From Linnemannia elongata (taxonomy: Eukaryota > Mortierellomycota > Mortierellomycetes > Mortierellales > Mortierellaceae): a stretch of 64,000 bases of DNA. Shown piece by piece: positions 1-64,000 of this stretch. Below the pieces are notes generated by a model. It did not search any database, was not told the DNA's origin, and was given only the letters and a program-made list of their open reading frames with translations. The stretch spans positions 2,548,001 through 2,612,000 of the forward strand of contig JAXBDG010000005.1 in the NCBI GenBank assembly GCA_036320915.1. Reading direction: 5' to 3'. The position numbers were made by a program, and so were the translations under genes. Every line of letters begins with the position of its first letter. Position 1 is the first letter of the stretch.

Positions 1-934
1 TCGTTTAGTTCTAGCATCTTCTGGCCTCTGCTTAGCATTCAACATTTCGACTTACCAACAGCTCCTTTTTCTTCTCCTCCTTAAACGATATATAGCAATA
101 CCACTCATTACCTTTCAACTCATACACACAAACACACACACACAGAAGAGGATATCTCTTCCTTCCGACTCTATTGTTTTCGGTAAGTGGTACTCGCCCT
201 GTTCCTATCCTCATCATGTCTGCTGTGTATGTAACAGCTGGACTGATGGAAAATGCCCTTTCGCAGGCAGTTCACAGGAGGACGACACACATGCACATGC
301 ACCCCTATTATTATTATTTACGATACTTCAGTTCAAGCAGTACTGTCGCCCGGATGACAGAAGCACACTTTGCGATCCGTTCATGGGATCACGGTCATCA
401 ACAGCACCTTTATTCCGATGGACGGACAGACCTTTTTGGTTTGGTTTGGTTTGGTTTGCGGAGATAAGATTGGTTCGTCATGTCCTTTTTTTTATTTATT
501 TTCCTAGCAGAAGCAGCAGCCTCGTTCTCGTTCCCTCTCCTTTAACAAAATCGAACCCGGCTCTCAAAAAGAAGCACAAAGAAAGAAAGAAAGAAAGAAA
601 AAAGGCGTTGGAGAAGATGGAAACCTCAACAGCATTGACAGTCAAAAAGAAAAGCAAGTCGACTACATCATTCAAAAATGGATGATCCCTTTACTGCCAC
701 CCTTGCGCAAGGACTCGCCGCCTTGACCAACACAGGACACATCCTTCATAGAAAGGCTAAGCCTGAACTAATGCCTCCCCATCCTATCCTTCTTTTGAAC
801 CACAAATACTAACCGATCCTTTCTCTTTCGTCTCTCTTGTTGTGTCTTTGTCATCTTTTACTTAGTTCCCCTCCCTTCCATCCACCCCTCTTTCTCATAG
901 ACCCATCAAAACACACAACAAACAACTACATACA
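1..934 (+). promoter_or_regulatory. 5' flank and leader of the zinc-finger gene
   Basis: This stretch precedes the first large gene. It holds CA repeats near 123-142, a GGTTT repeat at about 439-457, an AAAG repeat at about 588-602 and pyrimidine-rich DNA just before the start codon. A good splice donor (GGTAAGT) lies near 182-188. A plausible acceptor, preceded by a long C/T tract, ends at 900. A 5' leader intron is therefore possible but unproven. Apart from the small upstream ORF listed separately, I see no coding region here. Confidence 0.4.
678..812 (+). CDS. 44-codon upstream ORF
   Basis: This short ORF starts with an ATG in a favourable context (AAAAATGG) and ends at TAA 810-812, about 120 bases before the large gene at 935. 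It begins MDDPFTATLAQGLAALTN. Its codons prefer C or G at the third position (GCC ACC CTT GCG, CTC GCC GCC TTG ACC), like the real genes nearby and unlike random leader DNA. I found no GT donor inside it that would join it in frame to the gene at 935. It may be a translated uORF, or lie inside a leader intron and be irrelevant. No family is recognised. Confidence 0.3.
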   Translation: MDDPFTATLAQGLAALTNTGHILHRKAKPELMPPHPILLLNHKY

Positions 935-3900
935 ATGGCTAGCCGGTTATCTAAGGTCTACGACATCAACATGCCTGCAGATCGCTCCGAGTACAGCTAT
1001 CCGATCACCAACATCACATACCACCTGCCAGAATCTCCACATCCAGAGAGAGGCGAGGCCGCAGCTCAGAAGGCCTTCCAGCGTATTCTGGACAGCTACG
1101 ACGAGAACGAGCGGTTGGCGGATGCCTTCCAGGTCGAGCTCGACAAGCGGACGCAGATCGCGAATGAGCGCAAAGCTGAGGAGCGGAGGATCCGGGTAGA
1201 ACGTCAGCGCCTGGCGCGAGAGGAGAAGCGGAACAAGAAGCTTGGCAAGAATCACAAGGCAGTAACCACAGGAGTATCGAGCACACCGACGACGGCGACA
1301 ACTACACCTCCACCAGGTGGTCTACCAGCAACAGCAGTAACGAGCCATCTGTCCGTGCAAGCATTAGCGCAGGCATTCCAGCCGCGGCATGGGCGGTTTG
1401 CTGCTGCGGGATATTCGCTCGTGGGTCTAGAGCGCAGGCCGTCGATCGACCATGCCATTGCTGCAAGCAGAAGCAGCGGGCGGTCTCGGCAAAGCTCTGT
1501 CGGCAGTCTCCACAGCTGCAGCAGCGGTACGAACACGACAATAGCGACAAGTGCTCACGAGGGCACAGAACCAAGTGGGGCGCCGATGGTGGATTCGAGA
1601 TTGAGTTTTTCGGCATCCGATCATCCTCACCCTCCCCATTCCCCGCCTCTTTTTGATGTCCATGGTCACCATTCTTCCCACTCATCTCATCCTCCAGACA
1701 GATCCCTCACCTCTTCTCCCATCCTACCCTTGACCCCCTCGCCCCGCCTCAACCCCTCCTCTGATACCGCTTTCGGCGTAGTCGCTCCCTTCCCCTCGAC
1801 TCTTGCCGCCACTACCATTACTAGCACTACCACCGTTTTCCCAACGTCATCGACTATGACCTCCTCCGCTTCTGGTCACTCTCCTTCCTCTTTCACGTCC
1901 CCTTGCACAAACAACAACAGCAACACATCCTTACCAACACCACCGCCTCAAAAACAGCAACACTCTGGATCATCGACACTGCCAATGCGCAATAAACGCA
2001 AACAGGCGATCCCTGTCCACCCCTCCGTCATCAAGCGGATCCCCGGTATCACCTTCAGGATCCAGCCCGACTTGGATAAGCATCTGCAGGTCGAGATCCT
2101 CAAGAACATTGAAGATTACCAGTCGACTACGACAAAGAATGTGCCTCTCGGAGGAGGCCATACCGCTTTTGTGCATACAAGCATGGACAAGCAGCAGGAG
2201 GAAGACGCTTCGCAGCTGCAGGCAAGTCAGGATCTGAGCAAAGTCAGACAGTCAATCACATCAAGCCGTCCTGGTTATGCTTCCCTCTGCATTCCAGACG
2301 ACGCTGCTTCTTACGACGATCCATACCTCCAGGATTACCGGGAAACCTCGCCCCAAACATTGACACTTCACGCTGCCCCGAACAATAACAATGTCAACAC
2401 CACACGATACCACCCTTATCAGCATCACAGTCGGAATGGAAGCCTTGGCAGTGGACACAATGTTAGCCTCCACACCCCAACCAAACTGCGAAGCCGGTCC
2501 AGCTCGTCTGCCAATATCTGGGCTCCATATGCACCCTCGGCCACAGGACTGGCTATGCTGCTTTCGGACGTTGTGGCTGCCAGGGCAACACTGCCTCTTT
2601 CTTGGGACAACTTTTCAACTCGGGACTGTCAAGTGAACAAGGTTGTCGGAAAGAACGGTCGAGACTTTGAACAGCTGGAGGCGGTGGTTCAGGAGACAGT
2701 CGCTCGCCACCAGGCTGTTGCAGCTGCGGCCCAGCAGGAGGCTGATGAGGAGATCCAGGAGGACGGCGAGGCTGCTGGGGTGGCGCATAAGTCAGATCAA
2801 AAGTCCTTGACTGCTGCTGCGGCAAAGGAGTCTTCGGAACCAAGTGGCGACGCCTTCAGGAAGAGAAAGACCGCACCGGTCACAACGCCTCCTCCCCCTG
2901 CTGCTGCTGCTCCTCCATCGCAAGCATCAGCGCAGCGACTTACGGGATCTCGGGCAACACGGAGCCGTACAACCCATCAGGCGGAAGGAGGACGACCATC
3001 TCGGGCAGGAGCAACTGATTTGGTCGAGGGCTATGACGACATTGAGCGGATCCTCAAGGAAAAGCGACAGAAGAAGCGCGAGCAGCAGAAGCGTCATGAT
3101 AGCCAGAGTCGAGGAGTCTCAGAGGCTACCACCGAGGGAGACTACGACTTGGATGTTGACATGGAGCATCCCAGAATCAAGGAGGATGTTGATATGGATG
3201 ATCGATCGGCCTTGCTTCGAGGATACACTGAGAGTGAGACCGAGAGCAGCAACAGCACGACTCCCTCCAAGCGGGGTGCGGCCAAACCTCCATCTCCTCC
3301 ACACTCACGACAGGTGACGCCCGCCGCCAAAGTCGACCTCAGTTCTTCGTCGCTTCAACACCATACGCACCTCGGAGCGAGCTCGTCCAGGACCCCTCCA
3401 ACGACACCCACCAGAGCCTCGGCACGCAATCCTCAGCACACCGATCCCACTCAGCAGGATACAGGAGCAGAATCGGCAGTCACTACTCCCGTCAGCAAGA
3501 CTCGTGCGCGGGCTAGATCATTCTCAACTACCATCCCAACCGACGCCAATACCAACTTTTTCGAGTCTGCGCTGGAGATGATTGAAGCTAAGCGTAGGCA
3601 GTCGATCGCCAAGAAGAAGGCCTCTGCCGTCGTTCATTCAGCCACCAACACCGACAGCCCGCAGGATCATCAGCAGAAACAACAGGTAGATGAACAGCAA
3701 CAGCAGGCGAACCGGCAGTTGGAACAGGAGCTTGCGAATGAAACTTCACAAAAGATGATGGCGCCTAACAGCAACATCCCAAAGTCGTCCAAGCTCTTAC
3801 CTGGCCGAGTCCTCCGCAAGCCCCGAGTCAGAAACTATGATGGTTCGGATGTAGAAACAGATCATCAGGATGGAGGATCGACCTCTGCCTCTGCTGCAGC

Positions 3901-4282
3901 TAGCACCAGTACCGAAGTGACGTATGATCGGGATTGCTCGTCTTGCCGCCTCGATGTCACGGATATGGATCGAGAGCTCTGGAAGCAGGCGCGTCAGAGC
4001 GGCGAGATCAATTTGAACCCTAAGACATGGGGTCGCACCGCGATTCTTTGCTCTTCTTGCCGAACACAGTACCGTCGTCATGGTCTGCGTTGCACCCAAT
4101 GCTTCTACGTCCCTGTCTGGAACCCTGAGCCTATTACCCCTGCTCCTGCTACAGATGAGGCCTCCTCCTCTGCTCCAACCCCTGCTCGTTTGGCCTCCAC
4201 TGTCAGTAGCTTATCTGCCATGCCCAAGCCCGGTGGAACTTGCAAGCGATGCAAGGCCGGCACTTGGTTCAAGGAAGTCTGA
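935..4282 (+). CDS. Large disordered protein with C-terminal GATA-like Cys-rich zinc region
   Basis: This is a single-exon gene of 1,115 residues. Residues 1-110 are the conserved N-terminus and include a charged helical stretch, probably a coiled coil, rich in Glu, Arg and Lys (about 60-110). The middle is low-complexity Ser/Thr/Pro/Gln with several basic patches, for example around residues 700-720, typical of nuclear proteins. The C-terminus has four CxxC pairs: C1001/C1004, C1039/C1042, C1053/C1056 and C1103/C1106. Between the first two pairs the pattern ELWK followed by LCSSCRTQYRRHG echoes the GATA finger (PLWRR, LCNACGLYxKxHG). The spacing of 34 residues between the pairs is much longer than the GATA norm of 17-18. 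Role inferred: a chromatin or transcription factor. The ATG at 935 is the first in frame and sits in a good context. Confidence 0.85.
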   Translation: MASRLSKVYDINMPADRSEYSYPITNITYHLPESPHPERGEAAAQKAFQRILDSYDENERLADAFQVELDKRTQIANERKAEERRIRVERQRLAREEKRNKKLGKNHKAVTTGVSSTPTTATTTPPPGGLPATAVTSHLSVQALAQAFQPRHGRFAAAGYSLVGLERRPSIDHAIAASRSSGRSRQSSVGSLHSCSSGTNTTIATSAHEGTEPSGAPMVDSRLSFSASDHPHPPHSPPLFDVHGHHSSHSSHPPDRSLTSSPILPLTPSPRLNPSSDTAFGVVAPFPSTLAATTITSTTTVFPTSSTMTSSASGHSPSSFTSPCTNNNSNTSLPTPPPQKQQHSGSSTLPMRNKRKQAIPVHPSVIKRIPGITFRIQPDLDKHLQVEILKNIEDYQSTTTKNVPLGGGHTAFVHTSMDKQQEEDASQLQASQDLSKVRQSITSSRPGYASLCIPDDAASYDDPYLQDYRETSPQTLTLHAAPNNNNVNTTRYHPYQHHSRNGSLGSGHNVSLHTPTKLRSRSSSSANIWAPYAPSATGLAMLLSDVVAARATLPLSWDNFSTRDCQVNKVVGKNGRDFEQLEAVVQETVARHQAVAAAAQQEADEEIQEDGEAAGVAHKSDQKSLTAAAAKESSEPSGDAFRKRKTAPVTTPPPPAAAAPPSQASAQRLTGSRATRSRTTHQAEGGRPSRAGATDLVEGYDDIERILKEKRQKKREQQKRHDSQSRGVSEATTEGDYDLDVDMEHPRIKEDVDMDDRSALLRGYTESETESSNSTTPSKRGAAKPPSPPHSRQVTPAAKVDLSSSSLQHHTHLGASSSRTPPTTPTRASARNPQHTDPTQQDTGAESAVTTPVSKTRARARSFSTTIPTDANTNFFESALEMIEAKRRQSIAKKKASAVVHSATNTDSPQDHQQKQQVDEQQQQANRQLEQELANETSQKMMAPNSNIPKSSKLLPGRVLRKPRVRNYDGSDVETDHQDGGSTSASAAASTSTEVTYDRDCSSCRLDVTDMDRELWKQARQSGEINLNPKTWGRTAILCSSCRTQYRRHGLRCTQCFYVPVWNPEPITPAPATDEASSSAPTPARLASTVSSLSAMPKPGGTCKRCKAGTWFKEV

Positions 4283-4737
4283 AGACCTTCAGTAGCGTAT
4301 CCAATTTTCATTGCACACGCACACATTTAAATATCCGTTTGTCCTTTCTCCCCATATCCCAGCACCCTCTTCTTTTTGTTCTTCTCTTTCCTTTCTTTCA
4401 TCATTCGCGATTCCGTCCATTCACAGAAAAACTTCCCTCTCAAAAAATCTGTACCATATGTAGACCACTCCCCCCACCCTTGCACACTCATTTCCCATTC
4501 TTAGTCTCATCCCCATTGTAGTTTATCCTCTTCCCCCTTCCCCTCCCCCCCATCCCCTTCGTAGAGAAACTCTTCTCCAATTGCCCTTGCCCCCCTCCCC
4601 TCCCAAAAAAAAATAATAATCCGAATAATACGAAAAAGCAAACCATGGGCCAAAGCACCCAAAAAAATAACCCAAATGTTAATTATTGTAATTTCTTTGC
4701 TTTTATATACATGATCAAAGTCAAGAGAAGGAATAAA
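4283..4737. other. Convergent 3' intergenic region
   Basis: This is the gap between the stop of the zinc-finger gene (+) and the stop of the five-exon gene (-). It is C/T-rich (4340-4610), then turns A/T-rich, with AATAA-type sequences near 4610-4630 and GAATAAATT near 4731-4739. Both genes probably place their polyadenylation sites here. No gene is seen. Confidence 0.5.
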
Positions 4738-5210
4738 TTAAATCTCCCAATCGTGATCGTATCGCGGGGTGAAGGACGATGAGACAGCAGCCATGGGATC
4801 GATGAGGTAGTTGAGTTCCTTGAACATTGACTCCCGTGCTATTGCCTCGAATTCCTTGTACACCATCTGCAAGATTTTCTATTTAGTTCGTTTCGTTTTT
4901 ATGATAAATGGAAGCCGTGCGTTGAATGAATGATTGATTAGCATTTGTGTGTTCGTGTGTTCTTGTATGTGTGTTCGTGTGTTCTTGTATGTGTGTGTGT
5001 GTGTGTGTCCCTTGTCGATCGACGATATCACAGATACTGTTTGTCGATTGTACAAGTCTTGGCATCGTGTGTGTTGTCTTATGGTCGACGTGTGTCCAAG
5101 GTAATATGTTGTAACACAAGGCAATTTATGCACATGGTCAAAGTAGGATGCGCCGTGTGTTCCGTGTGAGATTTTTTGTTGTTGTTGTTTGTTGTTGTTT
5201 GTTTGCTGCT

Positions 5211-5248
<38 letters not shown>

Positions 5249-6062
5249 TTGATGCGATTATCGGCGCGTTGAAAGTATTCGATTGTATTAACCGTCCAAG
5301 GCCGTTCAGCAATGAATGAAGCCCGAAGCTTTTCGTAAACTGCAAACACCATTTCGCAGAAGGTCGATGCCGTGATCGTGTAGTCCAATGAGAAGGGCTA
5401 AAATGTAGACGGGTGATATTGAGGAAGGTAGAGAAGAAAAAGTTTAGGGGTTGTTAGTGTGTGTAATTGAATAGGTTGGGAGTGACGAGAAAAGAAGGTG
5501 GGAAGAGGGGGGGAGGGGGATGGCGTACCATATTCCTGACTTCGAGGTATGTGTATTCGCCCTGTTCGTCGATAATCATCCCGTCCGCCGTCGTTTTCCT
5601 GCCCTTGGAAAAGATCTATTCCAAAAAAAACAAAACAACGATGTTCCTTTTTTGTTAGTGACACCAAACCTAGGTTACCAAAAGAAACAAACGAGGAAGA
5701 GAGGGACTTACGGATTTGGAACGAGCCTCAGCGGTGCCAAAGGTATCGTATTCCTGCAAGAGATGTATGAGTGTCTTGAGGAAATCGGTCGTGTCGGGGA
5801 TCTCGAGGATCGTCGCCAATGAAGTCCCCGTGAAAAAGAATTGTAGCGTTCTAATTGGGTGTCAATGCAGGTGAGAGAAGGGATGTGAGGTTAGTTGCGA
5901 GTGTGTGAGTGTGGAGGTGCGTTGAGCAAAAAAAAAAAAAAAAATATAAGCGAGGTTCAGATGCGGGCAGAGTTGAAAAAGAGGACACAGACTGCAAAGT
6001 GATGTGGAAATGGAGGGGATGATTTGTGTGGGACGGAAGAATAATCAAAGTTTTGGATTTGC

Positions 6063-6093
<31 letters not shown>

Positions 6094-6623
6094 GAAAGGG
6101 CTCTCAAATCGACTCGACGCAACCCAACCATCCGTTTTTTACTTTTTCTTCCATCCTTTCATCTCTCTTTGTCCTGTCCACATTGTTTGTTTGATCTTTG
6201 TTTTCATACTTCATGTGTGGAGGAGGAGACAGGTTGTTGTCGTTGTTGGCTGGTCGAGTGAGTTGTCTTGTTTTTGCCTATCCCACACATCTTTACATAC
6301 GTCCTTCGAAAAAAAGGACCTCACTCCACCCCCCCCCACCCCCCCCCCCAAAAAAAAAAAAAAAAAAAAAAAAAGCTCCAAGTTTCTTACCTCCGGTGCA
6401 TCTTCTCCTCTGTCCAAGCACTCCTCATATCTTCCGCCGAGATCAGAGCAGTATTACAAAACACCACCCCGCCTCGGAAACAGTTATGGAGATAGTGCCA
6501 CGAGACCATTCTTCTGGTAAGATGAACTTGGATCCATTGTTGTTGTTGGGCTAGCTCTGCGTTTGTTAAAAGGGTTCCGCCAGGGGAGATCAACAGCGTT
6601 GCTGTGAATGCTGGGTTCGACAT
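4738..6623 (-). CDS. Conserved protein of unknown function, 245 aa, five exons
   Basis: I read five exons on the minus strand: 6623-6391, 5850-5712, 5615-5529, 5397-5248 and 4866-4738. All introns are GT-AG and the frame stays open across every junction, giving 245 residues. The protein begins MSNPAFTATLLISPGGTLL and ends RYDHDWEI. It is soluble, with no signal peptide or membrane segment. The dense codon constraint and regular exon structure argue for a conserved cytosolic or nuclear protein, but I do not recognise the family and give no function. Intron 4 contains a run of 33 A on the coding strand only three bases past its donor. The long frame reaching 7118 upstream of the ATG is C/T-rich leader rather than coding. 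Confidence 0.8.
5213..5245. repeat. 33-bp poly-T (poly-A on the gene strand)
   Basis: This uninterrupted T33 tract lies inside intron 4 of the five-exon gene. On the coding strand it reads as poly-A beginning three bases after the exon-4 boundary (AAG|GTA then the run). Slippage in length between strains is expected. Confidence 0.9.
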
Positions 6624-8126
6624 ATTGTTGGTTATGGAGGGGGAAGGGGGGGAGGGTACGTGTCGGTTGGTATGTTGTTGTGGAAAAGAAAAAAAGGGGA
6701 ATGGCTCACGAGGGCAGTGAGAAGTATGGGAGAGTGGTTCAGGGAAGAGGGTGCAAGAAGGAGAGAAATTAACAGTTGTTTGTGTTAGATGGTCAAAGAT
6801 GAATGGGAACGATGAACGGAATGAATGAAATGAAATGAAATGAATGAAAAAGAAAATAAATGCGAGATGAGTGATGGAGAAGTAGGACAGAGAGTGAAGA
6901 GTGAAGGGTGAATTGGAAAAGTAAAAGGAGAGGAGGCGAAGAGGCGAAGAGAGAAAGGAGAGACAAACAAAAGCAAGACGAACAAAGAACACACATGCAG
7001 TGAAGGAAAGTGAACCCTCACTGTTTGCATAAGCACACACGGTGCAAAAAAACAGGTGGTAGACGTCTAAAACACCATCGAGGGAGGGAAGAGGCAGAAG
7101 AGGACAGAGAGTCCACACATCATTTCAGGCACCGCACTTTTCATTTCTTTTGCGCCGTGTGCACACAACAAACAGGTAGCGAGTGGCGCCGTACTGTACA
7201 GTAACACCACCATCACCAATCGAACGCCTTTCTTCCTTCCCTCCCTCCCTCTACAAACCCTATACAGCTTTATTCCGGATTGTTTTGGTGCTCTCAACAA
7301 CCATCGACAAAGCCCAGAACGCCTTCCTTTTGCGCATCTACACTGCACATTGCACACTCATCGTACATTTGCTCCTATCTCTTTTTTTTTTATTTATGTC
7401 CCGCAAAAATGCGATCGGACATTAACCAACCTTTCCCTCTGATTCCCGTGGGAAACAAAAACATGGGGCCAACAACCTTTACAGCAAAATATGCGGGGAC
7501 TCAAACAAAACGAAGCAACATTCCTCAACAACCTCAAAGAGCCATGGTTCTAGCCCTTCCTCTATTCCCTTGTGTTGACTAGTATGGAGTAGATGCTCGT
7601 TTTCCTCTGTGGCTCTTTTCTCGCTGTCTTGAATATCTTTATGCTGATTCGACTGTGTAACAGTCGTTTTAGGGGTTCCTTTTTGTGCACAGACAACTCC
7701 TTTACCTTTCTCAGATACTCATTCACACATACATCTACCTTCAGCATTTTCATCTCCCATGTACTGTTTATTATTGTCCATATCTGATTTCAGCGATAAT
7801 GTTCAAGCACATTTTTCAAGCAGCTCTTCCATGTAACAATCCTATCTTGAGTCTCTGAGCATGTTTTCTTGTTGCCCTCGGAAGTAGGGCACAATGTTGA
7901 CTTTGGCTACATGATCAAAAGAAAAGGGTGGGAAAATATGATCCACGCTGTGCAAACCAAAAATTGAGATCTACGCCTTGTGAAACAAAAATCGTAATCA
8001 ACGCCTTCTAAACTACATAAACAGTCATATTTTAGAGCCTAATTCACAGTGTCTTTTTAAGAAATAACGCGATTTCGCTTCACGGAACTTTAAGGCATAT
8101 AAATCACCACTAGATATATATGTTTC

Positions 8127-8159
<33 letters not shown>

Positions 8160-9074
8160 CTTTATTGCCTCACTGCCTTTCTAACCAACCATTCTCCTCT
8201 TCCTCTGCTCCACCCTTCCGCCGTATCCCTCTCCGCCTCATCGACCTCACCTGTTGGTTCATCGACTCCTAAGACGACCGATCAACGCTATTCGGAGGGA
8301 AAATGTAACCATTTCTCTTATCTCCCTCGTTATTTTGTTCTCAACGCGACAGCAACAACCGGCGCCTTTCAGCTCATCGAGTAACAACAACCAGCACAGC
8401 GACACCCTTAAGACCCTAGGACGATGACAAAGAAAATGACAAATAACATACAGCAATTCCCTTGGATGTACTGGATGTAGTGAATACGACCTCTGGATGG
8501 GGGGTCAGCAGTGGTAGATCGTGTGAATCGACCTCGATATCTTATGGCTGCTACTATCGTTTCTAGGAATGCGAGAAGCAAAGGCTCAGCTCGCTTCCAG
8601 AAGATACACCTTTCGCCTATCGCCTTATTTTTCCGATTTCAGCTCATCATTACAGTGGTTCATTGCTATCCCGACTCAGCGTCATGGCGAAGGCAATGAC
8701 AATGGCAATGACAATAGCAACGAAACACAAACAGTTGACACTCTTTGCAGATATTGCGCACTGGCATCAGAAAGAGGACAGACCCTTGGTGATGGGCACA
8801 AAATAGGGAGCCATGGTCGACTCGTTGATGGTGGTGTCTGAACTGTCTTACGTTTCCCTGGATGGGTTTCCTGGTTTAGCACAATGAACATCATCCAACC
8901 CCCCCCCCCTTATTCAACAAGTGCATAACATGCAAAAAAAGTGAATTTATTATGAGAGGATGATGAAGGGGAATGCAGATGGTAGCAAAAAAAAGAGAAG
9001 AATGAGAAGATAGATATCTCAGGTACGATACAACAATAACATCAAAACAACGCAAAATAAGGCTGCATTGATGC
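6624..9074. other. 2.4-kb intergenic region
   Basis: This region lies between the start of the five-exon minus-strand gene and the stop of RCL1. It contains A/G-rich DNA (6640-7000, the C/T-rich leader or promoter of the minus-strand gene), a T run at about 8131-8159, and three degenerate 28-bp direct repeats at 7941, 7969 and 7997 (listed separately). Short open frames here are interrupted and show no codon preference. I see no convincing gene. Confidence 0.5.
7941..8024. repeat. Three degenerate 28-bp direct repeats
   Basis: Copies start at 7941, 7969 and 7997. Each opens with ATCnACGC, followed in the first two by an AAACCAAAAAT or AAACAAAAAT block. The exact 28-bp spacing makes chance unlikely. 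The copies are only partly identical, so this is an old tandem duplication or a small protein-binding array. Confidence 0.55.
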
Positions 9075-11257
9075 TTATGTGGCCTTCTTGTTGGTGTTGA
9101 CATAGCCGATACCGACGCAGGTCATCAATAGCGTATCAGGTGCTGCTCCAAGAACTACTTTGTCGTTATCTGTCTCCTGTGTAATCTTGAATGTCGATCC
9201 AAAGAAGTCCTGCAAATCGCGGAGGTATTGAATCCTATTATCGCATATTTGAAATATAGCACTCCAAAGGTTAGTAAACAGTGCTACACCATTGGCCAAA
9301 GATTCAATAATAAAATGAACCTGCAAGACCAAAAGAAAAGACTTACGTGAATGGGGTAAGCTCGCCAACACGGACTTTGCTAACATCGTTAGGTCCGAGA
9401 ACCATCATCAACAAAACCAAAGTTTGCGAGATTGAATCCACACAACCACCCTTCCGGATCTCCGACAACAACATCCTAGCCGCCTGCAACCCCACATCCT
9501 CAGGTGCCTGACCAGGCCCACCGGCCAATTCTGCAGAGTAGAATGCAGAAGTAGTGGTCTTTGCCAGTAATGAGATGGCAAATCCAGGAGAGAGACCGGA
9601 TTTGTCGCCCTGGTAATGTACTGCCGCAATGTTGATGTCGTTCACGTAGTCCAGCATTCCTCTTGCGGAATCCACCATACGGTTCGAGAACTGTGGCGCC
9701 ACGCGTGTGCAGTATCTATTTTGAGAGTCCCATTGAGTGATCGAGAAAATGATATTGTCAGCACCGGACGCATATTTCAAGGTCTAGGAAGAGACCATAG
9801 CAAATGCAACTTATATAACTTACGCGACACCGCGGATTCTCTTGATACGACCCTCATCTGTGAACTGAATGGGCTTCAAGGACCTGACGATAGGGCATCT
9901 GAAAATGACCTTTCCGCCTCCATTTGGTGCTGCTCCACGAACAGGAATCTAAAGATGATTTGCTATTATTATTAATAACGGGTTCGCGCTGCCGTGCGAC
10001 AATGGTAAAGGTAAAACAAGCCATTGATCCAGATCACAATGACAACTTACATCCAGCTCCAGCCCATCCTCAATTCCAAACTTCTTCAACTGTGGGAGCA
10101 ACACTGTGCGGATGGTATCAACCTATTATATGAAACAATGGAGCGATTAGCATAGTGGAGAATAACCATGGGCCAACGTGCCAATGCATCGCGCTTATAG
10201 CATTGTCCTCTCTATAGGAATTGCTCCTGCTGGCTATTCAGGCTCTCTTTTGCTTCTCTACTTTCCAATCCTTTGTTCTGATATCCAAGTTTTCAAGTGT
10301 TATGTTTTGCTCAAAAATCCTGCGTATTGATCCACTCAAATTAACTGCCCATATTCGAATGTTGAAGTGTGACAACTTACGGAAATGTCGACGTTGTCGT
10401 TGGTGATTCCGTTCAAGGTGACGTTCATGGGGCTCTTGGAGAAGGGGCCAAGGGCAATCAAAGGCTCAAGGAAGTACCCGACAGCTCTGGAAGTTCCACA
10501 GTCATGGTACACCTTGCCTCCAACAATTACACCTGGCTTGTACACAATCGAAGTACCTATTCAACAATATCGTCCGACTGTTAGTTTCTTTCAATCCGAT
10601 CTGACAAACGTACGTTTCGACTCGCCCTTGCAGCGTTCGGAAATAGAGGTGGTCGATATGGCAGAGATACGAATGCGGTGTCTGCGAAGGAGGTGTGAAG
10701 TTGTTGTCGACGAGTGTTCAGTTGTAATGACTGGTTTTGTCCTTTCAGTCTGTGATTTGTTGGTCTTTGCGCTTCCCAATTCCGATGCTCCTTATGATAG
10801 CGATATATTCCTGACAATACAATGCTTTGCGCCAGCCTTTCCTTTCCCTGAGCCTCAAAGAGAAGGGAGATCAGTTGTTGTACCTGTGTAGCTGATCTCG
10901 ATTGTCGCTCCGTTAGTGACCTTCTCCAGCAATCTCAAGAAACTAGCCTCAAAATCTATATGCCAATTGAACCAGATAAAGCGTACTTGGTTAATAATCA
11001 CGACCGTTTCCCTTTGCATTTGCTCAGTTCTAGCAGTTTTTTTTTTTTTTGTGGTTGTTGTTTCCTTGATAACAATTTTCCATCTTTAGGTTGGCAACGC
11101 CGAAAAGGGAGGAAATAGAAGTAAACTTGCCTCTGAGACCAGGGTTGGCATCGTTAGAGCGAATCTTTTCAATCTTCAAGATCTTTCCCGAGAGGGTGGC
11201 GAGCACCAGGCGTTGGCGGAAGTAGTTGTGGCCCTCGAACTTCAATATCTTTGACAT
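9075..11257 (-). CDS. RCL1: RNA 3'-terminal phosphate cyclase-like protein Rcl1
   Basis: Rcl1 is a nucleolar protein that binds the GTPase Bms1 and is needed for 18S pre-rRNA processing in the small-subunit processome. I read seven exons: 11257-11131, 10955-10884, 10556-10381, 10122-10051, 9948-9824, 9715-9347 and 9234-9075. They give 366 residues, essentially the yeast length. Family landmarks include FRQRLVLATLSGK near the N-terminus, NPGLRDFEASFLRLLEK, VRGAAPNGGGKV, the RGVAYCTRVAPQFSNR join across exons 5 and 6, and AGGPGQAPEDVG. The first intron appears to be GC-AG (AGAG|GCAAGT). The open frame running from exon 6 upstream to 9780 is intron, because joining there breaks the frame and the conserved RVAPQFSNR block. 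Unlike RtcA cyclases, Rcl1 proteins are not thought to be active cyclases. MED18 lies just upstream on the same strand. Confidence 0.95.
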
Positions 11258-11565
11258 GGTGTGATGATGTTGTGTTGTGTTGATGGAAGTGGAAAGGGTG
11301 TGGTCGATGCAATGAATGAATGAAAGGACACAGGTTCTATACTTTCATTGTCCTGAACTGAAAGGTGTAGGTGGGACTGGCAAAAATAAAAGCAAGCAAG
11401 GCATTTCTTTTTTTTTTTTTTTTTGAGTGGCTTAGAGGGCGAAATGTGTTGATCAAACACATTTCGATTTCTGGTTGCTGTAGAAGAGGAGACACCACAA
11501 CGTTCTTTGAAAATGCGTCTTTCTTTATACTTTTGCAGGGTGTAACCAAATTCTTTCTATTTCTC
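11258..11565. promoter_or_regulatory. Short spacer between MED18 and RCL1
   Basis: This 308-base gap separates the MED18 stop from the RCL1 start. Both genes are on the minus strand, so it must hold the MED18 3' end and the RCL1 promoter. It carries a T run at 11408-11424 (A run on the gene strand). No gene is seen. Confidence 0.45.
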
Positions 11566-12917
11566 TTACTGCTGGAAGGCTACAGATCCAGCAAGCAGGT
11601 TGCGGACAAGGTTGATCTCCTCAGACATCGAATTGACGTTCTCCTGCGAGACAAAGCTCGAGGTGATCTCGACCTGCCACGGCGATGCCGCCTCGGCAGC
11701 TACCCCCCCTGCCGTCTCTTCCTCGGGCACAATTGCTGAAAATGCGTCATGCTGCTTCGACAACTGGTTTTCATAAAAAAAAAAAAAAGGTGAAGCAAGG
11801 GAAGAACCATTAGCAAAAATAAGATTTAAGTATGAATGACATTTCCTAAGTGTGTCCGCGAACGATTTATCCACATCTGTGCGTGTTAAAACGGGCTTGA
11901 GTTGTTACCTTGTATTCGCGGAAGACTGATATCCTGCAGATGTTGTTGTACATAAAGTTGTATCCTCTCCTCACATACTCCTCCTCGAACCTACATGGAA
12001 CCGAAAAAATAAATAAAAAAAAAAAGGCGCGTTAAAATAAATACAGCGCTCAATTATTCCATCTATTCTTTACTTGCGCCTCATCTTCACCAACAAAAGG
12101 TCGACAAAACCAATCGACGATATACTTACCCATATCCAAGTAACGTCATAAATCCAAATGCATCACCATGGATCTTGACCAAGATCGCTGACCGGACAAC
12201 AAGGTTTCTGCCCGGTTCTGGATGTCCATATTGACACAACTGATACTGCCTACTGACCACCGTCTTGGGATCGTGATGATAGTGTGTCAATCCCGCCGGG
12301 TTGTTGTTATCGCCTCCCATTCCTGTTGCTTGTACTGATGCCAATGCCGATGCCGATGCTAACGTGTCTTTGTTCTCCTGGGTACTGGGTGTCATGTCTA
12401 CATCCCCTGCCGTTGTCGATATTGCGGCATTGCTGTTAATATCGCCGTTGGCAGTAAAGGTCCTCAGTCTCTTCTTCCCGCTGCTCTCATGTCCAACTGA
12501 AGAATTGGGTTGCTTGTTGCTGCTGGTATCCAGCACTGTCAACTTGACCCTCAACCGCAAATGCACCTCGTCGTTCCTGGCAGAGTACATCGGCCTCTGG
12601 ACTAGCGACATATGTAAAATGTGCGTCAAACAGTTATGTTAACAACCCATGGCGCCTCAAAAACCACAAAATCAAAATTTCCCTTCTTTCTTTCTTTCAT
12701 TCCTGCTAAGCAAAACCCTGTCTGTTCCAAGAAGGCGCTTTTGTTATGTACCAGCGGGTGCGAACTTCAACTCGTGTTCAAACATCTTTGAATGGGCCGC
12801 ATGTTCACAGAGACCCAGAAGTCGATCGTAGAGAGGGCGGAACTGGCCGGCGAGGACTTGTCCTGTGAGACTGCATTCAAATGACGCGCCACCCTGTGCT
12901 CCTCCTGGTACTGCCAT
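11566..12917 (-). CDS. MED18: Mediator complex subunit 18
   Basis: Med18 is a head-module subunit of Mediator, which links transcription factors to RNA polymerase II. Four exons are read on the minus strand: 12917-12752, 12601-12130, 11990-11909 and 11763-11566, giving 305 residues. Family features include FECSLTGQVLAGQF near the start, a cluster of charged beta-strand segments (EVHLRLRVKL), a Gly-rich turn (LLGYGFEEEYVRRG) and a C-terminal helix (NSMSEEINLVRNLLAG). An insert of roughly 90 Ser/Thr/Asn-rich residues in the middle is longer than in yeast or human. The start at 12917 is the first true ATG; the frame upstream has only a GTG. It is in tandem with RCL1. Confidence 0.88.
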
Positions 12918-15858
12918 TGTTGTAAAAGTAGATGTTGCTGGGTTCCTGGTAAGGTGTGATGACACCGTTGTGAAGGTGCTTTTTGTCGTTGTCTTGTGGG
13001 ACGCGTCCGTTCTTGGACTGAAGATAACCCTTAAGGTTTCTGAGATTATTTAAATTTGACTGATGAGCTGATAGAGCGTTAGAAGGTGATGGGTGATGTA
13101 GGCCGGGTGGTGAAAAGGTATGCCAGGCCCAACCCACAGACTATGCCTTCCTCGTCATTTTCTTTCTTTTTACTCTAAGAATATCCCCAGGGTTGTAAAA
13201 AGGTACCCAATATCCATCACTTCACTCTGCTCTTCGGTCCCCTTCTCTACCGAATGAACTCTAACGTTGAACCCCACCTCATGGATAAAAATACCCGGCT
13301 TTTCTTTTTTACGTCAAGAGAGAAAGCACCATTGCTCCGCTAAGATTTTTTATTTAGCGCGTGCAGATTCTCACTATTGAAAAAAGAGAGTTCCCAGGTT
13401 TCATTCGAGAGGGGGCGTAGAGTACTTTATTAAAGGAGATTTTCTTGTTCTCCTGGTAATATGCAAAAATGCGGGGGAAGGAAATAGGAGACAGGGCGAG
13501 AGAAAGAGAGAACTCGTGTGAGTGTGCATACGGGTAATAGGAGTGAAGAAGATAAAGGAGAGACAGAAATGAGAACTTAAGAAGAAGGGGAGGGAGAGGA
13601 GTCCATGTCGGTAATTGGTATGGAAACAAACGCACAGCAGACTACACTGTCACTTCAACTCGCTTCCTACGTATGTGGAGCGACAAGACAAGAGTGATAT
13701 GTAGGCTGTTGGCGTAGGTACTTCTTTGCAAGGGGGTACGCTGGAACTATTAATACACATGGTTTTGGTTGTGGTTGCCGTTGTTACATTTTTTTTGTAC
13801 CTCCCTTGCCGAGTTTGTGATCGAATGGTTTTGGTTATCAACTGTAACACATAAACATAACAACGACGACGATAACGACAACTCCATGGCCATCTTTCTT
13901 ACCATTCAACGCAATAGTCATGAGAGAGACGTAAAACAATAAACCTGAACGGCCGTAGCCGTGTGGCGAGTGCTAGTTGCAAAGGTACTTCGCTAAACAT
14001 GGAACAAAGGGTACCCCTGCCGAACATACCTCTCCGCCTCCCGGCCCTTTTCTTCCCATCGATACAATTGTACTTGTCCTGCTTTGGTACCCTTGTCACT
14101 TTTTTTCATCGTCAGCATCATACATGTACTTACAGTTGACCTTATGCATGCTCATTTCCCAACCAAGCCGCTCATTATGAGGTGAGGTGTTTTCGGTTAT
14201 CAGCCGTCCAAAACAAGAGCACCATGGAGTAAAAAGAACTGGACTGGGGAGTTGGGGTAGGTGGGGGCTGGGATTAGGACGAAAATAACCAAAAGGTGGG
14301 TGGTTGATGACCCTGCCTCGCCTTTGTCGCTCAATTACAAAAAAGCGATAGCAGTCTACTTTTGGAATGAAAAGCTTGCTCGTAATTGTACGACTGACCC
14401 CTGTTCCCCTCGGAAATGAGCGAGAGAGTAACGAGAAAGAGAGAGATGGACAGGTGTACGAGTGCCAACTATCCAGCAGACCTTGTGCAGCTTCCAAAAT
14501 GAGATGAAGTGCAATTCAACTCCAGCCCAATCAAGGCCGAGAAAGGAGAACATTGCCCTCATCGCTCATGCCCTTCCTTGCCTCTTTTCCCTCTCTTGTC
14601 CCGCTGTCCCATTGTCGTTGCTTGAGGCGCTCCCTAATAGGCCAAACCCAGTCCATTCACACAACAGAGAGTTAAATTTGTCCTCTCTTCAGTAAACTCA
14701 TTTACGAAAAGAGATAAAAAAAATATGAGCACAAAAGAAAAATGCTCTCAACAACAGAGAGAGTACATTTTCTTTTTTTATTACTTGAACAGTTGGACCT
14801 GTTCATGTGCGGGCAGACATAAGCTGGGAGAGAAAAAGCGACGAGTAGGAGGGAGACGCAGCAATAGGATTATCGCCGAGGATAATAATCTCCCTCTGAC
14901 CTCTTTCCTTTTTTTTTTTTGTTCGTTGTTTGTTGTTGTGGCACTCATCCAATTCCGTTGCCTTTCTTTTGTTGTAGTTGTTGGTCTCTGCCTTGCAGCT
15001 GCTTCAAGAAAAAGGCAAATGACAAAAGGCTGCAAGAAAGAGAATGACTGAACAAAGGTTAACGAGTGAAGACAGTGTAGACTATTTAAACCCGAGGGAG
15101 GGCGTTGGTGTGGTTCATGCATACCCTCGGTATGAATAGTGTCAAACAGGAATTAAGTAAGACTAAAAGGCACAACACTCACTCCTTCGTATACACACAG
15201 CCAGAGACCCAAATAAGAGAGAGAGAGATTGAGAGAAAAGGAGAGAAAAACGAGAGGGCTCACACACTTAGGGTTTTGTCCAAATGAGATGAAAATTTTC
15301 TTACCTGGATTACATGACAAAGGGAGGATCTGGCCTTATTCATTTGTTGTTCCCTGGTTCAGTTCCGTTCCTACTGGTCCACCTGCCCTTCTCCCTTGTC
15401 CGATTGAATTTCGACTCTCATCCTCTATTCTTTTTTTATGTCCACCTCGACCCCCCTGGACCCCCATTCGGCCTTCTTGTCCATTGTACATAGTTTTGCC
15501 ACCGTCATTAACGAGCTCATTTCTATCTTCGTTTACCAGTTTACCCGTAATACACACACTTTGAGCAACGACAAAAAGGCATCAAATGTACCTGGGCCCG
15601 TCCTTTGTATAAATATATAACTTGTCGGCCTTTTCTCTTTTCTCTCTTCTTCTCTTCTCTTCTTCGCATCCATTCCTCCCCTCCCCTTTCTCTCCAACCA
15701 ACCAAAAACCCAACTCTCTTTGCTAGAAGGACACTCTCCCCCCCGTTCACTTCTTTGCCCCTTCCTCTCTTTTAACGACCCTCCACCCTAACCCTTACCC
15801 CATACCCTCACCCCCTCATACCCTTCCCTCAAACCGCTCAACTCGCATACCCTTCAAA
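12918..15858. other. 2.9-kb divergent intergenic region
   Basis: This region lies between the MED18 start (-) and the chitin deacetylase start (+), so it should hold both promoters. The 240 bases before 15859 are very C/T-rich (15620-15850), typical of strong fungal promoters. GA-rich DNA lies at 15215-15250. Open frames inside (for example 14096-14497 minus) are low-complexity and lack codon preference. No gene is supported. Confidence 0.5.
15620..15858 (+). promoter_or_regulatory. C/T-rich core promoter of the chitin deacetylase gene
   Basis: This is a nearly pure pyrimidine stretch with a TATA-like element (ATAAATATATAA) at about 15608-15619 just upstream. C/T-rich blocks next to the start are common in highly expressed fungal genes, which fits the biased codon use of the gene that follows. 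No specific binding site is claimed. Confidence 0.45.
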
Positions 15859-17379
15859 ATGGTCAAGTTCCTTGCCTCTTCCTTCACGGTCCTCGTGTTG
15901 ACCATCGCTGCCGTCAAGGCCCAAATCAACCCCGCCCTCTACCCCAAAGTCAACGAGATCCCCCCCGTTAACTCGCCCGAGGTCATTGCCTGGTTGAAGG
16001 AGATTGACTTGACTGGCGCTCCTCAAATTGAGCTCCACAAGGGTGCCCCCCCAGCTTGCCCCAACCCTCCAATTGCCAACGAGTAAGTGTTTTCTTTCTT
16101 TTATCAGAAAGGTTTATCTTGATAAGAGAGAAAGCAGCAAGGGTAGCATAAACAAAGAGGTGGCCATTGGAGTCTATGGTGAAGTGAGGGAGAGGCGGAG
16201 AAGATGAGAGCTCCTTGATACTTGTGTCCGCCTGTTCGGGACTATGGTGTCTTGTAAAGTCCAAACTACTTGTGCACTCGGTCGCTCTCACAACTTGCCT
16301 TTCCGTATCTCCATCGTGCCCTTCCTATCCTTTGCTGCTCTCGACTCCTTTGTCTCTCCCTCTCTCTCTATCTCTCTCCCTCTCTTTGCATTACTTTCTC
16401 TTGTGGTTTCATAAACAACGGCCGTTCTAACCATATCCGCATATTTTAATTTCCCTCTCCCTTTCCCCTTATCCTCCTCTTACCATCTTAAAGGTGCTAC
16501 TGGACTTGCGATGGATGCGCCGCCGACGATATCACCGCCTGCGCTGCTCCCAACACCTGGGGTCTGACCTTCGATGACGGTCCCTCGACCTTCACCCCCA
16601 CCCTCTTGGACTACCTCAAGACCAACAAGCTCTCTGCTTCCTTCTTCGTCATCGGCTCCAACGCCATCCAGTACCCCGACACCCTCAAGCGTGAGGTCGC
16701 CGAGGGCCACCATCTCGCCTCCCACACCTGGTCCCACCACGCCCTGACCACCCTCACCAACGAGCAGATCGTTGCCGAGATGAAGTGGACTGAGAAGGCC
16801 GTCATGGAGGCCACCGGTCTCCGTCTCAAGTACATGCGTCCCCCATACGGAGACATCAACAACCGTGTCCGTTTCGTCCTCAAGAAGCTCGGTTACATCC
16901 CCGTCGACTGGACCGGTGATGCCTTTGACACCAACGACTGGAGAATCCCCACCATGACCGAGGCCCAGGTCATTGCCACCTTCTCCAAGTCCCTTGACAC
17001 CTACGTTGCCGGCCCCAAGACCAAGGGTTTCTACTGCCTTGAGCACGATGTCTCTTCCTTGACCGTTAACGTTGCCTTGAAGTTGCTCCCTCTCGGTATT
17101 GCCCGCAAGATCAACTTTGCCTCCGTTGCTGGCTGCGAGTCTGATGCTCAGCCCTACCAGTCTGGTTCCACTGCCCCCATGCCTACCCTTCCTTCCGGCA
17201 CCACCCCTGGCCAGCCCTCCCCCTCCAAGGGTGCTACTCCCTCCGCTGGCTCTGGTAACGGAACTGTCAACGGCCCTACTATTGTTGACCCCAAGAACAA
17301 GAGCGGTGCCTCGTCTGTTGCCGTCTCTGGTGTCTTCGCTGCTGCCGCTGCCGCCGCTGCCGCTCTTATCCTTGCATAA
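15859..17379 (+). CDS. Secreted chitin deacetylase (NodB-domain polysaccharide deacetylase)
   Basis: The enzyme removes acetyl groups from chitin to make chitosan, a main wall polymer of zygomycete-type fungi. Two exons, 15859-16082 and 16494-17379, give 369 residues. A signal peptide covers about residues 1-21, cut near VKA|Q. The NodB domain shows motif 1 TFDDG (T100-G104, D102 and D103), motif 2 HTWSH (H152, H156, metal ligands), motif 3 RPPYG (R190-G194), a conserved DW region and a LEHD motif near the end. A Ser/Pro/Thr linker and a hydrophobic Ala-rich tail suggest a GPI anchor, with the cleavage site probably near NKSGASS. Codon use is strongly C-ending, implying high expression. The six cysteines just before motif 1 (C76-C91 region and the end of exon 1) are typical of fungal wall deacetylases. 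Confidence 0.93.
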
Positions 17380-18276
17380 ATTATCTTCCCCTTAACAGGA
17401 GAAGTAAAGGATGTGTACGATAATTGCATTTTAGAAAACTTAGTAGTAGCACTTTTTTTTTTTTACTCCTTCTGACTCTCCTTGACGGAGGCCCCGGAGG
17501 GAGGATTATTTAAAAAACATATGGTCGAATAAACCAAAAATAATAATAGCCTACATCTACATCACTTGTCTCCTTGTGTTTTTTCTATGAATCCTTGATG
17601 CAGTTAGGATGGTCTACATAGTTCTATGGGATGGATAACCTTGCACAAAAGAAGTAGAAGTGTATAGGTGTTATGGAGAAAAATGATAAACATCAGTTTC
17701 GAATGAATGAGACGAAGAATTGACTTTCGTAGGTCTAGTTTCTTACGGACATCACACACAAAAGTGACACCTGTGCCCTGGTATCTGACACATTTCAATT
17801 AAACATTTACCCGGGTGGAATACAACCTTATTTTTTTTAGTCTGCAATCCACATCCAAATCAACAATGTTTCAACAGAGAGGAGGCTGCATGGAATGTGT
17901 GGAAAGGGACAGAAGGAAAATTTTAGGTCTTTTCCTCGTTGTTCAGTCAAAGGAGAAGGACATAATGATGACAATGATGATGAAGAGGAAGAAACGATGA
18001 TATATTATATGATATGTTCAAGAAGAAAAGAATGGCTATGTAGATGAAAAAGAGCAAAAAAAAAATGGTTTCCAGCGTAAACAAAATACGTGGCATGATT
18101 TCAAAAAAAAAAAGAAAAACACTAGGGCCATTGAGCAGCACATTGTTCTTCCTAACATGCACCTCATTTCCCACACCCTCCCTCCTCCTCCTCCTCCTCC
18201 TCCTCCTCCTCCATACAAACTTGCTCCCACACTTTGTCTCACTCCTCCCCTCCCACATCCGTACCCCCATCCGTCT
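17380..18276. other. Convergent 3' intergenic region
   Basis: This is the gap between the stops of the deacetylase gene (+) and the 994-residue gene (-). It includes GAATAAACC at 17527-17535, A/T-rich DNA and a CCT repeat at about 18178-18212. No gene is seen. Confidence 0.45.
18178..18212. repeat. (CCT)n microsatellite
   Basis: About eleven CCT (AGG on the other strand) units lie in the 3' flank of the 994-residue gene. This is a simple polymorphic repeat with no function implied. Confidence 0.85.
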
Positions 18277-21200
18277 CTAATACCGTATGGCTCCAAAGTC
18301 AACTGTAAATTCAGACATCAAGTCGCCCAACGGTGTAATTTCCGGCAACACCACCTTCTCCCCAATACCACCCAGTTGCAACAGATGCAAGGCCTTCTCG
18401 GTGGCGCCCATCATAATCTTGGCCATATCATCCTCTGACATCTGAGTGTCTTCGCACCGCCGCGAAACGTACGCCGGTGGTGGAGGGGGCATCATCGCCA
18501 TTGTCGACAGGTCCCCGCTCGAATACTTTTTCTCACCACTAGCGCGAGAGGGTTGCTGTGGGGATGTCATGGGGATGGAGGAGAAGGATTCTGTATCTGA
18601 GGTTGGAGACCCGACGATAGCCATGCCTGGAGTAGTCGCGGCGCGGGCAGTTGTGGGGGATCCCTTCCTGGTTTCACATGCAGACTCTGTGGATGACGAA
18701 GATACAGTCTCAGAGGACGCAATCGAGGAAGAGGATTCGCGGCGCTGGATCGAGCTTCCCCATCGACCACTGTTGCTGTTATTGTTCTTGGTATCGCTGT
18801 TGTTAACAGGGGTTCGGAAGGCACTGAACCATGAACGACGGTACTCGGGCGAGGGTGTCTGATAGTGATTACTGGCTGGTCGACTTGACGACGTAGCAGG
18901 AGGTGAAGGAGTGTTAATGTCTCCACCATAGCCCTCCGGAAACCGTGGCGGCGAACCCGTCGCGGAGAAACCTGTCACACTGCCCATTCCTGGCTGACGG
19001 TAGTACTGGTGCTGGAATTGGGACCTCAAATGACTTGGCGGCGACGAAGAAGCCGAAGTCGAAGAACTCGGCTGATGGGGTTCCAGGAACGAATCACTCG
19101 TAGTAATTGACCCAACCGAGGTATGCATCGACGACAACGAAGACCTATACGCATGCCCCTGTCCCAGCCCCACAGTAGCACCCACACCACTTCCGATGCT
19201 CACCCCTCGGAGGTGATGGTGGTTTGGCGAGAAGGCATGGAACTGTGGGCTGGAGGGTGCGGTGGCAACGGCAGATGAGGATCGCGAATGAGTTAGAGCG
19301 GCAGAGGCGGCACGCATGGAACTGAGGGCTGCGGGTGAGGGGCGACGGTCCTTGAGTTGTTGGGTGTAGTGCCGTCTGCGTCTCCATCTGTACACCTATT
19401 GTAGTCGTGGAGGTGGGAAAAGGCGGTGGGAAGCAAAGTCAGTATCTTTTGGAATAACGGGGAAAGGAAAATGAGGCGCGATTTAGGTATGTTCTTTGAG
19501 CACTCTCCCTCCCTTTCTCTCTCTCTGACTGTCTGTCGTTGCTGTTGCCATGGAATAAAGTAAAGGGGTGGTGTCCCTGGCACTCCCGCGCTATCTCAAG
19601 GCACTCTTTCTTTTTTTCGCTCCCTTATGTTCTTTGCCAGCATCATTAAGAATGCGAACCGAGCACATATTCCCTTCCCACCTCATTACTCAAAAACGTG
19701 GCAAAAGAGCTGATAAAATATAGTGACCATGACAAAGAGAGTACACACAAGATGAGGGAAAAAAAGAAAGGAATGGAGAGAATGCAAACAATCCCACAAA
19801 AAAACACGCACAGAGCAAGGGGAAGGGGCAGTCGCACCATAACAAACCAAAACAAATCAAAAGAAAAGAAAACAAAGAAAACAAAAGAAACTAATAACAT
19901 ACAGAGTATTGGACTCCCAAGAGCAAGACAACAGCCCCTGGCAGAATAGGAACAAACACCATCAAGGCAGGCAGCATCAGCACCCATGCAATTGACGCAA
20001 CTGCAGCCAGTCCGATCGTGTATACCGTCCAATGCATATTGTGCTGCTTGGCATCCTCCCAGAACCCTGGGAACTCGGTCCTCTCAAGAGGACCCAAGCC
20101 TCCACCGATGCGACTGGTGCTTAGGATCAGGTTCCGCTCGGCAGCTGATGCTGCTGCGGTAGCTCGCTGCAAACTTGCGATCCGGAGCAAGCCTTGCATC
20201 CGGGGCGGGGATGACAACGTGGATGATGTGCTGCTGTGGTTGTTGTTGTGAGCGGTGATGTTGGTGTGTGAGAGGGACATGAGGGTGTCTTTGTGGTCGT
20301 GTTCAGGACCGATAAGAGCCGATAGATCCTTTTCGGTATCGGAACCAGTCCTTTCCATCAGGCGCGTCGCGGGCGACGGCGAGGACGACAAGGACGACCG
20401 GGGGTTAAATGCCGTAGGAGGAGTCTTCATCATCATGTCTGCAGCAGAGCCCGTCGACCCAAAGATGGGGATCGCCTGTGGAGGCATGTTGGAGATACCC
20501 CTGTGGCCAAGGCCAAGGCCAGTAGCTGTCTTGGTGCTGGGTCGTGGCAGCGGCATGTTGTTGTTAGAAGGCGAGGTAGACGACGACATGGAAGAGGGGA
20601 TGACTGCAACGGAGTGTCGCTTCACGTCTCGAGACACCTTTGGAGAGAACACTCTAGGTGTAATAGTTGTGGACACCATGTCAGACATCATAACTCCACT
20701 GCCCGCAACAATAATCGCAGGGGAGGACAAAGTAGTCGCAGAAGAGGAGGATGCCGAGCGCGCCAGGGCCACGGGTAAGGAGTAACGCTTGGTCTTTGCG
20801 GTGTGAGAAGCGACGATAGATGCTGTGGTGGTGGTAATAGTAGGATCATGGGCTAGATGTTGCTGCTGTTGGTCAGGGACCTGCTGGAGGGGAGGGGAAA
20901 TAGCAATGACTGCTGAAGTTGCCGAAAGTGTTGATATTGTTGATGTTGTTGCTGTTGTTGGTCCTGTTCCTACACCTGCTCCGTGATCCGAAGACGATGG
21001 TGGAGAAGAAGAGATGTAAGGGGGTGGTGGAGGCGACACCATGCTGACCCTATGAGTCGGGTACTGGTACGCCATCTTCTCTTTCTCAATCATCGAGAGT
21101 GCCATGGTTGTCGAGGGCTTGCGCGAGTTGTGATTGTCTTTGTTGGATTGGATTGGGCGAGGGCTGACACGGACCACTGTCTGAGGGGTAGTAGTAGAAG

Positions 21201-21768
21201 TGGTTATCGTAGTACTGCTGTTGGTGAAATTGGCGTACTTTGCAGAATACGACAACACAGGAGTCGCCTTGGCTGTAGGTGGGGTAGGCAATTGCTGCTG
21301 CTGTGGTTGTGGTTGTTGTTTCTGCTGCCTCAACTGCGCAAAAGGATGGCTCTGATAAGCTTGATATGCCGGCGCTTCAACCTTAATAGCAACACCAGCA
21401 GCAGCAGGCGAAGGGAACTCGTATTCCCTCAACTTCTTCCTATCATCCTTCTCCGCAACAACAGTAGGTGTAACCGGTGTCAACAAGTGCAGATTAGGCT
21501 GTTGAGGCATCGGCATCATCATTTTGAAGGGGAGAGGGGTCATCATAGGGGACGAGATGTCGGACGAAGGTGAGTCTGGGTACTGATATCCGTTCCTGGT
21601 GAGCGAAAAGAAACTAGCCTCTTCTGCTCCTTCCTTTGAGGTATTGGTGGTGTTGGTGGTGTTGAACATTCCTGAGGGCGAGAGCGGTTCACTTCTGGAA
21701 GCCTTCTTCATGTGGAGGTAGGAAGGCGTGGAGGGGATATCGATATGGAGAGGGTTCATTCGAGCCAT
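18277..21768 (-). CDS. 994-aa disordered protein with a central hydrophobic hairpin
   Basis: Two exons (21768-19903 and 19395-18277) join in phase 0 through a 507-base GT-AG intron. Residues 1-570 are Ser/Thr/Pro/Gln-rich and probably disordered. Residues 578-620 form a long hydrophobic stretch with a Pro in the middle (FVPILPGAVV), best read as a two-helix membrane hairpin. The intron falls right after it (QYS|VYRWRRRRHY), followed by a strongly basic patch that would keep the flanks in the cytosol. The C-terminal half is again low-complexity and ends in a better ordered segment of about 60 residues (EDDMAKIMMGATEKALHLL). I do not recognise the family. A hairpin protein of the ER, lipid droplet or plasma membrane is a guess. 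The ATG at 21768 is chosen for its context. Confidence 0.75.
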
Positions 21769-23119
21769 GATGGTGACGGTGGTCCTCTCGGGAAAGGGTA
21801 GAGGGTACGTGTGTGTTGGGTTGGTTTGATTTGAGAAGGGGATGAGGAGTGGTTTGAAAAGGTAAAGAGGGTAAAGTATGTGTGAATGGGGTATGGAATG
21901 CAAAATGAGGCAAGCAAGAAATTGGAATATGTGGCAAGAGAGGAGGCACAGAGGGCTGCAGGGACGAAACGGCCCACGCGTCGATGTGTGGACGAGAGGG
22001 GATCAATAGGGCTAAAGGGTAGGACAGCTAGAGGGCTACTTCGTCTTCTTCTTGGTTAGAAGGGATAATGAAAAGGGAGGGAAAGGGAAAGGATGGAAGA
22101 AGAGAGAGAGAACAGAAAAAGAACGAGAATTGGAGGGTCTAGAGACAAAGAAGTGAAAAGGAATTAAAGTGAGCCAAGATGGAAGTACGATTCTCGCGCT
22201 CTTAGTTCTTTGCTTCTACTGGGAGCCCAAAGAGAACGAGCGAGAGATAAGAGGGAAAGAAAGAGGGAAAGTGAGAGAAAGGGAGTGAGAGAATAAAGTA
22301 CCCAAATGGATTCGGTTCGGAGAAAAGGAATGCATGCACCATGTCGAAAGAAAGACACACTTGGGACAAGGTGCGTAAAAGTGACTGGGTCTAATTGATT
22401 GAAGAAGGAAAGGGACAAAGGGTCAAAGGGAAATGGCATGCGACCCAGTCGGTGATTGGGTTGTTCTTATCGCGTACTTGCATGCGAATAGCACTGGCAG
22501 GAAAAGGATGTGCCCTTTGCGAATAGTTACAATAAGCATTCAATACCATGGACACTACCACTTTCATCCGATTGCCCCACCCCCTCGCATATTCCATACG
22601 ACATAATAACCCTTTTGTTTTTGCCTCCTTCCATGGTGCCTTCCTTTCTTCCTTCCTTCCATCCCTCATCTCCCTTTCTCAATGGGTGTACTGGTATAAC
22701 ATCTGAATAGGTCCTGCCTGGCTGTCCCTTATGCTTCTTCTTTTTGCATCGACCCCTTCTTTCTTTCTTTTCTTGTCTTGTTCACCTCTGCCCCTTCTCC
22801 TGGACATTCACGTTGTTATTGTTATGGTTGTTGATTAGCATCTCATCCCATTCCATCACACACCTCCCTCCCTCTTTCCTTCCCCCTTTCTATTCGCCTG
22901 CCTCTTCCTTTTCCTCTCTCTCCCACTTCTTCTCGTTCTCTTATACCACTTGCCCTCAAATCCCAATTAAATCAGCACTGGCTTTTTTGTGTCTGCATGC
23001 ACTAATAAAACTACCGGGCGCGAGGTCGGCTTGCAAGGGTCGCAGGTGTTGTTGTCCCTTAGCTACCCAGTTGTACCCATTCGCACGCCATTTGGTGTAG
23101 CCATTGATGCATCTGTCAT

Positions 23120-23164
<45 letters not shown>

Positions 23165-24101
23165 AAGGAGGCCAAAGGGGTGCTGAAAGAAAGGGCAAGG
23201 GGCCGGTGTGCCATTGCCAACAACAACTGGCGCCACTCCGTCTCGATACACACCAACCATCTTTTGTGATTTGACAAAACCCCTTCCCCTCCCCCTTCTC
23301 CTGGGCTGGCGGATTCTTCCCTTGTCTCTTCTCATTCGTGTTCGACACTTTGCCTGTCTCTTCCTCTTTTCTTCGCCTCTGCTTTTTCTTTTTGTTCGGC
23401 GAGTCAGAAAGGCTTGCCTGGGCACACGCGACAAATCGTTCATCAGGGAGGAAGGAGAAGGTGGTCTGTGAGAACATGGATTTCATACACCATTTGTCTG
23501 TCCGTCCTTCTGTCTTTCCAAGGAGGATCCGTCAAGGGGGATCCATCTTGGCAACACGTTGTTACAAGTCAGACGATCAAACAAAAGGAACAAGGTCCTC
23601 GTTGATCATGTTATCCATCCTTTATTTTCAGGACTAACGCGAACGCGGCAAATGAAAGTCCCTCTGTACTTTGATTGTCGGTGTGTCGCGTCAGAGAGAA
23701 ATTAAAAATGACGCACGCGCGGCAGCAAATGAAAAGGAATGGTAACCATACGTCGTCCCCAAATGCCAGGCAGGTCAAGAATCTTGAGCCGAAAGAAATG
23801 AAAAGAAACGCAGAGACACCAGCAGAGTACGTCGTCAGCGGTGTTGTTCTTGGTAGTCAGCCTTCTAGTTGCAAATGGTAACCATACCTTTGCCCTCACT
23901 TCCATTCCTTGCATCGTCGCTCTTTTTGCGCTGCCTTCTTCTCTTCCTCCCTCTCTCCTAACAATATTCGCGAAATTGAGTGTTGTACCCCATCCCATCC
24001 CATCCTTTCTTTTCCTTGTCCATTCGATTGACCCCTTTCCTACTCTTCCCTAGTTCATTCAGGACCACCCCCTTCATTTCATACCGTAACATAGAACAAA
24101 A
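21769..24101. other. 2.3-kb intergenic region
   Basis: This region lies between the 994-residue gene start (-) and a small ORF (+). It has A/G-rich DNA at 22050-22300, C/T-rich DNA at 22600-22960 and a (GA)n tract. Open frames are low-complexity. No gene is supported, though exons belonging to the small ORF at 24102 could hide just upstream. Confidence 0.45.
23122..23160. repeat. (GA)n microsatellite
   Basis: About nineteen GA units in a row lie in intergenic DNA. GA/CT tracts can bind GAGA-type factors or form triplex DNA, but nothing here shows function. Confidence 0.9.
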
Positions 24102-24314
24102 ATGTCAGTGTTCCTAGCAATACTCGTATTCATGCACCTGTATGAGGTGAAACCTGAGATAGAGCAGCAGACGTTAGACGAGTATCGTCTGCAGCAGACT
24201 GAACCCTTGTGGATGCAAGGCCTGCCCATGATCAGCAGCACCGTCCAGTTGCTCGAGTGGGCCGCTATAGGTCTTAGCGGTCTCCACTCTCACTTCCTCG
24301 ACCGCATCATCTAA
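24102..24314 (+). CDS. Possible small membrane-associated protein, 70 aa
   Basis: The ATG lies in a good context (ACAAAAATGT). The product starts with a hydrophobic segment, SVFLAILVFMHLY, and ends LHSHFLDRII. The second half uses C-ending codons (GTC CAG TTG CTC GAG TGG GCC; TTC CTC GAC CGC ATC ATC) as the real genes here do, which argues that at least this part is coding. It may be a complete small gene or the last exon of a longer one. It stops 435 bases before the next gene on the same strand. No family is recognised. Confidence 0.45.
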   Translation: MSVFLAILVFMHLYEVKPEIEQQTLDEYRLQQTEPLWMQGLPMISSTVQLLEWAAIGLSGLHSHFLDRII

Positions 24315-24749
24315 GTCTCCCTTGTCTAGTCCCTCCTACATGTAGCAGCGAGGGTAGTCTGCTTGGCATTCATCAACCATGTCCTCATCACCATCGATAT
24401 CATATCAACAAAAGTGCCCGTATCAGCCCTTTTTCTTAATGCCATCAAAGATCATCCTTCGTAGATGTGTCGTTGCCTCGTCATCATCACAAGGGTGGGG
24501 GCCGATAGCGACAGGAGGTCCCACCTCTCATTCTTCATCTCTCGTCTTTCATGCTTCTTTGCATCACTTTCTTTCACTTGGCTCCCCTCTACCGATTTCC
24601 AACAGCATCCTACTGAGAACAGACACGCAACACCTTTTCTTACTCTTACGAACAGAGCGTGGTAAACACCACACGCAACACACTCACACTCTCAACAAAC
24701 AGCAAAACGACAAGAACACCAGTACACAAGACATACAGCAAGCAAAGAG

Positions 24750-25782
24750 ATGTCGGACAGAGGTGGACCATATGCACTCGCACGCTCGCGGGCGGGATCG
24801 GAATCCTACCAGGACCCTTCTGGACGCAGCGGCCGCAGTGGCATCGACAAGTCAGACAAGTGTGACTATGGGGACAGCGGCAACAGAGGCCACAGCTATG
24901 ATATCCGCCACCTGTTCAACATCCTCCTCATAGCCTTTTCGAGCGTCCCCACGACCATCTTGCTTGCGTGGATCATCTCCTGGAGCATCGTCATGGTTGT
25001 AAGATATCTCTCTTCTCTCTTGTATACCCTTTGCAAAAGGAGCGAACGAAAATCGAGTTGATTGAGAAAAAACGCGGCGGTGGGTGCTTGTCTTGGTGTT
25101 CGTATCGTTACTCATACCATCAAGCTCCCTTCTCTCTCATATCCTGTCTATGATTGATTTGGTACATGGTAAATAGTACCTGTGCACATTTGGCTTCGCG
25201 ATAGGGGTCGCGTGTATATTAGGTCTATCCATGTTCATCTACGGACCCATCTTCTGCTTCTGTGTCATCTCCGCCTTTGGATGCTCGCTCGTCTACAACG
25301 TCTCCCGGTTTGGGTGGGACACCACCTGGAGGGCCTGGTACACCGTCCGTCGTGTCCTGTACAATCTCTTGGCAGGACCCTCATTGCCAACCAATGGCGG
25401 CATGAAGGGAGTGGTGGCGCATGAGGAATCAACGGGGTGGTTTTCGTGGCTCCTAGGGTGGGGGGATATGTCCAATGGACAGAATGAAGGGACACTTGGG
25501 TGGGGTACTCTAGGTGCGCCGGCTAAGGAACCTGAATGGGGTACGCAGCCATTGGAGGAAAAGTTTGAGACGCGTCCGGCTACTACTAGTACTTTGCCGT
25601 CGGGACCCGTTGCGGGAGGGGGAGGGGGAGGTGCTAGAGGAAGGTTCCCACCGGCGATACCTGGGACCGGAACTAGTGGTGCTTTGGCGTCGACTGGCAT
25701 TGGGATGGGAGGACATGGAGGACGGAAGGGCAGTGTCCGTGGCGAGGAAGTGGTGCATCCTTACCACGTTCGTGGGAAGTGA
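24750..25782 (+). CDS. 284-aa membrane protein with clustered hydrophobic helices
   Basis: Two exons (24750-24998 and 25177-25782) join in phase 0. Residues 1-53 are polar and Ser/Gly/Asp-rich. Residues 54-125 contain three or four hydrophobic helices in close succession (FNILLIAFSSVPTTILLAW, then FGFAIGVACILGLSMFIYG, then FCFCVISAFGCSLVY). The C-terminal 150 residues are Gly/Pro-rich and probably disordered and cytosolic. There is no cleavable signal peptide. The short loops resemble hairpin-type proteins such as the promethin/LDAF1 class of lipid-droplet factors, but this is only an architectural resemblance. No catalytic motif is visible. Confidence 0.72.
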
Positions 25783-28700
25783 TTTGTGAACACGTTTTTC
25801 TTGATTCTCCTCCTTTCTTTTTCTACTCCCATTCAACCCCCCACCCTTCTTCCTTCCCTCTTCCACGTTGCTTGTTTTTCTGTTACACCGAACATCGCAT
25901 CCTTGTCGTTGGTGTTACCGAAGGCTACATTTTTTTCTGTTTTTTTGCTCACACACAAAAAAGTGCTTGTGTGCGGAATACAAATTTTTCAAAAAAAAAA
26001 AAAAATATTGCTCTCACATCCTTTACAACAGCATCGGCGCCCTGGTCATAGGACCATTCCTCCCCGATGGAAATAAAAAACCATAATGCAAATCAACCAA
26101 AACGCAAACAAGGTAACCTTAGAGGGGGGGGGGATGAGGAAGAAGTAGGAAGTATATAGAGAAAAGCGAGAGAGAGTGTGTGTGTGTGGGTGGAGTGGGA
26201 TGTGGCGCACTTTCCTTTCCATCACCGATGATGATAAAGTACCTTTCTCCTTGTACTCGCCTAATAACGTGTATGGAGCCAGAAAGGTGAATGGGGTGAT
26301 TGAGCTGTCTACTGTTTGTTTCCGTTTGCGTTTTCAGAAGGTTCAGCTTAAGTTGCGTTGGGGGGGGGGTAAAGGATTAGGAGGAAAGGTGGTGAGTGGT
26401 ACCATGGATTTGTCATTTGTTTTGTTTGCTTGCTTGTAGTATTCCCTCCTCTGAGCATAAAGATAAAAAGACACAAACTCAACCCACCCCTCATCTGTCC
26501 TCCATGTCTAACTCTTAACCCCGTTCTCTCTCCATTCCCCAAAAAACAAGTGACCTTGAACCAAACTAAAGTAATAAAGAAGATGGCTACTTGATCTAAC
26601 CTAGAAAAACAAATAAACAAACAAACAAACCAATACGATGCCACGAGGTAAATGCAAAGGCAAGACAAGAACAATGCTGGCGTAATACGTTTTATACGAT
26701 TGTGTGGAGGAGTCTATTGGGGTCATGGAGGAGAAAGGATCTAGACAAAACGAGAGTCCGATCGATTCGTCTCTGATGATTTGTTTTCATGTTTTTGTAT
26801 GTCACCCTCCTCCAGGACAGCAGGAAGAGAGCATGTAAAAAATGGAGAGAGAAATGAACTGCATAGTTGCGGCATGCATGAGGGGATATAGAGAAGAATA
26901 GGAGGGGAGGAGGTAAGGAGGGAGGTGAAGGAGGAATATGAATACACCCCAGGGATGGAGAGGATCGATTTTGCTCATTGAGCCGAATGAAAAAATTGCT
27001 CTCGCGGAGAAGAAAGGAGAAATGCGTTAAAAATATGAAGTGTGCTAAGGAAAATGAGAAATGAATGGCGAGAAAAAGAGGGTTTGGCGATGCTGCTTGC
27101 ATGTATGAAGGACAAAGACTGTTTGATGGAAAAGTGAGGGATGGGAGAGAGAGAGAGAAGCAGAAGCTGGACGGTTAGAGGATGGGAGCGAATAAATGAA
27201 TGGTTGTGAAGGATATGCAAAGGCGAAGTTGAAGGGTGTGTAATGGCACCAAGTAGGTGCAGAGAGACGAAGGGCGGTTGCTCGATGAGATGGTGGCACA
27301 GTGTGACAATAATTATCTGATGGTACTTGAATTTTGTTCCTGAAGTGTCTCTCTCCTGGTTGGCTCCGTTTCTCCTTTGCCATAGATCACCAACTTTGTT
27401 TGTCTCGTCTTTCTGGTCGAGCCTGATCACCTTCGCACATATTCCCCTCTCTCTTTCTCTTCTCCTTCATCACTTCATCGTCCAACTCCTTTCATTCATC
27501 GCTCATCTCACTTCCTTCCTCCGTCTTTCCTCCTTCATCACCCTCCCCATTCTTCCCTTCTTTCATCTACTCGCATCATCTCACTGGACACCCTCCCTTA
27601 CTTCCATTCGCATTCAACACATCCCACCACCGACTTACGACCTGACCTCATTCATTTATTCAACAAACACAAACGTATGCAACCCCCCATAGCCACCGAA
27701 ATCAACCTATCCCTTGCATCACAGCATCCAGACACATCGAAACAGGAGCACGAAAGACCTATAGCGTGGACGATGTCATAAGTGCCGCGTCGTTAAGACC
27801 TATCGGCTATCTGGCAGCACATATTGCTTTTGCATCAATCTAGCTCTGCAACCATGTGAATTTGACCCCTTCCTTCCACCTTCCTCTTCTCCACTCTCCT
27901 TACTATGACTAAACAAAACAACAAGCACATTCTCAATCCACTGCTCCTTCACCCTCCAACCATGTATATCCTTTCCATCCCACCTCCCCACTCCTTTTCT
28001 CTCTTCCTCTCCTTGCCCTTTCTCCGTGGCAATTTTTTTCATTTGCTCTACACGTTGCTGTACTCTTCCCTGTTCCTGAATCATTTGAGCACTGCTCATC
28101 AACAGATAACAACGACAACATTTTGCGCCTCATCTCGTTCATACGCACCTCGACCTTCTGACACCTCCTTTCGTTTGTTTTTCTTGGCTTCCTGCAACTC
28201 TCGCCATTGCGCACTTGTAACAGAAACGAGAAGCATAGACGATACCTAAAGACCTGCACATAATACATCCACCAATCCAACGGTCCAGACCACATCAAAA
28301 CAAGGTAAACAAACACACGCAGAGAAAGAAACGGCAGCAAGACATGTTGCTCCTTTTGCCTGCACCTACACTCCCTCCACTATCTCTCTTTCGCTATAGC
28401 CTTTCTCTCCCTTTCCTTTCCTTTTTGATCATGCGACTTCTGTTTTTATTTGGAAGGCCCGATAACAAGGGCTTGGTTGAAGTGCGAGCAAGAGCGATAG
28501 AAGACAGGGTGAGATGCACCAACAGACATTTCTGCTTGAGAGCAAAAGCACCACTTGTTCTCTCTGTACAACGTACAAGCACCAACAAACAGGTCGGACG
28601 CCCATTTTTTTTTGGCATCTTGTTTCATTTTCATCGCTCCCAGTGTCCACTTTCCACAACCCGTTCACCATCTCCACATCGACATGTGCGTTCGGAGAGA

Positions 28701-31700
28701 TTAAGTTTTCTTGTATTTTGGAGACATCGCGATTTTCCTCTGTGTGTACAATGCTTAATGTACTTAATATTGGTAAACGCATCCAACAAACATGTTGAGG
28801 CACCTTGTTTTTTTCGTTCTTGGTTGTATTCTTCATGGCATTTTGTCTTTCTCGCATGAACTATCGCTTTTTTTAAGGCGACCCTACCAGTGAGAGGGAC
28901 ACGCAGGGGAAGAAAAGAAAAAAAACGAAAACTAGCAAGAACAAGGCAGGAGAGGGGACATCCAAAACAAAGGAATAAGGACGAACAAAGGGGAAATTGC
29001 CGAATGCATATAGAGGGGAGAGAGAAAGGGGTGATGGCCTTTGGCTCTTGATCCGCATGAATAGATAGCCCTTTCTGTCTGTGCGTGTGTATGATTGTCT
29101 TCGTGAGTTTTGAGTGTGAGTGTGATTGTCGCTGTGGAAAACGGGTGGATTTCGAGTGGGTGTGCTGTCTATGAAGAACAACAATGACAGTCCTGCCTAT
29201 TTGCCCGAGACGGACGTGTCCGAGACGAGGCGGCCTCTCTTTTTCCCTCCTCCTATGTTTCCACCCCTTGCTCTCAACCCAGGCATTTCTCCACCCAGTC
29301 AGCGAAGAGGGGAGGAGGGGGCACGTTTGAGTCTGGCTACTATGCGTCTACATGTGCCCATGGATACGTCCTGTTTATTTTTGTGTGTCATGAAGTTGAA
29401 ACGCAAAACAGCCTTTGACCTACATTTTTGATATGCCTCGTGCACGCGTACAAATATTCACTAAACCAAGGCAGAAGTAGACGTTTTTTTTTTTTTTTAT
29501 TTTTTTTTTGGCATCCATCCCTTCGTCTATGCATTTGCATTTCTCTGCTCTATAAGTCCAAACGTCCTCAACGTCTCACAAATACTGGGTCTTAAACCGC
29601 ACAGCACTACTCTCCCTACCTCCCTACTTCACCTCTTCCTCCCCCTCAATCCTCTCCAACATGTTCCTCCACTGCGTTCCTTACATATCCAGACCCAGCG
29701 GCGGTCTACTTTGTTTATTTGTTTGTTTGTTTGTCTGTTTGTTATGGGGTGACAATAGTTAGTTCCTGAATGTTTGTCCTCTTTGTAAGTGCTTTTCATT
29801 TGTCAGTCAGACCAAGTTAGCTTAAATGGAGAGAAGGCGGGAAAAGGAGAAACAAAAACGACGGGTAATGCATAGTTTGATGGACGGACGGCCAAACAGG
29901 ACATGTAGATGCAAAAACAAAAGGGAGCCGGGTTCAACATGGGTCATTGTCAGTAACCCCTTCTTGATAGACAAACTGAGAGGCAGACGGACCGGCAAGC
30001 AAGCAGGCAGGCAACGCGTGTCGCAACACTGAAACGGTCTGGACTCCTTTTTTTCCCATTTGCACATCGAAGCACATTGTTGCATTTGCCTTATTTTATT
30101 TTGGGATGCGGCGTCCACCTTTTGCACATCCCTTACTATTATTCTTTGCTCAGTCCCTTCCTCTCTCCCTTGCTCTTGTTGTTGTTTTCCTTTCTCGCCC
30201 CTCTTCAATTGTTTGTTTTTTCTTGAACCTTGCCCTGGAGTTCTCTCCTGTGAAGATTAACGTGTGTGGAGGAGGAGGAGATTGACGGTACATCAATGCT
30301 TTGCTTGCATGTAAAATGGGTGGGACCTTCAAAATTAATCGGTCGGTCATTCATAGTCAACACACCTTGCAAACGCTGACAAGAAAAAAAACATCCTTTA
30401 TTCCAACGGAGAAAGGACAACAATCGACGCAAAAAAGCCAACTTGTCACCCTGACTTCCGCGTTTTCCGTCTTTTCACGTCGCTGAGGGCCTGGAAGGTT
30501 TTTTTTGTCATGTCCGATGAAGTGAGCTGTATGCCTGGTATCTGTTTGAACGAAACAAGTTGTGCCGCGACGAGTGGGTAGAGGAGGACCCCGATCGCGC
30601 CTTGCTTTGATTTCCCCAACCGACAAACTCGTGAGTTTCTTATAATAGAAGGCACGAGCAAGGAAGGAAAGAAACAAAGCAGACAAAAGGATGCATTGAT
30701 CTTGCCTCATGCAATTGACTTTGCCATGCGCCTCCGATGCACACCATAATGTGCATCCCCGAAGGGTCTATCGTTCGCTCTTTCGCTTACTATGGGGCTG
30801 GCGGATGGTGCACGACTTTCCATTTTTATCCGCTCTTTTTTCAGTGTCTGTATTCTTGTTCTTCTCCTTTTCTCTTCTCCCTTCTCTTATTCTTGTTCTT
30901 CATTTTCTGCTACGTTTCTCTTCTTTTGCTCGCTTTCTTCGCCCCTTCTGCCTTGGTCACCCATTATTGATCAGCGCTATCATTACTTAATACTCTCTCC
31001 ACTCCTCCCTTCATCGTACTCCTAACTCCTAACCTTCGCACAAACATACATTTCTCGTTCCAAGTCCAATACGGACATTTGCTCATCACCTCGACGTTTT
31101 CATCGCTCTTAACTCTCCTTCTCTCCCTCTCCCTCCACAGTTTTGCCCCCCCCCCCCCCCCCCCCCCCCCCGCCCTTCTTCCTCACAAACAGAACATAAC
31201 ACTCTCAACCGTCCATTTCCGTCCCTTCTTCTAAATCCGATTTGATACTCTGCAACCTCAGTTCAAGGACAACGACAATAAGGTACGCGACATTTTTATA
31301 CTCCGACTCGTGTTCCGCTGAATTACCAGGCTCAGCACGAAAACACCATGATGAATATCCACGCAAATGTCCTCCTGCACCTTTTTTTCCTCCCTCTCAT
31401 TCCATTTCATTACCACTTTTGTCTTCTCCACGTTACACCACACTCCATTTCGCGAAATCTCATTCTCGCTTTCTCTTTCGTATTCGCACTCCATTTTCTC
31501 CCCTTGATCCTATATAATGACGGCCTTGTCATATCGTTCCTTGTTTGCCTTCAAACATCCTCCCTTCCTCTCTTCCCCCTTGAAGTACCGATGCTTGTTT
31601 TTCACTTTTATGATCCATGTGTGGCGGTTGTCGAAGAGACAGGATAAAATAAGGGGGTAAAAGAAGGGATGTTGACGAGCCGAATAATAAACGCCAAGCT

Positions 31701-32817
31701 CCAAACAAAGAAGGCAGCGTTGGTGAGAAAGAGAGGAAGAGAATGGAGAGTGAGATCCATTACATCCCCATACCCAACGATGAAAATGTTCGGCCTATTC
31801 GATGTGTCTTTGATTGGTGTTGACAATTTACAGGATGCGTAAGCTAAATAAGCTACTTCTTTCATGCCAGGTGTCCATGAATGGAGCCCAAGGATGAAAT
31901 GGAAAGGCGGCTATAACCATGTTGTTGTGGAATACTCATCCTTCGCCACCAGACAGGCTTTTAATCCCTGTTGACTTGAGCCATTTTCCTTCTCATTCTC
32001 TTCCTGCTACACGCGATGCACGCTCTCATATTTTGCAAGACGTGTTCGTGTCAATGAATGCATTGTCTGACTCGGATGTTGCTTAAGGAGTTCTCTTACA
32101 TGTGTCCCCAATCTCTCTACCCTCTCCAAATCTTTCTCTGCCTTCGACCCTTCATCCCAATCAATAACTTTTTTAAAACTTATATCAGCAGCAAGTCTTC
32201 AGTTGTCACCTCAGTTCGACACAAGCATACTCGTTAGTAGCATCCAAACCCACTGCGCCAACTTCATTCCTCAATCACCATGCCATTCCTTTACACTACG
32301 CACTACGCGAGACCACATCACACAAAAGGACACACCCTCCGTCCTCTCTTCTAACTCTCACATACGCTATACTTTACCCACTCCTTTTTTCACCACTCCC
32401 AAGAGGACGTGCTTTGTTTGTTACAAACAGGCAAATATGGACGGACACGACTCTCTTGTCACGAACAGTAGCTCTGTAAACTAATTATAACGGCTATATG
32501 CTTCAAGACGAGGGGTGGGGGTTGAGAAAAAGGGATTTCTTCGTTATCGTGAAACACCTATTCACCCAAGTACAAAATGTCAACTCTCTCCCTTTCCCTT
32601 TCCCTTTCCTTCTCCTTCTCCCTAACCGTTCATGATCAAAAAGCTAACTAGCTCCTTTCTTTCCTCCATCGTCATCTTTACTCCAGTATCTCTTCTCATT
32701 CTCACTTTTTCACATCCCGGCATCTATTTCACATTTTCCAAAGAGAAAAAATAGCACGGGTCATTTTCGTCACTACTCTCTCCCCATCCTCACTCAACAC
32801 ACAAACAATATCACAAC
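25783..32817. other. 7-kb region without a convincing gene
   Basis: This is the longest gap in the window. It contains C/T-rich and A/G-rich blocks, T and A runs (25989-26004, 29484-29510), a 26-bp C run at 31146-31171 and many short open frames. None shows sustained codon preference together with splice signals. The least bad candidate is an 86-codon frame at 29171-29431 (see rejected items). The last kilobase before 32818 is probably the promoter of the G-alpha gene. Non-coding RNA genes cannot be excluded. Confidence 0.4.
31146..31171. repeat. 26-bp poly-C run
   Basis: An uninterrupted C26 (G26 on the minus strand) lies about 1.65 kb upstream of the G-alpha start. Such runs can form G-quadruplex or i-motif structures and are prone to length change. 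Confidence 0.9.
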
Positions 32818-34403
32818 ATGGGTTGCTGCCTTAGCGCAGAAGAACGGGAAGCCCACCAGGCTCACGAGAGCATCGAGACCCAACTCAAACGCGACCGTGC
32901 CATATTGCGTAACGAAGTCAAGATGCTCTTGCTCGGTAAGAAATCAAATCTCATCCTTCTACACTTTCGCATCATACAGGGTTGAAGTCGTAACCTCCCT
33001 AACTCTTCTTTGCTCCTTTTCAATACGCAATGTAGGCGCTGGAGAGTCTGGAAAGTCGACCATCTTGAAGCAAATGAAGCTGATCCATGAGGGAAGTTAC
33101 TCCAAGGAAGAGCGTGAGGCATTCAAGGAGATCATCTTTTCCAACACTGTTCAAAGGTAAAGGAGATATCCTAATTGCTCAAACACAATTGAAACGCAAA
33201 GATTGAGTCGAGCCTACTGTCGCAATGAAAACAAGATTGCTAGCGCAAAAACACAAAGCACGCGTTGTACATCTTTCATCCCAACCTAATACTGACACCC
33301 TGGCTCATCTTACCTCTATATCCCTACAAATAGTATGCGTGTGATCCTGGAAGCGATGGATAACATGGAGCTGCCACTGTACCATAACACCAACCGCAAC
33401 TACGCAATTGTGGTTAGGAGCCTACCCCCACAGATCGAGGGCGATTTCATGCCACACGAAGTTGCTGTTGCCATTCAAAACCTCTGGCTCGACCCTAACG
33501 TACAAAAAGCCTTTTCTCGCAGTCGCGAATACCAGCTTAACGACTCTGCCAAATAGTAAGTGTGCTTGAGATACTCCTTGAAATGCCAGGGTTTGATCAC
33601 TGAATCTGTTGACTAAAAAGCGATAGTAACTTCCTCTAACACTGATATGACCTTTCTTATCTCCAATTAGTTACTTTGATTCGATTGACAGGATTGCAAA
33701 GCCAACATACTCTCCGACAGATCAGGACGTGCTCCGATCTCGAGTCAAGACGACGGGTATCACCGAAACAACATTCAACATTGGAGAGCTTACCTACCGG
33801 ATGTTTGACGTGGGTGGTCAAAGGTCTGAGCGTCGCAAGTGGATCAACTGTTTCGAGAACGTGACAGCAGTAGTGTTCTTGGTGGCGATTTCTGAATACG
33901 ACCAATTGTTGCTCGAGGACGAGACGGTGAACCGAATGCACGAGGCTCTGACGCTGTTTGACTCGATCTGTAACTCACGCTGGTTCGTCAAGACGTCGAT
34001 TATCTTGTTCTTGAACAAGATTGATCGCTTCAAGGAGAAGTTGCCCTTTTCGCCGTTGAACAAGTACTTCCCGGATTTCGATGGTAAGCTATGATTGGCT
34101 AGTGATAGTTCGATTTTTTTTGGCGCGAAAAAAATCTCGCGTTGGTGGCGTTCTCCCTCCCTTACTAATCCTTTCAAACATACGTGTTTTTGGAATGTTT
34201 TTTTTTCCTTAATAGGTGGCGACGATTACGAGGAGGCATCACAGTACATTCTTGACCGGTTCGTGAATCTCAGTCTGTCAGAGACGAAACAGATCTATGC
34301 CCACTTCACATGTGCAACAGACACGAGTCAAATCAAGTTTGTCATGACAGCTGTCAGCGACATTATCATCCAAACCAATCTTCGCGACTGCGGCCTTCTG
34401 TAA
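32818..34403 (+). CDS. Heterotrimeric G protein alpha subunit (group I, Gi-like)
   Basis: This is the membrane-bound GTPase that couples seven-helix receptors to cAMP or MAP-kinase signalling. Five exons, 32818-32935, 33036-33156, 33334-33555, 33671-34083 and 34216-34403, give 353 residues, the standard length. The N-terminal MGCCLS supports myristoylation at Gly2 and palmitoylation at Cys3/Cys4. The P-loop is GAGESGKS (40-47). Switch I is RVKTTGIT (R178, T181), switch II is DVGGQR (G203, Q204), and NKID (269-272) and TCAT near the end bind guanine. The C-terminus CGLL with Cys350 at position -4 matches Gi-like and fungal group I subunits and gives a potential pertussis-toxin site. All catalytic residues are intact. 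A 7TM receptor-like gene lies about 11.5 kb downstream on the opposite strand. Confidence 0.97.
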
Positions 34404-35406
34404 GTTTACTTCTCTTTTCTTTTTCGTAGCAGCTATCAACATATGTATACGACGGCCTTTTTATTTTTTTTATTTTTTTTATTTTTTTTTATTCACTATT
34501 CTCTTTTCTTTTGCATATCCTCCTTTCTACCTTCCATCCACCTTGCTCTTCTACGACAACCAGCCTGTGATGATACTAGAAATGACAGGACTGGACAAAG
34601 CAAAGGCCAAGGCAAGGCAAGGAAAAGCAAACAAGAGCTGCTAAACCACCACCTTCTATTCACCGTGGGCCACGCTCAACCGCCGCTCAACCGCCGCTTG
34701 ATCGACCCTATTTTTTGATACACACAACAAAGCAACCAAACACTCTTCCCATTTTGGGCGTCTCTGAAAGACGCAAAACAAAAAAATCAACTGCGCCCGT
34801 CTCAGAACCACCACAAACCACCCCTCGACCGTTCTGGATAGTCACTCTAGTTTCATTTATATATAGCTCCCCTCGCATAAATAAGAAAAAAAAAACGCAC
34901 ACATACGCATACAACTGCCACCTGTTTTCATATCGGCAGAGAAAGAATGACAAAAGGATACAAGGATCCGAGGATTCACGATCGTTTTATTTCTCTTCTG
35001 TCCTCCCCTTTTGAAATATTCAAAAACTTATGTGCTCATGCCAACTTGGCTGTTTCTCAGGAAGGTATAATGACACTGTGAATTGGGGGTTTAATATGCC
35101 TACTTATAATCATGATCTCTGAATCACACACGTGTGAAGGTTACTGCCCCTTTTTCTTTTGACCCATGTAACCAAAGACGACGCTAAGCTCCCTCTCTCT
35201 CACTCTTTCTCTCTTTTTTCAAGTCCATGTCGACAAAATATAGATAGTGGTAAGACAATCCTCATAGTCTCGAACGCAAGGAAAAAAAGCAAGGCTAATG
35301 GCGCACAGACCTCACTCCGACATTCCATCATTGTTGATTAAGCAGGTCGAGAAGCAACTCTTCGTATCACTTTTATTCAATTCTCCTTCTACCCAAAAGT
35401 GTTTCT
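34404..35406. other. Convergent 3' intergenic region
   Basis: This 1-kb gap separates the stops of the G-alpha gene (+) and the Sel1 gene (-). T-rich DNA at 34459-34490 follows the G-alpha stop. No gene is seen. Confidence 0.5.
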
Positions 35407-37586
35407 CTACATGATTGTACACATACGCCCTCCTTTGGCGCCACCGCCACGCTTAATAGCCTCATCCACTTGCACCTTCAACCTCTGACCCTCCGCACCC
35501 AACTGACCCGGACGCCGACTCGCCAGCGTAAACCATTTCTGAGCCTGCATCAGATCCTTCTTTGAGGGGTCCCATACATGCTTCACCGCTTTTGACGACG
35601 ACGACAGCTCCTCTGCCTCAGAAGCCGTCTCTTCGGTCGAAGAAGGAGCCTGAGGAGTTTCGTCTTGGAAATAATACGCACCCAGACTCAATTGCGCCAG
35701 CCCAAACCCCTGCTGCCCCGACATCTTCCAGTACTCGACCGCCAGCGCATCATTCTTGGGGACTCCCAAACCAGTGAAATACGCTTGACCAACATTATAC
35801 TGCGCCTCAGCCAAACCCTTGGACGCCGCCTTTTGGTAATGCTGAAACGCGGCCTTGGTATTCGGCGTTCTCTTCTTGCCCTCGGGTGTAAACTGGTTCA
35901 TTTCCAGCGCACCCAACAAGAAGTGCGCCTCAGCACAGTCATCCGATTGTTGGATCGCAGATTGGAAGTACTTTTTCGCCATCCCCAGATCCTGCGGCAA
36001 CTCGCCGTTGAGATACATCCTGCCCAACGCAACCCGCGCCTCGAGGATCCCGGCCTGTGCAGCCTTAAGGTATAGATCCCGTGCCGCTTCATAGTTTTTG
36101 TCCTCGCGCGCATAAATACTGGCAAGGGTCGACATTGCCCAGGGGAGGCCTTTGAAGCGGGGTCCGCCTGCTGGTTGGGCAAGCGCCTGGATGATGGCGC
36201 GTCCTTTTGCGGGGTCGGCGGGGACTCCGCGGGCTCCGCGGTAAAGAAGGACGCCGTAGCTGTATTTGGAGGAGATATCGCCCTGTTCGAGTGCAATCTT
36301 GAACAACGCCAATGCCAAGGGTGCGCCATCTAATGTCAATCCAGCACAAAAATAGTCCCTGTAAGTACTCAAGAACTCGATCGTTCAGAAGACAACGACG
36401 ACAGATTGCAGTTCTGGCCATACCTCGAGTGTATTGCAATGACCATGATGCTAGTTCGTGAACAGCCAGACCCTTCTTCTTGCATGCTACCGATAAATGA
36501 CCCATAAAGAAAGAGATGTTAGGCCTTGACCTTTGAGGTCCTAACTCATTTTCGTCCATACTCCCTGAATAACATTATTTGCATGGGTATTTTACCAGCA
36601 GCAAAGGCCTTCTCGGTTAGAACGCGCCTAGGATCGTCCTCCTTTAGGGGCAAGACGTCTACCATGGTCTGGATCAGATCTTTGGTCTCGTCCAGCGTGA
36701 CGCTCAGTTTCTTTTGCTGGATCAACTGTGTAATAAAATTGTCTGGTGGAAACACATCTACATTGCGAGAGAGAGGAAAAGATGATTAGTAGGGTGATGC
36801 AAATAGTTTCATCCGCACTTTTGCATTCGTGCCAGTAATGAACACACCAAGAGCACATTATAGAAGGAGCGAAGACACATACCTGCCACGGTAAGTGTGC
36901 TGAGATCGACTTCCTGGCTGTTTGTCGATCTTGGAGCCAATGTCCTGTTGTAGCAGTATGAACGTACTCATTCGCGTTAGTTGCTCTCCTTTAGTCCACC
37001 TACTTTCCCATGGTCATTAAAAAATCCAGGCAACAAACAGAGAAAAGAAGACTTACTCGGATGCAGATGATGGCTTGTTGAAATCCTCAAACTGTGAAAA
37101 TAATCCGCTCACAGGCGCCTCGACCTGATCCGTCACATCCTTGGCAACAGGGACAATCTTGCCGCCCTCCTTGCGGTAGATTACATCCCCTTCTATGGCC
37201 GCAGATCCAGCTTTGATGATGGTGGCCTTTTCTGCATGCTTTGCGGTATGTTTCTTGGCTAGGTGTGAGGAGGGTGTTGTTGAGAAGCGTGCGGTAGGGC
37301 CAGCGGTAGCAGATCGGATAGGAGGTGCCACTGCACGAGAGGAAGACGAAAGGGAGAGTGACGTTCCTGCTGCTGCTGAGGGACTGACGCGGGTTACCGA
37401 GGTTGTGGGTTGAGTGATATATTCGCGCACTGTGATTGTAGTAGGATTAGAGAAGACGGCGTGAGTTCCGGCGCGGCGGCGTCTGGCCCTGAAGAGGACT
37501 TGTCCAGGCCGTGTCTGTTGTTGTGAGACTGAATGAGCAGAGTGCGAGGCCATGACCTGCCTTGCTGCTGTTGTGTTCCGAATCAT
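35407..37586 (-). CDS. Sel1-repeat protein with mitochondrial-type N-terminus and C-terminal CaaX
   Basis: Five exons are read: 37586-37057, 36944-36883, 36757-36596, 36486-36424 and 36329-35407, giving 579 residues with the frame kept at each GT-AG junction. Residues 1-60 are rich in Arg, Ser and Thr with almost no acidic residues (MIRNTTAARQVMASHS, then RARRRRAG), as in mitochondrial presequences. From about residue 270 there are at least five Sel1-type repeats, for example AEAQYNVGQAYFTGLGVPKN and ARVALGRMYLNGELPQD. The protein ends CTIM, a good farnesylation CaaX box after a Gly/Lys/Arg-rich linker. Sel1 repeats plus a CaaX box occur in the chitin synthase activator Skt5/Chs4, but the N-terminus does not look like Skt5. 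Sel1 repeats act as protein-protein scaffolds. The true location is unclear. It shares a 276-base divergent promoter with the next gene. Confidence 0.85.
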
Positions 37587-37862
37587 GTTGTGGAGAGAAC
37601 TAGAAAAGGAATGAGCGTTGTGAGGAATGAAGTAAAGAAAGGGAAAGAAAGAGAAGGAGAACAAGAAGGCCTTGGCGGTTTTCCAAGTGGAGCGCGCCGG
37701 GGGTCCATCGCCAGAAGTGGGAATAAGTGACTGGCTTTCGGTGGCACTCTTGGACAAACAACACCAACGGCGTATATTGCAAGAAGACATCTCTCGCCCT
37801 TTACTCCGAACGACCTACATCAGCTTGCAAGGGACTACCAGGGAACCACAGGAACAACGCAG
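37587..37862. promoter_or_regulatory. Divergent promoter between the Sel1 gene and the zinc-finger gene
   Basis: Only 276 bases separate the two start codons, so the two genes probably share regulatory sites. No known motif is evident. An A/G-rich block (37600-37680) is the pyrimidine-rich leader of the minus-strand Sel1 gene. Confidence 0.55.
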
Positions 37863-39005
37863 ATGGCAGCAAGGACAGCAACTACCACAAAGGTGCTGGA
37901 ATGGACACGGAGGCGCATCACTCAATCAGCATCCAAACACAGAACAGTCGCTGATCAGTTCAGTCTTCACACCTCCAACCTGGACAGGGCCAGGCTATCA
38001 ACTTACACAGCACCTCGTCAGGCACAGAAACATATCATTCCAGGATCTATACCCAAACAACAACAACAATCACCATCCACCGCAGACCCAACAACCCCAA
38101 TCGCTCAACCCCTCGAGCAAACACTCGATCGCCGGCTACGCTTCCTTTCCAAAACCCGATCCACCTCCGCCAAGAATCGTACCCCAACAGCCCCAACCTC
38201 CACTGCTGCCGGTAACACTGCATTTTTCGACCACAGCAATCAACCATCCTCCAACAATACCAATGAACAACGGCATCAACAGCGGCATCGGAAATCGAAA
38301 CGATCTCTATTGAAATCCTACAGGCCAGGCTTTCAACCAGGAGATTTCATCTGCCCGCAATGTGGGACACACAACTTCCGTTCTCCCGAACATGCACAAG
38401 TGGTTCTCCACCAGTCGACTGTCGTCCGCCTTTCCAAGAAACATGATCATCTCTCATTCGCGGGTCAACACGGTGCAGGAGGTGATACAGCAGCGACAGG
38501 AGCAGTAGGTGCAGGATCGCAGACACAACAACAGCATCAGCAGCCATTGACGCGATTCCAGAGAGAGATCATACCTCCACAACGCAAATACCCCCAAGGC
38601 GCTGCAGGACACTGTTTCGAATGCGGCTTCCAAACCTCCTTCACTCCCCCTTCTTCATCCTCAGCAACATCTCAATCAAGCTCAATCTCGACAGACCCGC
38701 TCAAGGACCAGGACTACAACCCCCGAAATTCACCAAGCACTGCTTCCACTACCCAAGCCGGAGAAACACACGAACAACACGCAGGAATTCCATCATCATC
38801 ATCATTATTATCAGCACAGTACAGGAACGACATCCGCCTAACAAACCCACGGGACTATGTCTGCCCACACTGTCAAACAGTCAATTATAGCAATCGCCTG
38901 CACTGTGTCGGATGTGGTACACTCGCACCCTGGATCCAGACCCGCATCGTCGAACAAACGCGACACTCGCCGTCGCATAGACGCTCAACAAGACGTGTCA
39001 AATAA
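37863..39005 (+). CDS. RanBP2-type zinc-finger protein, 380 aa
   Basis: This is a single exon. The N-terminus (1-30) is basic and might be a mitochondrial or nuclear signal. Residues 60-145 are Gln/Ser/Thr-rich. The C-terminus holds a clean RanBP2-type finger, DYVCPHCQTVNYSNRLHCVGCG (C334, C337, C348, C351; CxxC-x10-CxxC with the family Asn). A second copy begins GDFICPQCGTHNF (C164, C167), but its closing pair GHCFECGF (C251, C254) comes 83 residues later, as if the finger had been opened by a low-complexity insertion. RanBP2 fingers bind single-stranded RNA or ubiquitin. The arrangement suggests an RNA-binding protein, possibly organellar given the divergent mitochondrial-type neighbour. 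No orthologue is recognised. Confidence 0.82.
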   Translation: MAARTATTTKVLEWTRRRITQSASKHRTVADQFSLHTSNLDRARLSTYTAPRQAQKHIIPGSIPKQQQQSPSTADPTTPIAQPLEQTLDRRLRFLSKTRSTSAKNRTPTAPTSTAAGNTAFFDHSNQPSSNNTNEQRHQQRHRKSKRSLLKSYRPGFQPGDFICPQCGTHNFRSPEHAQVVLHQSTVVRLSKKHDHLSFAGQHGAGGDTAATGAVGAGSQTQQQHQQPLTRFQREIIPPQRKYPQGAAGHCFECGFQTSFTPPSSSSATSQSSSISTDPLKDQDYNPRNSPSTASTTQAGETHEQHAGIPSSSSLLSAQYRNDIRLTNPRDYVCPHCQTVNYSNRLHCVGCGTLAPWIQTRIVEQTRHSPSHRRSTRRVK

Positions 39006-39293
39006 AAATCTTTCTATCTTAATCCTTCATGCTCGTGGTCATTATCAACTTATTACCCTTCGATTGTGTTCTGTGCGTTCAACCATTGGTCTGTATTAAA
39101 AACAATCATACCATTTACGGGCTCCAAGAAGGACACCATAAACGTCATTTCCTTCCCTCACCTGTGGGATCGACGAACGCAGACACGTTCTTTTCTTGAC
39201 GCACAAAATTCTCCGACATTGGGCTTCCATTTTTTTCATTTTGGAGGATTTTTATTCCATTTTATTTTTGGCATTTTGTTTTTTTTTTTTTTT

Positions 39294-41273
39294 TTAAGAG
39301 GAGGGTGAGAGGGAGATTTGACTGACAGAGGGTTTGGTCGACAAGGGCAATGGGGGTGGAGAAGTTGGAGATGTTGCCTTGGGGACGACGGGGGATAACG
39401 TCGCCAGGTCTGTAGGTTCGGTAGTATCCTGAACATTAGCTACCTCAACAGAGGCAGCAGGGGCGTCAAAGTTCGCAGGGGCATCAGAGTTCACAGGGGT
39501 ATCAGAGTTCGCAGGGGCGTCAGAGTTCGCAGGAACGTCGGAGTTCGCAGAGGCGGCGATGGACGCATCATGGGCAGGCTTATCGGCCGCCAGGACCTGG
39601 GGAGCGCCAGCGTTAATATGACCCGACGTCAACGTGGCCTCTTGGGGTTGAACATAGATCTCCTCGTAAACGTGGTGTGTCTCAAACGCACCACCTTCAT
39701 CGCCCACATACTTTTGCGGAGGGTGGACGACTCCGTTCTCGTCGGTGTCGTATGCGGTCATGCTAGAGCTCGTCATGGGCGACATGGGGCCCGAATACAT
39801 CTGATGGTGGGGGTGTTGCAAGTACCGTTGTTGCTGCTGTTGTTGTTGCTGGTAAGGGTGAGGTGATGGTGGGAAATTGGGTCCTCCACCACCGTTATGA
39901 TAATTATACTGGGGTCCCATGCGAGGCGAGTAATAGTTGCCGGGTGGTGGTCCTCCCATATGCTGAAGTGGTGGAGAACGTGGCGAAGACGGGTAATACT
40001 GCTGTTGTTGCTGTCCAGGGTAAGGCTGGTACTGTGAGACAGGTCGAGGCGGGAACAAGGGGTGTCCATCGGGTGCATAGGGGATGGAAGCACTCACGCG
40101 GGACGAAGACCGGTTCACAAAGTTGCCATTGGGTGACATGGGAGGCGCGCTTATGTTTGTCCTGGAAGGGGATCGAAGAGGGACATGGTTGTAGTTTTCG
40201 TAGAACCCACTCGCCCTGGGGTTGGGACCGACGACGGCAATCAGTGGAGGCGAGGACTGACCAGGGACGTCGTGAAGTCTTGCAGCGCTGCTGCTAGTGC
40301 TCTCGGTGGGCGAGATACCCTCGGGAGCGTAGGCGCCATCGGGGGACGAAGGAGGGGACGGCAAGAACGCGGCCGAGGAGGACGACATCTCCTTGTTGTG
40401 AAGACGGGCGTCGTAATTTTGAGCATCATAGGGATAGTTATCACCATCACCCGGGGCACCATTGTAACCACCAGGGCTACCATCGCCACGACGGCCATTG
40501 GCGACAAACCGACCGTCATGCAACTGCGTGAATGATTCGCCGCTAATGTTGTTGCTATAACCTCCTCCTCCCATGACACTCATCCGTGCACCTCCCAGAC
40601 CCGCAGCCTCAGCGTGATACCCCTTCTCGTCAAAGACATCGCTATGATTGCCCATATAGGGTCTCCGACCCACAGACGAATGCGGCCCACTGCCACCACT
40701 GTATCCGCTCCTCGCACTCCAAGTACCACTCCCCGGACGGTCCTCTCTCGCAAACCCAGCCCGTGGCGGCCGTGGCAGATCAGGCGGGTCCGGGTACCCA
40801 TCTACTCCATATCTCGAAGAAGATCCTGCAGCAGAAGCACCAAGTCCAACAAACATCATCCGCTTGCGCCGCTGCTTCAGTAACAAGAATCCTCCGACCA
40901 CTGAGCCGACAAGAACAATCGCCAATCCGGCCACCAATCCACCGATCGCAGCCGCGCTCATCCCCTCCCCATCGCCACCTGAAGTACTGGTTCCTTGTCC
41001 ACGACTATTAATATTATTACCACCAGTTCCACCTCCTCCCCTAATGGTAGAAGATGTCGTGGTGATAGGTCCGACTGTGATAACAGAGCCGGTGCCAAAA
41101 GTGGTTGTTTTTACAGTTTGGATGGTAGTCGTAACGGTGATGATGGGTGGTGTAGTTATGGGGGTTACTGGCGCTGTAGTTATGGGTGGTACGGGCGGCC
41201 TGGTGGTGACAACGGGTGGTCTTGTTGTTATGGGCGCCTTGGTGGTTGTTGGTTTTATGGGAATCGTTGCCAT
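39294..41273 (-). CDS. Single-pass membrane protein with mucin-like N-terminus, 659 aa
   Basis: This is a single exon starting at ATG 41273. Residues 1-75 are almost all Thr, Pro, Ile and Val, like an O-mannosylated stalk. Residues 76-104 are Gly/Ser-rich. Residues 107-132 form one transmembrane helix (AAIGGLVAGLAIVLVGSVVG) followed by KQRRKR, a stop-transfer signal. The remaining 525 residues are disordered, Pro/Ser/Gln/Tyr-rich, and cytosolic by the positive-inside rule. There is no signal peptide, so the helix itself must insert with the N-terminus outside, or a 5' exon was missed. The layout resembles fungal wall-sensor-like proteins (Mid2/Wsc style and Skg6/Axl2-type helices), though no cysteine-rich WSC domain is present. 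The C-terminus has a hexapeptide repeat. Confidence 0.82.
   Translation of the reverse strand: MATIPIKPTTTKAPITTRPPVVTTRPPVPPITTAPVTPITTPPIITVTTTIQTVKTTTFGTGSVITVGPITTTSSTIRGGGGTGGNNINSRGQGTSTSGGDGEGMSAAAIGGLVAGLAIVLVGSVVGGFLLLKQRRKRMMFVGLGASAAGSSSRYGVDGYPDPPDLPRPPRAGFAREDRPGSGTWSARSGYSGGSGPHSSVGRRPYMGNHSDVFDEKGYHAEAAGLGGARMSVMGGGGYSNNISGESFTQLHDGRFVANGRRGDGSPGGYNGAPGDGDNYPYDAQNYDARLHNKEMSSSSAAFLPSPPSSPDGAYAPEGISPTESTSSSAARLHDVPGQSSPPLIAVVGPNPRASGFYENYNHVPLRSPSRTNISAPPMSPNGNFVNRSSSRVSASIPYAPDGHPLFPPRPVSQYQPYPGQQQQQYYPSSPRSPPLQHMGGPPPGNYYSPRMGPQYNYHNGGGGPNFPPSPHPYQQQQQQQQRYLQHPHHQMYSGPMSPMTSSSMTAYDTDENGVVHPPQKYVGDEGGAFETHHVYEEIYVQPQEATLTSGHINAGAPQVLAADKPAHDASIAASANSDVPANSDAPANSDTPVNSDAPANFDAPAASVEVANVQDTTEPTDLATLSPVVPKATSPTSPPPLPLSTKPSVSQISLSPSS
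39457..39546 (-). repeat. Five 18-bp tandem repeats coding for NSDAPA
   Basis: Five copies of an 18-base unit encode successive hexapeptides of type NSDAPA/NSDTPV in the tail of the single-pass protein. The frame is preserved. Point differences between copies make this an older expansion. Confidence 0.85.
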
Positions 41274-44200
41274 TTTGTAAGAGAATGCCAGATATGATGA
41301 ATTAAGTTAGGTAGGTAGAGGATAGGGGCTATGTCGTAGAGAAAAATAAGAAAGAATGCAAGAGAAATGGATAGTAATAAAAGAATGAAAAGAGAAAGAG
41401 AAGAGAAGAGAAGAAGGGTCGTTACGGGAAAAAAGGGGGGGGGGAGATGTATTGTGGATGGAAGGGGGTGTCTCGTTAAAGTATCCTTGCTGTTCTTCCT
41501 CGAATCGACGGCTGTTTGTTCTTCGCCTTTTTTTTCTTGTGAACGCGTTGTAAATTCGTTCCTCTGGGAAAGGGAGAGAGTGGAGTGTGTAAAGAAGGGG
41601 TGAAGGACAACACAACAGCCCACTTGACACAAAGAAAAAGAAAAATAGAAGGAATGAGAGTCGGAATGAGAAGAAAGTGGTGGATGGAGGCACAAGAAAA
41701 AAAAACCAGAAAACAAAAGAGAAAAGAGAAGAAAAGAGGAGAAGAAGAAGAAGAGGCAAGAGTCGACAACGACGAAAGACAGAGGGCAATAAGACAAAAA
41801 TGAAGATGTAGCAGTGGCCACATAAATTTGCTTTACGCCCTCAGTTTCTTCATCCGCCGTTATGTCCAGTGGCAAATACCCCTCTCCCTCCGAAAAGTGC
41901 TCAGCACCACCACTACCTCCTCCTCCACCAACACAGAAGCAGGTGGGCATGGCCCAAATAAACAAATAACAAAAAACGAGAGCACCATCTCACCTGCCAT
42001 TTTCAACTCTACCACTACCAGAAACGACTGGACAGGAAACAAGCCAGGGCTGACGAGGAACAAGGAAAAAAGTAAGTTGGGATGAGAGCATTAACAACAA
42101 CATCTGGTTATGAGCATCGACAGTCAAACATAAAAACAACTTTGAATGAATGAATGAATGCAGACAACGGAAAGGACGAACTAGCCTACCCCTACCCTCC
42201 TTCAAGCCTTATTTTTTGCTTTGCTTTTTTTTTTTCGGCTCTCTGCTTTTCTCGTCTCTTCGCGAGTTTCTTCGCGAGTTTCCATGGAAACAACACAATT
42301 CGCTGCACACTTTCACACACACAAAGGCGCGGGCACAGGCACGCTAGCACGCACGAGGCATTGGGGACGGGATCGAAGGGGCAGGTTTACCGACGATTCG
42401 ACTAACTTTTTAGCACTCCTTGGCACACGCTCGAAATACACATGAAGGGTCACTTCAGGTACCTCAATGTTTCTTGTTGTTTCTTTACAGTGAGTGCGAG
42501 AATAAGGTGAAGGTGTTACTGTGATCTGTAAATCATCATTAATGACCGCACTCCTATCTAAGATGGTCGATCGAACTAAGAACAATTGACTACAGCCTTC
42601 TTTTACACATACCCCCCATGTATCTGTCTCTGTCCACCCCCCCTCGATTCCTCGTCAGTCCTCTTTCGATCGAACACACTTCAGAATAAAGAAATAACCC
42701 GTCCAATGGACTCAGTCGTCCTTCCGCATGCGTACAGCCATCATCGTCAGCAGCGCGGAGAAAGAGAGAAAGAAAAACTCTTGGTTTGCATAAAAGGGCG
42801 GAAGGAGAGGCTGGTAGAATCACTTGGCACCTGCTTGACAACATTCTTCCACTTCGCCAGAGTCGATGATGTGTTCTCCTTTATTGTTGTGAATTATAAA
42901 CAAAAGCCCACGAGTCTATCTTCTGTGTCTTTCGGGCTGTTATTATTGTTGTAGTTCGGACAAAAGGGAGATGCGCGGACCCTTGTTTTTTTCTTTTTTA
43001 TGTCATGTACATGTATGTCCTCAATTGATTGACCGACATTTGCTTTGGTCATGTCGTTAGTCTTGTTTCTCCGTGCGTGGCATTTCAACCTCCCCTGAAG
43101 TAAGACAGACAGACAGGGGCCATGCATCAATTGTTTTTATTTACAAAACCCTTTTCTACATCCAAAATCGCATCGATTGGAAGACGAGATCGGCTTAGAT
43201 GCTCTTTTGATATTAAGACAACGTCGCTTCAAGGGACAGTAGTAATCCAGGATCAGGAATAGGAGCAAGTACAAAAAGAGGAGCAGAAACAGGAGTAGGA
43301 GCAGGAATGGGAACAGGGGTGCGAATTAACAACAGGAACGGGAGAAACGGCCACGGGATGAAAAAGAGGGGGAACAAACAACCCAAGACAGAGATGAGAA
43401 GGGTGAGTGTCTTGGCATGAACCCTACTTCTTTCGCTCTCACAATAAAATTAGTTTAAAAAAAACGAAGGCTGCCACAGAAGCAGCGTGAACCTTCCCCG
43501 AAGGATGGGATGGGAGAAGGCGACATGGGCTGTAGCGAAACCTCATCTCCAGCCTTGTCCAGCTAAGCTTTTTTTTTTTTTCCGATCTCGTTCTCGCTTG
43601 TGTCTCTCATCTCACTCTCATTCCCGTATTTTGATCGCCGCCGCATCATTTTTTTAGTCTCGTTTTTGTTGTTCGTCTATTCCGAAAGTCGAAAAATTGA
43701 CCGAAGGAAAGGATAGGGGTAAGGAGAATTGCAATCGAGGAACCTGAGAAGACAAGAAAGTGAGGGGACACTGGGCAGGGGCACAGGGAATAGGGGTCAA
43801 TGGAATGGGTGCATTGAGAATTTAAGTCTGAGCCGCAGTCTCTTCAAAAAGGAGATGGAATGACTGTTGTTAATATATTCTGAATAAGGTACGCAATTAG
43901 CAGAGGGCGATACTTGTATTACTACTGTTACGTGAAGTTTTTTGCCACCACCATAGACGTCAGCGCCTTGGGACTATTGGAAAGACGGGACAAGGGACAG
44001 GGACAGGGGTAGTGGGAGTGAAATTGCATTACTCATCAATTTCATCTATTCCCACACGCGTACATTGTTTTGTTGTTTGTTGCTGTCATGGTTGATGTCT
44101 TTTAATGATCTCCTCATGCATCCCAGTCTTCACTCCATGGTTTTTTTTGCAGCCTTTTTGGCTTGCTTGTGTGTGTCTCAAAGTCGGAGACAGAAAAGTA

Positions 44201-45622
44201 ACCGACAGCTGCACTTGACCACCTTCTTCGCTCAACCATAGACTGCAACAAACAAACACGGTTTTGCTCTCATTTTCTTCACTTTCTCGTAAACCCCAAG
44301 CGAACGAAGCATGGGGAGTAAAAGAAGAGAAAAGACTTGAAGGCTGGACCTTTCTGTTTCTTTCGTTGTTGCATAACGACAGAGGTTTTTGTTCTGTTGA
44401 GAAAGTACAACACTTCGTGTGACCAAGAGCCCCTCACTCTCACTCTCTCTCTCCTTGTATCTTTCTTGCTCTCGTTCCTTCTCTCTTGCTTCGCTCTCTC
44501 TCCCCCTTCTTGATCCTAGCCCTATGTACTTCTCCCACCTCGCCAGACCTTTACCTAACCACCAATACATTCCTCATCAACGTCGTCCTCCTTTTTTTCC
44601 TGTCCATTTTCGCCCTTCAGTCGTACGCAGAGACAGGTCTGGCCCTACTTCGTTGTCCGTTTTGTTCTGTCGTTGTCAAGTCACGCGAACAAAAACGTCG
44701 TTTCTCGCCGCCTCTTGTTCTTGCTGTTGTTGTACATATTTTCATCAAGTCCACATGCCAAATTTACAACATCACAAAGAAACCTTGTTTTTGTTCGCAT
44801 GATTCATTGAACACTCGAAATAGGTGACCTTAACGGTCTCTGATCTCAGGAACACTAACCATACTTTTTTTTTAATAGTTGCCAATCTCCGTCTCACTCA
44901 CTCACTCTCTCTCTCTAGCCTTCATCAACCATCCCCTCACTAGAATAAGTTCACTTCACTATCCTTACAGCCTGTTCTTTTCATTTTCCTAGTACCCAGT
45001 CCTACCTTTCTTCTCGCAACCCCCCCACCTCTCACTGTCTTTCTCTCTCTTCTCGTTCTCGATCGTTATTTTTTCTTCTGTTCTCAATGTAATGTCTCTT
45101 GTACCACACACCTACCGATCACGCAGCAATCAACCCATTCAACAAACAACATTAAAAATAGTTGTTCCTGTCTTCGTCCTTTATTTTTTTTTGGCTGCTC
45201 AACGACATAACAACCCAAAACAAGAACTGACACAAAAACGCAAACCCCCCCCCCCCCCCCCAACGAGGGGCCAACGCGCTGCTCGTTGTCTTTTTTTTTT
45301 CTTTTCTTTTTTACTTCACTCGCCCTCGATCGCTCTGGGCCCTTTTGAACTCTTCTCCTCTCTCCTTCTCCTCCACTTTGTTTAACTCGCCAACACAAGG
45401 GAACCACCTCCCCCCCCCCCCCCTCCCGTTCAAAAGTGTATATGGATGCAGTAGAGGATATCCAAGACATCTGGTAAGAACATTCCCACTCCCTATTATC
45501 TTCGAAACCAAAGGACCTTGGGTCACCAAGTACATCCTCGATGAAATGATAAAAAAAAAAAAAACTAGTATGAAAGCATACGCATTGACCCTACTCACCA
45601 CATCCCTCAACTATGCACGTAA

Positions 45623-45654
<32 letters not shown>

Positions 45655-45939
45655 CCGAAAGTATGGAAGGTCCTTACGAACAGAAAAACTTTAAATAAAT
45701 CACCATAAACAAGAACACACGACATGGACGCGAGAGAGAGAGAGAGTTTTGTTATTAAATGATATAAGGTAAAAGGGAGGTGGAGGAAGGAAGGAGAGGA
45801 GGAAAGAAGGATGGAAAAAGGAGGGTATACGTATTTTGAAGGTATAGAAAAATAGAAGGGCTATAATGAACAGGAGAACCCTCGCATGGCACGGTGGGGA
45901 ATGGAGCGGTACTAGGGGGACTACGTATTAAAAGTCAAT
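41274..45939. other. 4.7-kb intergenic region
   Basis: This region lies between the start of the mucin-like gene (-) and the stop of the 7TM gene (-). It contains A/G-rich DNA (41300-41800), degenerate GGAGCA-type repeats (43245-43350), a C18 run at 45245-45262, a C run ending near 45423 and an A run at 45625-45653. Short frames inside are low-complexity. No gene is supported. The first 500 bases are probably the leader and promoter of the mucin-like gene. Confidence 0.4.
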
Positions 45940-48900
45940 TCAAAACTGCTGCCGCTTCTCAGTCATCGTCGCACCTGCGGCCATACCGCTCGCTCCAGGA
46001 CCACCAAGCGCACTAGTACCAGACAGCTGTCCAACAGACGACAACGAAGCACTCACAACCACAGGCCCAGATCCAAAGGCCTCCGATAACGGACCCGACA
46101 CCGTCGGCCCCACAGAGCCCGAAGAATGAATTGAGTAATTCGAATACGCGCCTGCACTCGCCCGGGACCCAAACGATCCTAACGAATACTGGCTTTTCCT
46201 CATCTCATCCCCTCCACTTACATTCCCACTACCTCCTGTGCCGCTTCCACTACCGGTACCAGTGCCGCTGCCGCTGCCGTGGAGGGCCTGGTGGATGGTT
46301 CCAACACTCGACGTCGACAGATGAGACCCTGGTCCGGTGAGCTTCTCACCAGACTTGCGACGGTTATACTGCATAGTCGAAGCTTGTTTCCGGTCCAGGA
46401 AGGCCCCCACAGAGACTTCGCCCGAGGTGTTGGTCACGTCGGAAAGGTCCCCTGTCCAAGTGCTGTACATCGAGATGGACTCTGAAGGCATGATAAAAGA
46501 ATGCCTGTCTAACTGCAATTGACCCTGTTGTTGTGAAGGGATCGGATAGAGGTTCGGATTTCCTAGGCGATGGAGTTGGTTGGCGGATGCGATAGGTAGG
46601 TCGAGTTCATCCTTTGACCGACGATAGTACTGCTGTTGGTTATGCTGTTGTTGATGGTGGTGGGCCGATGAGGAGCGTCGACGGAAGACTCCAAAACTAT
46701 CGGTTGATCCTTGACGGGGTTCCAGGGAAGGCGTCCGCGGCTGTTGATGCCGTCCTGCTGGAGAGGACGAAGCTGGACGGAGATCTGCATCTGAGGGCTT
46801 GCTTTGGGGACGGGAGGGAGTGGCGCCTGTAGGTGAAGACTCGGGATAGAACATACCCAGTTGCTGCTGCTGCTTTTGTACTGGCGACTGCTGCTGCTGC
46901 TGTTGCTGCGGGTAATACGCTTGGTGGTGTGATGGCAGGGGAACTTCATCCAATGGTCCCACAGAAGGCTGCAAATAATACGGCTGTTGCTGTTGCAGGG
47001 GAGCAACTTGGAAAGGACTCTGTTGCTGTTGCTGCTGTTGCTGCTGTTGCTGCGGCTGCAACCTTTGCCTCTCCTCCGCAACCATCAACTGCTGCTGTTG
47101 TTGCTGTTGCTTCTGATGATAACTTCCACCCCTCGTGACAGCGTTATAATGATTCAAGACATCATTCGTCGACGCAAAACTCGTCTTGGTCTCGTACCAC
47201 GCTGGTGTCAACGGTCTCGGCAATGTCGTCGCTGACAGGATCGTCGGTGATGTGGTCGATGCGATAGAAGGTGCGGATGCCGGGGATGAGGGGGCTGAAG
47301 GACCTTGGATCCCTCCTCCTCCTTCTCTTCCTGTACCTTCTCGTCCTCCGCCACCATTACCGTCGCGTCCGGTGACTGAGGATGTTGCTGTGCTGTTTGC
47401 GGTTGCAGTTGTAGAAGGGGTAGGATTGGGGGGATTGTTGTAGGTCTGAGGGTTGGTGGAATTGGACTGGGCGGCCATCCGTGTCTCAAAGGATTCCCGA
47501 ACACGGTAGGGGGATTTCGCTGGTGGAGTCATAGTTATTACACGTCCCTGCTGCTGCGGTTGCTGTTGTTGGACGGAGGGGGACGGCGTGACGGGTATCC
47601 GTTGCGGGAGTTCTGGGAGGTACATGGGTTGAGGCTCATGCCGAGCTGGAACAGGAGTAGTACCTGAAAAGGCGACCTGAGACAACGATGGTGTGGTAGT
47701 TGTCGTCGGTTGCTGTTGTTGTTGCTGTTGCTGCTGTGGAGGGGGTGGTGGTGGTGGAGAAAAGAGTGGTGTGGGCTGATCTTCGTGACGGGGTCGTGGT
47801 GGAGGAGGAGTGTTTGGTGGTGGAGGTGTCCTGCTTGAGCTCATCGAAAATGGGCTGAATATGGTGGGTGAAGACACCGAGGAGTGAAGTGGGGGCGGTG
47901 ATGAAGGCGGTGGCGACATAGCTGTTACTATTGCTGATGGCGCTGTAGCGGGTGCAGCGGTCGCCTTATTGGTGGCAGTACTGCTACCGCCAGCAACAGA
48001 GACGGGAGAAGCAGGCGAGGAGACCGAGCTGTTGCTGATAGCGCTCTTTAAGATATGATCCGGCACCACATGGTCCTCATACATCAACTTGGCCATCTCC
48101 AAGAACTGTCTATCCACCACATTGTCGACCGATCGCCTTGGCCGCACTCCCGGAGGTGTCGCAGGTGTTGTTGGTGTCACTGGCACCTGAGGCGCATCAG
48201 CATATCCTGCACTACCAACATCAGTCCTGCGAAATGCGTTGGCAATATCTGTAGGAATAGGTGGTGGTGGCGCCCTGTACCGTTTAGAACTGGGCGTACT
48301 GCTGCCGCTGCTAGCGTTGGATCCTGATGACCGCCGCCCTTGTTGTTGTAACGATTCTTCGATGTTGGCGTTGGCGTCTTCGTGAGAATCCGACAGTGAG
48401 ATCTCCTGTTCCTCACCGTCGAGGTACCGGGTCCCTGCTGAGGGGTACGGGTCAGCCATCAAGAACCCTGTCATCGTCGGTGACATGATCATATCCAGCG
48501 GCGGCACATTCTGACCCTGAGGCTCGTACGGTAACGGCGGTGGTGAAGTCGCAGTCGAATGAACGTCAAAGGACGTCTTTCTCAGTCCGAAATAATCCAT
48601 ATCCAACCCATCTCTCGAACTCCGACCCTTTTGTTGTTGCTGCTGCTGTTGATGTTGGTGGGCAGCAATGGCAAGGGCTCCAGCATCCATACGCGTCGTG
48701 ACGTTGGACCTTCGCTGCTGAGAAGTTGATGGCGAAGGAGAGGGCGTCGACGATTCGGACATCATGGTTGGGGAGGGTCCTGTCACTGCCGTGTTAGACT
48801 TTGAGGCGCCAGGGTTGGAGTTCCGCCGCTTGACTGGGAGGTTCTCGGAACTCTTCCTCGATCCTGCTCCGGTTTGGTTTTGTGGTTGGACAGAGCTGGT

Positions 48901-49475
48901 ACGGGCTCCGTAGACGGGTGTTATTCCCATGCCTGCATTGGCTGCTCCTGCTGCCACATGTTGTTGTTCCAACGGGTTCTGCCCAAAGCTGGATCGGGCG
49001 CTACTGGTGCTGTTCCGGGTCTTGAGAATGCCCGTCAGGGGTGCAGCCGCGGGTTTGCCAGAAGGTCCTGCAGTCGTTGCTGTCTTTGTTGCTGATGTTG
49101 CATTGTTGTTATTTGAGGTAGATATCGAGGCCATGGCATAGTGTTCCCCACTGGGTCGACGAGGGCTGGCCGAGGCAATCTCGGGAGACGCGGCGGTGGT
49201 GGTGACCTTGGGTGTTGCTGTTGCTGTAGGGGTGGCAGCATTGTTCCAGGCCCGATGTTGGTCTGAATGAATGGTCTGTTCGAGTCCCGCAATAACACTG
49301 TCCCGATCCAAGTCTCCATTCTGAGCAAGCCACTTCTTCATTGTCTCGACGTCCTTGCTGTCCTCATAGAAGTTGCTAGGACTGCCAGAATCCCGCCTCG
49401 ACAGACCGACCGTCAAGTTGTTATTGTTGTTGTCAGTCCTTGTCTTGTACGCGGTGCCTCTCTCGATATTTTGGT

Positions 49476-49515
<40 letters not shown>

Positions 49516-51791
49516 GTGAGCACCACCATTCCACGATGCTTGGTTGGAACCATCTGCACTGGGTTCCTGAGACCTAGAAGGTGTGGATGGATTCCTGTCC
49601 TTGCTGCCAGTAGGCGAATGCCCGTTGTTGATCTGCTCAATCATGTGCATCTCACTCGCAACTGCTGTCAAAGAACCCATCCGATCTCTCCGCTTGGGCT
49701 CAATATAACTATATCGTTGTTGGACTTGCTGATATTGTTGCTGCGTCGGATCGCTCTGTCCTTGTCCATTGTCAGCAATAGGTCGCAGGGCAAGTCCAGA
49801 ATGAGTAGTCAAGCCATGAAGACTCGAATGTGGCGAGATGCCATTGATCCCACTCCCACTACCCGAATCGCCCCCACCATCAATATAAAGACTCTCCCGG
49901 AACCGCTTAGCGTCTTTGACAACCCTCCGGACACGTTTTTGGAAATGTGGCGCGGGGTCATTGGCAGGCTTGGTCAGGACATCAACAGAAGGGTATAACA
50001 GGAACATGGCGGCTGGGTAGACCATGACGAGGACCGTGTTCCAGGTCGCGCCTTCGAGGTCGCTGATGATTTGGGCCTTGACGGGGTTGCACTGGGGCTT
50101 GAGGATGTCCTCGTCGAAGCGGTACAACACCCCGATGGTAAAGATGAAGACCATACTGCCAATCAGCCAATAGATGCAGTAGATGTAGTAACTGAGTTGG
50201 AGTGTCACCGATGTATCTTCACCGGCAACATTTCTTGAATCGCGTTCCAGGGCTCGGAGTCGACGGCACGTAATGACATAGCAGATCAAGACGGCTGTCC
50301 CTCCGATGAGAAGAAGCAAATCCGAGATATTACCCCCCCTCGTCCTGTCATCAAACCCCAGAGCCAGGACAGACATCGTCGTGACAGGGGCGACCAAGGC
50401 AAAGGCAGCAAGGATCCAGTAGAAGTACTTCTCCGCATTCGACATAAAGTTGCCCTCATCCACCAGGGCCTCGACATGTTTACACCAATAAGTGTTCAAC
50501 AACAACAAACTTGACAACAGCCCCCCCTGCGCCGCCTTGAGCATGATCCTCAAACACACCTGGTAGTACAGATTCTCGTCGCTGTAGAGGGTACTGGGCT
50601 TCATGGCCAGGATATGATAGAACTGCTCACCATCTGGAACAACTTTGGTGTCGACACTCCACGTCGAGTTAACAGACAAATCAGTAAAGGTAAAGTTTCG
50701 TGGGAAGGTGAGTGGATTTGATTTCCGATCGGCCATGGTGGGTCCGGTGTAGTAGGCCGCCATGGACTCGGTGTAGAGTGTTCGGGCTAGGATGGCGTTG
50801 TAGAGGACCAGAAGTGCGAGGGAGGAACAGGACAGCCAGGTGACAATTGCCCTCGTGTTGAATCCAGGCTTCAACGCTGCAAAACCCCTTGTCGTTGTCA
50901 CTCGCAGCAATATGAAGATCTAGAAGCCGTGTTTTCGAACCAAATGTTGCCGCGGGGAAAGAAAAAAAAATAAAGGGGAGGGAATTTGCCATGCGACCGA
51001 GACCATGGAAGACCAGGCAAAGCAAAAAAAACATGCATAATAAAGATGGAAGGGGGTTGGAGGGAGGCCCGATTGGCCAATCAGTTATGCAAAAAGTAGT
51101 AGACAAACACCACGAGGTGTGAAATAAGGAAATAGGCGAAAGACAAAGTTCATGATAGCGATAAGAAAATTGACAAGGGTGAATGAAAGTGAAGATGGAG
51201 TAGAAACGAAAGAAGGATAGAAACGGGTAATGGTTAGTCTTCTGCTGCTTCCGAATTTCACGGGGAAGTGAAGGTGAAGGGGAGTGTGCATTTGATGTAC
51301 TTTTGGGCTGTATCATATTGTGCAACGGAAGTGAAGGAAAGGGAAGGGTGGGGAATGAAAGTCGATGTAGTCGACTCTATTTGTGCAGTACTGCGGACTA
51401 TAGTCCGGCGAAGACCCATGAACAACAATGAAAGGAGTCGAAGGGTTGTCCTCAATGAAGAGTATACAAAGGAACCGGGCGACCATGATGGCGTCAAATG
51501 TGAACGTCCACGGTAAGTGTTCACTAAGAAAAGGAACAAAAGAAGGAAGGTGCACTTACCAGCATGACCAAACCGACAACACCTGCATGTATAGACTGCG
51601 AAGGAGGATCCTGCTCCAAAACTATAATTGACGTACAAGGAAAAAATAACGAGTTGGCGAAAGTTCACAAACAGCTGTTAGCTTTTCTTCCATGTGCCTT
51701 GTGGATCGTGGTGTTGAAGATAGAAACAATAATCGTCCGGCTGGCTTGGATGCTCTTCTTGGTTGAAGAAACACGTACTTAATCGAGCCAT
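45940..51791 (-). CDS. Seven-transmembrane protein with giant polyglutamine-rich cytosolic tail
   Basis: Three exons are inferred: 51791-51779 (13 bases, MARL plus one base), 51621-51560, and 50919-45940, giving about 1,684 residues. The joins keep the frame and assemble a first helix (about residues 16-32, HAGVVGLVML joined to IFILLRV). Helices 2-7 lie near 49-70, 147-170, 190-213, 225-244, 269-291 and 318-335. The loop between helices 2 and 3 carries two N-glycosylation sequons (NFT at about 100, NST at about 109), which fits an N-outside, C-inside receptor topology. After a basic segment (KRVRRVVKDAKRFRE) come about 1,300 residues of Ser/Pro/Gln-rich sequence with long Gln runs (up to 11). 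I cannot assign it to a known GPCR class. Exon 1 is the least certain part. The frame of the main exon is otherwise uninterrupted for 1,659 codons. Confidence 0.8.
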
Positions 51792-54345
51792 TGTTGGTCA
51801 GAGAGGCAGTCGGCTGGAGCAAGGAAAAAAAGGTGCCGATATCTTTTGGATTTTGAAGACAGGCGAATGGGAGAAGGGCAGAGAGACTAGAGCGACCAGG
51901 GACAATCGCACAGAATTCTGCACATGAACGTCTGTCTGTTTTGTTGGTCTGATAGGCTGAAGGAGAAGGAAGAGGTTGGATGTGTCAACAGTGGGTGGGT
52001 CGACTGGGGGTCGAGAGATATATATATTAAAAAAAAAGAGGGGTGAATTGTCCAGGCGCGACCTGTTTAATGGCGAATGGGCGAATGTAAGGCGTGTCGA
52101 TAGGAAGGAAATATGGGGAGGGGAGTGTGGAGGGTGGAGTGTGAAGTGGCGGGAATGTGTACAGGGAAGAATGAGGGTATATGTGTGGATTATTGTGGTA
52201 TGTTATATTTTGTGTACAATAGGAAGGGAGCGTGGCGATTCTAAAATAAGTAATGTTAAGGAAGAAGACGAGTGAATGTCGTTGTCGTTGTTGATGATCG
52301 GATGAAAAGGAAAGAACGAACAGCGGGATGGTCGTTAGAGTGTATGGAGGTTAAGGGGAAATATTATTTAGAAAAAAGGGGGTAGTGAAGAACAAAGGAT
52401 GAATGAGGATGATGAGAGAGTGAGTGGTCAAGTCGAGTAATGTCGGTCGTTATGAAAAGAAGGAGAGAGGAGTGAGCCACTGTGGTGATGGAAGAAAGAA
52501 CGGAGAGGGAGGGGGTGGGGACAGCAAATGGGCCAAGGAGTAAGAGAAGGAGAGGAGAGGAAAGAGAAAAGAGGGGGAGAGGGGAGAAGAGAGAGAGAGA
52601 AGTGGCAAAAAAAAAAAAAAAAAAAAAAGACCAATTCAGGTACCATCACTTGTGATGGAGCGGAGGGACGGGAAGGGGCCAATGGGATGGGGTATACATC
52701 CGACCACGACCACGACGGAATCATATTTCTATTTTCACAGCAGGTATCCATCACACATCACATATCACATATCATATACACATACACACAGGCCATTTTT
52801 ATCTTTTAGGGCACTTGGACATCCCTTCCTTCCTTCCTTCTCCAAAGTACCTCTCTTGTCGAAGCACAAACAAACAAACACATCACACTCTTTCTCTTTT
52901 CTTTTCCCTCTTGCCCGTTGCATCAACGATAACAACAACAAATCAACAACAAGAAAAAAACACAAGCCTCGACATGTCGCCGATTGAACAGAGCAACAAT
53001 AGGAAGGAAAAAAAAAAAAAAAAAAACACCAAAGGAGCCCATCCCTCATTTTCGATTGCAAAGCACAAAAAAAAACACATACCTTACTCCATGCGAATGT
53101 CTACAATCGACCACAGTCCAGTGCACAAAGAAGCGGGACTCGGCAAGAACAAAGAACAATAAGAAAGAAATACACCACTTTCCAAGCGAAATGCTCTCAT
53201 CACCTCTTGCTTACAATGGACGGGTGACGGATGAGGTAGGGGACGGGTGAGGATACAAAACGAAAAATATATGTACCATACACAAAGTGAGCATAAAATA
53301 AGTCGGACGGCTATCGAACCATGCCGTGCATTTTGTGAATTGACGAAAAAAAAATAATCAAGGTGCATGCAAAGAAAAAAAACTTTTCCTTGTCCGTGGG
53401 AGAGCTAACCTGCGCCTCTCAACGAATTTTACTCTCGTATCTCACCCTACCCTCGGGAGAACTTCCATGCCAGGTCCCCTCTCTTTCCGCGTTCAGCTAG
53501 GTCCCATTTATGCAATCTATGCACACAGCAATTGAATATGAATCTATAAAAAAAGCGAGAGGGGTGCCGTGCCGCCACTTTATTTTATCATGAGGCTGTT
53601 GTTTATTATTGATGGTAGTACAGTACAACATACCCCTACCATTTTATCAACACCATAATACGGTCTACAAAGAACAGGATATATGATTTCAAAGCATCAC
53701 ACGTGTTCAGAACTGGGGCACCGCATTTGCCATGGGTGAAAAAAAAATAAAGGACGTCGAGTATTGAGAACTCCATAGCAAACATCAAGTCGACATTTTA
53801 CTTCCCTACTAGGAAACTACTAAGCCCATGTGGCTGCAACATCGCTTACAGGATGCAAGGGACAACTAGATGCAATGAACCAGGCTGACAAAAGCAGCAA
53901 CACAGTGTCCTCTCAGGCGGTACGGAAGTATTGTTTGGCACGCAACAACAAAAGTTGGCCAATTGGCTCGTTCTTTCTCTTCTTAAAGTAGATGATCATC
54001 GCCAAGTGCACCTTATATGGGGTCCATCATCATCCATGGCATAAGGGACTCCCGACCTCCCTTTCCCTCTTAGCTTGCCTTTCTGCGAAACTTGACGCTC
54101 AAAACGCGTTCATGCAACCGGTCCTGTCGCAACTGTGACGTGCATCATTTCTCGCACAGTTCCAGGTGACGCGCAAGGACCACACGTCAAGCTTTCATGC
54201 TTTTTTTTTCTTCTCACATTTCTTCCCTTTTCATTCATTCATTCATTCATTCATTCATACATTCATTCTACTCCATCAACCACAAGCACACCAAAAAAAA
54301 TAAAACACCCGCCAAACAGCAACAGCACAAGCTCTCAGCAACACA
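51792..54345. other. 2.5-kb divergent intergenic region
   Basis: This region lies between the 7TM gene start (-) and the I9-domain gene start (+). It includes an A run at 52608-52628, an A/G-rich block at 52440-52600, and an ATTC repeat (about 54233-54268) just before the next gene. No gene is supported. Confidence 0.45.
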
Positions 54346-55317
54346 ATGTCGCGTAAGTGGATACCAGTGGCGTTCACACACTTGACCACAGGACTCAAAC
54401 GACCACTCTCAACTACACTGACAGTAGCAGCGGGATGTAAATACCCTTTTTCATTTATTGGTTCCCCTCACAGCACTTCCCCACTCAACCACAACCCCTC
54501 CGCGTCTTTTCTTTCATTACCGGAAATCGTCGTGGATGAAAAATCACTCAAGGATGACGGTTCTATGGACTTGAAAGAGAACTAATTACTTGCATTTTTG
54601 CCCTTTGGCCATTCAACAAACCCCATGGAAAAACTAGACAACAAAAACTCAAACCACGGCCACTCGCACCACGGTCACTCGGCGCCCAACCCCTCCGCAG
54701 CAGCCGGAACCAACGCAACCGCAAACGCCCTCCAAGCATCCGTTCTCCCCGTCGCAACCCCCTTCATCGGTGCCAACACTGCCCACTCTCTCGCTACCGC
54801 TGCCGGAGAAGCACCCTCGACAATCCCCAAGCCTCCAGGTACAGGAGCAGCAGCGCCGTCATTGCAGGGTCATAACAAGGTTATTGTTGTCTTCAAGAAG
54901 GAGACCCCTGCGAGTGAGATCGAAGCTGCCGTCAAGGATGTTGAATCCAAAGGTTCGTCTTTCTTTCTTTTATTTTTAGTGCAGTGTGTGTGAGGGAGGG
55001 TTGAATTGAAAAAAGTCCGTGGGAATATATATCACTGGCAAAAGGAAAACGCATGGGGTAGTTACTACATTTCACGTACGAAGGAGGCAAACACTTGACT
55101 TTACTCACCCACTTTGATTCACTTCCTCATCAAACAATGGAAAAAAATAGGAGGAAAGATTACACATAGGTATGATGCGGCGCTGTTGGGATTCTCGGCC
55201 GAGATGCCAGATGTCTCTGTGTCGTCGTTGAACTCGCACAAGCATGTTGATTACATCGAACCCGACGGTGAGGTCAGCATCTATGCCAAGAACCTCCTCA
55301 GCGGCGATAAAAAGTGA
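54346..55317 (+). CDS. Inhibitor I9 (subtilisin-propeptide-like) domain protein, Pbi2-type
   Basis: Three exons, 54346-54352 (7 bases, ATGTCGC), 54638-54952 and 55151-55317, give 162 residues. Residues 82-155 form an I9 domain, the fold shared by subtilisin propeptides and the yeast vacuolar proteinase B inhibitor Pbi2. It shows NKVIVVFKKETPASEIEAA, KGGKITHRYDAALLGFSAEM and HVDYIEPDGEV. There is no protease domain after it, so it acts on its own, probably as an inhibitor or chaperone of a subtilisin-like protease. Residues 1-80 form a His/Ala/Ser/Pro-rich extension absent from yeast Pbi2. The tiny first exon ends at a strong donor (C|GTAAGT) and its phase matches the acceptor at 54637. An alternative is a direct start at ATG 54625, which would change only the first few residues. 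Confidence 0.85.
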
Positions 55318-56421
55318 CGTAGAACCGACAGCAACGACACCCGCAAGGATATGGCGTCAAGGAGGAGCAGGATGTAAAAAAACGGATAGGAGAAACCCAG
55401 TCGGGGTTAGGGGAGTAGGAGAGTAAGCCTTTGCTCACACATCACCCACCCCATTCACATATGGAATAAAAACCGGGTAAAAAACGTGTTCTCTGCATAG
55501 TTTTGAAGTGGGGATGCCCTTTCCAAGGAGAGATAAAAAGACTAAGGGGGCCTTTTTACCACTTGACCATACTCATACACGTCCCATCCAACATTCTCAA
55601 CTCGCAAATGCTGTAATGACTGCTTTTTAGATCACGCTCGATGATGGATGACGATGAAAGTGAGAGGGACACACGGACCCCTCATTGAGTGTGGGTGGAC
55701 GGGTGGAGGTGAAAGAAGAAGAGGAGGGAAAAAGTAAGGAGGGTCACAAAGCGACGCTCCCTCCCCTCTCTCATCCTTCGCTCCCTTCCTATCAGGGTTA
55801 CTGATTTGAATGGATGTAATGGAGCTACTCCTTTGTCATCTTCGGCCGAATCCGCGTCTCTTCGTAACAAAGGATCACTAAGATAGGAGCAAATAAGAGT
55901 TTTTTTTTATTGGTTCGCAAAGAGAAGCGAAGAGTTGAGGGAGAAGAGGAATTTACAAAGAGTATGGACAAAGGGAGAAGGAGAGAATAAGAAAGATGGA
56001 ACGGACGAAAGGAAAAAGAAGGGTGAACTAAGATACAAAGTAGAATGGTAGAAAGGTAGAAAGAAAAAGAGAAAAGAGAAAAGAGAGTTGTTCCCCGACA
56101 CAAGAAAAGGCTCGCTGCCCTGTACAATCCTGCTCGACACTACACTAGAAAAAGAACATCAACATAATCCTCTAAACACTTCAACCTCCAACCTCCGACC
56201 TTGAACCACAAGACCCACTCAACTCCTCCCACTCAAACGCAACATTCATCTCTCACTCTCTCCTCCGAAGGAACGAACAAAGCGAAGAAAAAAAAAGGGG
56301 GACGGTTCAAACTGAACTGAACCAAGAAAAGGGGGGAAAAGAAAAAGAAGTAAAGAACAAAGACTCGACGACACAACGATCATCTCGTCTTGTTTCTGCT
56401 TGTCGTTTTTTCCCCCGGTGC
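55318..56421. other. Convergent 3' intergenic region
   Basis: This is the gap between the stops of the I9-domain gene (+) and the Cys-rich gene (-). GAATAAAAAC at 55463-55472 is a likely polyadenylation region of the upstream gene. The rest is A/G-rich, low-complexity DNA. No gene is seen. Confidence 0.45.
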
Positions 56422-57488
56422 TTACGCTCCGATGGTAGCCTCGTTGGCTTTAGCTTGGGCAGGGACACCGAGTCCGGCCTTGCAGTTCTTGCACTGGTTG
56501 CCCTCGCGCGCACCCTTGGTGATGACGATGCACTTTTCACAAACAGGCGCCTCGCACTGGTCGCACTTCATCAAATTCTTGCGGTCACCCTCGCACTTTT
56601 CGCAGATCGGTCCACAGCAGTATTCTTCTCTGCAGCTGTCACAGACAACATTTGGGCAGCTATGTCGGATGATAGGGTTGAAGAAGGGCAGGGCGGAGAC
56701 GGAAGAGAGGAAGGAGAGGTTAGAGACAAGGCCATATTGTGTGCAACATTGAAGTCGAGTTAGTTGAGGGTGTTCAAAAAAGGTGAGCCGACATCCAGCC
56801 CATGGGTGAGGGTCATGCGAGTGTAAGAAAGTTGCAAGAGTGTGTGGGAAATTAATGCAAAAACGATGAACGACGACGGACAAGAGAACAAGGTTGGACA
56901 CAACAACACAACACAGGTGAGGAAGGGACAGAAAGGAAACACGAGACCAAGCAAGCAAACAAGTGGTTGGGGGGAACATAGAAAAGTAAGGTTGTGCTTT
57001 TTTCATCGCCCGACAAAGGACAAAGGGAAATGGGCGTAATATCTCGTCAGAGGAGAGAAGGGATGTGGGGTACGCAAACTGTAATAAAATGAACAAAGTG
57101 AAGCAAAGCGAAGGGAACAGGGAAGAGGGAAGTGGAGTAACACATAGGAAACAAACACACCATTCCCACAGGTATAAAAAGAAACGCGAAAATATCAGGC
57201 ACACACTGCTCTTGATAATATCCTGTTCCTATGTGTATTGTATCCCAGTGACGAACGAAGAAATAGAAAGTGACACGCCAGCTAAGAGGAAGAAAAAGTA
57301 AAAGAAAACAACGGCACACGCACACCAAGAGAAGACACGAGCAAAAGGGGAAGAGGAAGAAGCAGCTTTCAGCCTGAAGGAAGAGAAGGGACTTACAAGC
57401 GGCAGGCTTCCTTCTCGCCCATGGCGTGGCGTCCGCAGGCACAGTTCTGCTTGGGGTTGACGGCGGCGGTAGCGGTTTTCTTGCCCAT
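56422..57488 (-). CDS. Small Cys-rich zinc-binding protein, 109 aa
   Basis: Two exons, 57488-57397 and 56659-56422, are separated by a 737-base intron and join in phase 2 to give CR|FCPNVVCDSC. The protein has 16 cysteines in 109 residues, mostly as CxxC pairs: C29/C32, C37/C40, C50/C53, C63/C66, C71/C74 and C87/C90, with C16/C18 and C45/C46 in addition. This regular pairing fits three or four treble-clef or cross-brace zinc sites rather than a metallothionein. The N-terminus is short and basic (MGKKTATAAVN). Codon use is strongly C/G-ending, so it is probably abundant. I do not recognise a specific family. There is no signal peptide, so it is cytosolic or nuclear. Confidence 0.8.
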
Positions 57489-60400
57489 GATGGATAGCTT
57501 GACTGGAGTTGTCTTGGAGGAGGTAGTGTGCGGGTGAGTGAGTGAGTGAGTGGGAGGGTGAGTGTGGGAGCTTTTGTTGCGTGAAGGGATGAAGAAGAAA
57601 AAAGAAAAGAAAAGAAGAAGAGTGCGCGCGGAGAAGGCCCTTTTATGAGTGGGAAAAATTGGTTCGTTAACAAAGAAGTGATGCTGACGCGGGAGGAACG
57701 CAAAGCGCACACCTCCTTGCCTTCGTAGCCCCAGCGCACAGTGTCTCAATCATCAAACCTATCAACATTCAAGCGAGCCAAGGGAACAAAGGAGAGGAGT
57801 AAACATTCGACAACAGCTAAAAGCAATAGCACACGAAACGGACGCAGAACACAGACACAGAGCGCGGCCCTTGACCCTAAAGTGGTAATGGATGTGGGTA
57901 CAGGACATAGGATACCCTCCGTTTGTTTTATGCAAACGTAAAACACGCAGGACAGGACAGGACAGGATGAAAGAGACAGCATACAATTAGGTCGTGCCGT
58001 GCCCCTGTCTTTTTCTTTCTTGTTTGTTCAGTGGGGTTAGAAGAGGAGGAGAAGGGGAGTCAAAGCTCAACGATTGGTGTCCTCTCCAACCCCATGACCC
58101 CGCCTCTTTTCCTTTTCTTTTTGGCCGCGACTCTCAGTCAGTTGAATACCTTATGCCAGTGTGGATTGTTGCCCCTCCCTCTCCCGCCATCCCTTGTCGT
58201 TTCTGCCTATCAACGTCAATAATGGCGGCAGCAACTCCCCGTTATTAACCCCTAGCTATGCTAGGCTGCCGGTGTGGATAACTTCTTAGCAGCGTGTGTT
58301 TTTTGTGCGGTAAAAGCTGCAAGTTGATAAAACCCGACTAGCCTTGTGGTAGTGGTTGATATCCCCTCTCTCCCAGCGTGGTACTCACTTACCCTGGCCG
58401 TTGAAGGAACCAATGCTGTCTGAAAAAGGCATCCTTGATGTCAATTGACGCTTGATACAAGCGGCTTTCCTCCTTTTTCTCATCACAAGCACAAGTGCAA
58501 CCCAACCAACCCCACCCGAGCTCTCCACAAAAAACATCACACCAGCAAACTCCCCATAGGCGTCCTGTGCGCGTGGGCGTGACCACGCACGTGACTTGAA
58601 GTTGTCTCTTTTCCACTTTGTTCTCAAAGAGCCTATCCCTTGCAAAGTAGGGCTCCAGGGTGGAGGTAGAAGTAGAGCAGATATATGTTTATCGTGAAGA
58701 AGCATGTGCTTCTGTGTTCTGTTTTCTATTCTCTGTTTTGTAGGCGGACATCCTGCAACTATAAATGAGGTGGCGGCGCCGTATGAGCCATATTAATTTG
58801 TCTTTGGGTGTTGTTCAATGGTCGTCCACTTTATCTTGATCGTGTGAAGGAATTAGAAGCAGGGACAGGGATAAAAGGATAGGGTTCTTTAGGCGGAGTC
58901 GAATTACAAAAGCGCCCATTCTTCAGCCCACTCCCTTTCTCCTTTCTTTCTTTTTTGTCTTTTTTTTTTTTTTTTTTTTTTCTTTTTCTTTTTTTCTTTT
59001 CGAGCAGACTGTCAGAGGAAATAATAGAAAGGGAAAGTGCGTATTGGTAGTGAGCATGGAAATAAAACAATACTGTCTTTTTGTTTTTTTTTGAACAAGA
59101 AAGTATGATTGTGTCTACGCATCGCCTTTTGCTGCAATTCAAGTACCGTAGATAATGAAGGCAGTGCTTGTCTTGCACCAGTAGTACTTGTCTAAAGCTA
59201 TTTTGTTAGCAATGGATGTGAAGTGGGGCGCTGGAATTGGTGTCAAGTGCCCGCGGCTGCGTAGAATCGAAGCGCCATTGCGCTTAATTGTACGTTTTAT
59301 TGACACATTAACTTGCATGAAAAGTGGTCAACGACGGCAGAGAGGGTTATAGGGATGACGATGTTCAGGGCGATACTGTTGAAGTCCTAGTGGTTGGACC
59401 AGAACCGCGCTCGGCACCCGTCTTTAGCGCATTTTTGCCTATTATTAAACATTTTATAGAGGCGCGTTGATTACATCCAAATAACATACGTGTCAAGACA
59501 TCGAGTAGGAGGACATACTACAGAAACATGTGTTTCGGTGTTCAGTGAACGAGATACTTCTTTAGCTGACCCAGAAACCGTTTCAAACCCATGTCGTTTA
59601 TTAGATTGGGCTCCAGATAATTCTTTCTGAACGTTAGTACTGCAAATACTCTTACAAGCGTTCAACCCGGATAAATTCTGTCAATCGAACAATTGAAAGT
59701 CCAGGGGTACGGATTCTTTCAGGGGTCTTTGGGTGCACAACCCCTACCCGTTTGTTGTCGTTTGTGTTCGCACTCAAGAGATGTTGCTCTTTGTTGTCGT
59801 CAATGATATGAACGTTCTTTACGAAAGAAGTGATCGAACCATTCGTTCTTCATTTTTGAATGCATGCCCGATAACCATGCGTATGCAACGGCTGTGGAGG
59901 GAATAATTTCTTCCCCGGATGATTCCCTTTTGCTTTGCCAATTGTGTTGTCTCCTTTATTTTTGCACAACAGTACTCCGTGCAAGATACACCGTTTTGAA
60001 TTGTACCTGACTGGATGCCAATTTTTACACCAGTTGGGTGTCAACTCTAACCGTTGTAGGCAACGAAAACAGAAGAGGAGTGAGTGAGTGAGTGAGTCCG
60101 TTATTGCTCTCAATGGGGCAACATGTTTAATGTCTCTACCCTCCACATCCAACAAAAAAGTCCGCCTTACTTTCTTCCTCCTTCATTGTCTCTTCTTGTT
60201 GTTGTTGTTTTTCTGTTTGTTATTGACACAACAGCAGCAACAATAACAACCATAAACAACAACGGTGCGATCGAGAACGACAGAGAAGCATACGCACACG
60301 ACTACAAATACCCGCATTGCCCCTCCTCCCCCTCCTCCCTGCATCGCACTTTTCTCCCTATTTTATCCTCTTCATCTTCATCTTTCTTTTCCTTTTACTT

Positions 60401-60673
60401 CTCCACTCTTTTTCACAAACACACCCCTCCCCTCGAGTCTTCTTCCTCGCCCTCGTCCTCCTCTTCCCCCTCCTCCTCCTCCCTTCTTACCTTCACTTTC
60501 CTCCGCTCAACTTTCATCACGCCTCCTCTTTGTCATTCACTCATTCACCCCATCTCCGACCTCACTCACTCATTCCTCATCTCTCCCCTCTCACCTCCTA
60601 CCTTCTCTCCTCGCACGTTTATCCTCCTCTATACCAATTAACACCCTAATAACAACAACAACCACATCACATA
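57489..60673. other. 3.2-kb divergent intergenic region
   Basis: This region lies between the Cys-rich gene start (-) and the AIG1-like gene start (+). It contains an A-rich/T-rich block at 58952-59000, a small palindrome (CCTAG/CTAGG) at 58251-58264, and a stretch of about 59200-60050 with more even base composition and no long C/T tracts. C/T-rich promoter DNA precedes 60674. I find no tRNA B-box and no supported gene. Confidence 0.4.
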
Positions 60674-62055
60674 ATGGGACTTCAAAACGCTGTAATCAAG
60701 TTCCTAAAGCTGGATCGGTTTGAACCCAACAGGATCGTCACTTCGAACGTCGTCGGTCCCAAAGTCCTCTGCTTCATCCGTGCGATCGAACTGCTCTACG
60801 TTAGCATTGCACTTGTAATCGTCTGGTGCAATTCAAAGTCGTTCACCAGTTATGCCAAGTACTTCACCAACCTCACCTACTTTGGCATCTTTTCCTATCT
60901 CCTCGTAAGTCCTTTTCTTCTTTTCACTTCGTGGTATTCAACTGGTTTGTTTTATTTTGTTGGATTGCATTCCTCTCCCCTCTTTCTGTCTTCCCACTGT
61001 TTGTGTGAATGGTCCAGCGAGAGAAAAAAAAGAACAAATAAACAATCGATAAAAGCCAAACATCCACTGTTCCTTCTTATTCTCCTTCCTTCTTTCCTTC
61101 AATGCCTCTTCTCTTCCATTTTGCCTCGGGCTCAATCCCACTCCCCTCAGATGTTCATTTTGTGCGACAGTCAGCCTGTCCGCAAATAAGGACAAACCGG
61201 CTTTGTCATATCTCCTTCGATCGGCCGGATTATTTTTTTCTCTTGTTCATGGCTTTAACCTGCATAGAGTTGCAGTGGCATCTTTTCGTTTGCATGCATC
61301 TGAAGTTTTAACTCGTCCTTTTACTTCTCTTCTCTCTTTCTTACAATCTATGATAGTCGTGCACCATCTGGAGTGTGTTCTATATCCGTGTGCCAGCAGC
61401 AGAACGCGCCCATTGGGTGAAGCAAGGAAACCCTTGGTGGGGATACACCCATTGGCTGTTGTACTCGTCCGTCGTCGTATACTCTGTCGTGGTCCCTCTT
61501 GTCTTTTGGACACTGTTGTCACAGGGCATGAGTGTATGGTCTCCTATGGCCTGGTACCAAAACATCAGTGTCCACGCCATGGACGGTGTGTTTGGTGCTC
61601 TTGGAGAAGTTATCCTGAGTAGACATTTCCTTCAGCCTATTCATTCCTTCGTGGTCGCCGGTGTTATGCTTCTTTACATGCTCATGACCTTTGTTGTCTA
61701 CGCTAGCGAAGGCACTTGGTATGCAACTCTACTTGCTCTGGCTATCTCCCTTCCTGTGGTCTTTTTCTGCCTACTCATTTATTTTTTTTCAACGCCCAAA
61801 CTGACCTTTTTTTACCTTCAATTGATTTGGAATAGGGTGTATCCTTTCTTGAGATGGAGCCAGGGTCCCATTGCTGCTGCTTACTACATTGGAATTGCGA
61901 TTGGACTATTCATTGTGTTCTTTGCGCTGTACTTTATCCACAATGCACGCAACTCGTTCTTCAAGGAGCGTAGTGCACGTATGAACCCCGAGTTGGAGCA
62001 TAGCCCTGTTGACGAGAAGCAACCTGGCGACAAGACTGAAGTCGAAAGCGTTTGA
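60674..62055 (+). CDS. FAR-17a/AIG1-like integral membrane protein
   Basis: Three exons, 60674-60904, 61357-61718 and 61836-62055, give 270 residues with five or six membrane helices and a charged C-terminal tail (EKQPGDKTEVESV). The second half matches the AIG1/ADTRP layout: a conserved His early in a helix (SVHAMDGVFGALGE), then an amphipathic stretch, then GTWVYPFLRWSQGP, close to the family signature GxWVYPxL followed by GP. In animals these proteins are Thr/His-dependent hydrolases of fatty acid esters of hydroxy fatty acids. A lipid-hydrolase role here is an inference. The signature only forms when intron 2 (61719-61835) is removed. That intron is 117 bases with no in-frame stop, so retention is possible. 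The family call is moderate; the gene itself is firm. Confidence 0.75.
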
Positions 62056-62504
62056 GATGCTTTTGAATATACTATTTATAATAAAATACTTTATTTAATT
62101 ATTCTTAATCTCGATATGAATGCATCGCATTGTTGAGACGCGACGACCAGTGTGTGTGCGTGTGAGTAGAGTAAAGAAGTGAAGAACGGAGAGAAGAGGG
62201 AAGGTGGAGTGAGGGTGTTTTTGGACCCTTCTCCTGTTATCCAACGGACAATGAACGTTGAATTGCACGTGATGAATTCAGATTCAGGCACACATCTTTG
62301 TGGGTGGCTTTTTCGATCTCTCGCACTCTCTGTGTGTTGTATGTGTTGCCCCTTCGGTCGGAGCAGGATAGTGCTGGTCCACAAAACGAGTAACGATAGT
62401 CCAACGAACATTTGCAACAAAAAAGAACAAGCCCTGACCATCACATCTCTCCTTTCACAACTCTCTCTCTCTTTCTTTCTATATACCAAATCAACCCAAA
62501 AAGA
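62056..62504. promoter_or_regulatory. Spacer and promoter of the MIC12-like gene
   Basis: This 449-base gap follows the AIG1-like stop, with AATAAAATA at 62080-62088 as a probable polyadenylation signal. It ends in a C/T-rich tract (62445-62480) just before the next ATG. No gene is seen. Confidence 0.5.
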
Positions 62505-63347
62505 ATGTCTCGCCCAGCAACGATCTTTACAGGCCTGTTGGTCTCGGGAGCGATCTTGTACCAGTTCCGGACAGAGCTTACTTCGGACATGCGTCAAATC
62601 AGGAACCAGCTTAACGATGCCCAGAACCGCCTTGCTGGATCTGTTCCCGGCGGCAAGATCACCAACGTAAGGGATTTTGCGTCTCGGGAAGGAGTTGGGG
62701 GGAAAAGAGATGGGGCAAAGGAGGTGGGCAGGATGGAAGTGAATGTAGGAGGGATGGGAACAAGAGCAAAAAGGAGGCGACCCGGTTGATGAGAAAAAGT
62801 TGTTTGGACTTTTTTGATGATGAATGGACTTTGACAAGTTGATCACACCTTCAAAAGACAGCAAAAAAAAGGACAAGGAAAGAGAGAACACGCTTTGATG
62901 AACTTCCGCCTTGACTTCAGGAAAGCGACAAGGACAACGACGATGACAAGAAGAAAAAAAAAAGAACTTGAAGTATCATTATTACATTGGAATGAATACC
63001 CACTTCCTCAACCTTTTCCAACCGATCAAACCCCTAACTCACCCATAACCCACACCTCAAAAAATGCAGCCGTTCTCACCACAATTTGCATTCTTCTACG
63101 GCAACGAAACTTTCTTCTACTAAAATACATACCACAATAGGTCCTGACATCACACCCTACGGCGTCAATCCTCGAGAAGCCCAAGGAGCTCTTGGACGAG
63201 TCGACAACATACATCCAGAAGCGTGTGGTGCCTACGGTCAAGGATACTTGGAACGCTCATGTCATTGGCTTGGCCGAGAATGTCAATGATTTGGATGCGG
63301 AGAAGGTCCAGAAGATGGCCAAGGATGTCAAGGACAAGTGGCTGTAA
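62505..63347 (+). CDS. MICOS subunit Mic12-like protein, 122 aa
   Basis: Two exons, 62505-62666 and 63141-63347, join in phase 0 to give 122 residues. The N-terminus has one short membrane helix (ATIFTGLLVSGAILYQF), a helical charged segment (RQIRNQLNDAQNRL), then a C-terminal block with VVPTVKDTWNAHVIGLAENV. The last part resembles the end of yeast Mic12/Aim5 (a Lys-Asp-x-Trp-Asn motif). Mic12 is a small inner-membrane subunit of the MICOS complex that shapes crista junctions. The short length, single N-terminal helix and ending match. The family is poorly conserved, so the name is tentative. Confidence 0.65.
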
Positions 63348-64000
63348 ACGGAAGGGAAGGGGGCCTACAACATTCATTTTTCGCACAAGCAATCTTTTTT
63401 TTCTCTCTCTCTCTCTCTCTTCACTCACTCACTCACTCACTCACTCACTGACCAGCACGCTTTTGTATGACAACGAAGCACAAAACAAAAAGGAATAAAC
63501 ACGATTACATGCTAATTTGTTAATTGAAACGTCGTTGTGTGTTTTCTCCAACGGCTATTGGAAGGGAAATTAAAAGGGGTAAAGGCACTGAAAGAGATGG
63601 TCGTTCGGATCGAATGGGTAGGGGAGGAAAGCACAGGTCAGTTGGACGTAGACAAAAGGTGGTGACTTGGAACAGCTTTCTTGTTTCTGCTCGACTTCTC
63701 GGACTTGCAAATAAAATGAGTGTCTCTTCTGTTTATTGTTCATTCTCCTACACGCGAGAGAAGCCAGTCGGAACAGATCAGGATCTGAGCGAGTCCAAAG
63801 CGTTAGTAACAAACAGCATCGATCTATATCATCACAGGGAGGCCAATTGGACAATTGAACAGCTGGGGGACAGGGTAGCACATGGTACCCTACTTTACCA
63901 GTAAAAAGGTTAAGCTATTCATCCTTGTAGTACCTTTTTTTGCCCTTTGGCTTGTTTGCTTAAGAGGTCGTTCAGGTCAGGGAAACTTAAGAGGTCGGTC
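63348..64000. other. 3' flank to window end
   Basis: This region contains CT and CTCA repeats (63401-63448, on the 3' side of the MIC12-like gene), AATAAA near 63494-63499 as a likely polyadenylation signal, and an open frame at 63524-63904 without clear coding bias. It ends in a direct repeat listed separately. Confidence 0.45.
63959..64000. repeat. 27-bp-spaced direct repeat at window edge
   Basis: CTTAAGAGGTCG followed by TTC or GTC occurs at 63959-63973 and again at 63986-64000, with a period of 27 bases. The second copy runs into the end of the window, so a longer array may continue outside. Confidence 0.6.

Follow-up and report, generated by a model that had tools for sequence, protein, structure and literature searches.

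Class A GPCRs are marked by the DRY, CWxP and NPxxY motifs and by a disulfide bond between helix 3 and the second outside loop (ECL2), microbial rhodopsins (class IX) carry a retinal-binding lysine in helix 7, and TMEM87A belongs to the GOST family. Fungal GPCRs have been tabulated in 17 classes together with their Pfam families (PF02116, PF02076, PF11710, PF04193, PF05462, PF00615, PF00002, PF03006, PF01036, PF06814, PF12430, PF11309, PF03619, PF05730/PF20684, PF00001, PF00003 and PF01534/PF01392; PMC13308352). A survey that likewise uses 17 classes describes its 14 fungal ones as lying mainly in Ascomycota and Basidiomycota, leaves 141,666 seven-helix proteins unassigned, applies Pfam to ten clusters, the largest among 1,969, and makes no mention of Mortierella in its main text (PMC12842992). 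The gene described here shares with these classes (PMC13308352, PMC12842992) the plan of a fungal seven-helix protein with a predicted outside N-terminus and inside C-terminus, but differs from them in that no class Pfam family was matched. No paper on such a Mortierella receptor was found among the open-licence papers listed.

The gene lies in a stretch of 64,000 nucleotides of Linnemannia elongata DNA (hereafter the window), spans positions 45940-51791 of the minus strand, and is predicted to encode a protein of 1,684 amino acids in three exons (Table 1). Both introns, of 157 and 640 bases, run from GT to AG, and the predicted protein starts with MARLILEQDPPSQSIHAGVVGLVML, continuing into IFILLRV. 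Residues 1-375 are 100% the same as the GenBank prediction P0002 from this species. Prediction P0026 of Actinomortierella wolfii, whose N-terminus is itself a gene prediction, matches exon 2 with an E-value of 0.0098 and 70% identity (genome C28:2599554-2599622, equivalent to window 51554-51622). A [DN]PP[ST] motif is found at the predicted N-terminus of 17 of the 34 family proteins; the remaining 17, which are partial or were given an internal start by gene prediction, begin further downstream. Two proteins, P0019 and P0037, start precisely at the exon 3 boundary (IFIVARV), which suggests that they have an intron position in common with the window gene. The splice sites, the N-terminal motif and the match to the predicted N-terminus of P0026 argue for the two 5' exons. 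At the sensitivity used, the gene is present as a single copy in the 51.1 Mb genome (32 contigs), and searches of this genome, one of them at E ≤ 10, returned no paralogs.

Table 1. Features of the predicted gene in window coordinates; helix limits are approximate.
Feature	Residues	Position	Strand	Remarks
Exon 1		51779..51791	-	ATG and GT donor; encodes MARL plus 1 base; N-terminus as in P0002
Exon 2		51560..51621	-	N-terminus plus initial half of helix 1; matched by P0026
Exon 3		45940..50919	-	Remainder of helix 1, helices 2-7, entire tail and stop codon; 1,659-aa open frame
Helix 1	16-32	50899..51589	-	Split by the 640-base intron; hydropathy and model helices of relatives
Helix 2	47-70	50785..50856	-	Hydropathy and model helices of relatives
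First outside loop (ECL1)	73-144	50563..50778	-	Long, two N-glycosylation sequons; short strands in relatives' models
Helix 3	145-170	50485..50562	-	Invariant NTYW at inner end
Second inside loop (ICL2)	171-188	50431..50484	-	Best-conserved loop, identity 0.79
Helix 4	189-214	50353..50430	-	Hydropathy and a relative's model
Helix 5	223-246	50257..50328	-	Hydropathy and a relative's model
Helix 6	264-291	50122..50205	-	Conserved YYIYCxYWL
Helix 7	315-336	49987..50052	-	Conserved YPAxxFLLYP
Tail island EPKRRDRMGSLTAVA	432-446	49657..49701	-	Conserved between genera
Tail island PLTGILKTRNS	650-669	48988..49047	-	[GS]IL[KR] in 34/34
Tail island QQRRSNVTTRMDAGALAIAA	756-778	48661..48729	-	Conserved between genera
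Tail island PTMTGFLMADPYPSAGTRY	839-857	48424..48480	-	Conserved between genera
Tail island KRYRAPPPPIPTD	904-916	48247..48285	-	Putative SH3-type polyproline, 32/32 covering rows
Tail island TTPATPPGVRPRRSVDNVVDRQFLEMA	941-975	48070..48174	-	Constant TP sites
Tail island TLPRPLTPAWYETKTSFASTNDVLNHYNAV	1245-1290	47125..47262	-	No second genome match at E ≤ 1
Tail island SMYSTWTGDLSDVTNTSGEVSVGAF	1497-1536	46387..46506	-	No second genome match at E ≤ 1

Hydropathy of the window protein gives seven hydrophobic segments, a count that depends on exon 2 because this exon provides the first half of helix 1. An earlier note on this DNA had described seven helices once the two 5' exons are included, ECL1 glycosylation sequons and a basic segment after helix 7, and all three were recovered: seven-helix models of two relatives accompany the hydropathy result, ECL1 holds the sequons NFT (residue 100) and NST (109), and the basic juxtamembrane segment QKRVRRVVKDAKRFR follows helix 7. 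A third sequon, NIS (222), lies at the start of helix 5. Among the 34 members, 32 carry sequons in ECL1, 60 in total, compared with 22.7 ± 4.2 in within-loop shuffles; none of 500 shuffles reached 60, in a test whose 34 related rows are not independent. Elsewhere in these members, sequons number five in ICL3, one each in the juxtamembrane segment, ECL2 and ECL3, and none in ICL1 and ICL2. ICL1 and the juxtamembrane segment are basic, and ICL2 and ICL3 are net negative. We infer a topology with the N-terminus outside and the C-terminus inside, with which the ECL1 sequons and the charge of ICL1 and the juxtamembrane segment agree but the charge of ICL2 and ICL3 disagrees.

Conservation of the core was measured as identity to P0002 over 24 non-Linnemannia rows; gaps were scored as mismatches, so the N-terminal values come out lower. 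Besides ICL2, high values are found for ICL3 (0.74), helix 7 (0.73) and the juxtamembrane segment (0.71), and the outside loops have values of 0.33 (ECL1), 0.10 (ECL2) and 0.34 (ECL3). This is the pattern of constraint to be expected of a receptor whose partner on the inside is fixed and whose outer surface diverges.

Evidence on the fold comes from AlphaFold2 models of two relatives, P0006 and P0036. Each model has seven long helices, with helix pLDDT values of approximately 60-92 (means of ten-residue blocks) in the better one, for which GPCRs filled all 50 of the Foldseek rows listed. The predicted helices appear to adopt the arrangement of a GPCR bundle; the structure-prediction check proposed in the earlier note points to a GPCR-like fold in two relatives, and neither outcome that the note named as refuting, a non-GPCR fold or unjoined 5' exons leaving six helices, was encountered. 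Compared with structures of P2Y14, CB1, a class T receptor and Smoothened, the fold is similar at 6-10% identity in those rows, and the long loop here is ECL1 (72 residues), ECL2 comprising approximately 8 residues. Structures of Ste2, Ste3 and other fungal GPCRs were not among the 50 rows listed, which carries no weight against them. No PDB chain was matched in sequence at E ≤ 10. Of 304 matches in a library of viral structures, not one fell below E 0.001; viral GPCRs were among those ranked highest.

The core is matched by 34 proteins at 300-785 bits, to which a core profile adds two and a full-length profile none. The same core and tail, which the earlier note had suggested seeking in Mortierellomycota proteomes, do occur together: core and tail islands are found in long relatives from about ten genera, aligned in one order. 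All 33 named proteins among the 36 of the family (the rest being P0003, P0005 and P0020) bear Mortierellomycete genus names; three placements were checked in taxonomy, and we take the remaining genera to be Mortierellomycete as well. Direct, core-profile and full-length-profile protein searches returned no relatives beyond Mortierellomycetes, the two profile searches having scored the top word-sharing candidates (7,996 and 7,992), a procedure that needs shared 5-residue words and that very distant relatives could escape. Within this reach, the family appears to be restricted to Mortierellomycetes, in keeping with the lineage specificity proposed earlier.

The tail runs from residue 337 to the end; its 1,348 residues make it four times as long as the membrane part, close to the approximately 1,340 residues and nearly fourfold length that had been claimed. 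It is rich in Ser, Pro and Gln, and in the model of the first relative, which stops at residue 1024, most of it has pLDDT below 45. Past residue 430, 13 islands, each 7 residues or longer, are conserved between genera, and three of them have a mean identity of 0.76-0.80 that exceeds every helix. Identity is above 0.55 in 280 segments of fifteen residues, whereas 1,000 column shuffles gave 9.5 such segments on average and 48 at most. The sequence WTGDLSDVTNTSGE is one tail island. The earlier description of a tail full of Gln runs holds in part: runs of 7, 9, 7, 11 and 7 are present, but the longest run varies from 4 to 11 across the 34 tails (Q content 4.7-10.9%), and a string of short conserved motifs is the better description of the tail. 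Among nine other frames checked in the window, one has a Q run of 8 and three have runs of 4. High Q in low-complexity regions is described as general in Mucoromycotina and Mortierellomycotina (PMC11878562). As the leading interpretation, a poly-Q tail that forms condensates is not supported, given this general Q richness in Mortierellomycotina (PMC11878562) and the Q runs in other frames of the window.

Several of the conserved motifs resemble docking or modification sites. The tail GILK, present in 34/34, fits the S/GILK motif described as a secondary docking motif of protein phosphatase 1 (PP1; PMC5874294). No site for the RVxF companion motif was aligned in at least 22/34 rows, and PP1 binding is a hypothesis because no conserved RVxF accompanies GILK, which we regard as a candidate docking site. 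A polyproline of the form [RKY]xxPxxP occurs in all 32 rows that cover it, [ST]P sites occupy 11 columns in at least 22/34 rows (the best six in 30-33 rows), and basic-directed Ser/Thr sites occupy three columns, in 23-28 rows each. Reading these as putative SH3 and kinase sites rests on simple motif patterns. Similar simple patterns for 14-3-3, calcineurin, WW, PDZ and SH3 class II gave no site aligned in at least 22/34 rows.

We favor the view, with a probability of roughly 0.6, that this single-copy gene encodes an orphan receptor of GPCR fold from a family seen only in Mortierellomycetes, which would couple to G-alpha and whose tail would act as a docking strip. This view builds on the computed seven helices, the fold predicted for relatives, the conserved inner face, the variable and often glycosylatable ECL1, and the long, mostly low-confidence, motif-bearing tail; orientation, G-alpha coupling, ligand sensing and partners are the steps we infer. 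The N-terminus and the long ECL1 would face the outside (or lumen) and sense a ligand, and coupling to one of the G-alpha subunits of the genome would run through the conserved loops on the inside and the juxtamembrane segment. By our own grouping the genome has eight G-alpha loci, of which one lies 11.5 kb away within the window. The tail would serve as a docking strip under phosphorylation control, on which the constant polyproline would recruit an SH3 protein and the invariant GILK may recruit PP1; kinases would act on the [ST]P sites and the basic-directed serines, and the Q runs would be spacers. A receptor-like gene that is conserved, single-copy and outside every class would be a concrete orphan in this group of common soil fungi, and its tail motifs offer defined handles for seeking partners.

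Membership in a known fungal class, diverged beyond recognition (for example class III Git3 or the class V cAMP-receptor-like proteins), is improbable in our estimation. In its favor are the same general fold and the limited reach of Pfam scans, which extends to relatives at a moderate distance only. However, exon 3 of the window gene matched no Pfam family at E ≤ 1, and ten core members scanned at E ≤ 10 matched 11 families, the best being INSIG (0.024) and none belonging to the 17 tabulated classes, in a scan whose HMMER filters discard most matches above approximately 0.1. Pfam did detect the class C receptors (five loci by our grouping) and a Frizzled-like receptor of the same genome; unlike the present family, their frames L018 (PF00003, E 4.4e-34) and L017 (PF01534, E 1.2e-14) are thus recognized. 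The family profile showed no similarity to the Frizzled-like frame (E 0.72) or the class C frame (E 0.55), the two classes compared. A point of likeness is that the frame following L018 appears by eye to be of low complexity. Git3 and Dicty_CAR gave no match in this genome, but control genomes gave none either, and their absence is not established. The class A marks are absent, the conserved columns being instead NTYWCxHVE, CxYWL and YPAxxF; C147 is conserved in 0.04 of the 24 outgroup rows, and a lysine in helix 7 is lacking in the window protein and in ten core members. The predicted fold is of a known kind, and the family, judged by Pfam, appears to lie outside all 17 classes as tabulated, as the earlier note had surmised.

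A more serious competitor, though one to which we give a clear minority of the odds, is a protein with a GPCR fold but no role in G-protein signaling: a membrane trafficking protein, a channel-like protein or a polarity anchor, for which TMEM87A offers a comparison, its helices tethering the tail scaffold to a membrane. Against this explanation stand the Foldseek rows filled by GPCRs and a conservation of the bundle that peaks at the inner face, the side on which a G protein would be expected to dock. Furthermore, only approximately 15 residues precede helix 1, so that this protein, unlike TMEM87A, has no large outside N-terminal domain but a 1,348-residue tail. That the gene is a chance fusion of a membrane protein with a low-complexity frame seems very improbable, even though tail composition is biased and the gene model is a prediction, given that exon 3 is one unbroken frame, that core and islands keep company in one order across genera, and that the two tail islands searched, both among the strongest, lack a second genome match. 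The receptor reading can be extended, tentatively and with the balance against it, to an eighteenth fungal GPCR class found in Mortierellomycota only, whose members would carry their own scaffold tail of 1,200-1,600 residues that recruits an SH3 protein and PP1 and is switched by kinases, the Linnemannia tail having been shortened by loss of a C-terminal module. If this were true, receptor, phosphatase and polarity machinery would form one signaling hub on a single polypeptide.

The tail extends further in other genera, with WESAE near the C-terminus in 19/24 non-Linnemannia proteins and in 0/10 Linnemannia-like rows, four of which are short or marked partial. The best match to this module in the window has E 0.23, and the best in the genome (E 0.016, 18.5 bits) probably reflects low complexity. 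Because neither is convincing, it is likely that the C-terminal module was lost in Linnemannia and retained in other genera.

A C-terminal tail module of the form QEWxxRRxAVKK ... SEYQWESAExxxHxWEM is retained in relatives of the receptor protein from other Mortierellomycete genera (e.g. P0018 and P0026, the latter from Actinomortierella wolfii). The Linnemannia-like proteins are without this module; it does not follow window position 45940, where the receptor gene ends, and no copy was found in this genome.

A heterotrimeric G-alpha gene with several exons lies 11.5 kb from the receptor gene, and a Sel1-repeat protein and a frame with a RanBP-type zinc finger are located between them (see table). 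Its product (12 initial residues not shown) ends in NLRDCGLL, a Gi-like terminus. By our grouping, this gene is among eight G-alpha loci in the genome, which also carries five 7tm_3 loci and a Frizzled-like receptor frame.

Features of the window and of two other stretches (L017, L018) of the same genome
Feature	Position	Strand	Remark
Ser- and Pro-rich long frame	window 866-4279	+	no Pfam match at E<=0.001
Ser- and Pro-rich long frame	window 19894-22002	-	no Pfam match at E<=0.001
G-alpha gene	window about 32818-34403	+	
Sel1-repeat protein	window 35410-36384	-	between G-alpha and receptor genes
Frame with RanBP-type zinc finger	window 37731-39002	+	between G-alpha and receptor genes
Ser- and Pro-rich long frame	window 39297-41306	-	no Pfam match at E<=0.001
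Frizzled-like receptor frame	L017 1177-2526	-	
Class C receptor frame	L018 733-2160	+	7tm_3, weak ANF_receptor match
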